This document shows positions 1 through 64,000 of a stretch of 64,000 bases of DNA, piece after piece. Source of the DNA: Elusimicrobia bacterium RIFOXYA2_FULL_39_19 (GTDB lineage: Bacteria; Elusimicrobiota; Endomicrobiia; CG1-02-37-114; XYA2-FULL-39-19); the NCBI GenBank assembly GCA_001800285.1, contig MGVC01000008.1:62001-126000 (forward strand). The letters run 5' to 3'. Both the position numbers and the translations under genes were made by a program. Numbering within the stretch: the first letter of the stretch is position 1; each line of letters begins with the position of its first letter. The notes beneath the pieces are model-generated. The model saw nothing but the letters and a program-made list of their open reading frames with translations. It was not told the DNA's origin and made no database searches.

Positions 1-1199
1 ACATGATGCGTATCTGGGGCGGCGGCATTTATGAAGATGACCAGTTCTATAAAACATGTGATGAACTGGGCCTGCTGGTCTGGCAGGATTTCATGTTTGC
101 CTGCGCTGTTTATCCCGGGTACAAAGGTTTCCTTGATTCCGTAACAAGAGAAGCCAACTATCAGATAAGGCGCCTGCGCAACCACCCCTGTATAGCACTC
201 TGGTGCGGGAATAATGAAAACGAGGCTTATAAATGGGACGGCTGGGATGGCTATCCGATAGGCAAAAAAACACCCGATGAAACTATTTTTTATAAAATTC
301 TTCCCGGGCTTTTAAAGAAACTGGACCCGGCAACTTTATACTGGCCGTCAAGCCCCTGGGGTTATGAAAAAGCGTATGATTCAAAAACCACAGGTGACAG
401 CCATTCCTGGGAAGTGTGGAATTTAAGGGATTACACAGCCTATTCAAAAGAAACCGGGCGCTTTATAAGCGAATTCGGGTTCCAGTCTATGCCGAATTTT
501 TCTACCATTCCTTCCTATGCAGGCGCCTCTGAAAGAGCCTTAACCAGCGAAGTAATGGAAAACCACAACAAACAAATTGAAGGTACTTCAAAGCTGTACC
601 GCCACATGGCATTATGGTTTCCTGTAACAGAAGATTTAAAAGAGTTTGTTTTCCGTACCCAGATGCTCCAGGGCCAAGCGCTGAAATATGGTATAGAGCA
701 CTGGCGCAGGAGAAAGTTTAAAACTGCCGGCGCGCTTATCTGGCAGTTGAATGACTGCTGGCCGGTTGCCAGCTGGTCTTTGGTTGATTATTCCCTGAAA
801 CCCAAATTGTCTTATGCTTATATAAAAAAAGTATTCAGCCCGCTTTTGGTATCTATTGAAAAACAGGAAAATGGTATTTCAGTATGGCTTATAAATGACA
901 CACAGAGTAAAGCAGCAGGAAAACTTACGGTAAGCATTAAGAGTTTGATTGATGATAAAGTTTCTTTTGAAAAAAAGCTTAATGTTTCAGTAAATGCAAA
1001 CACATCTAAAAAAGCTGTCACTTTAAAACTTGATAATGCCCATCAAAGTTGCGGAAAATATGTCTATGCTGTTTTTGAAGCTCAGGGCAGGCAATATTCA
1101 AACGCGCTTCTATTTAAACCCCTGAAATACCTGAGACTGGGCAAAAACGAAATTAAAAAAATAATTCATAAATATTCAAGCATTGAAACCAAATCTTAA
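1..1199 (+). CDS. Glycoside hydrolase family 2, beta-mannosidase-like (3' part only)
   Basis: The reading frame is open at the left edge, so this is the C-terminal 398 or so residues of a longer enzyme; the two Met codons at 3-8 are internal. The visible start RIWGGGIYEDDQFY and the following GLLVWQDFMFAC are hallmark strings of the TIM-barrel of GH2 beta-mannosidases. Counting from base 3, the WCGNNE motif puts the acid/base Glu at 72, and FISEFGFQ puts the nucleophile Glu at 157. The segment IWQLNDCWPVASWSLVDY follows in the barrel, and the last ~120 residues look like a beta-sandwich. GH2 enzymes of this type release terminal beta-mannose from oligosaccharides. Cellular location cannot be judged because the N-terminus is missing. 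The URO-D-family gene starts 15 bp downstream on the same strand, suggesting co-transcription. Family assignment is confident; exact sugar specificity is inference. Confidence 0.9.
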   Translation, partial: MMRIWGGGIYEDDQFYKTCDELGLLVWQDFMFACAVYPGYKGFLDSVTREANYQIRRLRNHPCIALWCGNNENEAYKWDGWDGYPIGKKTPDETIFYKILPGLLKKLDPATLYWPSSPWGYEKAYDSKTTGDSHSWEVWNLRDYTAYSKETGRFISEFGFQSMPNFSTIPSYAGASERALTSEVMENHNKQIEGTSKLYRHMALWFPVTEDLKEFVFRTQMLQGQALKYGIEHWRRRKFKTAGALIWQLNDCWPVASWSLVDYSLKPKLSYAYIKKVFSPLLVSIEKQENGISVWLINDTQSKAAGKLTVSIKSLIDDKVSFEKKLNVSVNANTSKKAVTLKLDNAHQSCGKYVYAVFEAQGRQYSNALLFKPLKYLRLGKNEIKKIIHKYSSIETKS

Positions 1200-1214
1200 A
1201 AACAGGAGATTCAA

Positions 1215-2171
1215 ATGACCGGAAGAGAACTTGTAAAAAAAGCAGTTTTATTTCAGGGCCCGGAGAGAACTCCAAGAAATTTGCCTGAGCCCTGGGGAAC
1301 GGATTTTCTGCACGTAGCTATAGGGCCGAATCCGGATTTTAAACCAAAGGTTGAAGGTGAAGATGAATGGGGCTGTATCTGGGAAAAAGTGGATGCAGAT
1401 AAAACCATGGGCCAGGTGAAAGGCCATCCGTTGAAAGACTATGCCCTGCTGGATAATTTTAAATTTCCTGATTATAAATTGGATTCCAGGTACGTAAAAA
1501 TAAAAAATGACATTGAAGGAAATAAAGAACAGAAATTTGTCCTGGTTAATGTTCAATTCAGCCTTATTCACAGGCTGGAATATTTAAGAGGCCATGAACA
1601 GGCCTGGATGGACCCGTATTTATACCCGGAAGAATTAGGCAAATTGCTGGATAGATTAGCGGACATTGTAATCGGTTCCATTGATAAATTATCAGAAATG
1701 GGAGTAGACGGCATAATGGCTTATGATGACTGGGGTTTACAGGACCGGCCTATTCTTTCACCGGAAATGTTTAATAAATATTTTCAGCCCAGATATAAAA
1801 GAGTCTACCAGCACGCTCACAAGAAAGGCATGCTTACATTTCTTCACAGCTGCGGATACATTATTGACTTACTGCCGGGTTTCATTGACGCCGGTTTAAA
1901 TGTAATTCAGATGGACCAGCAGGAAAATATGGGGGTTGAAAATCTTTCCAGAAGATTTGGCGGCAAGATATGTTTCTGGAGCCCTGTTGATATACAGAAA
2001 ACAATGATAACAGGTTCCCTTGATGATATACGCAAATATGCCCGCAATTTAGTTAAGATGTTAGGCAAATTTAACGGTGGTTTTATTGCCCAATGGTACG
2101 AATCATCGGAAGCAGTTGGGCACTCTAAAGAAAAAATTGACGCCATGAGCGAAGCCTTTACCCGGCCCTAA
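1215..2171 (+). CDS. Uroporphyrinogen decarboxylase (URO-D) family protein, probably not HemE
   Basis: A 318-residue protein with the URO-D/cobalamin-methyltransferase TIM-barrel pattern, most visibly FLHSCGYIIDLLPGFIDAG followed by NVIQMDQQENMG and ICFWSPVDIQ. It lacks the N-terminal substrate-binding stretch expected in genuine heme-pathway HemE, and no other tetrapyrrole gene is near. Family members outside HemE include corrinoid methyltransferases (MtaA, CmuA) and many uncharacterised proteins found beside glycosidases. The start is supported by AGGAG at 1203-1207, seven bases before the ATG. It lies 15 bp after the GH2 gene, so a shared transcript and a role linked to sugar or methylated-substrate catabolism are plausible but inferred. 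No cofactor-binding histidine can be assigned with confidence. Confidence 0.8.
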   Translation: MTGRELVKKAVLFQGPERTPRNLPEPWGTDFLHVAIGPNPDFKPKVEGEDEWGCIWEKVDADKTMGQVKGHPLKDYALLDNFKFPDYKLDSRYVKIKNDIEGNKEQKFVLVNVQFSLIHRLEYLRGHEQAWMDPYLYPEELGKLLDRLADIVIGSIDKLSEMGVDGIMAYDDWGLQDRPILSPEMFNKYFQPRYKRVYQHAHKKGMLTFLHSCGYIIDLLPGFIDAGLNVIQMDQQENMGVENLSRRFGGKICFWSPVDIQKTMITGSLDDIRKYARNLVKMLGKFNGGFIAQWYESSEAVGHSKEKIDAMSEAFTRP

Positions 2172-2205
2172 ACTAAATTCAACATAACAGCTTTCAAAAT
2201 ATAGA

Positions 2206-2256
2206 CAAAGCTATGCAGTTCACTTGATAGTGATTTGACATAGCTTTGACTTTTTA
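2206..2256 (+). terminator. Hairpin terminator candidate after the URO-D-family gene
   Basis: CAAAGCTATG (2206-2215) is the exact reverse complement of CATAGCTTTG (2239-2248 or so). A smaller inner hairpin TCACT-TGAT-AGTGA lies in the loop, and TTTTT follows the outer stem at 2251-2255. It would end the GH2/URO-D transcript. The right arm overlaps the -35 element proposed for the next gene. Confidence 0.55.
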
Positions 2257-2277
2257 TGTACGGGAATACACTATAAT
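2246..2277 (+). promoter_or_regulatory. Possible promoter of the beta-helix protein gene
   Basis: TTGACT at 2246-2251 and a perfect TATAAT at 2272-2277 are separated by 20 bp, longer than the ideal 17. The -10 box is good and the distance to the chosen ATG (2339) is reasonable, but the spacing makes the -35 assignment weak. Confidence 0.35.
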
Positions 2278-2338
2278 CATATCAGAGGCTGCTGCTTATT
2301 TCCTGACAGGAAATAAATTTGAAGACACAGGAAAAACA

Positions 2339-4687
2339 ATGAATAAAAGACTTTTGCTTGTTTTTATTTTTGTATCGTTATCTTCCTCACTCAACTCTGC
2401 CACTTATTTCGTTTCAACTACCGGTTTAGACACCAATACAGGCACCCAATCCTCTCCCTGGAAAACAATACAGTATGCAGCCGACAACGTATCACCCGGC
2501 GATACTGTGCTGGTAAATACCGGCACCTACAGTGAAACAGTAACTATTGAAGTTGTTGCCACTGCTGTTTCATCTATTACTTTCAGGGCAAACGGCACAA
2601 ATGTAATTATATCCCACAGTTCCAGCTGGAATGGCGGGGTTATATTTATAGGGCCTGATGCTGAATATATTGTTATTGACGGTTTTACTATTACCGGCGG
2701 CGGTAATGCCAACGGTATCCGTGTTGATGTATCTGACCACATTACTATAAAAAACTGCAAATGTTACCAGAATTATAGGGGCATATTTACCGATTTCAGT
2801 AATTATTTACTGCTGGAAAATAATGTGTGCCATGACAACCCTGGTGAACACGGTATCTATGTAAGCAACAGCTGTACTTATCCAACAGTCAGGGGAAACG
2901 TACTTTATGGAAATGAAGGTGCCGGGTTACATATGAACGGTGACCAGGAAATAGCGCTTCCTGCAGGTTATACACTTCCGCTGGGTATAATTTCCCATGC
3001 CTTGGTGGAAAATAACATCATCTATGAAAATGGTTCCGGCGCGGCGTTAAGTATGGATGGAGTGCAGGACAGCATCGTAAGGAATAATCTGATTTATGAT
3101 AACTATAGCCAGGGACTGACATTTTTTCAGATAGATGGAAGCGATGGTTCAAAAAGAAATAAGATTCTCAATAATACAATTTACAATACTGCCGGCACAG
3201 GTAGCAGAGCTATGGGCATAGAAGATAATTCATCAGATTGTACGGTAATGAACAATATTATAATCGGCGGGAGTAACGGTACTAGCGCTGTTGAAGTGTA
3301 TAACAGCAGTCTGGTTGGTTTAACCATGAATAACAATATTATTTATAACAACGGTTCTGCCGGGCTGGTAACCAATAATAATGGAAGCACCTATACCACA
3401 TTAAGCGCGTGGCAGTCAGCCAGCGGAAAAGACGCCAATTCAAAAAGCGTTATACCAACCAGTGTTTTTTTAAATATAGGCACAGGTACTTTCCGGCTTT
3501 CAGGCAATTCCCAGGCCAAAGATGCGGGCGCAACACTGAGTGATGTTCCTGCCGACATTGACGGCAAAACACGTCCTATAGGAAGCGCTTATGATATCGG
3601 TTGTTATGAATTCGGGGCACCTGTTGAATATTTTGCCATCAGCGGGTATGCTCTCGACGGAAGCGGTGCGGGTATTTCTGTGGTAATAGTAACTTTAAGC
3701 GGAAGCACCAATACCACCACCATAACAAGCGGTACAGGTTACTATGAATTTTCAAACATAAGTTCCGGTACATTTACTATTACGGCAAACAAACAGGACT
3801 GGGTTTTTAGCTCCCCCATTGTGCTTACAAATATCAGCACAAATCAAAATGCACAGAATTTTACAGGCACCTATTCAGGCACAAGCGTATTGTGCAGTAT
3901 CAGCGGATATATAAAGGAAACTACAAATTCTCCAATAAGCGGTGTAACTGTCAGTTTATCCGGCCCGGAAAATACAACAGCTTTAACTGATTCAACCGGG
4001 TTTTATCAATTTATGAATTTAAGCACCGGAACGTATGTAGTGACTCCGGGGTTAACAAACTGGGTATTTGACCCGCTTAGTTATAGTTACAGCCCTTTAA
4101 GTTCAGACCAGAATAATCAGAATTTTACCGCTACATATACAGGAACAACCTATAAAATCAGCGGGTCAATAAAAGATGCTTCAGGAATAGTCGTGCACGC
4201 AACCATAGCTCTAACCGGCACCTTAACCAGATCTGCCAGTACGAACGTAGCCGGCTATTATGAATTTACCGGATTGCCTCCCGGCAGTTACACTGTAGAG
4301 CCCCAGGAAGAACACTGGGTTTTTGATCCTGCAAATACAACTATACAAATAACCAATGCAGATATAACCACTCAGAATTTTACCGGCACCTATAACGGCA
4401 GTGTTGAACTGGTTGCAAGGAATAATCTTATAAACCCTTTAAAAGGGGATAAAGTTATTTTAACTTATAACATTCATTCAGCAGGCAATGTGTCAATGGA
4501 AATATATAATTTACAGGGCAAACTAATAAAAACTGTAATTGATAATGCCAATCTGGGAATAGGGTCACACAGCGTTGAATGGAACGGAAAAGACAATGGC
4601 GAGACGGTAGTGCCTACGGGTATATATATAGTAAGTTTGAAACAGAACGGTTCAGTAATCAAAAAGAAAATCTGTGTGATGAAGTGA
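2339..4687 (+). CDS. Secreted parallel-beta-helix protein with three CarboxypepD_reg-like repeats and FlgD-like tail
   Basis: The frame opens further upstream (TTG at 2246), but ATG 2339 is chosen because it begins a clear signal peptide (MNKRLLLVFIFVSLSSSLNSA) and follows CAGGA at 2328-2332. The product is 782 residues. Residues ~22-430 start with a DUF1565-like segment (TYFVSTTGLDTNTGTQSSPW) and continue as a right-handed beta-helix rich in N-N-I-I and V-x-N-N-x-I turns, as in pectate-lyase-like proteins. Residues ~431-515, ~518-603 and ~606-687 are three copies of a carboxypeptidase-regulatory-like sandwich (ISGY...GYYEF...FTGTY). Residues ~690-782 form a FlgD-type Ig-like module (VEWNGKDNGETVVPTGIYIV). 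It is probably exported and surface-associated, possibly polysaccharide-binding or -cleaving. No catalytic residues could be assigned. Confidence 0.8.
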   Translation: MNKRLLLVFIFVSLSSSLNSATYFVSTTGLDTNTGTQSSPWKTIQYAADNVSPGDTVLVNTGTYSETVTIEVVATAVSSITFRANGTNVIISHSSSWNGGVIFIGPDAEYIVIDGFTITGGGNANGIRVDVSDHITIKNCKCYQNYRGIFTDFSNYLLLENNVCHDNPGEHGIYVSNSCTYPTVRGNVLYGNEGAGLHMNGDQEIALPAGYTLPLGIISHALVENNIIYENGSGAALSMDGVQDSIVRNNLIYDNYSQGLTFFQIDGSDGSKRNKILNNTIYNTAGTGSRAMGIEDNSSDCTVMNNIIIGGSNGTSAVEVYNSSLVGLTMNNNIIYNNGSAGLVTNNNGSTYTTLSAWQSASGKDANSKSVIPTSVFLNIGTGTFRLSGNSQAKDAGATLSDVPADIDGKTRPIGSAYDIGCYEFGAPVEYFAISGYALDGSGAGISVVIVTLSGSTNTTTITSGTGYYEFSNISSGTFTITANKQDWVFSSPIVLTNISTNQNAQNFTGTYSGTSVLCSISGYIKETTNSPISGVTVSLSGPENTTALTDSTGFYQFMNLSTGTYVVTPGLTNWVFDPLSYSYSPLSSDQNNQNFTATYTGTTYKISGSIKDASGIVVHATIALTGTLTRSASTNVAGYYEFTGLPPGSYTVEPQEEHWVFDPANTTIQITNADITTQNFTGTYNGSVELVARNNLINPLKGDKVILTYNIHSAGNVSMEIYNLQGKLIKTVIDNANLGIGSHSVEWNGKDNGETVVPTGIYIVSLKQNGSVIKKKICVMK

Positions 4688-4807
4688 AAACGGAATATTG
4701 TACTCAAATAAGTTAAAGCGAAAGCTTCATCCCTGCTTCAAAGATGTTTAGATAAAAGGGGTTGGAATACAATGTAAAATAATAACGGAATCCAGTGCAC
4801 AAAAATG

Positions 4808-4838
4808 AACCGGTTACAATTTGTAGCCGGTTTTTTTT
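4808..4838 (+). terminator. Intrinsic terminator
   Basis: AACCGGTTAC (4808-4817) pairs with GTAGCCGGTT (4823-4832) through ten pairs including one G-U, with a five-base loop AATTT. A run of eight T follows at 4831-4838. This is a textbook rho-independent terminator between the beta-helix gene and valS. Confidence 0.9.
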
Positions 4839-4868
4839 ATACAAAATTCACTAAAGCTGCCCGGTTTT

Positions 4869-4897
4869 TTGACTAAAACAGTTGATTTAGATATAAT
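4869..4897 (+). promoter_or_regulatory. Sigma70-like promoter of valS, very close to the start codon
   Basis: TTGACT (4869-4874) and TATAAT (4892-4897) are spaced exactly 17 bp apart. The valS ATG begins at 4906, only eight bases after the -10 box, so transcription would start at or within a few bases of the initiation codon. Confidence 0.75.
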
Positions 4898-4905
4898 GAC
4901 GAATC

Positions 4906-7620
4906 ATGGAACTGGAAAAAGTATACAACCCTAAAGAAACCGAATCAAAGTGGTATAAATTCTGGGAAGAAAAGAAGTATTTTGAATCCCATGTAAACCC
5001 CGCAAAAAAACCATTTACCATGGTTATCCCGCCTCCGAATATCACCGGCATACTGCATATGGGCCACGTGTTAAATAATACCATTCAGGATATTTTAGCC
5101 CGTTATAAAAGAATGTCCGGTTATGAAACCTGCTGGATACCCGGCACAGACCACGCGGGCATTGCCACTCAAAACGTAGTAGAAAAAAGCCTTGCCAAAG
5201 AAAAAATATTCAGAAGAGACCTTACGCGCGAACAGTTCCTGGAATATGTGTGGAAATGGAAAGACCAGTACGGCGGCACCATTATCAAACAGTTAAGGTA
5301 TTTAGGCAGTTCCTGTGACTGGCCCCGCGAAAGATTTACTCTTGATGAGGGGTTATCAGATGCAGTCAAAGAAGTTTTTGTCCGGCTTTATGATAAAGGC
5401 CTTATATATAAAGGAAAGTACATTGTAAACTGGTGCCCGCGCTGTACTACAGCGCTAAGCGATGATGAAGTAGAACACCGGGACCACGAAGCCAGTTTAT
5501 GGCATATTAAATATCCGCTTAAAGGCACAAATGAACATATCGTAGTTGCTACTACCCGCCCCGAAACCATGCTGGGCGACACTGCCGTAGCCGTTAACCC
5601 TTCAGACGAACGTTATAAACATTTAATTGGCAAAACACTTATACTGCCCTTGGCTGAAAGGGAAATACCTATAGTGGCAGATGCATTTGTAGACCCTGCT
5701 TTCGGTACCGGTATGGTAAAAGTTACCCCGGCGCATGACCCCAACGATTTTCATATTGGTAAAAGAAATAACCTCCCGCAGATAATTGCTTTTGATGTGC
5801 ACGGCAAAATGAATGAAAACGTGCCTGAAATTTACCGCGGGCTTGACCGCTATGAATGTAGAAAAAAAGTGGTAGAACATTTAACGGAAAAAGACCTGCT
5901 GGTAAAAACTGATAAACATAAAAATGCCGTAGGCCACTGCTACCGCTGTGACACGGTGATAGAGCCGTATTTGTCTGACCAGTGGTTTGTAAAAATGAAA
6001 CCCATGGCAGAAAAAGCGCTGGAAGCCGTAACCAGCGGCAAAATACAGTTTACTCCGGAAAGATGGGTAAAGGTATATCAGCACTGGATGGAAAATATTA
6101 ATGACTGGTGTATTTCCAGGCAACTGTGGTGGGGGCACCGCCTGCCTGTTTATTATTGTAATAATTGCCGGCAGCAGGCAGAAGCTCAAATTTCAAATTT
6201 GAAATCCAATCCTGAAACAGCGCAAAAAGAAAAGTGGATTATAGTTTCTAAAGAACTGCCCAAAAAATGCCCGCACTGCGGCAGTACAGCATTAGAGCAG
6301 GACCCGGATGTGCTGGATACCTGGTTTTCTTCGTGGTTATGGCCGTTTTCTACGCTTGGCTGGCCCAAAGAAAATGAGGATTTAAAATATTATTATCCTA
6401 CCGATACGCTGGTAACTGCCGCGGATATTATATTTTTCTGGGTTGCCAGAATGATTATGGCAGGCCTTGAGTTTAAAGGCGAAGTACCGTTTAAAAAAGT
6501 ATATTTTAACAGCATAGTAAGAGACGCTCAGGGCAGAAAGATGAGCAAATCCCTTGGCAATTCCCCTGACCCGCTGGATATAATCAATGAATACAGCGCA
6601 GACGCGCTGAGATTTACCGTAGCATACCTGTCACCGATAGGTCAGGACGTGCTGTTTGCCAAAGAAAAATGTGAAATAGGCAGGAATTTCTGCAATAAAA
6701 TCTGGAACGCCAGCAGGTTTATCCTGCTGAATGTGGATAATAATATGCAGGCAGATATAAAGAGCCTGGATAGTTCCCTGGCTCCTATGGATAAGTGGAT
6801 ACTTTCCGAATATAACCAGGCCATAAAAGAAACTACAAAATATCTGGATGAATTAAATTTTACCGGTGCTGCGCACATATTACATGAATTTTTCTGGTCC
6901 AAGTTCTGTGACTGGTACGTGGAATTTGTAAAACCGCGCCTTCAGGACGAAAAACAAAAAGAAGTGGTGCAGTACGTATTTCTGTATGTGCTGACAAATT
7001 CTCTGAAATTAATGCACCCCATAATGCCGTTTATAACTGAAGAGCTTTACCAGCAGACAAAAGGCCTGCTTCCGGAAAAAAGCAGGGACGAAAGCATAAT
7101 GATAAGCAGCTGGCCGGTGTTTAACGCTGTGCCGGGTTATGAAAGTTCCGTAAAAGAAGTGGAATTTGTAATGGAATTCATAAAAGCCATTAGAACTGTC
7201 CGCGTGGATATGAATGTTGCACCCCAGAAACAGGTAGAAATAGTTATTAATACAGCAGACAAAGAAAAATTTGAAATAATACAAAAATATCTTCCTAACA
7301 TGACCCTGATGTGCAAAGTAGGCAAAGTCTCTGCCGGCAGTGTTAAACCAAGGTTTTCTGCAATAATTGTTGCCGGCGGCGTAGAAATATTTATTCTGCT
7401 GGAAGGCATAATAGATTTTGAAAAAGAGAAAGCCCGCCTGGATAAAAACTGCCAGAAGGTTATAAAAGATATTGAAGGTTTAAACAATAAACTTTCAGAT
7501 AGCAGATTTCTGCAGCATGCCCCGGAAAAAGAAGTGGAAAGATTAAAAGCATTTAAAAAAGAAAACGAAGATAAACTGGCAAGTATTAAGAAATATATTG
7601 ATGTATTACAAGCCGAATGA
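4906..7620 (+). CDS. valS: Valine--tRNA ligase
   Basis: A 904-residue class I aminoacyl-tRNA synthetase that charges tRNA-Val in the cytoplasm; the length is typical for ValRS. The HIGH motif appears as PPNITGILHMGHVLN near residue 48, and KMSKS is exact in GRKMSKSLGNSPDP. The editing domain includes the ATTRPETMLGDTAVAV signature. Zinc-type Cys clusters are visible (CPRC; CNNC paired with CPHCG). The C-terminal ~70 residues are a charged coiled coil, as expected for the ValRS tRNA-binding arm. There is no Shine-Dalgarno sequence before the ATG and the promoter sits immediately upstream, so a leaderless mRNA is likely. The gene is isolated from the preceding one by a strong terminator and is followed 53 bp later by rph. 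Confidence 0.98.
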   Translation: MELEKVYNPKETESKWYKFWEEKKYFESHVNPAKKPFTMVIPPPNITGILHMGHVLNNTIQDILARYKRMSGYETCWIPGTDHAGIATQNVVEKSLAKEKIFRRDLTREQFLEYVWKWKDQYGGTIIKQLRYLGSSCDWPRERFTLDEGLSDAVKEVFVRLYDKGLIYKGKYIVNWCPRCTTALSDDEVEHRDHEASLWHIKYPLKGTNEHIVVATTRPETMLGDTAVAVNPSDERYKHLIGKTLILPLAEREIPIVADAFVDPAFGTGMVKVTPAHDPNDFHIGKRNNLPQIIAFDVHGKMNENVPEIYRGLDRYECRKKVVEHLTEKDLLVKTDKHKNAVGHCYRCDTVIEPYLSDQWFVKMKPMAEKALEAVTSGKIQFTPERWVKVYQHWMENINDWCISRQLWWGHRLPVYYCNNCRQQAEAQISNLKSNPETAQKEKWIIVSKELPKKCPHCGSTALEQDPDVLDTWFSSWLWPFSTLGWPKENEDLKYYYPTDTLVTAADIIFFWVARMIMAGLEFKGEVPFKKVYFNSIVRDAQGRKMSKSLGNSPDPLDIINEYSADALRFTVAYLSPIGQDVLFAKEKCEIGRNFCNKIWNASRFILLNVDNNMQADIKSLDSSLAPMDKWILSEYNQAIKETTKYLDELNFTGAAHILHEFFWSKFCDWYVEFVKPRLQDEKQKEVVQYVFLYVLTNSLKLMHPIMPFITEELYQQTKGLLPEKSRDESIMISSWPVFNAVPGYESSVKEVEFVMEFIKAIRTVRVDMNVAPQKQVEIVINTADKEKFEIIQKYLPNMTLMCKVGKVSAGSVKPRFSAIIVAGGVEIFILLEGIIDFEKEKARLDKNCQKVIKDIEGLNNKLSDSRFLQHAPEKEVERLKAFKKENEDKLASIKKYIDVLQAE

Positions 7621-7673
7621 CAGCGAACAAAAACTTGAATGAAAGCGAATAATTTTTAAAAAAAGGGGTAAAA

Positions 7674-8357
7674 ATGAGAAAGATTACAGTGACGCCTAAT
7701 TATGTAAAGTTCGGTGACGGTTCATGTTTGTTTCAGACAGGAGACACAAAAGTGCTATGCGTGGCAACCATCAATGAAGACAGGGTTCCTCCGCACTGCG
7801 AAGCAAAAGAAATTGGCTGGGTTTCCGCAGAATATGCCATGCTTCCTCATGCAGGCAAAGAACGTACCGCAAGGCAAAGAAGCATAAATTCAGGCCGTAC
7901 CCATGAAATACAGAGACTAATAGGCAGGTCTTTACGCGCCATTGTGGATTTATCTAAACTCGGCAGAAGGACCATTGTAATAGACTGCGATGTTATTCAG
8001 GCAGACGGCGGTACGCGCACCGCTTCCATTAACGGCGCGTATATTGCTTTATCACAGGCCATAGCAAAACTAATAAAAGAAAAAAAACTATTTGATAACC
8101 CCATAAAAGATTCAGTGGGAGCCACAAGCGTAGGGATGGTAAAAAACAAACTTATTCTGGATATGTGCGCCGCAGAAGATAATGAAGCGCAGGTAGATAT
8201 GAACGTGGTTATGACCGGCTCCGGAAAATTTATTGAAGTTCAGGCTACCGCCGAAGGCAAAGAGTTTTCAGGCCAGGAACTTAATAAAATGCTCAATATG
8301 GCCGGCAAAGGCATCAAAGAGATAATAAAAATTCAGAAAAAGATAGTAAAAATATAG
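7674..8357 (+). CDS. rph: Ribonuclease PH
   Basis: A 227-residue phosphorolytic 3'-5' exoribonuclease that trims tRNA 3' ends. The core is well conserved: GDTKVLCVATI, the phosphate-binding RTARQRSINSGRTHEIQRLIGR region, and DCDVIQADGGTRTASINGAY. The N-terminus is about ten residues shorter than usual and lacks the R-x-DGR-x3-ELR segment. The start cannot be moved upstream because an in-frame TAA lies just before a GGGG Shine-Dalgarno-like run at 7665-7668. It lies between valS and rdgB; an rph-rdgB neighbourhood is common in bacteria. Assignment is confident, with the short N-terminus noted as odd. Confidence 0.95.
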   Translation: MRKITVTPNYVKFGDGSCLFQTGDTKVLCVATINEDRVPPHCEAKEIGWVSAEYAMLPHAGKERTARQRSINSGRTHEIQRLIGRSLRAIVDLSKLGRRTIVIDCDVIQADGGTRTASINGAYIALSQAIAKLIKEKKLFDNPIKDSVGATSVGMVKNKLILDMCAAEDNEAQVDMNVVMTGSGKFIEVQATAEGKEFSGQELNKMLNMAGKGIKEIIKIQKKIVKI

Positions 8358-8467
8358 TTGGATAGTCTGATAGTCAAATAGTAGGATAGAGAAAATATAT
8401 TTTAAACTCGTAATTAGTAAAAGATTTCACTAACCACCTAACTACTAATCACATAATCACTATCCTT
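8358..8467 (+). repeat. Intergenic palindromic repeat, gtgattag family (copy 1)
   Basis: The 127-bp rph-rdgB gap holds GGATAGTCTGATAGTCAAAT with further GATAG units on the left and CACTATCC on the right. CACTAACCACCTAACTAC followed by TAATCACATAATCAC lies at 8428-8460. The latter is the reverse complement of the GTGATTA-GTGATTAG type sequence found at 11561, 14299 and 35130. The arrangement is an imperfect inverted repeat with no coding potential. Confidence 0.6.
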
Positions 8468-8484
8468 GTAATATTCATAAATCT

Positions 8485-9093
8485 ATGAAACTTGTAATTG
8501 CCACAAACAACAAAGACAAACTGAAAGAAATAAAAGATATTATTTCCGCTATGAACCTGCCTGAAAAAGTGCAGGTTCTTTCTTTACCGGACTATAAAAA
8601 TGTACCGGAAGTAATAGAAGACGGCGCTACACTGGAAGCCAATGCCATAAAAAAAGCACAAACCATTGCTGATTTTACCGGTGAAATAGCCCTGGCTGAT
8701 GATACCGGACTTGAAGTAGACGCCCTTAACGGAGCGCCCGGAGTATATTCAGCGCGGTTTGCCGGTCCCGGCTGTAATTATAAGGATAACAATAAAAAAC
8801 TGCTGACAGAACTGCAAACCTACCCGGATAATAAACGTATTGCCCGTTTCCGTTGTGTTATAGCGGTAGTGGTCCCCGGCGGGAAAACTTATACCGCTGA
8901 AGGCGCAGTAAACGGATTTATTGCTAAAGAAATGAGGGGCACAGACGGTTTCGGTTATGACCCTCTTTTTATGATTACCGGGTTGAACAAAACCTATGCA
9001 GAGCTTAATTTGGAAGAAAAAAACAAAATAAGCCACCGCGCCATAGCCGTAAAAAAATCAAAAGACATTTTACTTGAATTATTTTCTAAATAG
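8485..9093 (+). CDS. rdgB: XTP/dITP diphosphatase (Ham1/RdgB family)
   Basis: A 202-residue house-cleaning pyrophosphatase that removes XTP, ITP and dITP from the nucleotide pool. The family signature is clear: IATNNKDKLKEIKDI at the N-terminus (substrate-binding S/T-x-N-x2-K), ALADDTGLEVDALNGAPGVY with the metal-binding Asp pair, SARFAG, and GTDGFGYDPLF near the C-terminus. Length is normal. No good Shine-Dalgarno sequence precedes the ATG; the upstream gap is filled by a palindromic repeat. The next gene starts 39 bp after the stop. Confidence 0.96.
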   Translation: MKLVIATNNKDKLKEIKDIISAMNLPEKVQVLSLPDYKNVPEVIEDGATLEANAIKKAQTIADFTGEIALADDTGLEVDALNGAPGVYSARFAGPGCNYKDNNKKLLTELQTYPDNKRIARFRCVIAVVVPGGKTYTAEGAVNGFIAKEMRGTDGFGYDPLFMITGLNKTYAELNLEEKNKISHRAIAVKKSKDILLELFSK

Positions 9094-9132
9094 TAATATA
9101 ATTGACAATACCAAAAATAACCGGAGGAAAAA

Positions 9133-9666
9133 ATGAAATTATTAAAGATTCTGTTTATTTCATTAGCCCTACTTGTAATTGTAGTGATAGCGGGCATGTG
9201 GTCTGTGGGCATGTTTCAGAAAATAGAGTTTAAGGCGCAGGATGTAGGCGCCATGACTATGGTTTATACCGAACACATAGGCCCCTATAATAAAATAGGC
9301 CCGAAGTTTGAAATAGTTAAAAAATACCTTGATGACAACAAAATTGCATATACCTATGGTATTGGCGAGTATCTGGATAATCCCGCAAAGGTAAGACAGG
9401 AAGAGCTGAGAAGTTATGCCGGGTATTTGGTAGATAAACCCATAAAAACAGCAGAACCCATAAGAGTAAAAAAAATACAGAAAAATTATTATGTTGTTTG
9501 TACATTTGTCGGTATGCCTATGGTTGGGCCGTTTGTAGTGTACCCGAAAGCAACAAAGTGGTTTGAAAAGAACGGTTATGAAATGACCGGCGCCGCTTAT
9601 GAAATTTATAAAATTGACGGCAAAATTATGTCTACTGATTATCTGTTTGCCGTAAAAAAGAAATAA
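9133..9666 (+). CDS. Membrane-anchored GyrI-like domain protein
   Basis: A 177-residue protein with one N-terminal hydrophobic helix (residues ~3-24, LLKILFISLALLVIVVIAG) acting as an anchor or uncleaved signal. A GyrI/AraC-effector-binding-like domain follows, recognisable from EHIGPYNKIGPKFEIVKKYL and the later LRSYAGYLVD and FVVYPKATKWFEKNGY. GyrI-like domains bind small ligands or act as gyrase inhibitors; the membrane-anchored forms are mostly uncharacterised. CCGGAGG at 9121-9127 gives a strong ribosome binding site. It follows rdgB closely but has no obvious functional link to it. The domain call is moderately confident and the ligand is unknown. Confidence 0.7.
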   Translation: MKLLKILFISLALLVIVVIAGMWSVGMFQKIEFKAQDVGAMTMVYTEHIGPYNKIGPKFEIVKKYLDDNKIAYTYGIGEYLDNPAKVRQEELRSYAGYLVDKPIKTAEPIRVKKIQKNYYVVCTFVGMPMVGPFVVYPKATKWFEKNGYEMTGAAYEIYKIDGKIMSTDYLFAVKKK

Positions 9667-9841
9667 TAGTTCTTTCATTATAAGAGTTCATAATAGGAAG
9701 GGTTCAGCGAAACGCTTTTCACGCCCAGAAGGAAAAAAAAGTGGAGAGCGACGATGAACGGGAAACCGTTGGTTTCCCTTGTGGAGCACCGAACGTTACC
9801 TTCGTTAGCAAGAGAGGGAACCCGTTAGGGTGCGACAATAT
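9667..9841 (+). other. Structured non-coding stretch upstream of the tRNA pair
   Basis: This gap contains a perfect 8-bp hairpin GGGAAACC-GTT-GGTTTCCC (9760-9778). A long-range pairing of GCACC (9786-9790) with GGTGC (~9829-9833) encloses AACG/CGTT pairs, and the segment GGGAACCCGTTAGGG resembles the first hairpin. A short open frame crosses it but runs into the tRNA-like sequence and is not credible as a gene. It may be a structured RNA or a dispersed palindromic repeat; function is unknown. Confidence 0.35.
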
Positions 9842-9914
9842 CGGGGCGTGGCTCAGTTGGCAGAGCACTCCGATGGACATCGGAGGGGTCGTAAATTCAA
9901 TCCAATCGCCCCTA
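9842..9914 (+). pseudogene. Degenerate tRNA copy (duplicate of the downstream tRNA-Pro)
   Basis: The first 27 bases (CGGGGCGTGGCTCAGTTGGC and on) are the same as in the tRNA-Pro at 10006, and the 3' part keeps ATCCAATCGCCCC. The anticodon arm CTCCGATGGACATCGGAG cannot form a standard 5-bp stem with a 7-base loop: the loop would be 8 bases, or 6 with a 6-bp stem. The T stem is broken (GTAAA against CCAAT), the T loop is one base short, and the first acceptor pair is a C-T mismatch. It is best read as a decayed tandem duplicate, although a non-canonical functional tRNA-like RNA cannot be excluded. Confidence 0.65.
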
Positions 9915-9969
9915 AGTACATAAAAGATATATTAATTTGAAATAATAAACGTTACAATCGGGGCTACAA

Positions 9970-10009
9970 GTAGTGTCCCGATGACAATTGATAAAAATAG
10001 AAAATCGGG
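9970..10009 (+). repeat. Dispersed tcccgat...atcggg element (copy 1)
   Basis: GTAGTGTCCCGATGACAATT followed by an AT-rich spacer and AAAATCGGG. CCCGAT and ATCGGG form a hairpin stem. A related 39-bp sequence lies at 19032-19070. The right arm overlaps the 5' acceptor strand of the tRNA-Pro, so the hairpin could compete with tRNA folding in the precursor. Confidence 0.5.
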
Positions 10010-10078
10010 GCGTGGCTCAGTTGGCAGAGCATTCGGTTTGGGACCGAAGGGTCGTTGGTTCAAATCCAATCGCCCCGA
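10006..10078 (+). tRNA. tRNA-Pro (anticodon TGG)
   Basis: All four arms fold. Acceptor CGGGGCG pairs with CGCCCCG. The D arm is GCTC-AGTTGGCAGA-GAGC type. The anticodon stem TTCGG/CCGAA carries loop TTTGGGA, giving TGG (reads CCA). The T arm is GTTGG-TTCAAAT-CCAAT with one G-U pair. The discriminator is A and CCA is not encoded. Confidence 0.93.
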
Positions 10079-10092
10079 TTTATTTTAACTAC

Positions 10093-10356
10093 ATGCTTGG
10101 TTTTGTATATATATTAAAAAGTTTAAAAAATAACCGTTACTATATTGGGAGTACAATTAACTTAGATAATAGAATAAGAGAACATAATAATGGCGAAGTA
10201 CATTCAACAAAATACATAAGGCCATTGAAAATAGAATTTTATCAGGAATTCGAAAACATAGAAACAGCAAAAAAGGTTGAGCTTAGATTAAAAAGGTATA
10301 AAAACAAAAGCATCATTGAAAGAATAATTGCTGAAAAGAAAATAAGACCAAAATAA
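10093..10356 (+). CDS. Small GIY-YIG nuclease domain protein
   Basis: An 87-residue protein of the stand-alone GIY-YIG type (YhbQ/UPF0213-like). The paired motif is visible as FVYILKS then YYIGSTINLDNRIREHNNG, which includes the conserved Arg (in NRIREH) and a C-terminal lysine-rich helix. The frame is open from 9988 but that part is translation of the tRNA-Pro, so ATG 10093 is used; it lies only 15 bp after the tRNA 3' end. No Shine-Dalgarno sequence is present. Small proteins of this family are presumed structure-specific or homing-like endonucleases, but cellular roles are poorly known. The codons are AT-richer than the neighbours, which fits a mobile origin (inference). A linear continuation of the tRNA transcript is possible. 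Confidence 0.8.
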   Translation: MLGFVYILKSLKNNRYYIGSTINLDNRIREHNNGEVHSTKYIRPLKIEFYQEFENIETAKKVELRLKRYKNKSIIERIIAEKKIRPK

Positions 10357-10377
10357 AAATCTTTCAAGGAGAAAAAT

Positions 10378-11550
10378 ATGCAGATAGCAGACAGAATCAG
10401 CAAATTAGGCACAGAGCAGGCTTTTCACGTACTGGCAAGAGCAAAAGACATGGAAAGAAAAGGTATCAATATGGTGCACATGGAAATAGGAGACACAGAT
10501 TTTGATACTCCCAAAGTAGTAAAAGATGCCTGCATAAAGGCAATAAAAGAAAATAAAACCCACTATCTTCCTTCACAGGGCTTGCTGGAATTCAGAACTG
10601 AAATAGCAAAATTCATATCAAAAACCCGTAAAATTCCGGTAACACCGGCAGAAGTAGTAGTTACCCCGGGCGCAAAACCAATTATTTTTTATTCTATCCT
10701 TGCCACCGTTAATCCGGGTGACGAAGTAATAATACCAAACCCGGGCTTCCCTACCTATGAATCCGTAGTAAACTTTATCGGAGCTAAGCCGGTGCCGCTT
10801 CCTTTAATAGCAGAGAAAAACTTTAACTTTGATTTAGACCTGCTGGAAAAACTGATAACCAAAAGAACGAAATTCATCATTGTAAATTCACCGCAGAATC
10901 CTACCGGCGGCGTGTTACCGCACGAAAGCCTGGTGCGTATTGCCCAGCTGGCAAAAGAACATGATTTATGGGTGCTTTCAGATGAAGTTTATGATAAGTT
11001 CATTTTTGAAGGTAAGTTTGAAAGTGTCAGCACGCTTCCCGGCATGAAAGAAAGAACAATCATTTTAAATGCTTTCACAAAAACCTATTCCATGAGCGGC
11101 TGGCGCCTGGGTTACGGTGTAATGAACGCTGACTTGGCAAAAGTAGTATCAAACCTTATAAACAATTCCATCTCCTGCTCTCCAAACTTTACTCAGTGGG
11201 CAGGCATAGCGGGACTTAAAGCGCCTGAGTCCGTAGTTACAAAATTCCGTACAGAACTCAAAAAACGCCGTGACGCGTTTGTAACTGAAATAAAGAAACT
11301 TCCAAAAGTAAAATGCCACTGTCCCAGAGGCGGCATTTATTTATTCCTTGATATCAGGGAAACCGGCAAGACCAGCAAAGAAGTATTTGAAATCCTTTTT
11401 GAAGAAGCGCACGTAGCCACTTTATCCGGCGCTGCTTTCGGCAAATATGGCGAAGGTTTCATAAGGCTGTCCTTCGGTTCTGCCCCGGTACCGCGCATTA
11501 AAGAAGCAGTAAAAAGAATGCAGAGCGTCTGGTATAAGATAGCTAATTAA
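10378..11550 (+). CDS. PLP-dependent class I/II aminotransferase (AspC/AlaA-like)
   Basis: A 390-residue fold-type I aminotransferase. NSPQNPTGGV (Asn 174), SDEVYDKF (Asp 202, Tyr 205) and AFTKTYSMSGWRLGYG (Schiff-base Lys 235, Arg 243) are the usual PLP-binding residues, and GFIRLSFGS near the C-terminus carries the substrate-carboxylate Arg. The family covers aspartate, alanine and aromatic aminotransferases; substrate specificity cannot be fixed from sequence alone. AAGGAG at 10366-10371 gives a strong ribosome binding site. It lies 21 bp downstream of the GIY-YIG gene and is followed by a palindromic repeat with a T-run that may act as its terminator. Confidence 0.92.
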   Translation: MQIADRISKLGTEQAFHVLARAKDMERKGINMVHMEIGDTDFDTPKVVKDACIKAIKENKTHYLPSQGLLEFRTEIAKFISKTRKIPVTPAEVVVTPGAKPIIFYSILATVNPGDEVIIPNPGFPTYESVVNFIGAKPVPLPLIAEKNFNFDLDLLEKLITKRTKFIIVNSPQNPTGGVLPHESLVRIAQLAKEHDLWVLSDEVYDKFIFEGKFESVSTLPGMKERTIILNAFTKTYSMSGWRLGYGVMNADLAKVVSNLINNSISCSPNFTQWAGIAGLKAPESVVTKFRTELKKRRDAFVTEIKKLPKVKCHCPRGGIYLFLDIRETGKTSKEVFEILFEEAHVATLSGAAFGKYGEGFIRLSFGSAPVPRIKEAVKRMQSVWYKIAN

Positions 11551-11560
11551 TAGCGGTTAC

Positions 11561-11625
11561 GTGATTAGGTGATTAGTTGTCAGTAAAAACCTTCACTAAT
11601 CACTAAATACTAACCACTTAATCAC
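11561..11625 (+). repeat. Intergenic palindromic repeat, gtgattag family (copy 2), with T-run
   Basis: GTGATTAGGTGATTAGT (from 11561) is nearly the reverse complement of the right arm ending ACTAACCACTTAATCAC at 11625 (15 of 17 positions). A second CACTAATCACTAAATACT unit lies in the loop. A run of seven or so T follows at 11626-11632. It may serve as a terminator for the aminotransferase transcript. Confidence 0.6.
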
Positions 11626-11644
11626 TTTTTTTGTCTTTTAAATT

Positions 11645-13348
11645 ATGGAAATACTCAGGATTTGTCTGGCGCAGATAAACAGCACAGTAGGAGATCTTGA
11701 AGGCAACTGCAGTAAAATCCTTCAAAGAATCAATGACGCCAAAAAATCCAAAGCAGATATAGTAGTTTTTCCTGAACTGGCCCTAAGCGGGTATCCTCCC
11801 GAAGATTTGCTCCAAAAACCCCATTTCATAAAGAAAAATCGTGAATACCTCGGTAAAATTATAAATAACTCCGCAGATATTTTTGTTATTGTCGGGTTTC
11901 CCGGAGCTCAAAAAGATAAAATATACAATTCTGCCGCGCTGATATACAATAAAAAACTGCTCGGTGTTTATCATAAAATATGCCTGCCGAATTACGGTGT
12001 ATTTGACGAACAACGCTACTTTGCTTCCGGCACAGAATGCCCGGTATATAACTTTAACGGCAAATTTAAAACCGGTATAAACATTTGTGAAGATATATGG
12101 CACCAGCAGGGCCCGCAGAAAATCCAGTCCCTGTACGGGAAAGCAAAAATAATAATTAATATTTCCTCATCTCCTTACCACATACAAAAACTTGATCTAA
12201 GAGAAAAACTGCTTAAAAACATGGCCGTGGAAAATAACACGCATGTGTTTTACTGCAATGCTGCCGGCGCCCAGGATGAGCTGGTGTTTGACGGCGGGAG
12301 TATGGTGTTTGATAATAAAGGAAAGCTTACAGCCCGCGCAAAACAGTTTGAGGAAGATATGCTCTACACGGACCTTGTCATAGATAAAGCGCTTTCAGGA
12401 AAAACTGCTGTAAAAAACAAAAGCGTTTTAAACATAAATGTAAAAGGTTTCAAGACCAAACCAAAAGAAATAAATGAAAATGTCATAAATAAAAAGTACG
12501 GCCTTATAGAAGAGGTTTACAATGCCCTGGTGCTGGGGTTCAGGGATTATGTTTCTAAAAACGGTTTTAAAAAAATTGTGCTTGGTTTAAGCGGGGGCAT
12601 AGACTCAGCCCTGGTAGCGGCTTTAGCGGTATATGCCCTGGGAAAAGAAAATGTGGTAGCGCTTACTCTGCCTTCCAGGTATTCATCTGAAGGCACATTA
12701 AACGATGCAAAATGCCTGGCGATAAATCTTGGCATAAAACTTTATGAAATACCCATAAAGAAACTGCATGACGTTTATCTGGATTTATTTAAAGATGTAT
12801 TTAAAGGAACAAAGCCCAATATAACAGAAGAAAATATCCAGGCGCGTATAAGGGGAAATATTTTAATGGCTTTCTCCAATAAATTTGGCTGGCTGGTAGT
12901 TACTACCGGCAACAAAAGCGAACTTAGCGTAGGCTACTGCACACTTTACGGTGATACGGCAGGCGGTTTTGCTTTAATTAAAGATGTGCCTAAAACTCTT
13001 GTTTACAGGCTTTCGGAATTCATAAACCAAAAAAACGGCAGGGAATTAATACCTGTCAGCATATTTAAAAGAGCACCAACAGCTGAGCTGAAAAATAACC
13101 AGACAGATCAGGATACTTTGCCGCCATATAACGTGTTAGACAAAATTATTGATGAGTACGTAGAAAATGACCGCAGCATGGCGCAGATAGTAAAGAAAGG
13201 TTTTAACAGGGAAACAGTTAGCCGGGTTATTTCTATGATAGATAAGAATGAATATAAAAGAAGACAGTCACCAATAGGAATAAAAATCACACCGAAAGCT
13301 TTTGGCAGAGACCGCCGCATGCCCATCACCAACAAGTTTGATGAGTAA
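11645..13348 (+). CDS. nadE: Glutamine-hydrolysing NAD+ synthase
   Basis: A 567-residue two-domain enzyme performing the last step of NAD biosynthesis: amidation of nicotinic acid adenine dinucleotide with glutamine-derived ammonia. The N-terminal nitrilase-type amidase has the full Glu-Lys-Cys triad: Glu 44 (FPELALSGYPPED), Lys 111 (YHKICLPNYG) and Cys 148 (INICEDIWH). The C-terminal ATP-pyrophosphatase domain has SGGIDS at 316-321 (LGLSGGIDSALVAAL) and TTGNKSELSVGYCTLYGD. Length matches the family. No Shine-Dalgarno sequence is obvious. It ends convergently with the permease gene, three bases separating the two stop codons. Confidence 0.97.
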   Translation: MEILRICLAQINSTVGDLEGNCSKILQRINDAKKSKADIVVFPELALSGYPPEDLLQKPHFIKKNREYLGKIINNSADIFVIVGFPGAQKDKIYNSAALIYNKKLLGVYHKICLPNYGVFDEQRYFASGTECPVYNFNGKFKTGINICEDIWHQQGPQKIQSLYGKAKIIINISSSPYHIQKLDLREKLLKNMAVENNTHVFYCNAAGAQDELVFDGGSMVFDNKGKLTARAKQFEEDMLYTDLVIDKALSGKTAVKNKSVLNINVKGFKTKPKEINENVINKKYGLIEEVYNALVLGFRDYVSKNGFKKIVLGLSGGIDSALVAALAVYALGKENVVALTLPSRYSSEGTLNDAKCLAINLGIKLYEIPIKKLHDVYLDLFKDVFKGTKPNITEENIQARIRGNILMAFSNKFGWLVVTTGNKSELSVGYCTLYGDTAGGFALIKDVPKTLVYRLSEFINQKNGRELIPVSIFKRAPTAELKNNQTDQDTLPPYNVLDKIIDEYVENDRSMAQIVKKGFNRETVSRVISMIDKNEYKRRQSPIGIKITPKAFGRDRRMPITNKFDE

Positions 13349-13351
13349 TCC

Positions 13352-14272
13352 TTACCCTAACGTATAATTAGGATACATAGAAGCGAAAGCCAGTCCGATT
13401 AGCACAGACATAACACTGATAACCAATAAATAAATAGCCAGTATTTTCCAGCCGAACTCTTTTCTAATAACCAGAATAGTACCGTAGGAAGTTATAGGGC
13501 CTGCTAACAGCAGTACCATGCCCGCGCCAATATTTAAACCTGCCAACACAAAAGCATGCGCCATGGGTACGCTGGCGGTAGAGCAGATATACATCAGCAG
13601 TCCGAAAAGTAGAGCAAAAATATAGCCTGTAAAACTCGCCAGATAATTATTAATAAAATGGTTAACCGGTGTAACCGAAGCAATAATTGCCGCCAGTAAA
13701 ATACCTATCAGCAGTTCTAACCCCATTTCTTTAGGAAGGTCAATAAACCCGTAGCTTAACACGGATTTAATTCTGTTAAGTATTCCTTTTCTGTGGTGGC
13801 CGTGCTCTGCGCCTTCTTCTGCGCATTCGTGGCACATAGGGCAGGATTCATGCTCTCCTTTTACTTCAGGTGTTTCAAAGAAATTGCCTATTATGCCTAT
13901 CACAAAACCCATTAACACTACTCCCGCACAGAGGGCAATAGTAAAACCAATGCCCATAAGTTTCCAGGTTACCAGTATGGCTGTTATAGAAGTTGCCGGC
14001 GTGGCAACGAGGAATGCCAGTACAGGGCCTAAAGGGACCCCTTTTTTTCTAAAGGTTACAGCTATTGGCAGTGAGCCGAAACAGCATACCGGCAGAAACA
14101 TACCTATAACTATCACATATAATAAAGGAAAGAACCCTTTATTGCCCAAGTGTTTTTCTACAAGGTCCTGAGGCAGTGCTTCGTGCACAATACCGCTGAT
14201 TAAAAGGCCCAAAATTATGCTGGGGATTATGTCCTTGCCGTAATGAACTAGGTGCATTAAAAAAGTTTCCAT
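13352..14272 (-). CDS. SO_0444-type Cu/Zn efflux permease
   Basis: A 306-residue polytopic membrane protein of the DUF318/permease superfamily with about eight hydrophobic segments. The central loop is metal-ligand rich: Cys 144, 147 and 150 with His 141, 148, 157, 159 and 160. A PVCCFG motif (Cys 63/64) lies in a membrane segment, and the second half repeats the fold (YICSTASVPMAHAF). This layout matches proteins annotated as SO_0444 family Cu/Zn efflux transporters; the metal is inferred from the ligands and not proven. AAGGAG seven bases upstream supports the start. It is transcribed alone, convergent with nadE. A palindromic repeat and 17-bp direct repeats lie upstream. Confidence 0.8.
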   Translation of the reverse strand: METFLMHLVHYGKDIIPSIILGLLISGIVHEALPQDLVEKHLGNKGFFPLLYVIVIGMFLPVCCFGSLPIAVTFRKKGVPLGPVLAFLVATPATSITAILVTWKLMGIGFTIALCAGVVLMGFVIGIIGNFFETPEVKGEHESCPMCHECAEEGAEHGHHRKGILNRIKSVLSYGFIDLPKEMGLELLIGILLAAIIASVTPVNHFINNYLASFTGYIFALLFGLLMYICSTASVPMAHAFVLAGLNIGAGMVLLLAGPITSYGTILVIRKEFGWKILAIYLLVISVMSVLIGLAFASMYPNYTLG

Positions 14273-14298
14273 TTGTTTTCTCCTTGAATAACTGACAA

Positions 14299-14456
14299 GT
14301 GATTAAGTGTTTAAGTGATTAGGTGGTTAGCAAAGATTTAACTACTTTTGTTGCCAATTGTGATTTGGATACTACCCGTAATCCTAGGTTTGTTTTTTTA
14401 CCAGTTGTACCCAGGATACTACCCGTAATCACGGAACCACTAACGACTAACTACTG
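14299..14456 (+). repeat. Intergenic repeat cluster: gtgattag family (copy 3) and 17-bp direct repeats
   Basis: GTGATTAAGTGTTTAAGTGA followed by TTAGGTGGTTAG (14299-14330) forms the left arm. CCACTAACGACTAACTACTG (14437-14456) is a partial right arm. Between them GGATACTACCCGTAATC occurs twice (14367-14383 and 14414-14430). It looks like a copy of the palindrome interrupted by another small repeat. Confidence 0.5.
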
Positions 14457-15638
14457 TCTTTTGTTAAGCGGTGACATGGCGCGTAACTTTGCCACAATAA
14501 CGGGCAGGGTTTCTATGATATAATCAATATCTTTTTCCGTATTGTTTAACCCCAAAGAAAAACGCAGTGACCCCTGGGCAAGTATGGGATTAACACCCAT
14601 AGCGCTTAAAACATGAGATGGTTCCATATTACCGCTGGTGCAGGCAGAGCCCGCAGAAGCCGCTATGCCTTTTAAGTCCAGGTTGAGCAGTAAGGATTCT
14701 CCTTCAATGTATTCAAAGGACAGGTTTAGCGTGTTTGGCAATGACTGGGTGGGGTGAGTATTTAAATGAATGTGTTCAATGTTTTTTACTATACCTTCCC
14801 AGAGTTTGTTTCTTAATTTTAACAGGTGAGTAGATTCTTTTTCCAGTGAGTTTAGCGCTATTTCACACGCCTTGCCCAGACCTACAATACCGGTAATATT
14901 TTCTGTGCCTGCGCGCAGGTTGCCTTCATGATGGCCGCCGTGTAAAAGGGGCTGCATTTTTGTGCCCTTGCGTACAAACAAAGCGCCCACACCTTTAGGG
15001 GCGTTTATTTTATGGCCTGATATGGAAAGCAAATCTACATTTAATTTATCTACATCAAGCTTTATTTTTCCTGCCGCCTGCACCGCGTCTGTGTGAAAAA
15101 GTACGCGCCTGGCACTGCCTGTTTTCAGGTTAAAATCTTTTATTATTTTACCAATTTCTTCTACGGGTTCAATTGTTCCTGTTTCATTATTAGCTGTCAT
15201 TATAGAAACAAGGATAGTTTTATCAGTCAGGGCTTTTTTAAGCTCATCAAGTTTTACCACCCCGGTGCTGTCTACCGGCAGGTAGGTGATTTTAAAACCA
15301 TTACTTTCAAGGAATTTGCACGGGTTTAAAACAGCATTGTGCTCTATCTGGGAAGTGATAATATGGTTTCCATGTTTCTGCAATGCAGAGGAAGTGCCTT
15401 TTATGGCCAGGTTGTCGGCTTCGGTTCCGCCGGAAGTAAAATATATTTCGCCCGGAGATGCATTGAGCAGCTTAGCTGTCTGTTCGCGCGCATGTTCCAG
15501 GGCATAGTGGGCTTTCTGCCCGTACTGGTGTATACTTGACGGGTTGCCGAAATCTGTTTCAAAAAACGGCAGTATTTCGCGCATTACTTCCGGATGTACG
15601 GGTGTGGTGGCGTTATGGTCAATATAAATTCTTTTCAT
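14451..15638 (-). CDS. Cysteine desulfurase (NifS/IscS family)
   Basis: A 395-residue PLP enzyme that takes sulfur from cysteine for Fe-S cluster and tRNA thiolation pathways. Lys 210 in ISGHKINAPKG is the Schiff-base lysine. Cys 333 in AASAGSACTSGNMEPSHVL is the persulfide-forming cysteine in the long NifS/IscS-type active loop. TSGGTEADNLAI and TAGTENITGIVGL-like substrate strings are also present. It follows pabC by seven bases on the minus strand, so it is the third gene of a pabB-pabC-desulfurase operon. No scaffold gene (nifU/iscU) is adjacent. NifS-like versus IscS-like subtype cannot be settled here. Confidence 0.95.
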   Translation of the reverse strand: MKRIYIDHNATTPVHPEVMREILPFFETDFGNPSSIHQYGQKAHYALEHAREQTAKLLNASPGEIYFTSGGTEADNLAIKGTSSALQKHGNHIITSQIEHNAVLNPCKFLESNGFKITYLPVDSTGVVKLDELKKALTDKTILVSIMTANNETGTIEPVEEIGKIIKDFNLKTGSARRVLFHTDAVQAAGKIKLDVDKLNVDLLSISGHKINAPKGVGALFVRKGTKMQPLLHGGHHEGNLRAGTENITGIVGLGKACEIALNSLEKESTHLLKLRNKLWEGIVKNIEHIHLNTHPTQSLPNTLNLSFEYIEGESLLLNLDLKGIAASAGSACTSGNMEPSHVLSAMGVNPILAQGSLRFSLGLNNTEKDIDYIIETLPVIVAKLRAMSPLNKRQ

Positions 15639-15645
15639 GATAAGC

Positions 15646-16476
15646 CTATTCTATCAAAAAATTAGACAGCTTGAAATATTCTACCATTAAACGTTTAGTT
15701 ATTTTACCGGGTGCGCCGATGTTGTGTTTGTCAATACAGTTTACCGGCACAAGGCCGTAAAGTGATCCGGTAATAAATACTTCATCTGCCTTAGTGAGTT
15801 CTTTAAGCGTAACCTTCTTTTCCTGTAAAGGGATTTTAAGTTTTTTTGAAAGTTTGATTACCAGGGCTCTGGTAATTCCGGGAAGCATAGGAAAATCAGA
15901 TAAGGCAGGTGTATAAAGGATGCCGTTTTTTACCATAAAGATATTTGCGGACACGCATTCAACCGCATAGTTTTTTGTTTCATCAAGTATAAGCGCGTTT
16001 AAAAACCCTTTTTCCATGGCAAGGTTTCTTTCGTAAATGTTTTCCAAACAGTTTATAGTTTTGTGTTTTGGAATTTCTGAAAACCGCGTTCTTGAAACAT
16101 TTGAAACGGATATTTTTATCCCGTTTTTCATGTATTTTTCTGGTATAACAGGCAGGGGTTTTGTGTAAATAAACACGGTGGGTCTGTTTTCTGTGCCTGC
16201 ACTGACCGTGATGCGGATATAGGTGTCTTTCAGGTTGTTTTCTTTCAGCAGTTTTTTGATTGTTTTGTTTAAGGTGTGCCCGGATTCGGTGATGCGTATG
16301 TTTAGATAGCCCAGAGCTTTTTTCAGCCTGGCGTAATGCATATTAAAAAACGGCAGCTTGCCGTTTACAGACCTGAAAGTTTCAAAGGCGCCCCTGCTGT
16401 ATAAGTAGCCCTCATCTACGGGGGAGATATGCGCTTTGTTTAAAGAAATTATTTTTCCGTTTAAGTAAACTTTCAA
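15646..16476 (-). CDS. pabC: Aminotransferase class IV, probable 4-amino-4-deoxychorismate lyase
   Basis: A 276-residue fold-type IV PLP protein. Family marks are DEGYLYSRGAFETFRS, the PLP lysine Lys 139 in HKTINCLENIYERN, and ECVSANIFMVKNG. The family includes branched-chain and D-amino-acid aminotransferases and PabC. The PabC assignment (4-amino-4-deoxychorismate to p-aminobenzoate plus pyruvate) rests on the four-base ATGA overlap with pabB upstream, which signals translational coupling of successive folate-pathway steps. The sequence alone would permit a BCAT-like activity. Confidence 0.82.
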   Translation of the reverse strand: MKVYLNGKIISLNKAHISPVDEGYLYSRGAFETFRSVNGKLPFFNMHYARLKKALGYLNIRITESGHTLNKTIKKLLKENNLKDTYIRITVSAGTENRPTVFIYTKPLPVIPEKYMKNGIKISVSNVSRTRFSEIPKHKTINCLENIYERNLAMEKGFLNALILDETKNYAVECVSANIFMVKNGILYTPALSDFPMLPGITRALVIKLSKKLKIPLQEKKVTLKELTKADEVFITGSLYGLVPVNCIDKHNIGAPGKITKRLMVEYFKLSNFLIE

Positions 16477-17810
16477 AGGGCCTCCAGAAAAGTTTTTACT
16501 TTATGCAGGGTTTCTTCATATTCAGCAGAAGGGACGGAATCATAGGTTATGCCGCCGCCGGAATTGAAGTAAAGTTTTTTATTTTGCGCCATTATGGTTC
16601 TTATGGCAATATTAAAATCTGTTACTTTATTAAACCCGAAGTAGCCTATAGACCCGCAGTAAACGTTGCGGTGTATGCCTTCCAGCTCATCAATAATTTC
16701 CATAGACCGTATTTTCGGGGCGCCGGTTATGGACCCGCCGGGAAAACATGCCTTAAAACAGTCCAGATGAGTTTTGTTCTTATGCAGGGTGCCGGTAATG
16801 GTAGATATCAGGTGGATTACGGTGGCGTATTTATGGGCTTCATGCAGTTTTGCCACGCGGATTGAGTCATAACTGCATACTTTGCCCAAGTCATTGCGTT
16901 CCAGGTCTGTTATCATAAGCAGTTCTGCAAGGTTTTTTTTGCTGGTTAAAAGATTTTTTACTATTTTGGCGTCTTCTGCGGGGGTTTTTCCGCGGGGCAT
17001 AGTGCCTTTTATAGGTTTGGTTTCTACTGCAGAGCCTTTTATGCTTAAAAACCTTTCCATAGAGAAGGAAAGTATTTCACGGTTATCAAATTTCAGATAG
17101 GCGCCGAAAGGAACATTGTTTTTTTCTCTGATAGTTTTATAGATTTGAAACGGAGAGGTGGAATTATTGGTATAAAAACGCTGGGACAGGTTAACCTGAT
17201 ACACGTCACCCTGCTCAATATACTTTTTTATTTTGTTTATAGCGCTGTAATACTGGTTTTTTGTGAAGTTAGATGTGATTTTGCCTGACAGTCCCGGCTT
17301 TTCCAAAGACTTAGCGGAAGCCGGAGTTTTTGAAATTCTGTTAAAAAAAAGTTCTATGCGTTTTTTTGCTTTTTCTTTTTGTTTGGCGGGCGTGTTTTCC
17401 GGTAATCCGGTAGATACAATGCACAGTGTGTGTTTTAAGTTGTCATAAACAAGTACCGTATCATAAAAACCAAATTCCATGTAAGGCCAGCACAGTTCAT
17501 CAGTTGATGTGGTTTTAAAATGCTCTGTCAGCCGGCCTGCATCATAAGACACGTAGCCTGCCGCGGCGCCAAGCGGAAAGTCATAATTGCCCTGGGATAT
17601 TTTGTATTTTGAAAGCAGGTGTTTAAGTTTTGTGAAAGCGTCTTTTTTTGATGATGAAAAACGGTAAAAAGGGTCAGCAAAAATAAATGAATATCTGCTG
17701 GTTTCTGAAGTGCCGGTGTTGCTGTCTAAAAAGATAAGGTTGTTATCATTTTTAAAACAGTTTGCTATGTCAAAGGCAGTTAGTTTAAAAGGCAGTTTTT
17801 CGACTATCAT
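16473..17810 (-). CDS. pabB: Aminodeoxychorismate synthase component I
   Basis: A 445-residue chorismate-binding enzyme forming 4-amino-4-deoxychorismate for folate synthesis. The C-terminal catalytic half carries KPIKGTMPRG, with Lys 268 at the PabB nucleophile position; anthranilate synthase TrpE normally has Ala there (PIAGT). TDLERNDLGKVC, GSITGAPKIRSMEII and NIAIRTI also match. The N-terminal half is shorter and divergent. Coupling to pabC by a four-base overlap strengthens the call. The glutaminase partner PabA is not in the window. No good ribosome binding site or promoter could be identified upstream of the ATG. Confidence 0.92.
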   Translation of the reverse strand: MIVEKLPFKLTAFDIANCFKNDNNLIFLDSNTGTSETSRYSFIFADPFYRFSSSKKDAFTKLKHLLSKYKISQGNYDFPLGAAAGYVSYDAGRLTEHFKTTSTDELCWPYMEFGFYDTVLVYDNLKHTLCIVSTGLPENTPAKQKEKAKKRIELFFNRISKTPASAKSLEKPGLSGKITSNFTKNQYYSAINKIKKYIEQGDVYQVNLSQRFYTNNSTSPFQIYKTIREKNNVPFGAYLKFDNREILSFSMERFLSIKGSAVETKPIKGTMPRGKTPAEDAKIVKNLLTSKKNLAELLMITDLERNDLGKVCSYDSIRVAKLHEAHKYATVIHLISTITGTLHKNKTHLDCFKACFPGGSITGAPKIRSMEIIDELEGIHRNVYCGSIGYFGFNKVTDFNIAIRTIMAQNKKLYFNSGGGITYDSVPSAEYEETLHKVKTFLEAL

Positions 17811-17929
17811 TTACTTGATAAACAGCTCCGGTTTTGATATTCTATAAACGTGAAAAATACTATGCTTAGATAAAAAATTTACCATATATAAACCAAAAAT
17901 ACAAATAATATTCTGAGAGGTAACGTACC

Positions 17930-18346
17930 TTCAAACTGGAAATACATGTACCCATTGCCATAACTGTAGGCACAGCAACGTACCTTATATTAGGTTCGGT
18001 TGAAGCGGCAATCAGCGCTCTGCTGGCGGGCATTTTTATTGATTTGGACCACTGGTTTGATTATTTTATGAACCACGGGGTTAAGTTTGACGTGAAAGAT
18101 TTTTTTTATCAGCTTAATGAAGCCAGGATAACAAAGGTATATGTTTTGCTTCATTGTTATGAGTTTATGGCGTTGTTTACTGTAGTGATGTTGTTTGTAA
18201 AATCACCGATTATTCTGGGGATTTATATAGGTTTTATTACGCATTTTATGGCAGATATTTTAAGCTGGCGGTCCTATTATTACAGTTATTCGTTATTTTA
18301 CAGATATTCCGTAAATTTTGATATGAAAAAGATTTTTAGGGCTTAA
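17930..18346 (+). CDS. Small membrane protein with an IDLDH motif (DUF457/YdjM-like), start codon apparently lost
   Basis: The frame is open from just after a TAA at 17921-17923 to 18346 and encodes a convincing protein: FKLEIHVPIAITVGTATYL, a hydrophobic helix, then GIFIDLDHWFDYFMNHG, a charged segment and further membrane helices. The D-L-D-H motif before a membrane region resembles membrane-bound metal-dependent hydrolases of the DUF457/YdjM type. No ATG or GTG exists upstream, and the only standard codon is TTG 18044, which would cut the motif in half. TGAGAGG at 17914-17920 is correctly spaced for a start at 17930, where the codon is TTC. Start-codon mutation, a rare start or a sequencing error are all possible. 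Confidence 0.5.
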   Translation, partial: FKLEIHVPIAITVGTATYLILGSVEAAISALLAGIFIDLDHWFDYFMNHGVKFDVKDFFYQLNEARITKVYVLLHCYEFMALFTVVMLFVKSPIILGIYIGFITHFMADILSWRSYYYSYSLFYRYSVNFDMKKIFRA

Positions 18347-18357
18347 AAAATGGTGTC

Positions 18358-18420
18358 ATTCCCGAAGTGATTCTGATCGGGAATCTATAGCAAAAATTGT
18401 AGTGGCTCAGCTTACTGAGC
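18358..18420 (+). repeat. Two adjacent hairpins before the RsmD-like gene
   Basis: ATTCCCGA (18358-18365) pairs with TCGGGAAT (18377-18384), an ATTCCC...GGGAAT type dispersed palindrome. GCTCAG-CTTA-CTGAGC (18405-18420) is a perfect 6-bp hairpin ending just before the GGAGG ribosome binding site of the next gene. They could form a terminator or leader structure, but no T-run follows. Confidence 0.5.
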
Positions 18421-18438
18421 AGTTTGGAGGCATAAAAT

Positions 18439-18999
18439 ATGAGTATTACTATAATTGGCGGGGAATTAAGCGGCCAGCTACTTTTACCGGTAGATAAAAA
18501 CCATCCGTTGCGCCCTATTCTTGCGCGCATTAAAAAATCCATTTTTGATATTATCCGGCTGAAACTTGACGGTGCGGTGTTTCTGGATTTGTTTGCAGGT
18601 ACGGGTTCTGTGGGTATAGAGGCAATTTCCAGGGGTGCCTCACAGGTGGTTTTTGTAGATACTGCACTTTTGGCAGTAAAGATGGTAGAAAAGAACCTGC
18701 AGAAGCTTAAAATTATGCATAAGGCAAAGATTTGCCAGAGGGATGTGTTGTTTGGATTAGGCTGGCTGAAGAATATTACCAGGGAAAATTATTTTGATAT
18801 TGTGTTTATGGGTCCGCCCTATAAGCTTTATTGTGTAAATAAGCTATTGACGCATCTTAAAGAAGCCAATGTGTTAAAAGCAGACGGGCTGATAGTGGCA
18901 CAGCACCACCAAACAGAGAAAGTGGAAACAACAGACTTTAGAATTGTACGCACAGAAAAATACGGCGATACAATAGTAACATTCTTGAAGAATGTTTAA
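18439..18999 (+). CDS. rsmD: RsmD-like methyltransferase with altered catalytic motif
   Basis: A 186-residue Rossmann-fold methyltransferase of the RsmD family, which methylates N2 of G966 in 16S rRNA. It has the family N-terminal layout (IIGGELSGQLLLPV, RPILARIKKSIFDII) and the SAM-binding motif FLDLFAGTGSVGIEAISRGA, with VVFVDTALLAV as motif II. The catalytic motif IV reads VFMGPPYK, whereas RsmD and relatives have D/N-P-P-Y; the Asp is replaced by Gly. The enzyme may be impaired or act differently. GGAGG at 18424-18428 supports the start. It is not closely coupled to other genes and lies in a repeat-rich region. Confidence 0.83.
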   Translation: MSITIIGGELSGQLLLPVDKNHPLRPILARIKKSIFDIIRLKLDGAVFLDLFAGTGSVGIEAISRGASQVVFVDTALLAVKMVEKNLQKLKIMHKAKICQRDVLFGLGWLKNITRENYFDIVFMGPPYKLYCVNKLLTHLKEANVLKADGLIVAQHHQTEKVETTDFRIVRTEKYGDTIVTFLKNV

Positions 19000-19006
19000 A
19001 TTTAAT

Positions 19007-19085
19007 CCTCTCCTCTTGTGAGAGGTCACGTGTAGTATCCCGACGAAAGATTGTAAAAAGTAAAATCGGGAACGTGGGTGAGGGT
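19007..19085 (+). repeat. CCTCTC...GAGAGG...GGTGAGGGT repeat interrupted by a tcccgat element (copy 2)
   Basis: The outer pieces (TCCTCTCCTCTTGTGAGAGG and GGTGAGGGT) resemble a common bacterial intergenic repeat. Between them lies GTAGTATCCCGACGAAAGAT followed by an A/T-rich spacer and AAATCGGG (19032-19070), closely related to the element at 9970-10009. This suggests one small repeat inserted in another. Confidence 0.45.
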
Positions 19086-19122
19086 TTAATTAATTTACCG
19101 AATGATTGCGAAAAGACCCGAC

Positions 19123-19177
19123 TTGTAGCCGCAAGCTTTAGCTTGCGCAGAATAGTGGCGAATAAAAAGCCGAATAA
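19123..19177 (+). repeat. 55-bp direct repeat, copy A
   Basis: This begins TTGTAGCCGCAAGCTTTAGC and ends GCCGAATAA. It differs from copy B (19389-19443) at only two positions. It contains the palindrome GCAAGCT-TT-AGCTTGC, so the transcribed unit would form a 7-bp hairpin. Confidence 0.8.
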
Positions 19178-19388
19178 TCAAAAATATCTGTCATACCCGA
19201 AAAGACCCTGATCCCGATATTCCCTTTTATCAGTTATAATCGGGACGCTGGCCTGCTACACTTCTTATCGTGTACCAGCAGCTCTTTCTTTTCCTATTAC
19301 CATTAGTTTCAAGAACGCTACTCGCAGGAACGAGTACGGTAACTGCCTACAGTCGGGTATCCATTAATAATGACCTAATAGGGCTGAA

Positions 19389-19443
19389 TTGTAGCCGCAA
19401 GCTTTAGCTTGCGCAGAATAGTAGCGAATAGAAAGCCGAATAA
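19389..19443 (+). repeat. 55-bp direct repeat, copy B
   Basis: The second copy of the unit at 19123-19177, in the same orientation and 53 of 55 bases identical. The two lie 266 bp apart with no gene between them. Confidence 0.8.
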
Positions 19444-19491
19444 AGAGATTTGTAGTTGCCCATATATGGGCGTTTTTAAAAATAATCTTTA

Positions 19492-19659
19492 AAAAACTGT
19501 TTTTTCACTACCATTAATGATTTTTAACGCTAAAATCTGCGGCAACAACAGGAAGCCAATCAAACTCGCTTGTAATTCAGCTCAAACAAGATTGGCTTAA
19601 TTCCCTGTTCTTGCATTGCTTTTGAGCTAAATCATTTATTGCGTTCAAAAACAGTTTTT
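19492..19659 (+). mobile_element. MITE-like palindromic element with 13-bp terminal inverted repeats
   Basis: AAAAACTGTTTTT (19492-19504) and AAAAACAGTTTTT (19647-19659) are exact reverse complements. Inside, AACAGG plus AAGCCAATC (19547-19561) pairs with GATTGGCTT (19590-19598) and CCTGTT (19604-19609). AGCTCAAA (19579-19586) pairs with TTTGAGCT (19621-19628). No transposase and no clear target-site duplication were seen. A MITE is one reading; a large structured RNA is another. Confidence 0.45.
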
Positions 19660-19910
19660 CGAAATTAAGGTTTATGTAAGTAATCTTGAGAGATTTCAAA
19701 CTAAAGATTTTTGCGACAAGTCAGTAGTTTAGAATTTTAAGTGATTTCTAAAAGATTGAGTAGAAATCTGTTAAAACAAATTTCAAAGAAAGCGGAAGAA
19801 AGTAAATGTTATCGGAAGTAACCTTGATCAATCTTGAATATTTTTATGGTTAAGGCTGTTGTAGAGATGGTTAAGTCGTCATATTAGTAAAAATACTAAA
19901 GGAGTTTTTG

Positions 19911-20258
19911 ATGATAAAAGTTAGATTTAAAAACCGTGAGGAAATTAGAATGGGTTCTCCCTTTAATACTTGCGACATTATATTAGAGGATAATAAAAAT
20001 AGGATTAATTTACCCAATAAGGATTGGCAGGATAAATTCTCTACTAGCCCCGATGGTAAATTGTTGGCATTAATATTCTGGGATATTAAGTGCAATGAAC
20101 CGGGTTTTAGAATTCTCCTAGTAGATATTAAAAAACAAAATAAGAGTATATCTAAGCGTTTTAATGGTATTTGCAAGTCAATATCTTGGGCAGAAAACGG
20201 GTTTAATTTGGATATTATAACCTACGTTAAAATAATTAACAATAAGTTGTGTGTTTAG
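19911..20258 (+). CDS. Orphan hypothetical protein
   Basis: A 115-residue soluble protein with no family I recognise. The start is well defined: AAAGGAG at 19898-19904, six bases before ATG 19911. The sequence alternates short beta-like stretches with charged turns. STSPDGKLLALIFWDI and FRILLVDIKKQNKS resemble a single blade of a WD40/TolB-type propeller, too short to close one. There is no signal peptide, membrane helix or cysteine pair. It stands alone between a 900-bp repeat-rich stretch and a 260-bp leader before argB, a setting typical of recently acquired or lineage-specific genes (inference). Confidence 0.6.
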   Translation: MIKVRFKNREEIRMGSPFNTCDIILEDNKNRINLPNKDWQDKFSTSPDGKLLALIFWDIKCNEPGFRILLVDIKKQNKSISKRFNGICKSISWAENGFNLDIITYVKIINNKLCV

Positions 20259-20518
20259 GTTTGTAGCGAGTACATGGTTAGTGTAAGTTCAACCATCGTA
20301 GTAGAAGGAATTATTTTTCAGGTTGCTGTTAGTAGTCAGGATTTCTATCAGAAGTCTTGACTGAAAAATTGGCATAGAAACTACTGACTTTCTAGATGAA
20401 TCTTTAATTTCGAAATAGCATATTTGTTTTGGTTTATGAAAATATAATCAGTTTTTCAGTCGTTGTAACCAGGTTTTTTCGCTATTATTCGGCAGTATTC
20501 GCATAAAAGGAGAAGTTT
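20259..20518 (+). other. 260-bp gap before argB, some inverted repeats
   Basis: No gene is visible. AGTAGTCAG with TTTCTAT on the left and ATAGAAA with CTACTGACT on the right (about 20331-20383) form an imperfect inverted repeat. TTTTTCAG and CTGAAAAA also recur. No riboswitch or attenuator could be identified. Confidence 0.4.
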
Positions 20519-21265
20519 ATGGGTAAAACAGTTGTTATCAAATTCGGCGGAAACGCTACGGAAGATAGGGTTACAAGAAAGAAAATAATTAATGATATTG
20601 TGCGCCTCAGCAAAAATAATTCTGTTATTTTAGTGCATGGCGGGGGCCCGCAGATTAGCAGGTATATGAACGAGGCGGGTATAAAGCCCAGGTTTGTTAA
20701 CGGGTTGCGCTACACTGACCCCAAGACTATGGTTATAGCCGAAAAAGCGCTGGGTGGGATAAATGCATCTATTGCAAACCAGATAAATAAATCCGGCGGG
20801 TACGCTTTTGGTATGTCCTGCAGGGAAGGCAATACGGCAATTTCTAAAAAAATAGTAAAGCTGGGGCTTGTAGGTGAAATACAAAAGGTAGATGCCCGGC
20901 TTTTAACCCTGCTCTGCAAGGCAAAGATAGTGCCGGTTATTATGCCGGTAAGCAAAGATACTAAAAATACAACGCTTAATATAAATGCAGATACAGCGGC
21001 TACGGAAATAGCAGTAGCTATGAAAGCGGATATATTGCTTTTTTTAACGGATGTGCCCGGTATTAAAGATGCGGCAGGCAAAGTTTATAAAACTGTAAAG
21101 ATAAAGGAAATTGATAAGCTTATTAAGTCCTCAATTATAACGGGCGGTATGATACCTAAATCAACGGGTTGTGCGCAGGCTGTTAAAAGAGGCATAAAGC
21201 AGGTGCAGATAACTGACGGGAAAAAAGGCGTGTCAAATTCCAGCGGAACAGTAATAAAATACTAA
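20519..21265 (+). CDS. argB: Acetylglutamate kinase
   Basis: A 248-residue amino-acid-kinase-fold enzyme that phosphorylates N-acetyl-L-glutamate in arginine biosynthesis. VVIKFGGNA (Lys 8 of the nucleotide site), ILVHGGGPQISRYM, and NINADTAATEIAVAMKAD are diagnostic. ITGGMIPKSTGCAQAVKRGI lies near the C-terminus. It is slightly shorter than the arginine-inhibited hexameric forms and lacks their N-terminal extra helix, so feedback inhibition by arginine is less likely (inference). AAAAGGAG gives a good ribosome binding site. argD follows after 13 bp. Confidence 0.95.
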   Translation: MGKTVVIKFGGNATEDRVTRKKIINDIVRLSKNNSVILVHGGGPQISRYMNEAGIKPRFVNGLRYTDPKTMVIAEKALGGINASIANQINKSGGYAFGMSCREGNTAISKKIVKLGLVGEIQKVDARLLTLLCKAKIVPVIMPVSKDTKNTTLNINADTAATEIAVAMKADILLFLTDVPGIKDAAGKVYKTVKIKEIDKLIKSSIITGGMIPKSTGCAQAVKRGIKQVQITDGKKGVSNSSGTVIKY

Positions 21266-21278
21266 AATGGAGAAAAAA

Positions 21279-22457
21279 ATGAACTACAAAGAAACGGAAA
21301 AGAAATACATTGCCCAAACGTATAAACGGCAGAACGCTATATTCGTAAAAGCCAAAGGCAAATATATCTGGGATATTAACGGTAAAAAATATCTGGATTT
21401 TTTTACCGGTGTAAGCGTGTGTAATTTAGGCCATAACCACCCATTAATTATTAAAGCTATTAAAAAGCAGGCGGATGCGCTGGTGCATGTGTCAAACCAT
21501 TATTACACGTTGCCGCAGATAAACCTGGCAAAAATGATAATAGAAAAAAGCTTTAAAAAAGGGAAATTGTTTTTTTCCAATTCCGGCGCAGAAGCTGTAG
21601 AGACAGCCATAAAGATTGCCAGAAAGTACGGGTCTGTAAATGCCCAATATGAGGTTATAGCTTTTAACAGTTCTTTCCACGGGCGTACTTACGGGGCGCT
21701 TTCGTCAACGGGCCAGGAAAAACTGCACCAGGGGTTTAAACCATTGGTGCCCGGCATAAAGTTTGCAAAGTTTAACGATATTGTTTCAGTTAAAAAAGCG
21801 TTTACAAAAAAAACCTGCGCTGTTTTGATAGAGCCCATACAGGGTGAAGGCGGAGTAAATATAGCATCAAAAAAGTTTCTACAGGAATTAAGCGCGTTTT
21901 GCAAAAAAAATAAAATACTCCTGATATTTGATGAGGTGCAGTGCGGGCTGGGCCGGACAGGCAAACTGTTTGCTTACCAGTATTATGGTGTAGAGCCGGA
22001 TATTATAGTGCTGGCAAAAAGTATTGCTAACGGGCTTCCTTTAGGCATAACGGTTATTAATGGCAAGCATCAGGACCTGTTACAACCGGGAGACCATGGC
22101 TCTACCTTTGGCGGAAGTCTGGTGGCGTGCGCGGCGGCTATTGAAACGCTGAAATGCCTGGATAATAAAAAACTGCTGGCAAACGTTAATAGCACAGGCG
22201 CTTATTTTTTAAGTAAGTTAAACGACTTGAAAAAGAAGTACCCGGCTATTATAAAGGAAGTGCGCGGGGTAGGGCTAATGATAGCAGTAGAGCTTTATAC
22301 GGATGGCTCCGGCATAGTGGCAAAGGCGCTGGAAAAAGGGCTGATAATTAATTGCACGCAGGGTAAGATAATAAGATTTCTGCCTTCATTTCATATAACA
22401 AAAAAAGACGTTGATACTGCCTTAAAGGTTGTAGATTCAATCCTGTCTGAAATCTAA
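21279..22457 (+). CDS. argD: Acetylornithine aminotransferase
   Basis: A 392-residue class III PLP aminotransferase acting two steps after ArgB in arginine synthesis. FFSNSGAEAVETAIKIARKY, the IFDEVQCGLGRTGKLFAY segment (PLP-stacking Asp) and Lys 247 in VLAKSIANGLPLG are characteristic. An ATG at 21267 is in frame, but the GGAG at 21269-21272 lies inside it and is spaced six bases from ATG 21279, so 21279 is chosen. Adjacency to argB makes ArgD far likelier than other class III members. It faces the minus-strand OmpA gene; a GTTCGAGCTTGTCGAGAAC palindromic repeat sits in the gap at 22592-22610. Confidence 0.93.
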   Translation: MNYKETEKKYIAQTYKRQNAIFVKAKGKYIWDINGKKYLDFFTGVSVCNLGHNHPLIIKAIKKQADALVHVSNHYYTLPQINLAKMIIEKSFKKGKLFFSNSGAEAVETAIKIARKYGSVNAQYEVIAFNSSFHGRTYGALSSTGQEKLHQGFKPLVPGIKFAKFNDIVSVKKAFTKKTCAVLIEPIQGEGGVNIASKKFLQELSAFCKKNKILLIFDEVQCGLGRTGKLFAYQYYGVEPDIIVLAKSIANGLPLGITVINGKHQDLLQPGDHGSTFGGSLVACAAAIETLKCLDNKKLLANVNSTGAYFLSKLNDLKKKYPAIIKEVRGVGLMIAVELYTDGSGIVAKALEKGLIINCTQGKIIRFLPSFHITKKDVDTALKVVDSILSEI

Positions 22458-22629
22458 TAACTGTCAAATTTGTTTCTTCAGATTAAGTTTATGTCTTCTC
22501 GATTCACCCTATTATCATAGAAATCGAAATACTGTCTGTAATCTCGATTCACTCAACTAAAAAGGTTCACTCGAAGAGTAATGTTTTTAGTGTTCGAGCT
22601 TGTCGAGAACAAAAGTGAAATAAAAAGAA

Positions 22630-24777
22630 TTATTCTGAGGGTGCTTGTTTGGGTGCTTCCTGAGGTTGTGCTTCTTCTGCGGGTGGTGTATTGTCCTGCG
22701 TTTGAGGTGTGTTTTCTGTTTCAGGCGTTGCGGTTTCGGATTTTACCGGTAGTGCCATTTTTTCTTTTGTGATTACTATTTCAACTCTGCGGTTTTTCAT
22801 TCTTCCGGCTCTGGTAGTGTTCGGGAAAATTGGTTTCAGGGCGCCCCAGCCTTTTACTGCCAGTCTTTCCTTAGCTATGCCTTTCTTTACCAGATAACTA
22901 TAAACATTCCACGCTCTTGAGCTGGAAAGTTCTACATTATTTTGTTTTGATTCAGAAATATCGGTGTGGCCTTCTATTAAAACTTTGTATTCAGGATAGG
23001 TTTGCAGGGTTTCTATGGCTTTATCCAGCTGGGTATAGGCTTCCGGTTTCATGGATTTTTTGCCCCGGTCAAACAGCACTTCGGATGATAAAGATATTTT
23101 CAAGCCCTGGAATTCCTGTTTTTTTACAACTTCTTTTACAACTTCCCTTATTTCAACTTTTGTAGGAATAAACATTGTAACGTACTGGTCTTCGGAAGAT
23201 TTGTTACCGGCAACGTCATATACAGTAAGCTGTATTTTATAGTCGCCATTAGGCACATTTTCGCCATACACGTCATCTTTGCCGTTCCAGTACAATTCTT
23301 TATTAATGGAAGTAAGGCCGTAACTGTCATCAACAGATTTAAATGCTTTTACTGTTTTGCCTTTTGAGTTGATTATGGCTACCTGCCAGCGTTCAATATA
23401 ATTGTTATCGGTTATGGTGAAGTAAAAGGTAGTATCATCTTCAAGGCCGTCACTGTTTGGGGAAATTGTTTTATTAGATATGCTAGTGGCAAGCACAGCG
23501 GGGGTTAAATCAATATTCAGCGCGGCTTTTTCTGTCTGGGACCTCTTGCCGTCTGCTTCAATATACAATTCAGCGCTATAATTTCCTTCAGATACAAACC
23601 CGCCAAAATCATTTTTGCCGTCCCAGTTGATTATTTTAGGCAGTGTTTCCTGTCCGGAAAGCGTTTTAACTATTATGTTGTTGCTGTCAATAATGGATAT
23701 TTTCCAGAGTGTCAGGGTAGTCAGCTGGGGGACTTCAGGCAGGAAAAAGGTACTGTCTTTCATGCCGTCATTATTGGGTGAAAATATGTAGGGGTCTGCT
23801 TTCATGAATGAATCAAAATATTTGGGTTTTACTTTCCAGCCTACAAACTTCATTACAAAGGAAACTCTGTGAACCTCTCCTACCGTAGCAACCGGCTGGT
23901 AGGCATAATCTACGCCTATTCCTCTTATATGTATTCCTATGCCGGCTCTTAAACCTGCCAGTGTATCAAGTTCTTTGGTTGAATTTTCGTCGGTAAGAAA
24001 TTTGTAGCCGATTCTTAAAGCCAGGATATCTGCACCCCAGTGTTCTATGGCGGCGCTGTAGCTGACCGGCTGGAATTCTGTTTTATCTGCCTGAAATATA
24101 AAATTAATCACAGAAGACTGTTCCGGCAGGTCTGCTTTAAAATTAAATCCGAATTTATGAGTAAGCGGTGTTTTTACTTTTACCAGGGAACCGCTGTAGG
24201 AAAATTCACTAGTGCCTAAGTTCTGGGCGCAGTAGCCCATAGAAAATGATTCTGACTTTGAACGTAATAGAAAACCTGCATCAAAAAGCATTAAGGATGC
24301 TTTGAAATCTGTATCAAGCGCATCTGAAACACTTTTTGCTGCTGCACCCAGGGCAAAGGTATCGGATACTTTAAACCCGAATGATAATCCACTGGCCATA
24401 CTGCCCGGCGAAAAAGTATCTGACAGCGCGCCGTCCTGAATTCTGGTGATGGCAGTTCCGCCGAAAGATAGTGTATGAATAGCTAAAGTTCCTGCGGGAA
24501 ACGGGTGCAGATAACCGCCGGAACCCATATACATATCACCCGGCAAAGTAGTGTAAGTGGATTGAAATTCAGGGCGGATTATAAAACCAAGGCCGGCCGG
24601 GTTGTGGTAGACGGCATTAAAGTCATCAGCAAGAGGTGTAAAAGCTTCGCCGAGGGCTGTTGCTCTGGCGCCCTGGGATATCTGCAGAAAATCCAAGCCG
24701 GGTAAAGTTGCGCCGGCTTGAGCACAATTGAAACACAGCAGAGTCCCTAAAGTGATGGTTAAGGTGCGTTTAATCAT
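22630..24777 (-). CDS. PorV-like beta-barrel protein with CHU_C/FlgD-type Ig repeats and C-terminal OmpA domain
   Basis: A 715-residue outer-membrane protein with a signal peptide (MIKRTLTITLGTLLCFNCAQAG). Residues ~25-325 resemble PorV/PorQ/UPF0164 barrels (QGARATALGEAFTPLADD, YHNPAGLG). Two Ig-like modules follow, each opening with an NxDG calcium-type motif (FSPNNDGMKDS; ISPNSDGLEDD) and holding a WDGK/WNGKD core, at about 335-430 and 435-545. Residues ~560-680 form an OmpA peptidoglycan-binding domain (VLIEGHTDISES, LSSSRAWNVYSYL, RMKNRRVEIVI). A Pro/Glu/Gln-rich tail ends the protein. The fusion links an outer-membrane barrel to the cell wall. Its start overlaps the stop of the upstream FlgD-tailed protein by one base, so the two are translationally coupled. 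Confidence 0.88.
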   Translation of the reverse strand: MIKRTLTITLGTLLCFNCAQAGATLPGLDFLQISQGARATALGEAFTPLADDFNAVYHNPAGLGFIIRPEFQSTYTTLPGDMYMGSGGYLHPFPAGTLAIHTLSFGGTAITRIQDGALSDTFSPGSMASGLSFGFKVSDTFALGAAAKSVSDALDTDFKASLMLFDAGFLLRSKSESFSMGYCAQNLGTSEFSYSGSLVKVKTPLTHKFGFNFKADLPEQSSVINFIFQADKTEFQPVSYSAAIEHWGADILALRIGYKFLTDENSTKELDTLAGLRAGIGIHIRGIGVDYAYQPVATVGEVHRVSFVMKFVGWKVKPKYFDSFMKADPYIFSPNNDGMKDSTFFLPEVPQLTTLTLWKISIIDSNNIIVKTLSGQETLPKIINWDGKNDFGGFVSEGNYSAELYIEADGKRSQTEKAALNIDLTPAVLATSISNKTISPNSDGLEDDTTFYFTITDNNYIERWQVAIINSKGKTVKAFKSVDDSYGLTSINKELYWNGKDDVYGENVPNGDYKIQLTVYDVAGNKSSEDQYVTMFIPTKVEIREVVKEVVKKQEFQGLKISLSSEVLFDRGKKSMKPEAYTQLDKAIETLQTYPEYKVLIEGHTDISESKQNNVELSSSRAWNVYSYLVKKGIAKERLAVKGWGALKPIFPNTTRAGRMKNRRVEIVITKEKMALPVKSETATPETENTPQTQDNTPPAEEAQPQEAPKQAPSE

Positions 24778-25556
24778 TATTTATTTTTTACGATAACTCT
24801 TTTGGTTATTCCCTTGGAATCTCCGGCAGCAAGATTTACCAGATATATTCCTGAAGGAACTATTTCTTCATTATAGTTTTTGCCGTCCCAGACTACAGTA
24901 TATTCGCGTTCTTTCAGGGCCAGCTGGTCTTCAGCGAGAGTTTTTACAAATTTTCCTGAAAGCGTAAAGATGCGTACCTTTACTCTTTCGTTTAAATTTT
25001 TGGATTTATATCTGAATTTAGTAATCTGGCCGGCGGTAGGGTTAAAAGGATTGTTGTAATCTATCTGCAGTTCATAAGCGCTTCCGGTAAAAAGTATGTT
25101 TGAAGTAGTGGTTACAAATTTTCCTATAGCAAAAATAGTTACTGTGGATTCTGTGCTGTCATAAAGCATAAGGTCCCAGTAATAGGTGGAGTCATTAAGC
25201 AGAGCGGCGCCCAGGCCGTCTGAATTGTAATTTATGGAAGTTCTGAATTGATTATCACCGAGATTTTGTGTATTTATGCTGTTTGTAGTAAGCCCTACAG
25301 ACCAGATGGGTGAAGCAAAGGGAAGTGCGCTTTCCAGGCTGACCTTTAAGGTAAAAGAAGATACATAAGTAGTACCCGTGGCTGTGTATTCCCAGGAAAG
25401 AATGGGTACTCTGTCTTTAAGCACAACTTCTGTGTTGTCAAGTATACCGTCTACAAAATACTGGTATGTGGATATAGAAACGGGGTAAGCATTTGCAGAT
25501 AAAAACAATAAGACTGGAAGAAGTGCAGTTTTTAAGTAATGTTTAGTTGGTTTCAT
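24777..25556 (-). CDS. Secreted protein with C-terminal FlgD-like Ig module
   Basis: A 259-residue exported protein with a signal peptide (LLPVLLFLSANAYPV). The first ~170 residues form an uncharacterised beta-rich domain resembling an FN3 or Ig-like sandwich (RVPILSWEYTATG, STYYWDLMLYDS). YNNPFNPTAGQ opens the C-terminal FlgD-type module with VWDGKNYNEEIVPSGIYLV, a form often found as a terminal module on secreted proteins of Bacteroidota-like and candidate-phylum bacteria. It overlaps pth by four bases (ATGA) and the OmpA-domain gene by one base, so the three are co-translated. A role with the outer-membrane partner is likely but unproven. Confidence 0.75.
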   Translation of the reverse strand: MKPTKHYLKTALLPVLLFLSANAYPVSISTYQYFVDGILDNTEVVLKDRVPILSWEYTATGTTYVSSFTLKVSLESALPFASPIWSVGLTTNSINTQNLGDNQFRTSINYNSDGLGAALLNDSTYYWDLMLYDSTESTVTIFAIGKFVTTTSNILFTGSAYELQIDYNNPFNPTAGQITKFRYKSKNLNERVKVRIFTLSGKFVKTLAEDQLALKEREYTVVWDGKNYNEEIVPSGIYLVNLAAGDSKGITKRVIVKNK

Positions 25557-26137
25557 GAGTTTATTACTGCAGTGTTTATTTTTTCAATGACTGCCGGATT
25601 ATTTCCGGATTTTACTAATTCATTCAGAAGTTCGGCTGCCCGAGAAACTGTTTTTTTAACTTTTTCTGTTTCGTTTTTTGAAAATCTGCCCAAAACAAAG
25701 TTTTTCGGGTCCTGGTTTTCAAAAGTTGATTTGTCCGGAAGCGGGCCTATGCCTAGTCTCAGCCTGGAAAATTCCTGCGTACCAAGTGTATTGATTATGG
25801 ATTCCAGTCCGTTGTGCCCGCCGCTTGAGCCTTTAAACCTAATTCTCATTTTGCCCAAAGGTATAGAGAAATCGTCGCAGACAACAAGCAAGTCTTCCGT
25901 TTTTGCGTTGAATTTCATTTTTGATTCTTTAAGTGCATTGCCGGAAAGATTCATAAAAGTCAAAGGTTTTAAAAGAACTAAATTTTCATGCTGAGCTGCT
26001 GCTGAGTTTATGGATTTTAAAACTTTAAATTCAATGTCTAACAATTCTGCCAGCTTCTCAACTACAAGAAATCCCATGTTGTGCCGTGTAAACTCGTATT
26101 CTTTCCCGGGATTTCCCAAACCAGCAATTATTTTCAT
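25553..26137 (-). CDS. pth: Peptidyl-tRNA hydrolase
   Basis: A 194-residue enzyme that releases peptides from stalled peptidyl-tRNA. The catalytic set is present: Asn 9 in GLGNPGKEYEFTRHNMG, His 19, Asp in VVCDDFSIPLGKMRIR and Asn in SSGGHNGLESI. A TTG three codons upstream extends the frame, but ATG 26137 matches the family N-terminus (MKIIAGLGNPG). It begins 11 bases after the rplY stop with no clear Shine-Dalgarno sequence, consistent with translational coupling. The rplY-pth pairing is widely conserved in bacteria. Confidence 0.96.
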   Translation of the reverse strand: MKIIAGLGNPGKEYEFTRHNMGFLVVEKLAELLDIEFKVLKSINSAAAQHENLVLLKPLTFMNLSGNALKESKMKFNAKTEDLLVVCDDFSIPLGKMRIRFKGSSGGHNGLESIINTLGTQEFSRLRLGIGPLPDKSTFENQDPKNFVLGRFSKNETEKVKKTVSRAAELLNELVKSGNNPAVIEKINTAVINS

Positions 26138-26148
26138 AAGGCACAAAC

Positions 26149-26871
26149 TCAGCCTTTTTTAGGAGCCTTGGCGTCTGCCTTAGGGGCTTCTTTTTTTCCG
26201 GCATCTTTAGCGCCGGGTGCTGCGGCTTCTGCGCCCTCTTCTTCTTTCTTGCCTTTTGCAATAACTTCCGGCTGGGTTGAGGTAGCTGCTGCGGCATCGG
26301 CAACGGTGGTTTCTTCAACTTTCATAGGAGCAACCACGTTTAACAGTATGGAATCTTTGGTAGTAAGAAACTCAACATTCGGCGGCGGTACGATATCCTT
26401 TAAAATGATGTTGTTGCCGATATTGAGGTTTGTTACGTCAATGTTAATGGCCTTTGGAATGTCGGTAGCAAGGCACCTTACTTTGATTTCTCTAACAACG
26501 TGTTCAAGGATACCGCCCTGAGTTTTCACGCCCGGGCATTCGCCTACAATGTGCACCGGCACAGAAACTTCAATGGTTTTCTTAAGAGAAACAATGTGGA
26601 AGTCAACATGCATGATATTTGAGGTAACTACGTTGTAGTGCACGTCTTTTATAAGCACCAGTTTGGAGGCATCCTCAAGTTTTAGATTTACAAGAGTATT
26701 TCTTCCGGATGCAATAATTTTTCCTATTTCTCTTTCTTTTACGTAAAGATGCTGGGTTGTTTCGCCTGATCCGTACACAATGGCAGGTATCATGCCTTTT
26801 TTACGGGATACTTTTAACTTGCTTTTTGTTTGATTCTCTCTTTTTTGTGTTTCTAATAATACTTCTGCCAT
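26149..26871 (-). CDS. rplY: 50S ribosomal protein L25 / general stress protein Ctc
   Basis: A 240-residue two-domain L25 of the long TL5/Ctc type. The N-terminal 5S-rRNA-binding domain contains SRKKGMIPAIVYGSGETTQHL and VHYNVVTSNIMHVDFHIV. The C-terminal TL5 beta domain includes VPVHIVGECPGVKTQGGIL and NIGNNIILKDIVPP. The last ~50 residues form an Ala/Glu/Lys-rich, low-complexity tail. AAAGGAG lies seven or eight bases before the ATG. It stands between prs and pth, a widely conserved order. Confidence 0.95.
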   Translation of the reverse strand: MAEVLLETQKRENQTKSKLKVSRKKGMIPAIVYGSGETTQHLYVKEREIGKIIASGRNTLVNLKLEDASKLVLIKDVHYNVVTSNIMHVDFHIVSLKKTIEVSVPVHIVGECPGVKTQGGILEHVVREIKVRCLATDIPKAINIDVTNLNIGNNIILKDIVPPPNVEFLTTKDSILLNVVAPMKVEETTVADAAAATSTQPEVIAKGKKEEEGAEAAAPGAKDAGKKEAPKADAKAPKKG

Positions 26872-26947
26872 GATAAATCTCCTTTTTAATATATAGTCTT
26901 TTTTAAAACCGTATGAGGGTTTATTATTCGCAAAAGTTTGAAGCTTG

Positions 26948-27892
26948 TTATACGAAAAGGTTGCTCACAGATTCTTCGTTATGGATTCTCTTTATTGCAT
27001 CTGCAAGAAGTGTGCCGACTGATAAGACAATAATCTTTTTTGAAGGCCTTTTCAGCGGAATGGAATCTGTTACCAATAATCTTTCTATTACCGAATCTTC
27101 AATTCTTTCAATAGCATTTCCGGAAAGCACACCGTGTGAACAGGCGGCAAATACTTTGTATGCGCCCTGTGCTTTAAGTGCAGTAGCGGCATTTATCAGT
27201 GATCCGCCTGTATCAATAAGGTCATCCAGCAAAACGGTGGTTTTATTTTTAACGTCACCTATAATGTTCATGATAGAAGACTGGTTCGGAGCGGGCCTTC
27301 TTTTGTCAATAATTACCAGGCTGGCCTGAAGCCTTTTTGCAAAAGCCCTGGCTCTTTCCACTCCGCCGGCATCCGGGGAAACTATGCATAATTCCTTGTT
27401 TTGGTTTACGAATCTTTTATCTTTGAAAAAACCCAGAAAAACCGGTGTTGCGTAAAGATGGTCTACCGGTATATCAAAAAAGCCCTGTAACTGGCCTGCA
27501 TGTAAATCCATGGCCAATATTCTGTCTATACCGCTGGCTGTTAGCAGATTGGCCACAAGTTTTGCTGTTATGGGCACTCTCGGTTCAGCTTTTCTGTCCT
27601 GCCGGGCATACCCATAATAAGGGATAACTGCAGTAATTCTGTTTGCTGAGGCTCTAAGCAGAGCATCAGTAATGATTGACAGTTCAAGCAGGTTGTCGTT
27701 TACAGGCGGGCAGGTAGGCTGTATGATAAAACAGTCTTTACCGCGGACATTTTCCTCAATTTTTATCCTTATTTCGCCGTCCGCAAACTTACCCACAAAT
27801 ATCTTGCCAAGCTTTATTTTGAGATTTTTTGCTATCTCTCTTGATAGCTCTAGATTGGCATTTCCTGAAAAAACTACTAAATCATTTCTCAT
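26948..27892 (-). CDS. prs: Ribose-phosphate pyrophosphokinase
   Basis: A 314-residue class I PRPP synthetase supplying PRPP for nucleotides, His, Trp and NAD. FSGNANLELSREIAKNL, FADGEIRIKI, YYGYARQDRKAEPRVPITAKL, AMDLHAGQLQGFF and the PRPP loop LLDDLIDTGGSL are all intact. Length is typical. GGAG five bases before the ATG and a 17-bp-spaced promoter make it the first gene of the prs-rplY-pth-secreted protein-OmpA operon on the minus strand. Confidence 0.98.
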   Translation of the reverse strand: MRNDLVVFSGNANLELSREIAKNLKIKLGKIFVGKFADGEIRIKIEENVRGKDCFIIQPTCPPVNDNLLELSIITDALLRASANRITAVIPYYGYARQDRKAEPRVPITAKLVANLLTASGIDRILAMDLHAGQLQGFFDIPVDHLYATPVFLGFFKDKRFVNQNKELCIVSPDAGGVERARAFAKRLQASLVIIDKRRPAPNQSSIMNIIGDVKNKTTVLLDDLIDTGGSLINAATALKAQGAYKVFAACSHGVLSGNAIERIEDSVIERLLVTDSIPLKRPSKKIIVLSVGTLLADAIKRIHNEESVSNLFV

Positions 27893-27924
27893 AAAAACTC
27901 CAAAATTGATTTTTTAGACTTCAA

Positions 27925-27953
27925 ATTCTATCTAAAAAAAATACAAATGTCAA
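27925..27953 (-). promoter_or_regulatory. Sigma70-like promoter of the prs operon
   Basis: On the minus strand TTGACA (27948-27953) and TAGAAT (27925-27930) are separated by 17 bp, upstream of the prs ribosome binding site. Confidence 0.75.
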
Positions 27954-27958
27954 CAAGT

Positions 27959-27987
27959 TTGACAAGGAAAACTATTTTTGGTATAGT
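27959..27987 (+). promoter_or_regulatory. Sigma70-like promoter of tRNA-Thr
   Basis: TTGACA (27959-27964) and TATAGT (27982-27987) are spaced 17 bp apart and lie 31 bp before the tRNA. The -35 box is only five bases from the divergent prs -35 box. Confidence 0.75.
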
Positions 27988-28017
27988 TTGGCATAAAATA
28001 ATCATTATTATTTATAT

Positions 28018-28090
<73 letters not shown>

Positions 28091-28175
28091 TTTCTGCAAT
28101 TTGTTCCTTAAAATATGCGGTTTTTGCTTAAAATAGAGGCTTTAAAGCCATTATTTCAAAGAAAAAGGCCTGAAA

Positions 28176-28556
28176 ATGCCCGGTAGAAAACACAAAAGAT
28201 TTTTTACGGATATTTTGGTTGATTTATTTACTCCTGACGCCTTAACAAATAAGGGCAGAGGAGTTATTATTGACATGAGTATCACCGGCATGGCAATAGA
28301 AACAGAGTCTTTGCTTGATGTGGAAACAGAACTGCTTGTTTACATAAGGCTTCCAAACCATAAAAGTGGCCATCAGTTTTTTGCTGAAATTGTCCGGATG
28401 CAGGATTTTGGAAATTTGCACAGGTACGGATTGAATTATACAAGGATTTCTTTGGCCGAAAAAATAATGTTATTCTTTTTTATCAGAAAGTGGGTCAGGG
28501 AACACAGACTGGAGAATGGGGAAAATGAAAATAAAAAAGCTAAACCCGAAGTTTAA
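28176..28556 (+). CDS. PilZ domain protein
   Basis: A 126-residue single-domain PilZ protein, probably a cyclic-di-GMP receptor. The binding signature is intact: R-x3-R in GRKHKRFF (Arg 4 and 8) and D-x-S-x2-G in IIDMSITGMAIE (near residues 33-38). The C-terminal ~35 residues are a basic/acidic helix. It opens an operon in which the GlmU-like gene begins inside its 3' end, so expression is coupled. Effector output (motility, exopolysaccharide or envelope synthesis) is not deducible. Confidence 0.88.
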   Translation: MPGRKHKRFFTDILVDLFTPDALTNKGRGVIIDMSITGMAIETESLLDVETELLVYIRLPNHKSGHQFFAEIVRMQDFGNLHRYGLNYTRISLAEKIMLFFFIRKWVREHRLENGENENKKAKPEV

Positions 28557-30039
28557 AAGTGTTGCAATAATTCTTGCAGGAGGAAAAGGCAAAAGGATTA
28601 AATCTGAAATTCCGAAAGTGCTTCATTCCTTATGGGGTATTCCTTCAGTTGTTAGGGTTTGTGATGCCGCAGAAAAAGGTTTGGGTTCGCCCAATCGTGT
28701 GGTTGTTGTGGGGATGAAAGCCCAGGAAGTCATGAACCTGGTAGGATCTCAGCCGACAACAATATTTGCCTATCAGAAAATTCAGAAGGGAACGGGCCAT
28801 GCTTTACAGGTGGCGGTTTCAAAAATAAAAAATATGCCGGACGCCACAAATGTTTATGTGTTTCCAGGAGATACGGGTTTACTTGACCCGTTAGTTGTAA
28901 AAAAGTTTAAAAGTGAATTTGAAAAAAGTTCTTCTGCCGCTATGATGCTGACCGGCCAATATGAAGGGCCGATAGAATTAAATATGTACGGCAGAATTGT
29001 CAGAATTCCTTCCGTCGATGGCAGAGGTGAAAGGTCAGGCGGCGATTATCTGAAGGTTGCCGAAATTGTTCAGGCAAAAGATGTTTTAAAGATGCAAAAC
29101 AGTGACGTTCACAAAGTTGTTTATAATAAAAAAATATATAATTTTACAAAACAGCAGCTGCGCGAAACCCGGGAATTTGATTCCGGGTTTTTTGCTTTCA
29201 GGCTTGGACTGCTGAAAAAATACCTGCGGGCTCTCAGGTCCAACAATGTGCAGCATGAGTTGTATATGACCGACATGGTAAAGATATTAAATGATTCCGG
29301 GTATAAAGTTGAGTCTTATTCTATAAAAAATGATTCAAAAGACCTGGGTTATCAGCCCGGTTATTCGCTTTTGGGTTTCAATTCCAGAAGTGAGCTGAAA
29401 AAAATGGAGTCGATTTTAAGGGCAAAGTATTTTGAATTACTAAAAGATGTACTGGCCATAGATAACGAGGAAGATTTTTTCATAGATTCAGAAGTGATAA
29501 AGCAGATTTTAAGGCTTGACCGCACTGGTCTGCCGGTAGACATAACAATAGGTGAAGGCTGCAGTATTTCAAAAAATGTAAAAATAAACCGCGGCGTAAC
29601 AATTGGCAAAAGGGCTGTTTTGGATGGAAATGTAATTATTGGCAAAAGAGTAAAAATAGGCGAAAATGTACAGCTTTCAACTTACCCCGGTCAGAAACTC
29701 ATTATTGGCGATGATACAAAAATTCTTAATAGTAATATCATAAAAGGCAATGTGAAAATAGGAAAAAATGTAGAAGTTGAAACGGGTGTTATTATTACCG
29801 GTAGTAATGAATATCCTGTTGTGATAGGCGATAATTGCATATTAAAAGGCACTACTTATATATTCGGATCAATTATTGAACCGGGTAATTGGGTACAGCA
29901 CTCTGTGCTGGTTAAGAAGTATGTACAAAGATTGCGCAATAAATCAAAAGAAGCGCAGAAAGTAAGGTATATACTGCCACATCCTGAAGGCAGGGATTCC
30001 ATAGTTTCAATAACACAAAGGAATAATAAAAAATCATGA
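28525..30039 (+). CDS. GlmU-like sugar nucleotidyltransferase with left-handed beta-helix, acetyltransferase site not evident
   Basis: About 504 residues. The N-terminal domain has the pyrophosphorylase signature IILAGGKGKRIKSEIPKVLH and FPGDTGLLDP, and GTGHALQ as in GlmU. The C-terminal third is a left-handed beta-helix of hexapeptide repeats (ITIGEGCSISKNVKINRGVT and on). The acetyl-CoA/glucosamine-1-phosphate catalytic segment of GlmU (the conserved His/Asn region near N-x-H-x-S-Y) is not recognisable, so a UDP-GlcNAc-pyrophosphorylase-like or other NTP-sugar activity is safer than full bifunctional GlmU. ATG 28516 is also in frame, but GGAG at 28511-28514 is too close to it; 28525 is favoured. 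It overlaps the PilZ gene by 32 bases and the next gene by four. Confidence 0.75.
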   Translation: MKIKKLNPKFKSVAIILAGGKGKRIKSEIPKVLHSLWGIPSVVRVCDAAEKGLGSPNRVVVVGMKAQEVMNLVGSQPTTIFAYQKIQKGTGHALQVAVSKIKNMPDATNVYVFPGDTGLLDPLVVKKFKSEFEKSSSAAMMLTGQYEGPIELNMYGRIVRIPSVDGRGERSGGDYLKVAEIVQAKDVLKMQNSDVHKVVYNKKIYNFTKQQLRETREFDSGFFAFRLGLLKKYLRALRSNNVQHELYMTDMVKILNDSGYKVESYSIKNDSKDLGYQPGYSLLGFNSRSELKKMESILRAKYFELLKDVLAIDNEEDFFIDSEVIKQILRLDRTGLPVDITIGEGCSISKNVKINRGVTIGKRAVLDGNVIIGKRVKIGENVQLSTYPGQKLIIGDDTKILNSNIIKGNVKIGKNVEVETGVIITGSNEYPVVIGDNCILKGTTYIFGSIIEPGNWVQHSVLVKKYVQRLRNKSKEAQKVRYILPHPEGRDSIVSITQRNNKKS

Positions 30040-30524
30040 AATACCTGGTTTTATTGTTTTCTGTTTGTTTTTTTCTGCTTGGGTTTGTTTATTTTTACAG
30101 GCCGGACCTGATTTTGAAAATCAATGCATTAATGAGAAAAGTATTTTTTGATGATAAAAAAGTGCTTGTCAACAGGAAAAAAGCAGGTATTTTATTGATC
30201 CTTTTTTCTTTAATTCTGTTTTATACATTTTTTTCATTCAGATGTGCGCCACATGAAAATGTAAACAGTGAAATCTATAAGTTCTGGGTAAGTTATTATG
30301 GCGGGAATTATGCCCAGGCAAGAAAAATAAGTGAGAATATTATAAAGTATGACCCGGAAAACAGAACAGCTACACAACAGCTTGCGATGGTGTGTTTTAC
30401 ACTAGGCGACTATAAAAATGCAAATATTTATGCTCAAAGAATCTTAAACGAAAACCCGAATAACAAAAGAATGAGAATTATTCTGGAGACAGCTTCAAAA
30501 AAATCAAATAAAAAAAACCAATGA
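30036..30524 (+). CDS. Small membrane-anchored TPR-like protein
   Basis: A 162-residue protein with two predicted membrane helices (residues ~3-20 and ~50-68) joined by a basic loop. A soluble C-terminal tail follows with at least two TPR-like helical pairs (YYGGNYAQARKISENIIKYD; FTLGDYKNANIYAQRIL). It overlaps the GlmU-like gene and aroE by four bases on each side (ATGA in both cases), so it is part of a tightly coupled operon. TPR proteins usually scaffold other proteins; the partner is unknown. Confidence 0.65.
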   Translation: MKYLVLLFSVCFFLLGFVYFYRPDLILKINALMRKVFFDDKKVLVNRKKAGILLILFSLILFYTFFSFRCAPHENVNSEIYKFWVSYYGGNYAQARKISENIIKYDPENRTATQQLAMVCFTLGDYKNANIYAQRILNENPNNKRMRIILETASKKSNKKNQ

Positions 30525-31357
30525 AAATAAACGGTTCTATAAAAGTAGTAGGTATTTTCGGTTGCCCGATAACCCACACCCTTTCACCTTTCATGCACAA
30601 CAAAGCCTTTGATTTTCTAAAACTTCATTACATGTATCTTCCGTTTCACGTTGAACCAAAAGACCTGAAAACAGCGCTTGAAGGAATAAAATGCCTTAAT
30701 TTTGCAGGATTAAATATTACCGTGCCGCATAAAGAAAATGCACTGAAATACATTGATGAAATTGATGCAGCTGCAGTAAAAATAGGCGCTATAAATACTG
30801 TAGTAATAAAAAACGGTAAATTAAAAGGCTATAATACCGACGGTGCAGGATTTTTAAGGTCATTAAAAAGCGGTTTTAACCCAAAGAATAAAACAGTTTT
30901 AATGCTTGGTGCCGGAGGCGCCGGCAAGGCAGCAGGTGTTGCTCTTTCTGCGGAAAAAATAAAACATTTGTTTATTTACGACCCGGATAAAATAAAAGCA
31001 AAAAACCTTTATTTAAATATAGGTCTGCCAAAAAAGGTAACTATTATTGCTGATAAAACCGGCATGGAAAGAATAGCGGTTAATGCTGATTTGATTATTA
31101 ATACTACACCAGTCGGCATGCACAGCGGGTCTCCATGTGTAATAAATCCGAAATTATTAAACAGAAAAATGTACGTCTATGATGTGATATATAACAGAGA
31201 AACTGAATTGATAAAGTCGGCGAAAAAAGCAGGTTGTAAGCATTCTGACGGGTTGGGCATGTTGTTGTACCAGGGCGTGGCTGCTTTTGAATTATGGACA
31301 GGTAAAAAAGCGCCGGTAAAAGAAATGCACAAAGCCCTGCTAAAGGCACTAAAATAA
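30521..31357 (+). CDS. aroE: Shikimate dehydrogenase
   Basis: A 278-residue enzyme reducing 3-dehydroshikimate to shikimate on the route to aromatic amino acids and folate. The substrate site appears as SPFMHNKAF and GLNITVPHKENAL (catalytic Lys) with NTDGAGF (Asp). The cofactor loop is LGAGGAGKAAG, where the usual GAGGAxR has Lys instead of Arg. The strand after it ends YDPDKIKAKNL rather than the NADP-typical NRT; an acidic residue there suggests NAD rather than NADP preference (inference). It is translationally coupled upstream, and the HD-GYP gene starts after one base. Confidence 0.93.
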   Translation: MKINGSIKVVGIFGCPITHTLSPFMHNKAFDFLKLHYMYLPFHVEPKDLKTALEGIKCLNFAGLNITVPHKENALKYIDEIDAAAVKIGAINTVVIKNGKLKGYNTDGAGFLRSLKSGFNPKNKTVLMLGAGGAGKAAGVALSAEKIKHLFIYDPDKIKAKNLYLNIGLPKKVTIIADKTGMERIAVNADLIINTTPVGMHSGSPCVINPKLLNRKMYVYDVIYNRETELIKSAKKAGCKHSDGLGMLLYQGVAAFELWTGKKAPVKEMHKALLKALK

Positions 31358-31358
31358 A

Positions 31359-33050
31359 ATGACATCTTTAAAAACAAAACTAATAATTTCCTATCTGGTT
31401 TTGGGTGTGATTTCCATTGTTCTTCATATCGGAGTAGGTTTAACATTTGTCCCGATATTGATTATTCTGTTTTTTTTGTCGTTGATAACAGGATATATAT
31501 TTTCTAATAAAATTACTGAATCCATTGACCGGTTTCAGAAATTGATAAATAACGTAAGTTCCGGACACCTGAAAATAGATTTTAATGAACAATCGGCAGA
31601 CGTAATAGACGACGTCAGTGAATCTATAAACAGGATGATATCCGGGTTTTCCGCCTTACTTGAAATTTCCCGCCTTTTAACCAAAGAAACCAGCTTAAAT
31701 AAACTGCTTAACCTGATAATTGATCAAACAACTAAACTTATGGATGCAGAGCGCACAACTCTCTTTCTTTATGACAGTGATACTAATGAGCTTTGGAGCT
31801 ATATAGCTCAGGATCTTGAAATAAAAGAAATTCGCCTGCCATTAGGAAGAGGTATTGCCGGGAATGTGGCGAAGACCGGTAAAATGATAAACATCAGAGA
31901 TGCCTATGCAGACCCGAGATTTGACGATAATCTGGATAAAAATACGGGTTTTAAAACCCGCAGTGTATTGTGTGTGCCTTTATTTGACCATCGCAAAAGT
32001 ATGCTGGGTGTGTTGCAGGTTTTAAATAAAAAAAGCGGTTATTTTCGTGAACATGACGAGTCCTTATTAAATGCACTTGCCTCAAATGCCGGGGTAGCTA
32101 TAGAAAATGCAAGGTTATATGAAGCACAGGAAAATCTTTTCAAGGGATTCATAAAAACTATTGCTGCTGTAATTGATGCGCGAGACCCGGTGACCAGGGG
32201 CCATTCGCAGAGAGTGTCACGCTATGCGGTAGCTTTGGGAAAAGAATTGGGTTTTTCAGAAAATCAGTTAAAGCTATTAGAGTGTGCCGCCATACTGCAT
32301 GATGTGGGAAAAATATCAATACCGGATGCGGTGCTTCAGAAACCCGGTGAATTCACCAAAGAAGAGTATGAAATAGTAAAAAAGCACACCCTTTACACAA
32401 AAGAAATACTGCTTAATATTTATTCATCCAGCGACTTCAGCGAAATTCCTGCTATGGCTTCAAGCCACCATGAAAAACTTGATGGTTCCGGTTACCCGTT
32501 AGGTTTAAAAAGTGAAGCTATTCCCCTGGAATCAAAAATACTTGCAGTAGTGGATGTTTTTGATGCATTGGTGTCCTATGACCGGCCCTATAAACCGGCA
32601 ATGCCGCCGGAAAAAGCTATAGAAATACTAAAAAGCGATACGCTAAAAGGAAAATTTGACAAAAAAATAGTAGACATTTTCATTGACAAAAAACTTTATC
32701 AGATTGAACGCAGGGAATACGTAAGAATTTCCGCAGAACTTTCCATAGAATATAAGGTTTTAAGCTCTGATGAAAAGAGACAGGTGGATTTGTTTAAAAC
32801 TACAACCAAAAATATAAGCGCCATAGGGCTGCAGTTTGAAACAAAAGATACTATTTCAGAAGGTGACTCGCTTGAAATCAGGTTGTTTTTTCATCAGCAT
32901 ACTTTTGATTTGATAGGACGGGTAGTGTGGGAAGAAAAAATCGGCGATAAAAAATCCCTGGGTGTTTCCTTTGAAAATATTGATGCTCATCTTAAAAACC
33001 AAATCTCCGGTTATCTGACAGATTTTAACAAGAAAAAAGTTTACATATAA
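31359..33050 (+). CDS. Membrane GAF / HD-GYP / PilZ cyclic-di-GMP phosphodiesterase
   Basis: A 563-residue signalling protein. Two N-terminal membrane helices (residues ~5-47) are followed by a HAMP-like linker and a GAF domain (~105-250; MDAERTTLFLYDS, RSVLCVPLFD). An HD-GYP domain follows (~265-430) with HSQRVSRYA, ILHDVGKISIPDAVLQKPG and HHEKLDGSGYPLGL; all metal and GYP residues are present. The C-terminal domain (~450-560) is PilZ: RREYVR gives R-x3-R and NISAIGLQFE the N-x-S-x2-G motif. It likely hydrolyses c-di-GMP under control of a GAF ligand, with PilZ sensing the nucleotide. With the PilZ gene at the operon head, this gives two c-di-GMP proteins in one transcription unit. Confidence 0.92.
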   Translation: MTSLKTKLIISYLVLGVISIVLHIGVGLTFVPILIILFFLSLITGYIFSNKITESIDRFQKLINNVSSGHLKIDFNEQSADVIDDVSESINRMISGFSALLEISRLLTKETSLNKLLNLIIDQTTKLMDAERTTLFLYDSDTNELWSYIAQDLEIKEIRLPLGRGIAGNVAKTGKMINIRDAYADPRFDDNLDKNTGFKTRSVLCVPLFDHRKSMLGVLQVLNKKSGYFREHDESLLNALASNAGVAIENARLYEAQENLFKGFIKTIAAVIDARDPVTRGHSQRVSRYAVALGKELGFSENQLKLLECAAILHDVGKISIPDAVLQKPGEFTKEEYEIVKKHTLYTKEILLNIYSSSDFSEIPAMASSHHEKLDGSGYPLGLKSEAIPLESKILAVVDVFDALVSYDRPYKPAMPPEKAIEILKSDTLKGKFDKKIVDIFIDKKLYQIERREYVRISAELSIEYKVLSSDEKRQVDLFKTTTKNISAIGLQFETKDTISEGDSLEIRLFFHQHTFDLIGRVVWEEKIGDKKSLGVSFENIDAHLKNQISGYLTDFNKKKVYI

Positions 33051-33077
33051 CTTATTCTCCTTCCAAAAAACCAAACC

Positions 33078-34781
33078 ATGTTTAATGTAATGTATAAAAA
33101 AACAGCTGTTTCAGCATTTTTAATATTCACTATAACATCCTGCGCGTATGCCCAGGAGTATTATTATTTGCTGAAATACCGCAATAATAATGATTTAGAA
33201 AAAATAAAAAGCATTGCACAGGTTTTAAATATTTCAGCAGATACGACATTTGTAAAAATGGATGAAAAAAATGTTTTCAGCGCCGCTATTTCCGGTGTCC
33301 CGATAAAAAGAGTAACGGAGAATTACTTTAACAAACAAGCCGGCTTGAAAAGCCTGTCTGCTGGTTTCTCGTCGGATATAAAAACATTCAGCAATGTAGA
33401 CCAAAGCTCGGTAACTGAAATGTTAAGCAAAATAACAAAGGTTGAGATAAGCAGTTATATAACAATATTGCAGAACTTTAATACTCGCTATTTCAGGTCT
33501 GCCCAGTGCAATGTGGCAAAAGATTATCTGGTGCAGGAATTTAAATCTTTCGGGCTTGATGTTTCTACCCAGTCATTTATGAACTACGGTACATTAAATT
33601 ATAATGTTTTGGCAGTAAAACCCGGTAAATATATGCCGGAAAAAATTTGTGTTATTTCCGCACATTATGATTCTACCAGTGATGATTATTTAGTAAATGC
33701 ACCCGGCGCGGATGATAATGCCACGGGTGTGGCGGCAGTATTGCTGGCGGCAAAATATTTATCGGCGTATGAGTTTTCCTACACAATAGTCTTTGCCTGC
33801 TTTTCCGGCGAAGAACAGGGCCTTATCGGGAGCGAAGCGTATGCCAGAAACCTGTATAACCAGAACACCCAGGTGATAGCAGATATAAATGTTGATATGA
33901 TAGGTTACTATACTCAGGGAATTAAATATGACCTTAACCTTACAACAAATAGAAATTCACAACAGCTGGTAGAATTTATCAGCCAGGTTAATGATACTTA
34001 TGTTCAGATGCCCCTGGATATAAATGTAAATGATTATGCCTGGTGGAGCGACCATTCTTCGTTCTGGGACTTTGGTTACAATGCTGTTGAATTTTGTGAA
34101 GCTTATGACTGGGGGTCACCAGATTTTAACAGTACAAACTATCACACCACCCACGACACACTTGATAAGCTGGACCTGGATTTTACGTTGAAAAATACAC
34201 TGGTTGCTGTGGCATCAGTTGCAGAACTGGCTGATTTGTATGTTGCTGAACTCTCGGTTTTACAACCTGCCGGCTGGGTAGAAACCGTAACCCGCGGTGA
34301 AACATATCTAATAAAGTGGGAAAATGCGGATACAGAACAGGTTTCGCTTTATTATTCTGACAGTTTTCAGGGAACTCAAAAGCTCATTGCTACGGTTAAC
34401 GGCGCTTTGAAAAGTTATTCATGGAACACGTCTGGCGTTGTTTCAGGAAGGTATTGGCTGTGTTTAAAAACCCAATCCGGAGCAGAGGATTGGTCTTCGG
34501 GACAGCTGGTTATTCTGTCAAATAATTTTGAAAGTTTTATAATTTATCCTAATCCGGCGCGTACAGAAGCAACTTTTTCAGGCCTGCCGCCATTTACAAA
34601 TATCAAAGTATACAACCTTGCCGGTGAGCTGCTGATAAACAGGACAACACAAAACCAGTTTTCTTTTACCTGGAATCTGGTAAGCGATAATCACGGCCGG
34701 GCTGGAACTGGGGTGTACTTATGTGTCCTGGAAAATTCTATAGGCGATAAACATATCTGCAAACTTGCCATAACAAAATGA
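33078..34781 (+). CDS. Secreted M28-family metallopeptidase with C-terminal sorting-like domain
   Basis: A 567-residue exported zinc aminopeptidase-like enzyme with a signal peptide (VSAFLIFTITSCAYAQ). The M28 ligand set is intact: His in ISAHYDST, Asp in APGADDNATG, Glu-Glu in FSGEEQGLIGSEAY, Asp in NVDMIGYY and His in YHTTHDTLDKLD. Residues ~390-470 resemble a Ser-Thr-rich Ig-like linker domain, and the last ~85 residues (IIYPNPARTEATF, GTGVYLCVLENS) match the FlgD/T9SS type A sorting-module pattern. It follows the HD-GYP gene by 27 bp. ATG 33090 is an alternative start; no Shine-Dalgarno sequence discriminates. Substrates are probably peptides outside the cytoplasm. Confidence 0.88.
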   Translation: MFNVMYKKTAVSAFLIFTITSCAYAQEYYYLLKYRNNNDLEKIKSIAQVLNISADTTFVKMDEKNVFSAAISGVPIKRVTENYFNKQAGLKSLSAGFSSDIKTFSNVDQSSVTEMLSKITKVEISSYITILQNFNTRYFRSAQCNVAKDYLVQEFKSFGLDVSTQSFMNYGTLNYNVLAVKPGKYMPEKICVISAHYDSTSDDYLVNAPGADDNATGVAAVLLAAKYLSAYEFSYTIVFACFSGEEQGLIGSEAYARNLYNQNTQVIADINVDMIGYYTQGIKYDLNLTTNRNSQQLVEFISQVNDTYVQMPLDINVNDYAWWSDHSSFWDFGYNAVEFCEAYDWGSPDFNSTNYHTTHDTLDKLDLDFTLKNTLVAVASVAELADLYVAELSVLQPAGWVETVTRGETYLIKWENADTEQVSLYYSDSFQGTQKLIATVNGALKSYSWNTSGVVSGRYWLCLKTQSGAEDWSSGQLVILSNNFESFIIYPNPARTEATFSGLPPFTNIKVYNLAGELLINRTTQNQFSFTWNLVSDNHGRAGTGVYLCVLENSIGDKHICKLAITK

Positions 34782-34906
34782 GTGTTGTAACCCTCAAAAA
34801 TTTACTTCAAAAAATATTTATTGTTTAAAATTGTCTAATAAGCAAGGCCAATAAAGGATGCTTGCGGGCGTTTCATATAATAATTATAATTATTTAAATA
34901 TAGCCG

Positions 34907-34935
34907 TTGACTATTTAGGTATAACATACTATATA
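34907..34935 (+). promoter_or_regulatory. Sigma70-like promoter of the small Cys-peptide gene
   Basis: TTGACT (34907-34912) and TATATA (34930-34935) are spaced 17 bp apart and lie 28 bp before the peptide ATG. Confidence 0.7.
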
Positions 34936-34963
34936 TAGAGTATAAGGCCGCCAGGGGGATATT

Positions 34964-35125
34964 ATGTCAAAAAAAGCTGTGAAAATTAAAAACAAGAAAA
35001 AATACAGTAAGCCAAAAATATCGTCGGAAAAAGTATTTGAAACCGCGGCTCTGGCTTGCGGAAAATGCCTTGCCGGCAACCCGATATTTAAACCCACGGG
35101 TTGTGCACCGCTGAGATATTCTTAA
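34964..35125 (+). CDS. 53-residue Cys-containing peptide, RiPP-precursor-like
   Basis: ATG 34964 follows AGGGGG with five-base spacing and a 17-bp-spaced promoter, so expression is credible despite the short length. Residues 1-18 are strongly basic (MSKKAVKIKNKKKYSKPK). Residues 19-31 (ISSEKVFETAALA) look like a leader region. Residues 32-53 are ACGKCLAGN-type core with Cys 32, 35 and 47 and a Gly/Pro-rich end (PTGCAPLRYS). A basic YxKPxI segment, SEKVFE and then a Cys-Gly-Lys core is the layout of many unannotated short peptides thought to be ribosomally made and modified. No modifying enzyme (radical SAM, LanM, YcaO) is within view, but an S26-like protein follows 77 bp downstream. Function is unknown; a zinc-finger-like or stress peptide is an alternative. 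Confidence 0.7.
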   Translation: MSKKAVKIKNKKKYSKPKISSEKVFETAALACGKCLAGNPIFKPTGCAPLRYS

Positions 35126-35129
35126 GACA

Positions 35130-35165
35130 GTGATTAAGTGGTTAGTGGTTTGTCATTAGTAAAAT
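35130..35165 (+). repeat. Intergenic repeat, gtgattag family (copy 4)
   Basis: GTGATTAAGTGGTTAGTGGT followed by TTGTCATTAGTAAAAT resembles the arms at 11561 and 14299. It lies between the Cys-peptide and the S26-like gene. Confidence 0.55.
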
Positions 35166-35202
35166 ATTTACTATTAAGTAATTCCAAAAAAAGAGGATAT
35201 AA

Positions 35203-35580
35203 TTGGAAAAAGAGAATGTGTTTGTGGTAAGAGGTGATGGCGGGTGCATGAGGCCGTTTATTAATAACGGCGATTTCTTGTTTTTTAAAAAGACAACCAC
35301 CTATTATCCGGGAGATGTAGTCTGCTACGAGCACTCATCACGGAAATTTGTTCACAGGATTAAAAGTATTTCAGGTAGTACCGCTATCATAAACGATGAC
35401 AGGGGCATAACAGCAGACCATTCAGTAGAATTAGATTGCATTCTCGGAAAACACATTGGTGGAATTAATGGCGCGGCAGGATTATACTTAAATAAGCTGC
35501 TTAACCGGCTATATAATTTCTTCTTTAAACGGCAGCAGAATTCTACAGATTCTGCTTGCGGAGATCTACAAAACCCGTAG
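35203..35580 (+). CDS. S24/S26-type signal-peptidase-like protein with Cys at the nucleophile position
   Basis: A 125-residue protein, start TTG 35203 after AGAGG at 35192-35196. VVRGDGGCMRPFINNGDFLFF aligns with the S24/S26 core G-x-S-M-x-P-x2-x2-GD, but the catalytic Ser is replaced by Cys 15. KFVHRIKSISG places His 51 where SipW/ER-type signal peptidases carry His as general base. No obvious N-terminal membrane anchor is present, in contrast to typical type I signal peptidases. The C-terminal ~45 residues are less conserved. It could be a thiol peptidase maturing the upstream peptide or an inactive relative; both are inference. The giant gene starts 32 bases after its stop. Confidence 0.7.
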   Translation: MEKENVFVVRGDGGCMRPFINNGDFLFFKKTTTYYPGDVVCYEHSSRKFVHRIKSISGSTAIINDDRGITADHSVELDCILGKHIGGINGAAGLYLNKLLNRLYNFFFKRQQNSTDSACGDLQNP

Positions 35581-35612
35581 AACTAATTCGGGCAAATTAA
35601 CAAACAAAACAA

Positions 35613-38600
35613 ATGCTTTATAAAAAAAGAAAAACATTTTCTGTGTATCTTTATTTGCTGCTGACATACATTATAATTATTATGTCAGCTGTTAATGTAT
35701 TTTCTGCTAAAAGAGTAAAGACTGTTGAGTGGAACTTCGGGTCATATTATTCTAATTCGGATATTGCTTCAAATTCATATTGGGACCCGCCATATATAAC
35801 TATAAACCTGCCGGAAACAGATATTACCATAAAAAGTGCTTTTCTTGAATTTGAATGTATAGCAATCGGTAATACCAATATGACCGGGTTGGATGTTCTT
35901 TTTGATCAGGGTACAGGGGTTCCTTCGTCAACAGTTGATAACATAACATCCCAATACACTTACAAGTCAGGTGAAGATATAAGAAGTTTTGCCAGGGCCG
36001 ATGTGACTACAAGCATGACTGCCTGGTCAAACCAGGCGTACCGTTCGAGGGTTAGAATGACGGGTCCAGAAACAAATATGCATTCGTTGAAATTATACAT
36101 TACTTATGAATATGATGATAAAAGCTCAGTACAGATAAAAACAGTTAAATTTCCTCTTGAAAGTATTGAATCAACGGTTTCTGCCGGCACATATGATTTT
36201 TCTTACAATTTGTACATCCCTGAAGAAGCATACCCAGGCTTTACAGTAAAACAGCAGTGGGTAGAAATGAGAGGTTTCAGGTCGGCAGGAACAGCAAGCA
36301 CAGATGGTACAATATCATGCAAAATTGTTGAAGACAACTTAATCTCTGAAATTATGAATCTTGATGGTTCACTAAAGGATTCTTATGATTTCAGGTATTT
36401 GTGTGATACGGGAACTTTCAGAACCGGTGGCTTAAACACAGCCAGAACCATGAGGGTAACCACAGCAGATAATGCAACTATTGCCTGTCTTGGCGGGGAA
36501 ATAGTAATTACATACGAATATTCAACTACAGCCGCCAATAAACTCAGAACCGTAGAATATTTTATGGGGCAGACTGAAACCATAGGTGCAGCTGCCACCT
36601 GGAAAAATGATTTTGTTATCTATGGCTCCGGAATTAACATAAAAAAACAGTATTTTGCCATAGAAACCACCCATAACACAACTACCCAGGAAACTATAAG
36701 TTCAACAGGCAGTGTAAACGGTTCTGCCTATTCATCAAAATATTTTGCAGATCAGACTGCTGCTGTTGTTGTTTCCGGGTACAAAGCATTTCATGATATT
36801 AGTTCTGTCAGCAATGCCTGGAATATATATGTGTCAAGCGCAAAGGCAAGTTTTGATTCAACTTTTAAACCTGAATCGGCAAACTATGGTGCCATAGGTG
36901 TGAAACTTGTAGTCACTTATGAGTATACCTCAGATCCAAATTATAATGAATTCTACAATACGTTTGCAGGCCAATCAACCGGTGGAAATGCCAGCCCGGA
37001 CCAGGAAGTCTTTAATGTGTTTTTTCCTGACCCTGAAACTCCCGCAGGGTTGAAAGAAAAAAGAAGTACATTTTTATACCTGCAGAAAATGTCCAATATA
37101 GCTACTGCAGATATGAAAACAAGAATTGATATTGACGGCAACAATCAGATATCTGCCCAGTCCAAGCATCCTACTGAAAGCAATTTCATTGTAACTTTAT
37201 ATGATGCCCAGCAGATAACTGTTTCCTCAACTTCGGTAACAGCTAACTATAATCAGGTTACTACTGCTGACGGTTCTACAACCAGGGGTGCCTATAGCGG
37301 TGTTTGCAGAGTCAATTATACTTATTGGCCCGTAGCCAGCTCTCCTACTGTTTTAAGCCAATATAAAAATGACGGCACAACTCAAATTTCAACAGGCGCC
37401 TGGACCAACCAGAGCAGTGTAAGGTTGAAGTTTAATATGGCATCAAAAGTACAAGGGGATATTCTTTCTCCGATAATTGAAGTTAAGCCCATAGCAACAG
37501 CGTTCAATGACAATAGTTTATCTACAGGAACAGCCCAATATTATTCCGGGGCAGCTTTAAACGGAGATTTGTTGGTTACAGGGCTTGCCTCAGGCACCAC
37601 TTATCACTGGCGGGCTTATACAATTGGTTATGGAGGCAGAAGCAGTTCTTCAACTTTTGGCGGGAATCTGGATTTGCCATTACCTTCAGCGGTTGATTTT
37701 GGTTGTGACCTTTCAAGCCCGGGTGCTTCGGTTTTATTGGGCCCTCTGGCAAATTCAGTTACAAACCAGTTAAGCCAAGCATTCAGCTGGTGCGCTTCAA
37801 CAGATACTTATTCCGGCATGAATAATTATACTCTTCAGATTTCAACTGTCCCGGATTTTACAACTGTTAATTACTCTACAATAACAAGCGTGATAAATCA
37901 TACAGCTATACTAACCCAGGCTACTTACTACTGGCGTGTTCAACCTAAGGATGTTGCAGGCAATTATGGTTTATGGACCTCAAGTTTTGCTGTTCTTGTA
38001 GATACAACGCCGTCAGTGCCTCCGGTTTTATCTTCACCCATAACAGGGCACGCTACAAATTATCTCAGCATTAATTTTAACTGGAATGTAGTCAGTGATA
38101 CGGCAACCGGTACTTCCGGAATAACCGGTTATACTCTTTTTGTTGCTACAAGCACTGATTTTACAACCATAAGGTATTCTTCAAGCACAAAATATAATGC
38201 CGCAACGGTTTTAGTTACTCAATCTACTTATTACTGGCGCGTAACGGCTGTTGATAGGGCAGGCAATACAAGTTCTCCGTCTTCAATATATAGTATTTTA
38301 GTCGATACAACTCCGCCTCCGGTTCCTTCCCTTTCCGGGCCGCTTTCTGATTTTGCTACCAATTACGCCAATATAAATTTCAGCTGGAATGTAGTAAGTG
38401 ATACCGGCACCGGCGGTTCGGGTTTAAAACATTATGCAATTCAAATTTCAACTTCTCTGAACTTCAGTTTAGTAAATAATACAAGCACTACAACTGCTGT
38501 TAATCTTTCGGTAGCGCTTGGTTTTCAGTCAACCTATTACTGGAAAGTAAGCGCTGTAGACAGAGTGAACAATTCATCAAATTACAGCGGTGTTTACTAT

Positions 38601-41600
38601 CTGCAGTATGATACTACGGTTCCCAATGCTGTAGTTTCTCAGCAAAGAGATTCCTCCATAATGCGTTTCAGGAATACTGACCCGGGTTCTTATGTAAATA
38701 TTGATTTTTATGAAACCGGTTCTTACGGGCCCAGTAGGTTAAACGTAATCCGTTACAGCGTTACTTCTGAAAGCGACGGCGGCGGAACTTTAATAATCCC
38801 TGCCACAAACCTGGACACTCCGCCTTCAAATAAAGCCTATTATGATACCGACTGGCCTCTTGTGTGGGGTTCTTTGCAGGAATGGGCTACAAACTATGTG
38901 CACCTTTATTATTCCGATAGAGCGGGAAATTTTGCCAACTGGTACAATGTTTTTGATGTTTTAAAAGACACTACGCCTCCTGCGGTTCCTTCACTTTCAA
39001 TTCCTTCAAATAATTCTGCAACAAATTATATGTATATAAATTTCAACTGGAGCCCCAGCGCTGATCTTCGCTCCGGTACCAGCAGTTATCTGCTTGTGCT
39101 TTCAACAGACTCTGCTTTTGGCGTTATAAATTATTCAAGCGCGACAGCACAAACTTATGCATCTTTAAATGTCAGCCAGGCAACTTATTACTGGCGCGTA
39201 TCAGCAATAGACCGTGCTTACAATAACAGTAATCCTTCTTCTGCCTTTAGCGTGCTTGTGGATACAGCCGTACCGGGAAGCATAGTAGGTGTATCTTTAG
39301 TTAATGGAGCTACCGTTTGGAGAAGAATAAATGACGGTACTTATGATGTTGATTTTGTTGATACAGGCGGTTCAAATTTAGATAAATACCAGATAGCGGT
39401 TTCTACATTCCGGGGTGCAAATTCTTCAATGCTTAACTGGTCTGACGGCAGTTCAAATATAAACAGATACAATTCCTATACACCTCAGTGGCAGTTCACT
39501 TTAAACCAGTGGGATTTGCTGGGTTCAGGGGTAACCAACTATATCTCAATTAAAACCTATGATTTAGCAGGCAATACATCAGCATTTATAGATGCGTTCT
39601 TTGTTAAAAAAGATACTGTTGCACCCGAAGTACCGGTATTATCAACACCATTAAACGGAACCTATTCAAGCACCAACAGTATTTCCTTTGCCTGGCAGGC
39701 GGCAGTGGATTATCCTTCAAATGGTTCCGGTGTCAACAACTATCAGTTACAGCTTTCAACCAGCAATGATTTCACTACTATTTCTTTGTCCTCCATCACT
39801 TCATCGCTTAATTGTTCCATTGCTTTAGCCCAGGGTGTTTACTACTGGCAGGTAAGCGTGCAGGATAAAGCCGGTAATTCCAGTGCCTATAGTTCAGCCT
39901 TCAATCTTGTTGTAGATACGGCACCACCGGCATTTAATGACCAGCAGTCCGGAGATAATGCCTGGCAGAAATCGCAGGGAAAAACCTATGCTGTTTATTT
40001 CAATGATTCGGGATATGCGCAATCCGGCCTTGATGTCCTGCAGTACAGAGTTGTTACCGCCACCGGATTTGTAGCCATTGATTGGAAAACTATACAGGAT
40101 TTAAACGGTGACGCTTCCTGGAACACCCCCTGGTCTGTCGACTTTACCAAACTTGTAGAAGATGTAACAAACTATGTTTATGTACGTGCCTGGGATATTG
40201 CAGGAACAACAGCTACTTCGCAGACAGATGTTTTTTATATATTAAAAGACCAGACTAATCCGGATATGACCGATAACCAGTCCGGAGATGATAACTGGAG
40301 AAATAGTGCAGGCACACTTTATAATGTTGATTTCAAGGATCCTAATCCGTCAGGTTTTTCCTCTGGGCTTAACACAGTAAACTATAAGGCTACATATATT
40401 GGTGCCGGCAGTGAACCTGTTTTTGACTGGCGCACTTTGATTTCAAACGCAGTCTTAAACAATGCCACTTATTACAATACAGACTGGGCTGTGCCGGATT
40501 TCAATGAATTGCGCGAAGGCAAAAATCATATTGCTGTTTCTATTACTGATGGTGCCGGTAATTCACAAACTATGGAAACTTATCCTCAGCCGTTTTATGT
40601 TCTTAAAGATACTACCGTACCCACTGTTACCCAGGTACCGGCTGCAGATAATTCCTACAGAGTGGCAAACACAGGTTTTTATGGCGTATATTTTGCGGAT
40701 AAAAATTCCGGTTCAGGAATAAAAGGTTTTGAAATCATTGCTTCAACTGCCGGTGGTACTACTGCCCCGTTAATACAATGGACTAATGTTTTATCAACTA
40801 ACACATATTCATATACCGAAAGCTGGGTTCTTCCTGAAACTGTTTTTGATGCCATGCTTTCCGGAAGAAATAAAAATTATGTTTCTGTAAGATGTTATGA
40901 TTTTGCCGGAAATACCTCAACTATCTATACAAATGCTTTTTATGTGTACAAGGATACGGTAACGCCTTCAGTAATTAACAATATGTCAGGCGGGTATAAT
41001 CCCTGGCAGCAATATGGCGGAAAAACTTATGATGTGGATTTCAGGGATAATGAATCTTTAATATCAGCGGCTCAATATATTGTAAGAAACGGCCCCGGAC
41101 AGGATGATGTTCCCTGGGCGCCGGGCTGGCAGAATATTTTTAATTCAACAGGAACAATGCTTTATTCGGCAGACTGGCAGGTGGACTGGAGTAATCTTTT
41201 TGACGGCTGGAATTATGTATCAGCAAGAACCTGGGATGTTGCAGGTACCACCCTTACTGCCAATTATGTATTCCATGTAAAAAAAGATGTTATACAGCCC
41301 TCCATTGATTCTGCCAGAATGTCAGGCGGGGATACTCAGTGGCGCAGTTCCAGCTGGACTGTTTATGATGTAGATTTTGCAGATATTCTTTCCGGGGCGG
41401 TTACGGCCCAGTATCAGATAAAAGACTCCCAAAACAATGTACTTTATGCCTGGGAAGATATCTTTACTTCTACGGGCCACGTAAGTTATTCTCAGGATTG
41501 GCCTGTATCAAACAATGCTTTTGCAACAATGAAAGATGGTACTACAAACTATGTCTTTGTCCGTTGTTATGACGGGGCTAATAATAAAATAGAACCTATT

Positions 41601-44600
41601 AATCCGGTTTTCTTTGTATTAAAAGATACCACTGCACCTACAATGGCAGTAAATAATACTCATTACGAAGGCTCAAACCCGGCAGCCTTTACCGCAATAA
41701 ACGTGGATTTTTATGAACCCATTAATTCCGGTGTTCTGCCGGGCGGTTCAAAACTTAATTATGCCCAATACGCTATTTATACACAGAAAAACTTAAACGG
41801 CACCGAAAGAAAAGCCTGGACCAATATAAACGGCCTTACTCCGGGAACCACTTACCACTTAGCTAACTGGTCTGTTGATTACAGCGCGCTGTTAAAGTAT
41901 ACCACCTGTTACGTTTCCGTGCGTGTTATTGACCTTGCAGGCAACACGTCAACCTGGTACGATGCATTTACCGTAGTTCGTACCACAGCTTCTGCTCCAA
42001 TTTTAACGGATAATCACGACGGAGATTATACCTGGCATAAATCAACGGCCACTCTGCTGAATACTTACTATAACATTGATATGGAGTCAGGCACGGGCGA
42101 TGCTTTAAGCGGGCTTGCCGTGCAGTCATACAACCAGCCGTTATACCAGGGCAAAAAACTTCTTAACTGGACTTATGTCATTTCAACAAATACAGCGCTT
42201 AATTACACTGACGACTGGAAACTTCAGCCCTCAACCATCGCAAACAAAAATTATATCTGGGAACTGCTTGAAGAGGGGACCGGTTATATATCCGTAGAAG
42301 CTTATGACTCAGCTCTTGCCTCATCAACCATAAACGATGTATTTTTTATAAGAAAAGACACTACTGTTCCTTCCGTATTTGATAATCAGGCAGGGGATTT
42401 TACTTACAGGAAATCAAGTGGTACCGCCTACAATATTTCTTTCAGAGATTTGGCAAGCGGGCTGGCTACTGCCCAGTACAGAATACACACTGCTGCAGGC
42501 GGCGGTTCAGGCATAGTAAACTGGACCGATATATTTTCCTCCAGCCGGACCGGAAGAGATTATAATTCAAACTGGCAGATTTCAGATTATGCCTGGGGCA
42601 GAATAAATGAATATACAACCGGCTATGTAAGTATAAGAGTGTTTGACGTTGTTGGGTTGTCCTCTGAAACAATTGATTCGTTTATAATTTTAAAAGACAC
42701 TACCTCTCCTACGGTCCCATCATTATCTTCACCGTTAAACCAGCTTGTTACCAATTATTTACTGCTTAATTTTAATTGGGGCGCTGTTAATGATAATACT
42801 TCAGGTGTTAAAGATTATACTATCCAGCTTTCAACCAGCATAAATTTTACTACGGTTTATTATTCTTCACTAACCACTAACAACTATCTGCTAACTACTG
42901 TTTCTCAATCAACCTATTACTGGCAGGTAAAAGCTCAGGATATTGCCGGAAATTACAGCCCCTGGTCAGGCATTTACAGCGTATTAGTAGACACTACTGC
43001 CCCGGCATTGCCTGTTATGTCATCACCAATAAATAATTACACAACAGATTATATGATGATTAATTTTTCATGGGGCCTTGCTGATGACAGCGGTTCAAAA
43101 GGAAATTCAGGCATTAAAAATTACACTCTTCAGATTTCAACAAATACTGATTTTTCAACCATTTATTATTCAAGCATAACCAGTCAGACCAGCCTGAATG
43201 CAGCCTTGGGCCAGGCCATTTATTACTGGAGAGTTAATGTACAGGATAAGGCTCTTAACTCTCAGTTGTCAATCCAGAGTTATCAGCTGATTATTGATAC
43301 TTCAGGCCCGGAAATAGTTGATAATCAAGCCGGCGACGGTACCTGGAGAAATAATCCGGGAACAGGTTACAGTATTGTTTTTAGGGATATATTTTCAAAA
43401 CTCCAGAAAATTCAGTACAGAATTTCAACTTCAACAAATCCTGCAGACGCGCCGGTTCTTGTCAGCGGCAATGTGTGGAATGATATAGATGTTGCAGAGG
43501 GTGATTCAGAATATACGGTTGCCTGGCAGGTTTCTTTTTCAAATCTTATTGAAGGTACCAGTAACCATATATCAGTAAGGTCCTGGGATACATTGCTTCA
43601 CTATACAACAAACTATAACGTTTTCTATGTTATGAAAGACCAGTCGGTTCCTGATATCATTAACAACATATCCGGAGGTGATAATAATTGGTATACCACA
43701 AATACTACGGCATTTGATGTGCACTATCAGGATGCCGGCGGTTCAATGCTTAATTATTTTCAGACAAAAATAACTACCGGGACTGTCAGTGCTTCACAGT
43801 CCGTTGATGACTGGAGAACTGTTACATCCGGGTTGAATACAAATTCATTTACTGATGATTGGGGTTTGAAATCTGAAACATGGGATGTTCTTAGTGAAGG
43901 GAAAAGTTATGTGCATTTGCGCGTTTATGATAATGCGGGGAATTCACAAAATTATGAACGTGCATTTCATATTCAGAAAGATACTACTGCCCCCAATATG
44001 GATGATTACCAGACGGGGGATACACAGTGGCGTTCATCAAACAATGGAACTTATGACATAGATTTCAGGGACCCATTATCCGGAAGCGGAGTACAACAGT
44101 TTGATGTGCTTATATCAACAGACGGCAATAATCCGCAGGCTGGAAAAATTATAGACTGGTCCAACGTAGTAACAACCAATACCTATATATACTCAGACCG
44201 GTGGGTGCTTCCGGAGGGTATTTTTAATTCATTGCAAGAAGAAGTGACCAATTATGCCTGGATTAGGGCACAGGATTTTGCTTCAAATTATTCAACCTCA
44301 AGCGCATATCTGTTTTATGTGTTAAAAGACACAACTCCGCCTACTTACACAAATGCACAGTCAGGAGACGCTGTTTGGAGGAAAAATTCTTCTGCACAAT
44401 ATAACATCAAATTCAATGATACCGGCGGTTCTAAACTATCAAAATTCCAGGTAAGGGCTTCAACTGCCGGTTACGGCGTGCCTAACTTTAGTTTTGACTG
44501 GTCGGACCAGCAGTTAAGCATTAATGCAACGCATTACAGCCAGTCCTGGGCTCTTGATTCAACCCTTTGGGATTTGTTAAAACCGGGTACAAATTATATT

Positions 44601-47600
44601 TCCGTTAGAATAATTGATAATGCCTATTCCACAACAACACTCAATAATGCTTTTTACATTCTTAAAGATACCCAGCCGCCTTCCGGAATTGCCCAGGCGC
44701 CCGCAAATTCAGGATTGCTTTCATTCGGGATAAATTATTTGGCCTCAGATGCCGGGCCTTCAGGCCTTAATAGTGTTAAACTTTATTACACGGCACAAAC
44801 TGCTTCACCTTATACCTGGAATTATTCACAAACCGTTACCTCAAGCCCTGTAAATTTCGTAGCTTCCGGAGAAGGGGTCTATGGTTTCAGGATAATAGCT
44901 TTTGATAATGCGGGTAATACAGATGAAACGGATCCTCCGCCAAGCACGGCAGAGCCGGAATCCCAAACATTAATAGATATTTCAGGCCCTATTATAAGCG
45001 ACAATGAAACAGGAGATAATACCTGGAGAAAAACAGCTAAACCAGATGGCTATCCTGTATATTTCAGTGATGCAGGTTCAAAACTTGATACGGCTCAGTA
45101 TATAATCAGAACCGGGCCTGATGCAGGCAGCCCTGTGCTTAAAGACTGGTATACGATTTTCGCAAACTTAAATTTGAATTCATATAACACGGACTGGAAT
45201 ATAGATTTTGATGCCTGTAAATCTTCTTATAGTTATGTTTCTGTCAGTGTTTGGGATATGGCGGGCACCACTACTACTTTAAATAATGCATTTCATGTAA
45301 AAAGAGATACCCAGGCTGCGGTAGTTTCTTATAACGAATTTACCGGCGGCGGGGATAATACCTGGAGAAATACTGCAAAAGCAGTTGGTTATAACGTTGA
45401 TTTTCAGGATAACTTATCCTATCTATCAAAAGCTGAATATAAAGTAACGGCAACAAATAATTTTAACGGCCAGGTAATAATTGACTGGCAGACTATTGAG
45501 ACAAGTATTTCTTCTTCAAGCTATGCAGTTGACTGGCCGGTTGATTTTAACAATCTTGTTGAATGGACCACAAATCATGTATTTATAAAACTTACCGATA
45601 TAGCCGGTAATGAAGCTACCTATTATGCTTTTTATGTTTTAAAAGACACTTCAGTGCCTTCAATTACCAACAGTGAAACAGGGCAGGATGCTGCCTGGCG
45701 CAACGCCTCAAGGCAGTTCAATGTTAGTTTTGCCGACAATAAATCAAAATTAGACAGTGTTTTCTACCGCCCTTATGCAAATACTTCAGGGGCAGATCCT
45801 TTGGCGGACTGGCAGTCCATAGCCGGGCCCGGGATAAATACAAGTAATTATAATGCCTTGTGGCAGGTGAATTTTGGCCTGCTTCAGAATGGAACCAACT
45901 ACATGGCTGTTAAGGCGGTTGATTTGGCAGGCAATACTTCAACCTATTATGATGCTTTCAGGGTTTTAAAAGACCAGCAGCCTCCTGTAGTAGATGATAA
46001 TATTTTTGATGATGACGTAAGCTGGAGAAAAACAAACGATGCAGTTTATGATGTTGATTTCATAGACAGCCTTTCAAAAATAATATCCTTTCAGACAATA
46101 GTGCACACAGGCGCACTTCAAACAGGAACAACCATAGATAACTGGAGAACTGTTTTAACTACAAATACCGCACTATATGATACTGACTGGCAGTTGAAAC
46201 AGGAAACATTTGACCTTGTTCCGGAAGGCCAGCACTATATTTCAGCCCGCGCTTTTGACGTGGCAGGAAATACTTCAACAGTTACAGAAATATTTTTTGT
46301 AAGAAAAGACATAACAGTTCCAAGTATCAACGATAATGAAAATGATGATGAAACCTGGTATTTAACCGGCAGGAACTATGATGTAAAGTTTTATGATTAT
46401 GTATCTCTTCTTGATAAAGCCGAATATGCCGTTTATGCAAGCTCCGGATTGCAGGGCCAGCAGTTAAAAGATTATACCCCCGTATTTAATAACCTGAATT
46501 TATCTTCTTATGAAACACAATGGCCTGTTGATTTTGGCGCTTTGAAACAGGGTTATAATTACGTGTCTGTAAGAGTACAGGATTTTGCGGGCAATATTAC
46601 TTCTCTTAAAGATGTTTATTACATTAAAAAAGACACCATGGCGCCTGCTGCCATTACAGACCTTACCCAAACAACAGGTTCTAATGAAGGCGAGCTGGCC
46701 CTTGAATGGACCTGCCCCGGTGATGACGGGACTTATAACGGTGCGGTAAATAGCTATTTAGTAAAATTTGCTACTTATAACATTACCCAGAATGACTTTG
46801 ATAATGTAAATGTTTTCTGGCAGGCATGGGTTCCTAATGCTCCGATGAACAAACAAGCCAAAACATTAACCGGGCTTACTCCGGGAAGATCTTACCGGAC
46901 GGCAATAAAAACTTATGATAAAGTAGGGTCAAGCAGTACTATTTCAAACATTCCTTTCGCCCTGGCCTCCGGTGCAGATATAACTCCTCCGGGACAGATA
47001 ACTACGTTCAGTGCAGTATCAGGAACTTATGAAGGGCAGATAAAACTTACCTGGATTGCTCCCGGAGATAACGGAACTATGGGTAATCTCACAGGAACAA
47101 GAATAGAAGGCGATTCGTTTAACGGCTACTACGATATCAGGTACCGGACTGACGGCCTGGTTTCAGACGGCAACTGGAATACATCAACGCAGGCAACAGA
47201 TGAACCTACACCTCTTTCACCCGGGTCTTTGCAGGAATTAACTATTGCAGGTTTTACAACAGGAACAACCTATTATTTCGGCATAAAAACCTATGATGAT
47301 GATGTGGATGCCACAAACAACTGGTCTTCGCTTTCAAATTCCACCTCTTGTGTTCCGGCAACAGCCGGTGCGGCTAAAGGCCATATCATGTGGGGTTCCG
47401 GAACGCTTGATAATCCAAAAAGCAGAAGATGGCTGGCTCCCGGCTGGGGTTCACCCGGAAGCGGAGCTCTTGCATCTCAGACCATCAGATGGGTCAAGGG
47501 TGCTTCCTGTCCTGTGTTAAGGGATGAAAAAATTGTAGGTATTCTTTCCGGAAATGCAGCTGCAGGTTCAGGTAAACTATATTTACAGAGAAATAGCGAC

Positions 47601-50600
47601 AGTTCAACCAACGACTGGACTGATTTATTGGGCCAGGTAAATACTACCCTTACGGATGACAGGTACAAATCTTTTGATATAGCCTATGAACAACAATCAG
47701 GCCGGGCTTTAATAGCTTATTACAATGGTATGACCGGAAGAGTTGCTTACCGGGTTTGGTCTTCAACTGCGGCACAATGGCTGACAGGTGTTTCTTCCAA
47801 AACTTTAACGCTGACAGGTGTTACCGGCGCTGTCAATTTTGTACGCCTTGAACCAAAACCGGGTTCTAACCAGATAATGATCGCTACTCTTGATTCCAAT
47901 AATGATATTTTCTGTGCTGTCTGGAATGGAGATACAAATAGTTTCTTAAGTGTCAGCACTTATGTTGCCACTACCGGGGCGCCAATCGCTACGGAAGAAT
48001 GTTTGGATATTGCCTGGGAAACTAATTCGGGTGATTGCCTTGTGGTTTATGGTGAAACAACCAATTGCGCAACAAGTATTTGGAACGGTGCTTCCTGGTC
48101 CAAACTTTCTGCACCCAATCCTTCCATTGGTGCCGGTGTTGCAAATTGGCTGACTGTTGCTTCTGACCCGACTTCAGACAGGGTCGGGTTTACCTGTGTT
48201 GATGTGGGTAATGACTGGAACGTGAATATATGGGACGGTTCCTCCTGGCAGGCAACTCCTCCAACGGAAGACAGTACAATTGAAACAGATACAAGCAGAG
48301 ATATTGATGTTGCCTGGGAAAGGGACTCTGGCAGGTGTATTTTTGTAGCAGCTGATTCAGCTGCAAGAGAACTTTCATATTTGGGCTGGTCACCCGGTTC
48401 CGGCTGGAATGAATTAGGCGGAGGCAGTCCTTCTGCGGCGTTGAAGACATCAGCCGGAACCCTTGCCTTGCTGGGAGATATAAACTGGCTGCAGCTTACG
48501 CCGGACCAAAATAAAAACAGTATGATCTGTACAATTTTAGACCAAAGTAATGATTTAACAACACTGTCCTGGACCGGTTCTGAATGGGATGCTTCATCCA
48601 AATTAGTTCAGGAAGCAGGTGTGTCAGACAGTAATTATGAATCTTTTTATGTTATGCTTGATAAGCACGACATAACCCCTCCTACGATTTCAGATCCGGT
48701 AGCGGATGACGACACAGTATGGAGAAGTTCAGCTAATCCGGGTGTTATATACAGCGTGAATTTTGCAGATGACCATTCAAATAATTCCAAACTTAAATAT
48801 TTTGAAATTAAAATTACCTCAGGTGCCAATCAATCAGGCACAGTTTTTGTTAATTGGACAGATAATTCTCCGGCAGGTTTTTCAGGCAATACAAGCTATT
48901 CATCTTTATGGCAGATTAAAAGCGCAATCTGGGCCGGTGTAAATGACGGCATTAACTATGTCTCAGCAAAAGTGTACGACGGAGCGGGTAATGCAACAAC
49001 TAAAAATGATGTATTTTTTATTAAGAAAGATACCACAGTTCCTACAACCCCTGTTTTAAGCAATCCTTTAAGCGCAGTTACTACAAATCAGACAACAATA
49101 AATTATCAGTGGCAGGCATCTCAGGATGTAACCAGCGGATTGAGTTCCTACAGAATAGTTATTTCTACAGATATAAATTTTGTAACTGTTGTTACTACCG
49201 TAACTTTAGCGGAAACCCAAACACAAATCGGCAGGTTTGACGGCACGCATTACTGGAAAGTACAGGCGCAGGATAATGCAGGAAATTATAGTTTGTGGAG
49301 TTCCACCAGATCAATAAAAATAGATACCAGCAGGCCTGTAATTACCAATAATCAAAGCGGGGACTATGTCTGGAGAAACTCAAGCGGTACTTTATATAAT
49401 GTTGATTTTTATGACGCTTTTACAGGACTGGATAAAGTTGAGTACCGGGTATTTTCTTCAACCGGAGCAACAGGCGCTCCATTAATAAGCTGGACCACTG
49501 TCGCTTTGAACCTTAATACAACTTATTACGTACAGGACTGGACCCTGTCAATGTCAGCATTTGCTTTACTGCAAAACGGCACCAATTATGTTTCCGTAAA
49601 AGCATCAGACCTGGTAGCAAATACTTCGGAATATGTTGATACGTTTATTATAAGAAAAGATGTTCAGTCACCACCGGTACCGGTTTTATCAAACCCGATA
49701 AACAATTATACTACCAGCCAGTTAATGCTTGGTTTCAGCTGGCAGGAATCCACAGACCTGATAAGCGGTACTTCAAATTATCAGTTGTATATTTCTACAA
49801 ATCCGGATTTTTCATCAGTTATTTTTTCAAGTATAACCAGCCAGTTAAGCTTAACCGCTTCTATAAGCCAGAATAGTTATTGGTGGAAAGTAAGGGCCAA
49901 AGACAGGGCAGAGAATTATTCCAGCTGGTCCTCAACTTATTCGTTTATAATATCAACCGGTGTACCTACAACTACCCAATTGTTAGCTCCGGTAAGCGGA
50001 CAGGTAACTCTTACCCAGGCAATTTCATTTGACTGGTCTGACTCCCTGCCTTCCGGATCCGCTATTTCTAATTATCAGATTCAGGTTTCAACAGACATTA
50101 ATTTTGCTTCTATTAACTATTCGGCAGCTCCGTCAACTTCTTATGTGGTTTCAGATACGTTTCCTTCAGGTTTGTATTACTGGAAAACACGGGCCAAAGA
50201 TGCTTCAAATAATTATTCTCTCTGGAGTTCCACCTGGGATGTTACGGTTGATACTACAGTACCTAAAATAACTAATAACATCATAAACGGGCTGACTACC
50301 TGGTTTAATGCTGACCCGGGAAATACTTTGGATATTGATTTCATAGATATAAGCGCAGGTTATTTAACGGTTCCTAAAATTGACAGGATACAATACAAAA
50401 TCCATCCTCAGCCCAATGAAGGCGGTACTCCGATAGTCAGCTGGGAAAACGGTACCATAGCCGGGCCAAACTTAAATCAGCAGTCATATAGTAGCAATTG
50501 GGGCCTTTCAGCCGGTGATTTTAACCTGCTTCAGAATGGCACCAACTATATTTCAGTAAGAGTGCTTGACCTTGCCGGGAATACATCCTCCTGGATTGAT

Positions 50601-53600
50601 GCTTTCAGAATTTTAAAGGATGTTAACCTGCCGTCAATTAACAACTTGCAGACAGGTGATTTCAACTGGAAAAAATCAAGCGGGACAACATACAATGTGC
50701 AGTTCCAGGACACCGGCGGAAGTTTGCTTTCAAAATTCCAGGTTAGAATATCCACTTCACCAGGGTTGTCCGGCACTGCTGTTCTCGACTGGACTGACCA
50801 GATATCCGCGATAAACAATAGTTTGCATACAAGCACCTGGGTTTTTACTAATAGCCAGTGGGTCCAGTTATTTGAAGGTGCAACAAACTACGTTTCAGTA
50901 AAGGCTTTTGATTTGGCAGGAAATACTTCTGCTTATTATGATGTTTTCTTTGTTTTAAAAGATACAAGCGTTCCTTCAATTGGTAATAATGAAACGACGG
51001 ACAGGGGCTGGCTAAGCGCTGATCCCGGAGCAGTATGGGATATTGATTTTTATGATACTCCGGTACCGGGCAGGACTCCGGGGGCATCAAAACTTGATAA
51101 TATTTTCTACAGGGCCCGGTCTTCTACCGGCGGTATTATTATTGACTGGAAAACACTAGGTACTTCACTTAATACCACTTACTATATTCAGAATTGGGGT
51201 GCAGATTTTGACCGCCTCTATAACGGAAATAATACCATTGACGTCAGGGCGGATGACCTGGCAGGGAATTCTACAGTATATGTAAATGCATTTATCATAA
51301 AGAAAGATACCACAACCCCCAGAATAGAGGTTGCTTTTGATACCATGACGGTTACCTGGATAAACAGCAGTCAGGTTTATGATGTGAATTTTTATGCGCA
51401 GGGCGCTTCAGCACTGGATACGGCTGAATATGCGGTATTTACCGGGCCGAATTATTCTGTAAGCCAGAAAATCGGCTGGACACCTATTCCGGGTACTTAC
51501 GGTGAAACAGAATTCACCACAAACTGGCCGGTATTATTTTCTCAGTTGCAGGAAGGCGGTACAAATTATGTGTCGCTTAGATGCTGGAATGTAACCGGTT
51601 CTACAAAAGCTGTAACAGACGCATTCAAAATTTTCCTTGATAATACAAACCCATCCATAGCAGACAGAACCGCCGGTGATGATACACTGTGGCGTTCTAC
51701 AAACACCGGAGTTTATAATGTTGATTATTATGACCTTCCGATAGATGGTTCAAGAATTACAAAATTCCAGACCAAGGTGACAACAGGCGCTTTACAAGCA
51801 GGCGAAGTACTGGAAGACTGGACAGATAATGTTCTGGGCATAGGCACTACTTATTATGAAACCAACTGGGCTCTGAAGTGGGGTACTTTCAATAAAATGC
51901 GCCCTGATATTGATAACTATGTTTCAGCTAAAGTGTTTGATACTGCCGGCAATACTTATGAGCTTTCAGATATATTCTTTGTAAGAAAAGATACTACGGC
52001 TCCTACTGTAAATAATCAGCAGTCAGGAGATTTTACTTTCAGAAAATCAAGCGGAACAAATTATGATATAAGGTTTAATGATACGGGCGGTTCAAAACTC
52101 ACAAGATTTGAAATATGCGCATCTACCACAGCAGGCAGTTTCAGCCAGGGGCAGTTGATAACCTGGACCACCGTTTATTCCGGGCTTGATACAAATTCTT
52201 ACAGTACTCCCTGGCCGGTACCGGCGTCAGTATGGTTAGCGCTTGAATCAAGAACCACAAACTATATTTTTGTAAGGCCTTTTGATACTGCCGGCAATTC
52301 ATCTACAACTTATAATTCTGTTTTCATGGTATTAAAAGACACGGCCGCTCCGGATATAATTTCAAATGAATTCGCCCGCGGCTGGTTTAATGCAAATCCG
52401 GGCGCAATATGGAACGTTGACTTTAAAGATAATCAGGGTATGCTGGGTTCCGGTTTGGATAGCGCGCAGTGGATAGCTTATCCGGGCCCAAATAATTCAG
52501 GCGTTTCTTCCACCGGCTGGAAAAATATCTTTACCGGATTGGGAACAAAGAATTATACCGCCGAATGGGACCTGTCCGGCGCAAATTTTAACCTGCTTGA
52601 TGCCGGTACAAATTATATAACGGTCCGGGCCTGGGATATGGCAGGCTCTACCAAAACAACTATTGATGTGTTTGTTGTTAAGAAAGATACTTTCGGCCCG
52701 GTTATTACTGATAATATTTTAGGCGGCATGGCCACCTGGTATGCAGCGGATCCGGGAGCTGTTTTCAATGTGGATTTTGCAGATAATCTGTCAAACCTGG
52801 CCAGCGCCTATTACATAATCTATCCTCAGTCTGATATAACCGGTACGGCAGTTACTTCCTGGTCAGAAATATTCAACGGAGTTAATCAGCCGGATTTTAC
52901 TGATAACTGGGGGCTGGTTGTTTCTGCTTTTGATTTACTGCCGGAAGGTACGTCCTATGTAACTGTAGGTGCTTATGATAATTTAAACAGTTCTTCAGTT
53001 TATAAAGATGCCTTTGTGATAAGAAAAGATACTACGGTACCTGATTGCGTGGATAATCAGGATGGGTTGTATATTGATTCGCAGGATGACCTTGCAGATA
53101 TAAATTTTGATTTCTATGATAACGGCTGGTCAAAATTATACAGGCTTCAGTATACCGTAAAACCTGAACCCGGATTACCCGGGTCCTATATACTTGACTG
53201 GAGAAATATTCCCGGCCTGGCGGACGGCCTTAATACCACTTACTATATTACCAGCTGGAATATAACTGAAAGCTGGGGCTATCTGTCAAATCAAACTACG
53301 GGTTATGTGTCCGTGCGCGCCCTTGATTTTGCCGGCAACACCACCACCTTTATTGATGCTTTTACAATATACAAACAGGCTGCAGGGCCTACAATTACCG
53401 ATAACGTAGATGAAAACTATCTTCCCTGGTTCTCAATAAGCAATTTCAATGGAAAATTATGGGATGTTAACTTCCAGTCCAATTCAGGGCAGAACCTGGA
53501 CAGGTTTGAAATAAAAATAACTACAGGCATTGATCAGACAGGCGCAGTAATTGCTGACTGGTATAATGTGGTAACAGATATTTCAAACACAATTTATACC

Positions 53601-56600
53601 GATGACTGGACTATTTCTCTGTTAAATTTTACAAATATGTACCAGGGCAAAAATTATGTACACGTGAGAATTTATGATACTGTGCCCACTTCTTCATTGC
53701 TTAACAATGTGTTTTATATAAAGAAAGATACTGCCTCACCGGTAATTACTGACCTTCAGGATGATACTACATTTTTTGCATCCGCAAACTGGAATTCTTA
53801 TAACGTTGATTTTGAAGATGCAGGTATAGGTGTTTCAACGGCAGAATTTAAAGTAAGCGACCAGTTTAATAATACGCTTATTAACTGGACCACAATTTTC
53901 TTTGGTGTTTCTCAATCAGCCTATGTTTCAAACTGGGGCCTTACAGCTTTACAGTTTAACGCGCTTCAGGAATATGCAACAAACTATGTTTCGGTGCGCG
54001 CTTATGACGGGTTTAATTATTCCACGGGCCCCGTTGATGCGTTCTATGTATTAAAAGACACCACTTCGCCAAGCGTTCCTGTGCTGTCTTCGCCGGGCGA
54101 TAACTTTATTTTCAGTAATCAGTCGCTTACCATGCAGTGGGGTGCTTCTTCTGATGCCAGGTCCGGTATTGATGTTTACGAAGTCAGTTTAAGTACCAGC
54201 GCAGATTTTGCCGCGGTTTATATGTCATCTGTTACTAAATTGCTCAGTTTCTCAACAGCTGTTGCTGAAGGCAGTTATTTCTGGAAAGCCAGAGCCAGAG
54301 ACAAAGCCGGCAATTATTGCCAGTATGCATCCGCTTACAGTTATTTAATTGATGTAAGTTCACCGGTTATTACAAAAAATTCGTTTGCTGAGTCTCAGTG
54401 GTATGATACAGACCCGGGTGCAATAATTGATATTGATTTTGCTGACCTGGGGTCCGGTTTGACAACAGTTCAGTACAGGATTGTTTCATCTACCGGCGGT
54501 GTGATAGTTGACTGGAAAGACAAGCTTGATTTCAGTGTACTGCTTGCAACCAGGGTTTATACAACAAACTGGAGCCTTTCTGCGGGGGACTTTGCCCTGC
54601 TTCCTAACGGAACCAACTATGTTTCAATAAGATGTTTTGACAGGGTTGGCATTTCAACTTCAATAGCAAACCTTTTTATGGTAAGAAAAGATACTTCAGT
54701 GCCGGTTTTATGGGGCGCAGATTCTACGGGTACAACAGATACAACCTGGAGAAGCGGCGCGAAACCCGGCGGTTATGATGTTAATTTCATGGATTTAGGT
54801 ACAGGTTTGAAAGATGCGGATTATGCTGTTTACACCGATATGAATTTAAACGGTACGCAGAAAATCGGCTGGACAAATATTTTTTCAAACCTGAATCAGG
54901 GGGAATATAATACTGACTGGAATGTCAGCAACTTTGCCCTGATGCAGGAAGGCGCTACAAATTATGTTTCCGTAAGAGTGAAAGATATGCTGTCCCAGAT
55001 GACCACTTATTACGATGTGTTTTATATAAGGAGAGATGCTTCTAAACCCGTTATAACCAATTACATGAGCGGCGGTGTAACCACCTGGTATAAAATTGAT
55101 CCGGGATCTTTTTTCAATGTGGATTACAGGGATGTGCCTGAAAATGGCGCAAAACTGCAGGAATTCCAGACAAAAGTAATGAGAGGAAATCTTATTACCG
55201 GCGCAACGGTCTGGGATTGGGCTTCAACAGATTTAACCGGAAATAATGCTACCTACTACGTTGATAACTGGAATGTTAATTTTGCTAATTTATGGGAAGG
55301 AAGAAACTATGTTTCCGTAAGAATTTATGATAATGCAGGCAATTATGAAGAACTAAAAGATGCTTTCTATGTATTGAAGGATACAACCCCTCCTACTTTT
55401 ACGGATAACCAGCCCGGGGATGATCAGTTCAGGGCTTCCAATAACGGTACTTATAACGTAAGTTTTGCTGATAAAAATTCCGGGTCCGGTGTTTCCGGAT
55501 TTGATGTTTTGGTTTCTACAATGGAAAGCGGTATTCCCGTGCTTGTTGACTGGGCTACGGTTTTATCCACGGATACTTATTCTTATTCGCAAAGCTGGCA
55601 ACTGCCTCAGGCAGTTTATAACAATATGCTTACGGGAGTTACAAATTATGTCTGGGTAAGGGTAAGCGATTTTGCAAACAATATTTCAAGCGGTACAAAT
55701 TATCAGTTCTATGTTCTTAAAGATACTGCGGGTGTAAGTATAAATGAAACAGCAGAAAACGGACAGGATGCCTCCTGGCGCAATGCTTCAAGGTTGTTTA
55801 ATGTAGATTTTTACGCCACGGGCAGTTCAAAACTTCAGGGCGTACAGTACACCGCTTACACAGATCTTAACTATGGCGGGCAGATGAGGGTGGGTTGGAC
55901 TACTATTTCCGGGTTTACTCCGGGAACAACCTATTTCGTTGACAGCTGGGCTGTTGACCAGTTTGATTCATTAAAAGATGAAACTACAAATTACATATCA
56001 GTCAGATGCTGGAATATAGCGGGTTCTACGCTTACCAGAGAAGATGTATTCTACATTCTTAAAGACACAACTCCTCCTTCAGTTCCGGTATTGGCTACCC
56101 CGTTAACCGGTTCTTCAACCAATCAGCTGAATAATTATTTCGGCTGGGGAAGTTCGTCCGACCTGGGAAGCGGTACTTCAAGTTATGCGCTTCAAATAGC
56201 CACCAGCAGTAACTTTACCACGGTTTATTATTCTTCACTAACCACTAACAACTACTTACTAACCACTATTGCGCAAGCCACCTATTACTGGCAAGTTAAA
56301 ACTTTGGATAGAGCCGGAAACTCCAGTGTTTATAGTTCGGCATTTAGCCTTTTAGTTGATACCACACCGCCAACAGTCCCTGTTTTATCAGCGCCGCTTA
56401 ATGGTTATTCAACAAATCAAATGCTGCTTTCATATACCTGGGGCGCTTCGGATGATTCCGGGGCAAACGGCTGGTCAGGTATAAACCGTTATACCGTGCA
56501 GTTTGCCACAGCCTCTAATTTCACTACTATTACGTTTTCAACTTTGACTGTATCAACTAATCAGCTTATCAACTTATCAACTGAATCTACATATTACTGG

Positions 56601-59600
56601 AAAATAAGTGTGCAGGATAGGGCCGGAAATTCCAGTGTTTATAGCTCACCGTTTAGTGTTTTAATTGATACTTCTGCCCCGCCGATACCGGTACTTTCTC
56701 TTCCGCTTAACGGTTATACCACGAATCAGTTGAACCTGAATTTCAGCTGGGGTGCTTCTGCAGACCTTTTAAGCGGTACTTCTTCTTATAATCTGCAATT
56801 ATCATCCAGTTCAGATTTTACTACTGTTTATTTCTCATCCGTTACTTCATCTCTTAATTGCTCCCTTGCTGTAATTGAATCTACCTACTATTGGAAAATC
56901 AAAGCGCAGGACCGGGTAGGAAATGTAAGCCAATGGTCAAACGTGTACAGTTTGATTGCTGATACTACTAACCCAAGCGCACCCGTACTTTCTGCACCCA
57001 CAAACCAGGCAAGCCAAAACATAAACTCCGTTAATTTCCAGTGGGCAGTGGCAACAGACAGCGGCCCTGCCGGCATAAGCGGTTATGAATTATTATTAAG
57101 CTCCAGTGAAGATTTTACTGCTATTTATTCTTCCTTCATCGCTTCATCGCCCAATTACTCCATCGCTCTTGCTGAAAGCAAGTATTTCTGGAAAGTCCGT
57201 TCAATAGACAGAAGCGGAAACTATTCAGTTTATACTGCTTCTTATTCAATTATTGTTGATACAACAATGCCTTTCTTTGTCAATAATCAAACAGGTGACA
57301 ATACCTGGCGCAGTGCCAGCGGTACAGCTTATAACGTTGATTTCTTTGACAGGCCTGTGCTCAACGGGTCTAAACTTGATTACGGCCAGTATATAGTTTA
57401 TCCTTCAACCAATTCTTCTGGGCGCCCTCAGGGCAGTGCTCTTACTGCATGGCAAAATGTGTTTGATTATACTTTATCAAACGCTGTTACTTATTATGTT
57501 GATAATTGGAACGTAGATGCTTCCTGGAACAGCCTGCAGGAAGGGTATAACTATGTGTTTATAAAAACTTATGATCTGGCAACTTCTTCAAACGAACTTT
57601 ATAATTATGCGTTTTACATAAAGAAAGATACTCAGAAACCGGTAGTCACAATAAATGAACCTGCAATCCCCGGCTGGGATAATGCTGACAGGGCCCATGC
57701 AGTTACTTTCAGCGATAACGGTTCCGGAATAAAAGTTTCATCCTTCAGTGTCTGGACCGGAGCAAATTATACCGGAACAAACAATGTTTCCAGTGCAACC
57801 ATTTTAAATTTCCCGCTTTCACAACCGCAGGCGCTTTATGATACGGACTGGTACCTGGGCGCTTCAAGCTTCACTCTTCTTGCACCCGGGACAAATTATA
57901 TTTCAGTTTTCTGTAGTGACGAACTTGGAAATACCACTTATTTCATTGATGCGTTTAAAGTATTTAAAGATACTATACCTCCGGCAAACATCACAAATCT
58001 TAACAATATAAGCAATACAGCCAAGGCGGCTACTCTTACCTGGACTGCTCCTAACGATGATAATATGAGCGAGACCAATAGGCGTATAAGCAGTTATCTT
58101 ATGAAGTACAACACAACTAACTTTACAGGAAAAACAAACTTCCTGGCTATAGGAACCACTATCGAAACCAATACACCTCTTGCGCCGGCAAAAACAGAAA
58201 GTTATGTTATTACAGGTTTGACTGAAGGAACAACTTATTATTTCGGAGTACTGCCGAAAGATAAAGCTTCAAGTTACAGCCAGAACGTTTCAACAAAAGC
58301 TGTAATAATAATGAGAACAGCCCCTGCCCGGATTACCGACCTGGCTGTTTCCACGCCGGACGAACTATCACCCGGCGAAGTTAAACTTGCCTGGACAGCT
58401 ACCGGTGATGACGGCACAACAGGTACTGCAACCGGTTATGTAATTAAATATTCTCTTACTCCTATTAATAATGAAACCGATTATAATAACGCAACAACTG
58501 CAACTTTAGATTCAAATCCGGGCCCTCAGGTTTCCGGTTCACGGGAAGAACGTCTTGCAAAAAGCTTAACACCCGGTGTGACTTATTACTTTGTCATGAA
58601 ATCTTATGACAACGCAGAAACCCCGAACTATTCAATTAGGTCAAGCACAAAATCAATTCAGGCTAAACCGAAAGGCCCTGCTGACGGTATGTTAGTTTAT
58701 GGCATTACAAGCAATACCCAGCCTAAATATCAGTCAGCCGCTGCAGCTGCTGCTTCCTGGGGCAGTGAAGATTCTGCCTTGGCTACCAGCGCTTCCGGCA
58801 GAATTAACTGGTCTATTGTAAATGCCTGCCCGACATTTAAAAACCAGAAAATGCTTGCAGTGATGGTGGATGACCAGGGCGCAGAGCCTGCCGGAGATAT
58901 TTATCTGCAATACTGGGACGGCCAATTATCCACCTGGACCATCCCTTCAGATCTTGGCGCCGGCGGCAGATTAAATACAAATACTGCAAGTTCTCTTTAT
59001 GCAGACCAGAGATGTTTTGATATAGCTTATGAACAAAATACCGGCAGAGCCCTTATAACCTGGTGGAATGGTACTGACGGTGAAGTAAGTTATAGAATTT
59101 GGTCATCAACATCTTCTTCCTGGGCACAAAGCGGTACGGTTTCCATGGATTTTGATGTAACAAAAGGTAATATAAGGTGGGTAAGAGCCGAAGCTCAGCC
59201 GGGCAGCAACAGAATTATGCTTACTACCCTTGATTCAAATAATGATATTTATTCAATCGTATGGAATGGTTCCGGCTGGGTAAGCGGCAGTTCTATGACA
59301 ATAAATGCCAGCGCGCTGAATTATCAGAATTTCGATATGGCCTGGGAACTTACCGGAGGCAGATGTATAGTTGCCTGGGGTGAAGGTACGGGCACGCAAT
59401 ACAGAATTTATAATCCCGCAAGCGGCTGGTCCAACCAGTCCGCCGGCCCCAACACTACCGTTGCAGTCAACTGGTTAAAATTAAGTTCAGACAGAAATAC
59501 AGGTTCAAATAATATTGCATTGGCAGCTATTGATACAACTCCCGGGTGGACAGTTTCAGTATGGAACGGTTCCATCTGGCAGGCAAGCCCGCATACAAGA

Positions 59601-62600
59601 AGATACACAACACTTGATGCCGCTACCAGCCGTCTTGTGGATATAGCCTGGGAAAAAGATACCGGAAGATGTATTTCGGCGGGTGTAATTTCTGCAACAC
59701 CTGCACAGACAATTAGCACAGCGGTTTGGACCAGCGGTATCGGCTGGCCTGCTGCTGCAGCGGTAGCTTCAAGCTATAATTTAGGAAACAGCGCTGATTT
59801 AAGATGGATTCAACTGATAAATGACCCTAACTCAAATAAGATGGTTTTAGTTGGCGCTAATGCCGGGGCTCAGGGTTCTGTTTCATTAAGATCGCTTAAT
59901 TATAACGGTTCCGTTTGGTCAGTCAGCGGTACGGCGCATACAGCACAAGGGTCTACCAACGTAGGAGAAGCCTACGGACTTTGCCTTGACAGGCATGATA
60001 CTATTGATCCGGGTATTACTGATAATCAGGGTGATGATATATGGCGTTATAAAAACAACGGATATTATGATGTGGATTTTGCAGATTCCGGCGGTTCTCT
60101 GCTTTCAAGAGTTCAGACAAGAATTGCCGATAAGCCTGAAGGAACTCCGGGAATTATTATTTATAAGGATTTTTCAGATGAGTCTACGCTGACTTCATTA
60201 AATACAGATAACTATACTGCACTTTGGCAATTTTCTTCTACTACATGGGATAGCATGAAAGAGGGAACAGACGGGAAAAATTATGTTTCATTGAAAGTAT
60301 ATGATGCAGTTGGAAATTCAGGCCAGACCGGAATAAAATATGATCTGTTCATTGTTTATAAAGATACCAATGTTCCTTTAATTACAAACAATCTTACTGG
60401 CGGGGTTACAACCTGGTACAATTCAAATCCGGGAACAATATGGAATGTGGATTTTGCTGACAGTCTTTCAAAGCTTACAACCGCTCAATATACCGCTTGG
60501 ACGCAAACCGGCGGTATCGGCATAAATGCTGTTCCTTATGCGGATAATATTTTCACATTCCAGCAAAACAGGCCGTCTTACAGCACAGAATGGGGAATAA
60601 CCAATCCTGACTGGGACCTTCTGCAGACAGGCACAAATTACATGTCCGTACGGGCCTGGGATGTAGCAGGCAATACCAGTACCGTTACAAACGGCAGAGA
60701 TGTATTTACAATCTGCAAAGATACTGTAGCGCCTAATGCCATAACAAACCTCACGGCTCTTGCAGGATCTTTCCGCGGATCCATAGAATTGCAATGGACT
60801 GCGCCGTATGATTTCGGTACAAATAAAATAAAACAATATACCATTAAATATGCCACTTATTCTATAAATGGTTCCAACTTTGACAACGCTGTTACCTGGG
60901 TGAATTCCATTGTTCCGGGAAAAACCGGTTTTACTGAAACCATTTCAGTTACCGGGCTGGTTACTACAACCACATACTACTTTAATATTAAATCGCGGGA
61001 CTTTGCAGAAGTGCCCTCTGCGCCGGTATGGTCAGGCCTGTCAAATGGAACTTCACGCCTGCCGCGCACAGAAAATATATATATAAATGAAATTTATGCA
61101 AACGGCGCCGGTTCCTGGGTAGAACTTTATAACAACACGCCTAACCTCATTTCACTTAACGGCTGGAAAATTATTTATAACCAGGGAACTGTTGAGTCTC
61201 CCTCAAGTGAAGCACCTGTAGCTGCCGGCGGAGCCAGTGATAATATAGCTTCAAACGGGTTCTTTACTTTCACAGGGCTGAATCTTGATGGAACGAAACA
61301 TATTAAACTGCTGGACAATTTTGACAGGCAGATAGATATAGTTCAGTGGCCTGCTCTTTCCGCGGGCCAGAGTTATGCCCGCATAACCGACGGCAATAAT
61401 GATTATTTTGAAATTGACCCTACCACCACACCAAGCCAGGCAAATGCAATTAACGGGGATGTGAAAATAAATGAAATAAATTATAACTCATCCCAGGAAT
61501 ATGCGGAATTGTACAATACTTCGGGTTCAACCCAGAGTCTCAATAATTATTATTTGAGAAATTCAAATAAATTGGTTTTCAAATTTACCAGGACAATTGA
61601 TGCCTATTCATTCAACGGCCTTGATTCGTTATCCACAGATAATAATTCAAACTCCTGGACCGCGCAGTTTGGAGCCTCCGGGCTTGATAACGTTTCAGAC
61701 TTCCTGGCGCTTGAAAATTCTGCAGGGCAGGTTATTGACAGAGTTACCTGGGAATCCGGGGTCTCTTACAGGTACTCAAATTATAAAGCGCAAAGCATTA
61801 CTTATAACGGTGCTGCGGTAGGCGGTTCTGTAAGTTTCTTAGGCAGACAGCCGGAAGATGGTTCTGATTTAGGTACTGATATAAATGATTGGTTTGTTTA
61901 CACCTCTTCCTCCTACGGTTCAAGCAATAAAGCAGTTGCAGCATCAGCAAATAATCTTTATTACCCGGACATTCCCGGCAGGTGCCTGCCAAGAAAGTTC
62001 CAGCTTTCACTTAAATTAGGCAGCGCTTCTTCTACCGGGTCCAATGACACTATCTGGTTTATAAGAACCGGAGGCAGTACAGATACAAAATCACCGCACA
62101 TTTTCAGATTAGGGGATTTAGGGTTTAATTTAAATACATTAACAACACAAACCACCGTGCAGTTTGGCCCGAATACATATGATATTGACGGTAATCCGCT
62201 GGTAAGCGGTACTGCCTACGGGATGATTCTGAATTCAGATACAGGTTCCGGAAAAGCCCAGCAGATTTATTTAAATAATATTTCCTATGACAGCGCTGTT
62301 CATTCTGCGGCAGTAAATTCAAGCGTAAAGGAATATATAAACGTAGACACTAAAAACAGTATTTTGAAACTCGTCCTTACAAATAATTCCACTGTTTCCG
62401 GAAATGAGATTGTGTTGTCACAGCTGAAAATTAAGTTCCTGTTCAAAGACAATACTCTTTTAAATACCGCTACGGCCCAGCAGGTATTCGGCAATATTGA
62501 TGTGTTTGCGGATAATCTTACGGATTATTCAACCGGTTTTTATCTGATAAATACAGATACGGTATCTGTAGCGTCACTTTCTAACGGTGAAATAGCTCTT

Positions 62601-63995
62601 GATGGTTCGGGAATTCAGGTTATTAATGTTTCCACAACAAATACTGCAAGCCGGGTACCTGCTAATTCCCAGAAAACATATTTTATAGTAGCTGACCTGG
62701 CAACGGATTGTACAAATGTAATTGATACTTTCAAACTCAGAGTTGAAGACATTTCATATGTTACAATTAAAGATTTTCCAACTCTGGTAGCACAGGATTT
62801 AAACAGTATTTCATCAGTTGAAACTTCAACTCCTTTTATTATTGTTCCTGTACCTGATGTTCAGGCGCCAATGACGCTTTCTGGAGGCACAACAGTAGAA
62901 GTAACGGGTATTACGTTCCAGATTGGCGATGATAACAGTCTATATGTAGGCGGTACCGACGGTAAGGTTCATGCTTTTAATCATGACGGCTCTCCGAAAT
63001 GGACTTTCAATGCCGGCAGTAAAATCGTAGGCAACGCGCTTCCAAGTGATTTTTATTGTTACAGCGAACCGGCAGGGTCTGTATATCTGGCAGGAGAAAA
63101 TGGGAGTGTATTTAAAGTTAATGGAAACAGCGGTGCCCAAATATGGACAAAAACACCCGGAGGCACTGTAAAAAACTTAACTGTATTTGACAGCGGAAAA
63201 TCCAGCGGTGTTTATGTGGCAACAACGGATAACAGGATTTATAAGTACACTTTTTCGGGCGGCAATCATCCGGATTGGCAGGGCGGCTATAGTGAACCCT
63301 TGGGCGATACCCCTCAGGATTATCCTATTATTGATGATTTTACCGCTGGGGTAAATGCAGTCTGGTATGGAACCAGAAATCTTGGAAAGATTATAAAGAT
63401 AGATAATTCAAATACTAACGGCGGAATGGTGGCATCGCAGGCAACCATTGGCGGTGAAATAACAGGCATAGATGTAGAAGCCGGGCTGATAAACGTTTCC
63501 GGAAACAATCATTATGTTTATATTATTAATTCCGATGGTGTTGTAAGGTGCCGTGATTCAGGGGCTCTGGGAACTACCCGCGACGGCTGGTCAGATTATA
63601 ATTGCCAGTCTGAAATCAGAAGCGGGACTTATCTTGAATTAATATCAGGCGTCGGATCAGTAGCTTTCTATTTTGGAGCGGAAAACGGCAAACTATATAA
63701 GCTGAATTCTTTAACAGGCGCTAAAGTTTGGGAATATGCTACGGGGTCGCCTATCAGGTCCAATATTATGCTTTATGATGATTATATATGGTTCGCCACG
63801 GCAGACGGCCGTGTATATTCCATTCACAAAACATCCAGGGCTATGAGAAGCGGGTTCCCTCTTATTATGACCGGTGAAATAAAAACTCTTAACATAGATG
63901 AAGAAGAACTGTATGATTCTTACGGGTATACAAACGATATACGTTTATATATAGGAACCAAAGAAGGTACGGTAACTATAAAGAAGCTGAATTAG
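35613..63995 (+). CDS. Giant 9460-residue secreted multidomain repeat protein
   Basis: One uninterrupted frame with a signal peptide (residues 1-32, ...SAVNVFSA). Residues ~33-600 hold four related beta modules (KTVEWNFG, KTVKFPLE, RTVEYFMG) and ~600-700 an FN3-like region. From ~702 onward two alternating modules dominate. About 15 Ig/FN3-like A modules share TNQL...FSWG...Y.LQIST...STYYWRV.A.DRAGN...LVDTT. About 41 B modules of ~95-115 residues share DNQSGD..WR...YNVDF.D...SGL...TNYVSVR..D.AGN...FVLKDTT. FN3-like domains lie at ~3680-3920, ~7455-7685 and ~8375-8485. Propeller-like units lie at ~3922-4350 and ~7690-8130, lamin-tail-like domains at ~8490-8760, and a PQQ-type propeller at ~9090-9460. 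Likely an exported adhesin or surface filament. No FlgD tail or sortase motif was seen at the end. Confidence 0.9.
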   Translation: MLYKKRKTFSVYLYLLLTYIIIIMSAVNVFSAKRVKTVEWNFGSYYSNSDIASNSYWDPPYITINLPETDITIKSAFLEFECIAIGNTNMTGLDVLFDQGTGVPSSTVDNITSQYTYKSGEDIRSFARADVTTSMTAWSNQAYRSRVRMTGPETNMHSLKLYITYEYDDKSSVQIKTVKFPLESIESTVSAGTYDFSYNLYIPEEAYPGFTVKQQWVEMRGFRSAGTASTDGTISCKIVEDNLISEIMNLDGSLKDSYDFRYLCDTGTFRTGGLNTARTMRVTTADNATIACLGGEIVITYEYSTTAANKLRTVEYFMGQTETIGAAATWKNDFVIYGSGINIKKQYFAIETTHNTTTQETISSTGSVNGSAYSSKYFADQTAAVVVSGYKAFHDISSVSNAWNIYVSSAKASFDSTFKPESANYGAIGVKLVVTYEYTSDPNYNEFYNTFAGQSTGGNASPDQEVFNVFFPDPETPAGLKEKRSTFLYLQKMSNIATADMKTRIDIDGNNQISAQSKHPTESNFIVTLYDAQQITVSSTSVTANYNQVTTADGSTTRGAYSGVCRVNYTYWPVASSPTVLSQYKNDGTTQISTGAWTNQSSVRLKFNMASKVQGDILSPIIEVKPIATAFNDNSLSTGTAQYYSGAALNGDLLVTGLASGTTYHWRAYTIGYGGRSSSSTFGGNLDLPLPSAVDFGCDLSSPGASVLLGPLANSVTNQLSQAFSWCASTDTYSGMNNYTLQISTVPDFTTVNYSTITSVINHTAILTQATYYWRVQPKDVAGNYGLWTSSFAVLVDTTPSVPPVLSSPITGHATNYLSINFNWNVVSDTATGTSGITGYTLFVATSTDFTTIRYSSSTKYNAATVLVTQSTYYWRVTAVDRAGNTSSPSSIYSILVDTTPPPVPSLSGPLSDFATNYANINFSWNVVSDTGTGGSGLKHYAIQISTSLNFSLVNNTSTTTAVNLSVALGFQSTYYWKVSAVDRVNNSSNYSGVYYLQYDTTVPNAVVSQQRDSSIMRFRNTDPGSYVNIDFYETGSYGPSRLNVIRYSVTSESDGGGTLIIPATNLDTPPSNKAYYDTDWPLVWGSLQEWATNYVHLYYSDRAGNFANWYNVFDVLKDTTPPAVPSLSIPSNNSATNYMYINFNWSPSADLRSGTSSYLLVLSTDSAFGVINYSSATAQTYASLNVSQATYYWRVSAIDRAYNNSNPSSAFSVLVDTAVPGSIVGVSLVNGATVWRRINDGTYDVDFVDTGGSNLDKYQIAVSTFRGANSSMLNWSDGSSNINRYNSYTPQWQFTLNQWDLLGSGVTNYISIKTYDLAGNTSAFIDAFFVKKDTVAPEVPVLSTPLNGTYSSTNSISFAWQAAVDYPSNGSGVNNYQLQLSTSNDFTTISLSSITSSLNCSIALAQGVYYWQVSVQDKAGNSSAYSSAFNLVVDTAPPAFNDQQSGDNAWQKSQGKTYAVYFNDSGYAQSGLDVLQYRVVTATGFVAIDWKTIQDLNGDASWNTPWSVDFTKLVEDVTNYVYVRAWDIAGTTATSQTDVFYILKDQTNPDMTDNQSGDDNWRNSAGTLYNVDFKDPNPSGFSSGLNTVNYKATYIGAGSEPVFDWRTLISNAVLNNATYYNTDWAVPDFNELREGKNHIAVSITDGAGNSQTMETYPQPFYVLKDTTVPTVTQVPAADNSYRVANTGFYGVYFADKNSGSGIKGFEIIASTAGGTTAPLIQWTNVLSTNTYSYTESWVLPETVFDAMLSGRNKNYVSVRCYDFAGNTSTIYTNAFYVYKDTVTPSVINNMSGGYNPWQQYGGKTYDVDFRDNESLISAAQYIVRNGPGQDDVPWAPGWQNIFNSTGTMLYSADWQVDWSNLFDGWNYVSARTWDVAGTTLTANYVFHVKKDVIQPSIDSARMSGGDTQWRSSSWTVYDVDFADILSGAVTAQYQIKDSQNNVLYAWEDIFTSTGHVSYSQDWPVSNNAFATMKDGTTNYVFVRCYDGANNKIEPINPVFFVLKDTTAPTMAVNNTHYEGSNPAAFTAINVDFYEPINSGVLPGGSKLNYAQYAIYTQKNLNGTERKAWTNINGLTPGTTYHLANWSVDYSALLKYTTCYVSVRVIDLAGNTSTWYDAFTVVRTTASAPILTDNHDGDYTWHKSTATLLNTYYNIDMESGTGDALSGLAVQSYNQPLYQGKKLLNWTYVISTNTALNYTDDWKLQPSTIANKNYIWELLEEGTGYISVEAYDSALASSTINDVFFIRKDTTVPSVFDNQAGDFTYRKSSGTAYNISFRDLASGLATAQYRIHTAAGGGSGIVNWTDIFSSSRTGRDYNSNWQISDYAWGRINEYTTGYVSIRVFDVVGLSSETIDSFIILKDTTSPTVPSLSSPLNQLVTNYLLLNFNWGAVNDNTSGVKDYTIQLSTSINFTTVYYSSLTTNNYLLTTVSQSTYYWQVKAQDIAGNYSPWSGIYSVLVDTTAPALPVMSSPINNYTTDYMMINFSWGLADDSGSKGNSGIKNYTLQISTNTDFSTIYYSSITSQTSLNAALGQAIYYWRVNVQDKALNSQLSIQSYQLIIDTSGPEIVDNQAGDGTWRNNPGTGYSIVFRDIFSKLQKIQYRISTSTNPADAPVLVSGNVWNDIDVAEGDSEYTVAWQVSFSNLIEGTSNHISVRSWDTLLHYTTNYNVFYVMKDQSVPDIINNISGGDNNWYTTNTTAFDVHYQDAGGSMLNYFQTKITTGTVSASQSVDDWRTVTSGLNTNSFTDDWGLKSETWDVLSEGKSYVHLRVYDNAGNSQNYERAFHIQKDTTAPNMDDYQTGDTQWRSSNNGTYDIDFRDPLSGSGVQQFDVLISTDGNNPQAGKIIDWSNVVTTNTYIYSDRWVLPEGIFNSLQEEVTNYAWIRAQDFASNYSTSSAYLFYVLKDTTPPTYTNAQSGDAVWRKNSSAQYNIKFNDTGGSKLSKFQVRASTAGYGVPNFSFDWSDQQLSINATHYSQSWALDSTLWDLLKPGTNYISVRIIDNAYSTTTLNNAFYILKDTQPPSGIAQAPANSGLLSFGINYLASDAGPSGLNSVKLYYTAQTASPYTWNYSQTVTSSPVNFVASGEGVYGFRIIAFDNAGNTDETDPPPSTAEPESQTLIDISGPIISDNETGDNTWRKTAKPDGYPVYFSDAGSKLDTAQYIIRTGPDAGSPVLKDWYTIFANLNLNSYNTDWNIDFDACKSSYSYVSVSVWDMAGTTTTLNNAFHVKRDTQAAVVSYNEFTGGGDNTWRNTAKAVGYNVDFQDNLSYLSKAEYKVTATNNFNGQVIIDWQTIETSISSSSYAVDWPVDFNNLVEWTTNHVFIKLTDIAGNEATYYAFYVLKDTSVPSITNSETGQDAAWRNASRQFNVSFADNKSKLDSVFYRPYANTSGADPLADWQSIAGPGINTSNYNALWQVNFGLLQNGTNYMAVKAVDLAGNTSTYYDAFRVLKDQQPPVVDDNIFDDDVSWRKTNDAVYDVDFIDSLSKIISFQTIVHTGALQTGTTIDNWRTVLTTNTALYDTDWQLKQETFDLVPEGQHYISARAFDVAGNTSTVTEIFFVRKDITVPSINDNENDDETWYLTGRNYDVKFYDYVSLLDKAEYAVYASSGLQGQQLKDYTPVFNNLNLSSYETQWPVDFGALKQGYNYVSVRVQDFAGNITSLKDVYYIKKDTMAPAAITDLTQTTGSNEGELALEWTCPGDDGTYNGAVNSYLVKFATYNITQNDFDNVNVFWQAWVPNAPMNKQAKTLTGLTPGRSYRTAIKTYDKVGSSSTISNIPFALASGADITPPGQITTFSAVSGTYEGQIKLTWIAPGDNGTMGNLTGTRIEGDSFNGYYDIRYRTDGLVSDGNWNTSTQATDEPTPLSPGSLQELTIAGFTTGTTYYFGIKTYDDDVDATNNWSSLSNSTSCVPATAGAAKGHIMWGSGTLDNPKSRRWLAPGWGSPGSGALASQTIRWVKGASCPVLRDEKIVGILSGNAAAGSGKLYLQRNSDSSTNDWTDLLGQVNTTLTDDRYKSFDIAYEQQSGRALIAYYNGMTGRVAYRVWSSTAAQWLTGVSSKTLTLTGVTGAVNFVRLEPKPGSNQIMIATLDSNNDIFCAVWNGDTNSFLSVSTYVATTGAPIATEECLDIAWETNSGDCLVVYGETTNCATSIWNGASWSKLSAPNPSIGAGVANWLTVASDPTSDRVGFTCVDVGNDWNVNIWDGSSWQATPPTEDSTIETDTSRDIDVAWERDSGRCIFVAADSAARELSYLGWSPGSGWNELGGGSPSAALKTSAGTLALLGDINWLQLTPDQNKNSMICTILDQSNDLTTLSWTGSEWDASSKLVQEAGVSDSNYESFYVMLDKHDITPPTISDPVADDDTVWRSSANPGVIYSVNFADDHSNNSKLKYFEIKITSGANQSGTVFVNWTDNSPAGFSGNTSYSSLWQIKSAIWAGVNDGINYVSAKVYDGAGNATTKNDVFFIKKDTTVPTTPVLSNPLSAVTTNQTTINYQWQASQDVTSGLSSYRIVISTDINFVTVVTTVTLAETQTQIGRFDGTHYWKVQAQDNAGNYSLWSSTRSIKIDTSRPVITNNQSGDYVWRNSSGTLYNVDFYDAFTGLDKVEYRVFSSTGATGAPLISWTTVALNLNTTYYVQDWTLSMSAFALLQNGTNYVSVKASDLVANTSEYVDTFIIRKDVQSPPVPVLSNPINNYTTSQLMLGFSWQESTDLISGTSNYQLYISTNPDFSSVIFSSITSQLSLTASISQNSYWWKVRAKDRAENYSSWSSTYSFIISTGVPTTTQLLAPVSGQVTLTQAISFDWSDSLPSGSAISNYQIQVSTDINFASINYSAAPSTSYVVSDTFPSGLYYWKTRAKDASNNYSLWSSTWDVTVDTTVPKITNNIINGLTTWFNADPGNTLDIDFIDISAGYLTVPKIDRIQYKIHPQPNEGGTPIVSWENGTIAGPNLNQQSYSSNWGLSAGDFNLLQNGTNYISVRVLDLAGNTSSWIDAFRILKDVNLPSINNLQTGDFNWKKSSGTTYNVQFQDTGGSLLSKFQVRISTSPGLSGTAVLDWTDQISAINNSLHTSTWVFTNSQWVQLFEGATNYVSVKAFDLAGNTSAYYDVFFVLKDTSVPSIGNNETTDRGWLSADPGAVWDIDFYDTPVPGRTPGASKLDNIFYRARSSTGGIIIDWKTLGTSLNTTYYIQNWGADFDRLYNGNNTIDVRADDLAGNSTVYVNAFIIKKDTTTPRIEVAFDTMTVTWINSSQVYDVNFYAQGASALDTAEYAVFTGPNYSVSQKIGWTPIPGTYGETEFTTNWPVLFSQLQEGGTNYVSLRCWNVTGSTKAVTDAFKIFLDNTNPSIADRTAGDDTLWRSTNTGVYNVDYYDLPIDGSRITKFQTKVTTGALQAGEVLEDWTDNVLGIGTTYYETNWALKWGTFNKMRPDIDNYVSAKVFDTAGNTYELSDIFFVRKDTTAPTVNNQQSGDFTFRKSSGTNYDIRFNDTGGSKLTRFEICASTTAGSFSQGQLITWTTVYSGLDTNSYSTPWPVPASVWLALESRTTNYIFVRPFDTAGNSSTTYNSVFMVLKDTAAPDIISNEFARGWFNANPGAIWNVDFKDNQGMLGSGLDSAQWIAYPGPNNSGVSSTGWKNIFTGLGTKNYTAEWDLSGANFNLLDAGTNYITVRAWDMAGSTKTTIDVFVVKKDTFGPVITDNILGGMATWYAADPGAVFNVDFADNLSNLASAYYIIYPQSDITGTAVTSWSEIFNGVNQPDFTDNWGLVVSAFDLLPEGTSYVTVGAYDNLNSSSVYKDAFVIRKDTTVPDCVDNQDGLYIDSQDDLADINFDFYDNGWSKLYRLQYTVKPEPGLPGSYILDWRNIPGLADGLNTTYYITSWNITESWGYLSNQTTGYVSVRALDFAGNTTTFIDAFTIYKQAAGPTITDNVDENYLPWFSISNFNGKLWDVNFQSNSGQNLDRFEIKITTGIDQTGAVIADWYNVVTDISNTIYTDDWTISLLNFTNMYQGKNYVHVRIYDTVPTSSLLNNVFYIKKDTASPVITDLQDDTTFFASANWNSYNVDFEDAGIGVSTAEFKVSDQFNNTLINWTTIFFGVSQSAYVSNWGLTALQFNALQEYATNYVSVRAYDGFNYSTGPVDAFYVLKDTTSPSVPVLSSPGDNFIFSNQSLTMQWGASSDARSGIDVYEVSLSTSADFAAVYMSSVTKLLSFSTAVAEGSYFWKARARDKAGNYCQYASAYSYLIDVSSPVITKNSFAESQWYDTDPGAIIDIDFADLGSGLTTVQYRIVSSTGGVIVDWKDKLDFSVLLATRVYTTNWSLSAGDFALLPNGTNYVSIRCFDRVGISTSIANLFMVRKDTSVPVLWGADSTGTTDTTWRSGAKPGGYDVNFMDLGTGLKDADYAVYTDMNLNGTQKIGWTNIFSNLNQGEYNTDWNVSNFALMQEGATNYVSVRVKDMLSQMTTYYDVFYIRRDASKPVITNYMSGGVTTWYKIDPGSFFNVDYRDVPENGAKLQEFQTKVMRGNLITGATVWDWASTDLTGNNATYYVDNWNVNFANLWEGRNYVSVRIYDNAGNYEELKDAFYVLKDTTPPTFTDNQPGDDQFRASNNGTYNVSFADKNSGSGVSGFDVLVSTMESGIPVLVDWATVLSTDTYSYSQSWQLPQAVYNNMLTGVTNYVWVRVSDFANNISSGTNYQFYVLKDTAGVSINETAENGQDASWRNASRLFNVDFYATGSSKLQGVQYTAYTDLNYGGQMRVGWTTISGFTPGTTYFVDSWAVDQFDSLKDETTNYISVRCWNIAGSTLTREDVFYILKDTTPPSVPVLATPLTGSSTNQLNNYFGWGSSSDLGSGTSSYALQIATSSNFTTVYYSSLTTNNYLLTTIAQATYYWQVKTLDRAGNSSVYSSAFSLLVDTTPPTVPVLSAPLNGYSTNQMLLSYTWGASDDSGANGWSGINRYTVQFATASNFTTITFSTLTVSTNQLINLSTESTYYWKISVQDRAGNSSVYSSPFSVLIDTSAPPIPVLSLPLNGYTTNQLNLNFSWGASADLLSGTSSYNLQLSSSSDFTTVYFSSVTSSLNCSLAVIESTYYWKIKAQDRVGNVSQWSNVYSLIADTTNPSAPVLSAPTNQASQNINSVNFQWAVATDSGPAGISGYELLLSSSEDFTAIYSSFIASSPNYSIALAESKYFWKVRSIDRSGNYSVYTASYSIIVDTTMPFFVNNQTGDNTWRSASGTAYNVDFFDRPVLNGSKLDYGQYIVYPSTNSSGRPQGSALTAWQNVFDYTLSNAVTYYVDNWNVDASWNSLQEGYNYVFIKTYDLATSSNELYNYAFYIKKDTQKPVVTINEPAIPGWDNADRAHAVTFSDNGSGIKVSSFSVWTGANYTGTNNVSSATILNFPLSQPQALYDTDWYLGASSFTLLAPGTNYISVFCSDELGNTTYFIDAFKVFKDTIPPANITNLNNISNTAKAATLTWTAPNDDNMSETNRRISSYLMKYNTTNFTGKTNFLAIGTTIETNTPLAPAKTESYVITGLTEGTTYYFGVLPKDKASSYSQNVSTKAVIIMRTAPARITDLAVSTPDELSPGEVKLAWTATGDDGTTGTATGYVIKYSLTPINNETDYNNATTATLDSNPGPQVSGSREERLAKSLTPGVTYYFVMKSYDNAETPNYSIRSSTKSIQAKPKGPADGMLVYGITSNTQPKYQSAAAAAASWGSEDSALATSASGRINWSIVNACPTFKNQKMLAVMVDDQGAEPAGDIYLQYWDGQLSTWTIPSDLGAGGRLNTNTASSLYADQRCFDIAYEQNTGRALITWWNGTDGEVSYRIWSSTSSSWAQSGTVSMDFDVTKGNIRWVRAEAQPGSNRIMLTTLDSNNDIYSIVWNGSGWVSGSSMTINASALNYQNFDMAWELTGGRCIVAWGEGTGTQYRIYNPASGWSNQSAGPNTTVAVNWLKLSSDRNTGSNNIALAAIDTTPGWTVSVWNGSIWQASPHTRRYTTLDAATSRLVDIAWEKDTGRCISAGVISATPAQTISTAVWTSGIGWPAAAAVASSYNLGNSADLRWIQLINDPNSNKMVLVGANAGAQGSVSLRSLNYNGSVWSVSGTAHTAQGSTNVGEAYGLCLDRHDTIDPGITDNQGDDIWRYKNNGYYDVDFADSGGSLLSRVQTRIADKPEGTPGIIIYKDFSDESTLTSLNTDNYTALWQFSSTTWDSMKEGTDGKNYVSLKVYDAVGNSGQTGIKYDLFIVYKDTNVPLITNNLTGGVTTWYNSNPGTIWNVDFADSLSKLTTAQYTAWTQTGGIGINAVPYADNIFTFQQNRPSYSTEWGITNPDWDLLQTGTNYMSVRAWDVAGNTSTVTNGRDVFTICKDTVAPNAITNLTALAGSFRGSIELQWTAPYDFGTNKIKQYTIKYATYSINGSNFDNAVTWVNSIVPGKTGFTETISVTGLVTTTTYYFNIKSRDFAEVPSAPVWSGLSNGTSRLPRTENIYINEIYANGAGSWVELYNNTPNLISLNGWKIIYNQGTVESPSSEAPVAAGGASDNIASNGFFTFTGLNLDGTKHIKLLDNFDRQIDIVQWPALSAGQSYARITDGNNDYFEIDPTTTPSQANAINGDVKINEINYNSSQEYAELYNTSGSTQSLNNYYLRNSNKLVFKFTRTIDAYSFNGLDSLSTDNNSNSWTAQFGASGLDNVSDFLALENSAGQVIDRVTWESGVSYRYSNYKAQSITYNGAAVGGSVSFLGRQPEDGSDLGTDINDWFVYTSSSYGSSNKAVAASANNLYYPDIPGRCLPRKFQLSLKLGSASSTGSNDTIWFIRTGGSTDTKSPHIFRLGDLGFNLNTLTTQTTVQFGPNTYDIDGNPLVSGTAYGMILNSDTGSGKAQQIYLNNISYDSAVHSAAVNSSVKEYINVDTKNSILKLVLTNNSTVSGNEIVLSQLKIKFLFKDNTLLNTATAQQVFGNIDVFADNLTDYSTGFYLINTDTVSVASLSNGEIALDGSGIQVINVSTTNTASRVPANSQKTYFIVADLATDCTNVIDTFKLRVEDISYVTIKDFPTLVAQDLNSISSVETSTPFIIVPVPDVQAPMTLSGGTTVEVTGITFQIGDDNSLYVGGTDGKVHAFNHDGSPKWTFNAGSKIVGNALPSDFYCYSEPAGSVYLAGENGSVFKVNGNSGAQIWTKTPGGTVKNLTVFDSGKSSGVYVATTDNRIYKYTFSGGNHPDWQGGYSEPLGDTPQDYPIIDDFTAGVNAVWYGTRNLGKIIKIDNSNTNGGMVASQATIGGEITGIDVEAGLINVSGNNHYVYIINSDGVVRCRDSGALGTTRDGWSDYNCQSEIRSGTYLELISGVGSVAFYFGAENGKLYKLNSLTGAKVWEYATGSPIRSNIMLYDDYIWFATADGRVYSIHKTSRAMRSGFPLIMTGEIKTLNIDEEELYDSYGYTNDIRLYIGTKEGTVTIKKLN
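42853..42886 (+). repeat. 34-bp exact repeat inside the giant gene (copy 1)
   Basis: This runs from CGGTTTATTATTCTTCACTA to AACAACTA and is identical to 56221-56254. Downstream bases diverge gradually within corresponding A modules (VYYSSLTTNNYLLTT). Confidence 0.8.
56221..56254 (+). repeat. 34-bp exact repeat inside the giant gene (copy 2)
   Basis: Identical to 42853-42886, 13 kb away, at the same position of another A module. The encoded peptide is the same (VYYSSLTTNN). Confidence 0.8.
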
Positions 63996-64000
63996 AAAGG

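Follow-up and report, generated by a model that had tools for sequence, protein, structure and literature searches.

A 53-residue peptide with three cysteines and the small signal peptidase-like protein encoded next to it are half of a split RiPP cassette. Both genes lie in the window, the 64,000-nucleotide stretch of DNA from Elusimicrobia bacterium RIFOXYA2_FULL_39_19 that was analysed here. The other half is on a different contig of the same genome, C5, and encodes an HprK-like kinase, a PqqD-type RRE and a radical SAM/SPASM enzyme. It is very probable that the peptide is a RiPP precursor served by the S26-like protease together with this HprK-like/PqqD/radical SAM set. Judged by its gene content this is a RiPP system, with a conserved precursor consisting of leader and core, and with linked enzymes and an RRE (present in the window genome, but unlinked on C5). 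The features of the locus are collected in Table 1.

Table 1. Features of the peptide locus, in window coordinates
Feature	Position	Strand	Basis
Possible sigma-70-type promoter, weak, TTGACT-17-TATATA	34907..34935	+	Read directly in the sequence
Ribosome binding site of the peptide gene, AGGGGGA	34953..34959	+	Sequence; ATG 4 nt further on
Precursor peptide, RiPP-type, 53 aa (MSKKAVKIKNKKKYSKPKISSEKVFETAALACGKCLAGNPIFKPTGCAPLRYS)	34964..35125	+	Homologues in 54/341 genomes of the phylum; alignment A1; 54 distinct sequences
YxKP (Y14-P17) of the leader, predicted to bind the RRE	35003..35014	+	Y and P invariant, 54/54; YxxP binds LppB (PMC13381572)
FET (F25-T27), predicted recognition site of the S26-like protein	35036..35044	+	Cleavage predicted after T27, as in LPP; ALA(31)/C(32) is a second candidate
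Core CGKCLAGNPIFKPTGCAPLRYS, with conserved C32, C35 and C47 and invariant C-terminal Ser53	35057..35122	+	Three Cys and a final Ser in all 54 sequences
S26/S24-like peptidase, 125 aa, TTG start	35203..35580	+	Pfam, signal peptidase profiles, fold model
Predicted nucleophile Cys15 of the S26-like ORF	35245-35247	+	Nucleophile position, Ser or Cys in the family
Predicted active-site His51 of the S26-like ORF	35353-35355	+	Conserved position
Predicted active-site Asp66 of the S26-like ORF	35398-35400	+	Conserved position
Giant Ig/FN3-like protein, 9,460 aa, single ORF	35613..63995	+	Pfam Ig_Rha78A_N, Big_13, fn3, LTD, beta-propeller

A Conserved Precursor Peptide in the Elusimicrobiota

The peptide ORF is present as the first-pass annotation described it, and it has relatives. 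Of 60 relatives searched, 12 have strong homologues, and these belong to the class of the window genome. A profile made from an alignment of 13 peptide sequences (A1) was searched against 341 Elusimicrobiota species genomes and matches 54 of them, with per-genome E-values between 4e-12 and 1e-27; this count leaves out a few weaker matches (E 0.005-0.01). These genomes are MAG assemblies, with ORFs called by script rather than taken from curated annotation. The named records that carry the peptide are Elusimicrobia and Endomicrobia MAGs, several of them from groundwater, and one Planctomycetota. The peptide was found in family f4, which contains many small genomes, neither by the search of 60 relatives nor by the profile search of 341 genomes. 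Searches of Pfam and NCBIfam gave no significant match to the peptide, a profile search of the PDB returned nothing and a plasmid collection contained no match.

What has been kept in the peptide is striking in its extent. The 54 Elusimicrobiota sequences are all distinct, and all of them share Y, P, the E at -2, L, C, K, C, the three Cys (positions 32, 35 and 47 in the window peptide, which the first-pass annotation had picked out for checking) and the C-terminal Ser. The family motifs are YxxP, [FIL]E and L-x-C-x-K-C, and Y and FE are equally far apart in every sequence. At the FET site, position -3 is F, I or L, position -2 is invariably E and position -1 is T, Q, K or S, and at the ALA/C site position -1 is only ever A, S or G. 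The SEKVFE segment, also picked out earlier, reads [ST]EK[VI]FE in the family and is nearly invariant. Every family-invariant residue is intact in the window peptide, which has six residues after its last Cys compared with seven in 53 of the 54 sequences. A lipobox reading of ALAC was also considered and rejected, because Leu is at -2 instead of -3 and the preceding residues form no hydrophobic stretch.

Differences between homologues amount to 0.22, 0.19 and 0.59 at the three codon positions and are therefore concentrated at position 3, and the invariant residues are encoded by varied codons. Given this conservation and this codon pattern, the 53-residue ORF codes for a protein, and the purifying selection on it is strong. 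The ribosome binding site claimed in the first-pass annotation can be read in the sequence. The promoter with a 17-bp spacer that was claimed with it is less secure. TTGACT and TATATA can be read there, but in a consensus scan of the stretch matches were no commoner than in shuffled sequence and this site was absent from the list, so it is graded weak.

The Planctomycetota record (JAADGH010000078.1; L076 8719-11598) carries precursors in tandem, up to six of them, that share this leader (YxxP..SEKVFEQAAL). Their cores are divergent and all end in Ser, and next to these precursors are a PqqD-like frame and a gene for a radical SAM protein. S26-like proteins are encoded in this genome, none of them adjoining the precursors.

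The S26-Like Protease Next Door

The gap between the peptide ORF and the next is 77 bp, as first reported, and the protein that follows does look like a small S24/S26 peptidase. Peptidases of family S26 (signal peptidase I) have a Ser nucleophile that works with Lys or His. The window protein matches Peptidase_S24 in Pfam (1.4e-6) and scores below the cut-off of the signal peptidase I models TIGR02227 and TIGR02228, and a profile of its family finds SEC11A (3e-8). Its structure model (pLDDT 89.6) has a C-terminal helix at residues 90-122 and a fold that matches LexA, SipA and SpsB. Conserved in the family are G-x-[S/C]-M-x-P, GD, HR and D, and both the fold and these motifs are shared with SEC11, SipW and LepB (S26) and with LexA and UmuD (S24). 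In contrast to all of these, the family lacks a membrane anchor N-terminal to the nucleophile, has Cys as the predicted nucleophile at some loci and is fixed in its linkage to a RiPP precursor. The nucleophile position is only ever Ser (43 loci) or Cys (9 loci), and the predicted active-site His and Asp are invariant. The Cys nucleophile that had been proposed for the window protein agrees with the predicted Cys15, which makes it one of the minority. Its predicted active-site residues are all intact.

A Cassette That Is Split in This Genome

Neighbouring genes were scored at 53 peptide loci, and the S26-like gene was judged at the 52 where the contig continues. It lies downstream of the peptide gene at every one of these, within 200 nt at 51, which bears out the suggestion of a dedicated protease beside the precursor. 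On the same strand as the peptide there is a PqqD/RRE gene at 52 of 53 loci, a radical SAM/SPASM gene at 50 and an HprK-like kinase gene at 46. At loci L026 and L147 no HprK-like gene was found despite ample upstream sequence. The gene order is HprK-PqqD-rSAM-peptide-S26-giant in the window's class and HprK-PqqD-peptide-S26-rSAM in family f16. The peptide occurs in 54 genomes, the radical SAM subfamily in 58 and both in 52; since these genomes are related, the Fisher value for the co-occurrence should be taken as no more than a guide. Clustering of the neighbourhoods showed no transporter as a constant member. The HD-GYP gene of the cassette accompanies the others mostly in the class of the window and was left out of the core set; the HD-GYP match at the window locus is a different, GAF-HD-GYP-PilZ protein. 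All told, homologues exist, their reading frame is conserved and their neighbours are far from random. The peptide stands, and the conserved leader and core together with the RRE and enzymes in relatives support its reading as a RiPP-type precursor.

What does not stand is the proposal of a minimal peptide-maturation pair. The first-pass annotation had no modifying enzyme in view, and within the window that is true. However, genes for HD-GYP, HprK-like, PqqD and radical SAM proteins are together on C5 (L047 8816-12030), with all of the enzymes intact. With the enzymes present there, and linked to the peptide in most relatives, the peptide and protease of the window are one half of a cassette rather than a pair sufficient in itself. 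In a relative from the same family, G002, a matching HprK-PqqD-rSAM block is beside a matching GAF gene, and in a radical SAM tree that broadly tracks families the C5 enzyme groups with its own family and order. For these reasons the cassette appears to have been inherited vertically and the split appears to be old. This genome also shows that the enzymes of a precursor can be encoded far away from it, so that such precursors are missed by mining that requires linkage.

Several variations in this organization were also seen. One genome, G171, has two cassettes on separate contigs, C58 and C40 (L122, L123). In family f1 the unlinked HprK-PqqD-rSAM block is followed by the GAF gene and then by genes resembling a membrane-bound hydrogenase cluster (L047 146-8819, L054 7477-9936). 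In three genomes of family f5 (L024, L027, L028) a gene for an ExeA-like AAA ATPase is 3' of the S26-like gene, and before the giant gene where that is seen.

The Predicted Modifying Proteins

The PqqD protein is recognized by Pfam (1.6e-17), and its profile finds TbiB1 (3e-16) and LppB (9x8z; 1.9e-10) in the PDB. Asp69, invariant in the family, aligns with D70 of LppB, the residue that fixes the leader Tyr (PMC13381572). The radical SAM protein has a CxxxCxxC motif and a C-terminal SPASM set of Cys, invariant or nearly so, and its closest solved structures are SkfB and PqqE. It falls far below the cut-off of every NCBIfam equivalog. Sequence searches with the HprK-like protein gave P-loop matches only. 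Its structure model (pLDDT 93) resembles the PEPCK fold most and, after that, the HPr kinase/phosphatase fold. A His, the P-loop Lys and an Asp are conserved, and the second Asp of the lasso peptide kinases is a Glu here.

The Giant Ig/FN3 Protein and a Possible Role

The giant ORF begins 32 bp after the S26-like ORF. Its N-terminal family was found in 25 of the 341 genomes, 23 of which have the peptide, and open frames elsewhere in the family reach about 10,500 aa. In three genomes the S26-like domain is fused in frame to the giant N terminus via a stretch that resembles a signal anchor (L032 1-3540, L033 9170-18001, L034 1-3369). Upstream of the peptide, on the other side of the window locus, a gene at 33078-34781 encodes an M28-type peptidase that carries a sorting tail for type IX secretion (TIGR04183). 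In many f16 genomes the cassette has prepilin-type (N_methyl) genes nearby on one side, and an Rrf2 regulator and an FN3 protein on the other (e.g., L128 10950-11462, L141 5856-8426, L116 6076-6516). The giant protein, these prepilin and FN3 neighbours, the near-invariant core and the apparently vertical descent suggest a conserved envelope-related function over a bacteriocin. A core that hardly changes and descends with its lineage would be expected where a function is conserved, as for PQQ or mycofactocin.

A Proposed Pathway

The best precedent for recruitment and leader removal comes from the LPPs of Bacillota (lppA/K/B/S/D/N), described in 2026 with the first signal peptidase-like leader peptidases in RiPP pathways (PMC13381572). 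There, the RRE LppB binds YxxP, the HprK-like LppK phosphorylates a core Ser and the SpI-like LppS cuts after F-E-T with help from LppB, for which F-3, E-2 and T-1 of LppA matter (PMC13381572). In Elusimicrobiota the leader has YxKPx[IVLM] and FE[T/Q/K/S], so the best guess is that the precursor is recruited as in LPPs and cut after FET. The YxKP of the leader would bind the discrete PqqD-type RRE from C5, which would present the precursor to the radical SAM/SPASM enzyme. This enzyme would then modify the three-Cys core. A radical SAM/SPASM protein together with three fixed Cys points to thioether crosslinks as the most likely outcome, and a Cys thioether in the core is considered probable. 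The HprK-like kinase would phosphorylate Ser. The C-terminal one is the best candidate because it is invariant, as in the lasso precursors of PadeK and ThcoK, kinases that phosphorylate a conserved C-terminal Ser and have the catalytic set His-Lys-Asp-Asp (PMC9266682). By this analogy, phosphorylation of the C-terminal Ser has about an even chance of being right.

Finally, the S26-like Cys peptidase would remove the leader, probably after FET(27) by analogy with LPP, to leave AALACGKC...YS, or alternatively after ALA(31). LppS touches its RRE via an N-terminal helix (PMC13381572). The S26-like family lacks this helix and has a C-terminal one, so the geometry by which RRE and protease present the precursor must differ from that of LPP. 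The product would probably be a lineage-kept factor of the envelope or surface and not a fast-evolving antibiotic; the envelope role itself is put forward tentatively, at somewhat less than even confidence. The system offers ready tests of several questions. Where does the protease cut, at FET/A or at ALA/C? What does an exchange of Ser for Cys do in a natural S26-like enzyme? Do the giant Ig/FN3 proteins of this phylum need a modified peptide?

Other Explanations

What if this is an outlying branch of the LPPs, in which polyphosphorylation by the HprK-like kinase is the main event, the peptide stays linear and the radical SAM enzyme is accessory or acts elsewhere? The SpI-like peptidase, the discrete RRE, the HprK-like kinase and the YxxP and FET motifs are indeed shared. 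However, a radical SAM/SPASM gene is too constant for this to be likely (50 of 53 loci, 52 of 54 genomes), and the three Cys are invariant. The 54 sequences also lack the full LPP motif YxxPxVLxHQxIxFETxxS, with the L, H and Q positions absent and a residue other than Ser at core position 3, where LPPs are phosphorylated, and neighbourhood clustering showed no recurrence of the LPP NTP transferase or MsbA-like transporter. On these grounds the Elusimicrobiota system is kept apart from LPP. An alternative is that the S26-like protein works as a signal peptidase dedicated to giant Ig/FN3 (or prepilin-type) proteins and adjoins the peptide by operon order only. The three in-frame fusions fit this idea, as do a giant gene that is often next and giants that occur almost only with the cassette. 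Nevertheless, it seems improbable, because the S26-like gene follows the peptide at all evaluable loci, about 35 of them without a detected giant nearby. Furthermore, LppS shows that a peptidase of this kind can act on leaders, and FE[T/Q] and the small residues at ALA/C suit a leader substrate.

Two further readings concern the window peptide itself. It could be drifting, because its core tail is one residue short and its enzymes are unlinked, and in the extreme it would be a relict of a cassette broken by rearrangement, whose pathway no longer runs. A close relative (G001, 98% complete) without a match to the peptide or the radical SAM subfamily would fit. Yet the C5 enzymes, the family-invariant residues of the peptide and the predicted active site of the S26-like protein are all intact, and the G002 block beside its GAF gene makes the split look old, so that a relict is doubtful. 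The last reading, a chance ORF or a small basic protein of an ordinary kind that is unconnected with the protease, has the small size of the peptide in its favour and nothing else. Conservation in 54 of 341 genomes and the codon pattern led to rejection of a chance ORF and, with the fixed neighbours, leave this reading almost no room. The preferred reading is still that of a RiPP precursor with its own protease and a modifying set encoded elsewhere in the genome.

Comparison with Known Systems

Among the papers found on radical SAM proteins, PqqD or RiPPs of Elusimicrobiota none describes this system, in a search whose coverage excluded most subscription journals and bioRxiv preprints. LPPs are said to occur in Bacillota only, and no radical SAM enzyme has been reported for them (PMC13381572). 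An LPP-type trio of protease, RRE and kinase is now seen outside that phylum, in the company of a radical SAM/SPASM enzyme. Both systems have a SpI-like leader peptidase of the SipW/archaeal type (Ser-His-Asp in LPP, Ser/Cys-His-Asp as predicted here), a discrete RRE, an HprK-like kinase and similar leader motifs (YxxPx[VIL] and FET in LPP, YxxPx[IVLM] and FE[TQKS] here). The differences extend beyond the radical SAM enzyme. The three-Cys core is nearly invariant whereas LPP C termini are highly variable, the conserved Ser is C-terminal rather than Ser3 of the core, and the leader has two residues fewer between Y and FET. The protease has no N-terminal helix, unlike that of LPP, and descent is apparently vertical whereas LPPs are patchy in Bacillota.

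Paeninodin-type lasso peptide systems (PadeK/ThcoK; PMC9266682) also have a discrete PqqD-type RRE, an HprK-like kinase and a conserved C-terminal Ser. In Elusimicrobiota, however, the radical SAM/SPASM enzyme takes the place of the macrolactam synthase, the S26-like peptidase that of B2 and YxxP that of WxxP; neither a macrolactam synthase nor a B2 leader peptidase recurs among neighbours within 9 kb. A third likeness is with sactipeptide and ranthipeptide systems of the SkfB, ThnB and PapB types, which have a radical SAM maturase with SPASM, an RRE and a Cys-containing core. In sactipeptides and ranthipeptides a Cys thioether is made to an alpha, beta or gamma carbon. The discrete PqqD, the kinase and the SPase-like leader peptidase set the present system apart from them.

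Perhaps this is a new RiPP class, with a thioether core and a phosphorylated C-terminal Ser, release by a signal peptidase-like enzyme with Ser or Cys, a near-invariant core inherited vertically across the phylum, a link to giant Ig/FN3 proteins and a role closer to envelope assembly or a cofactor than to an antibiotic. Taken as a whole this proposal is speculative and somewhat less likely than not. Compared with LPPs, the closest known system, what is apparently new is the phylum-wide and apparently vertical inheritance, the near-invariant core, the radical SAM enzyme, the Ser/Cys switch at the nucleophile and the link to giant Ig/FN3 proteins.
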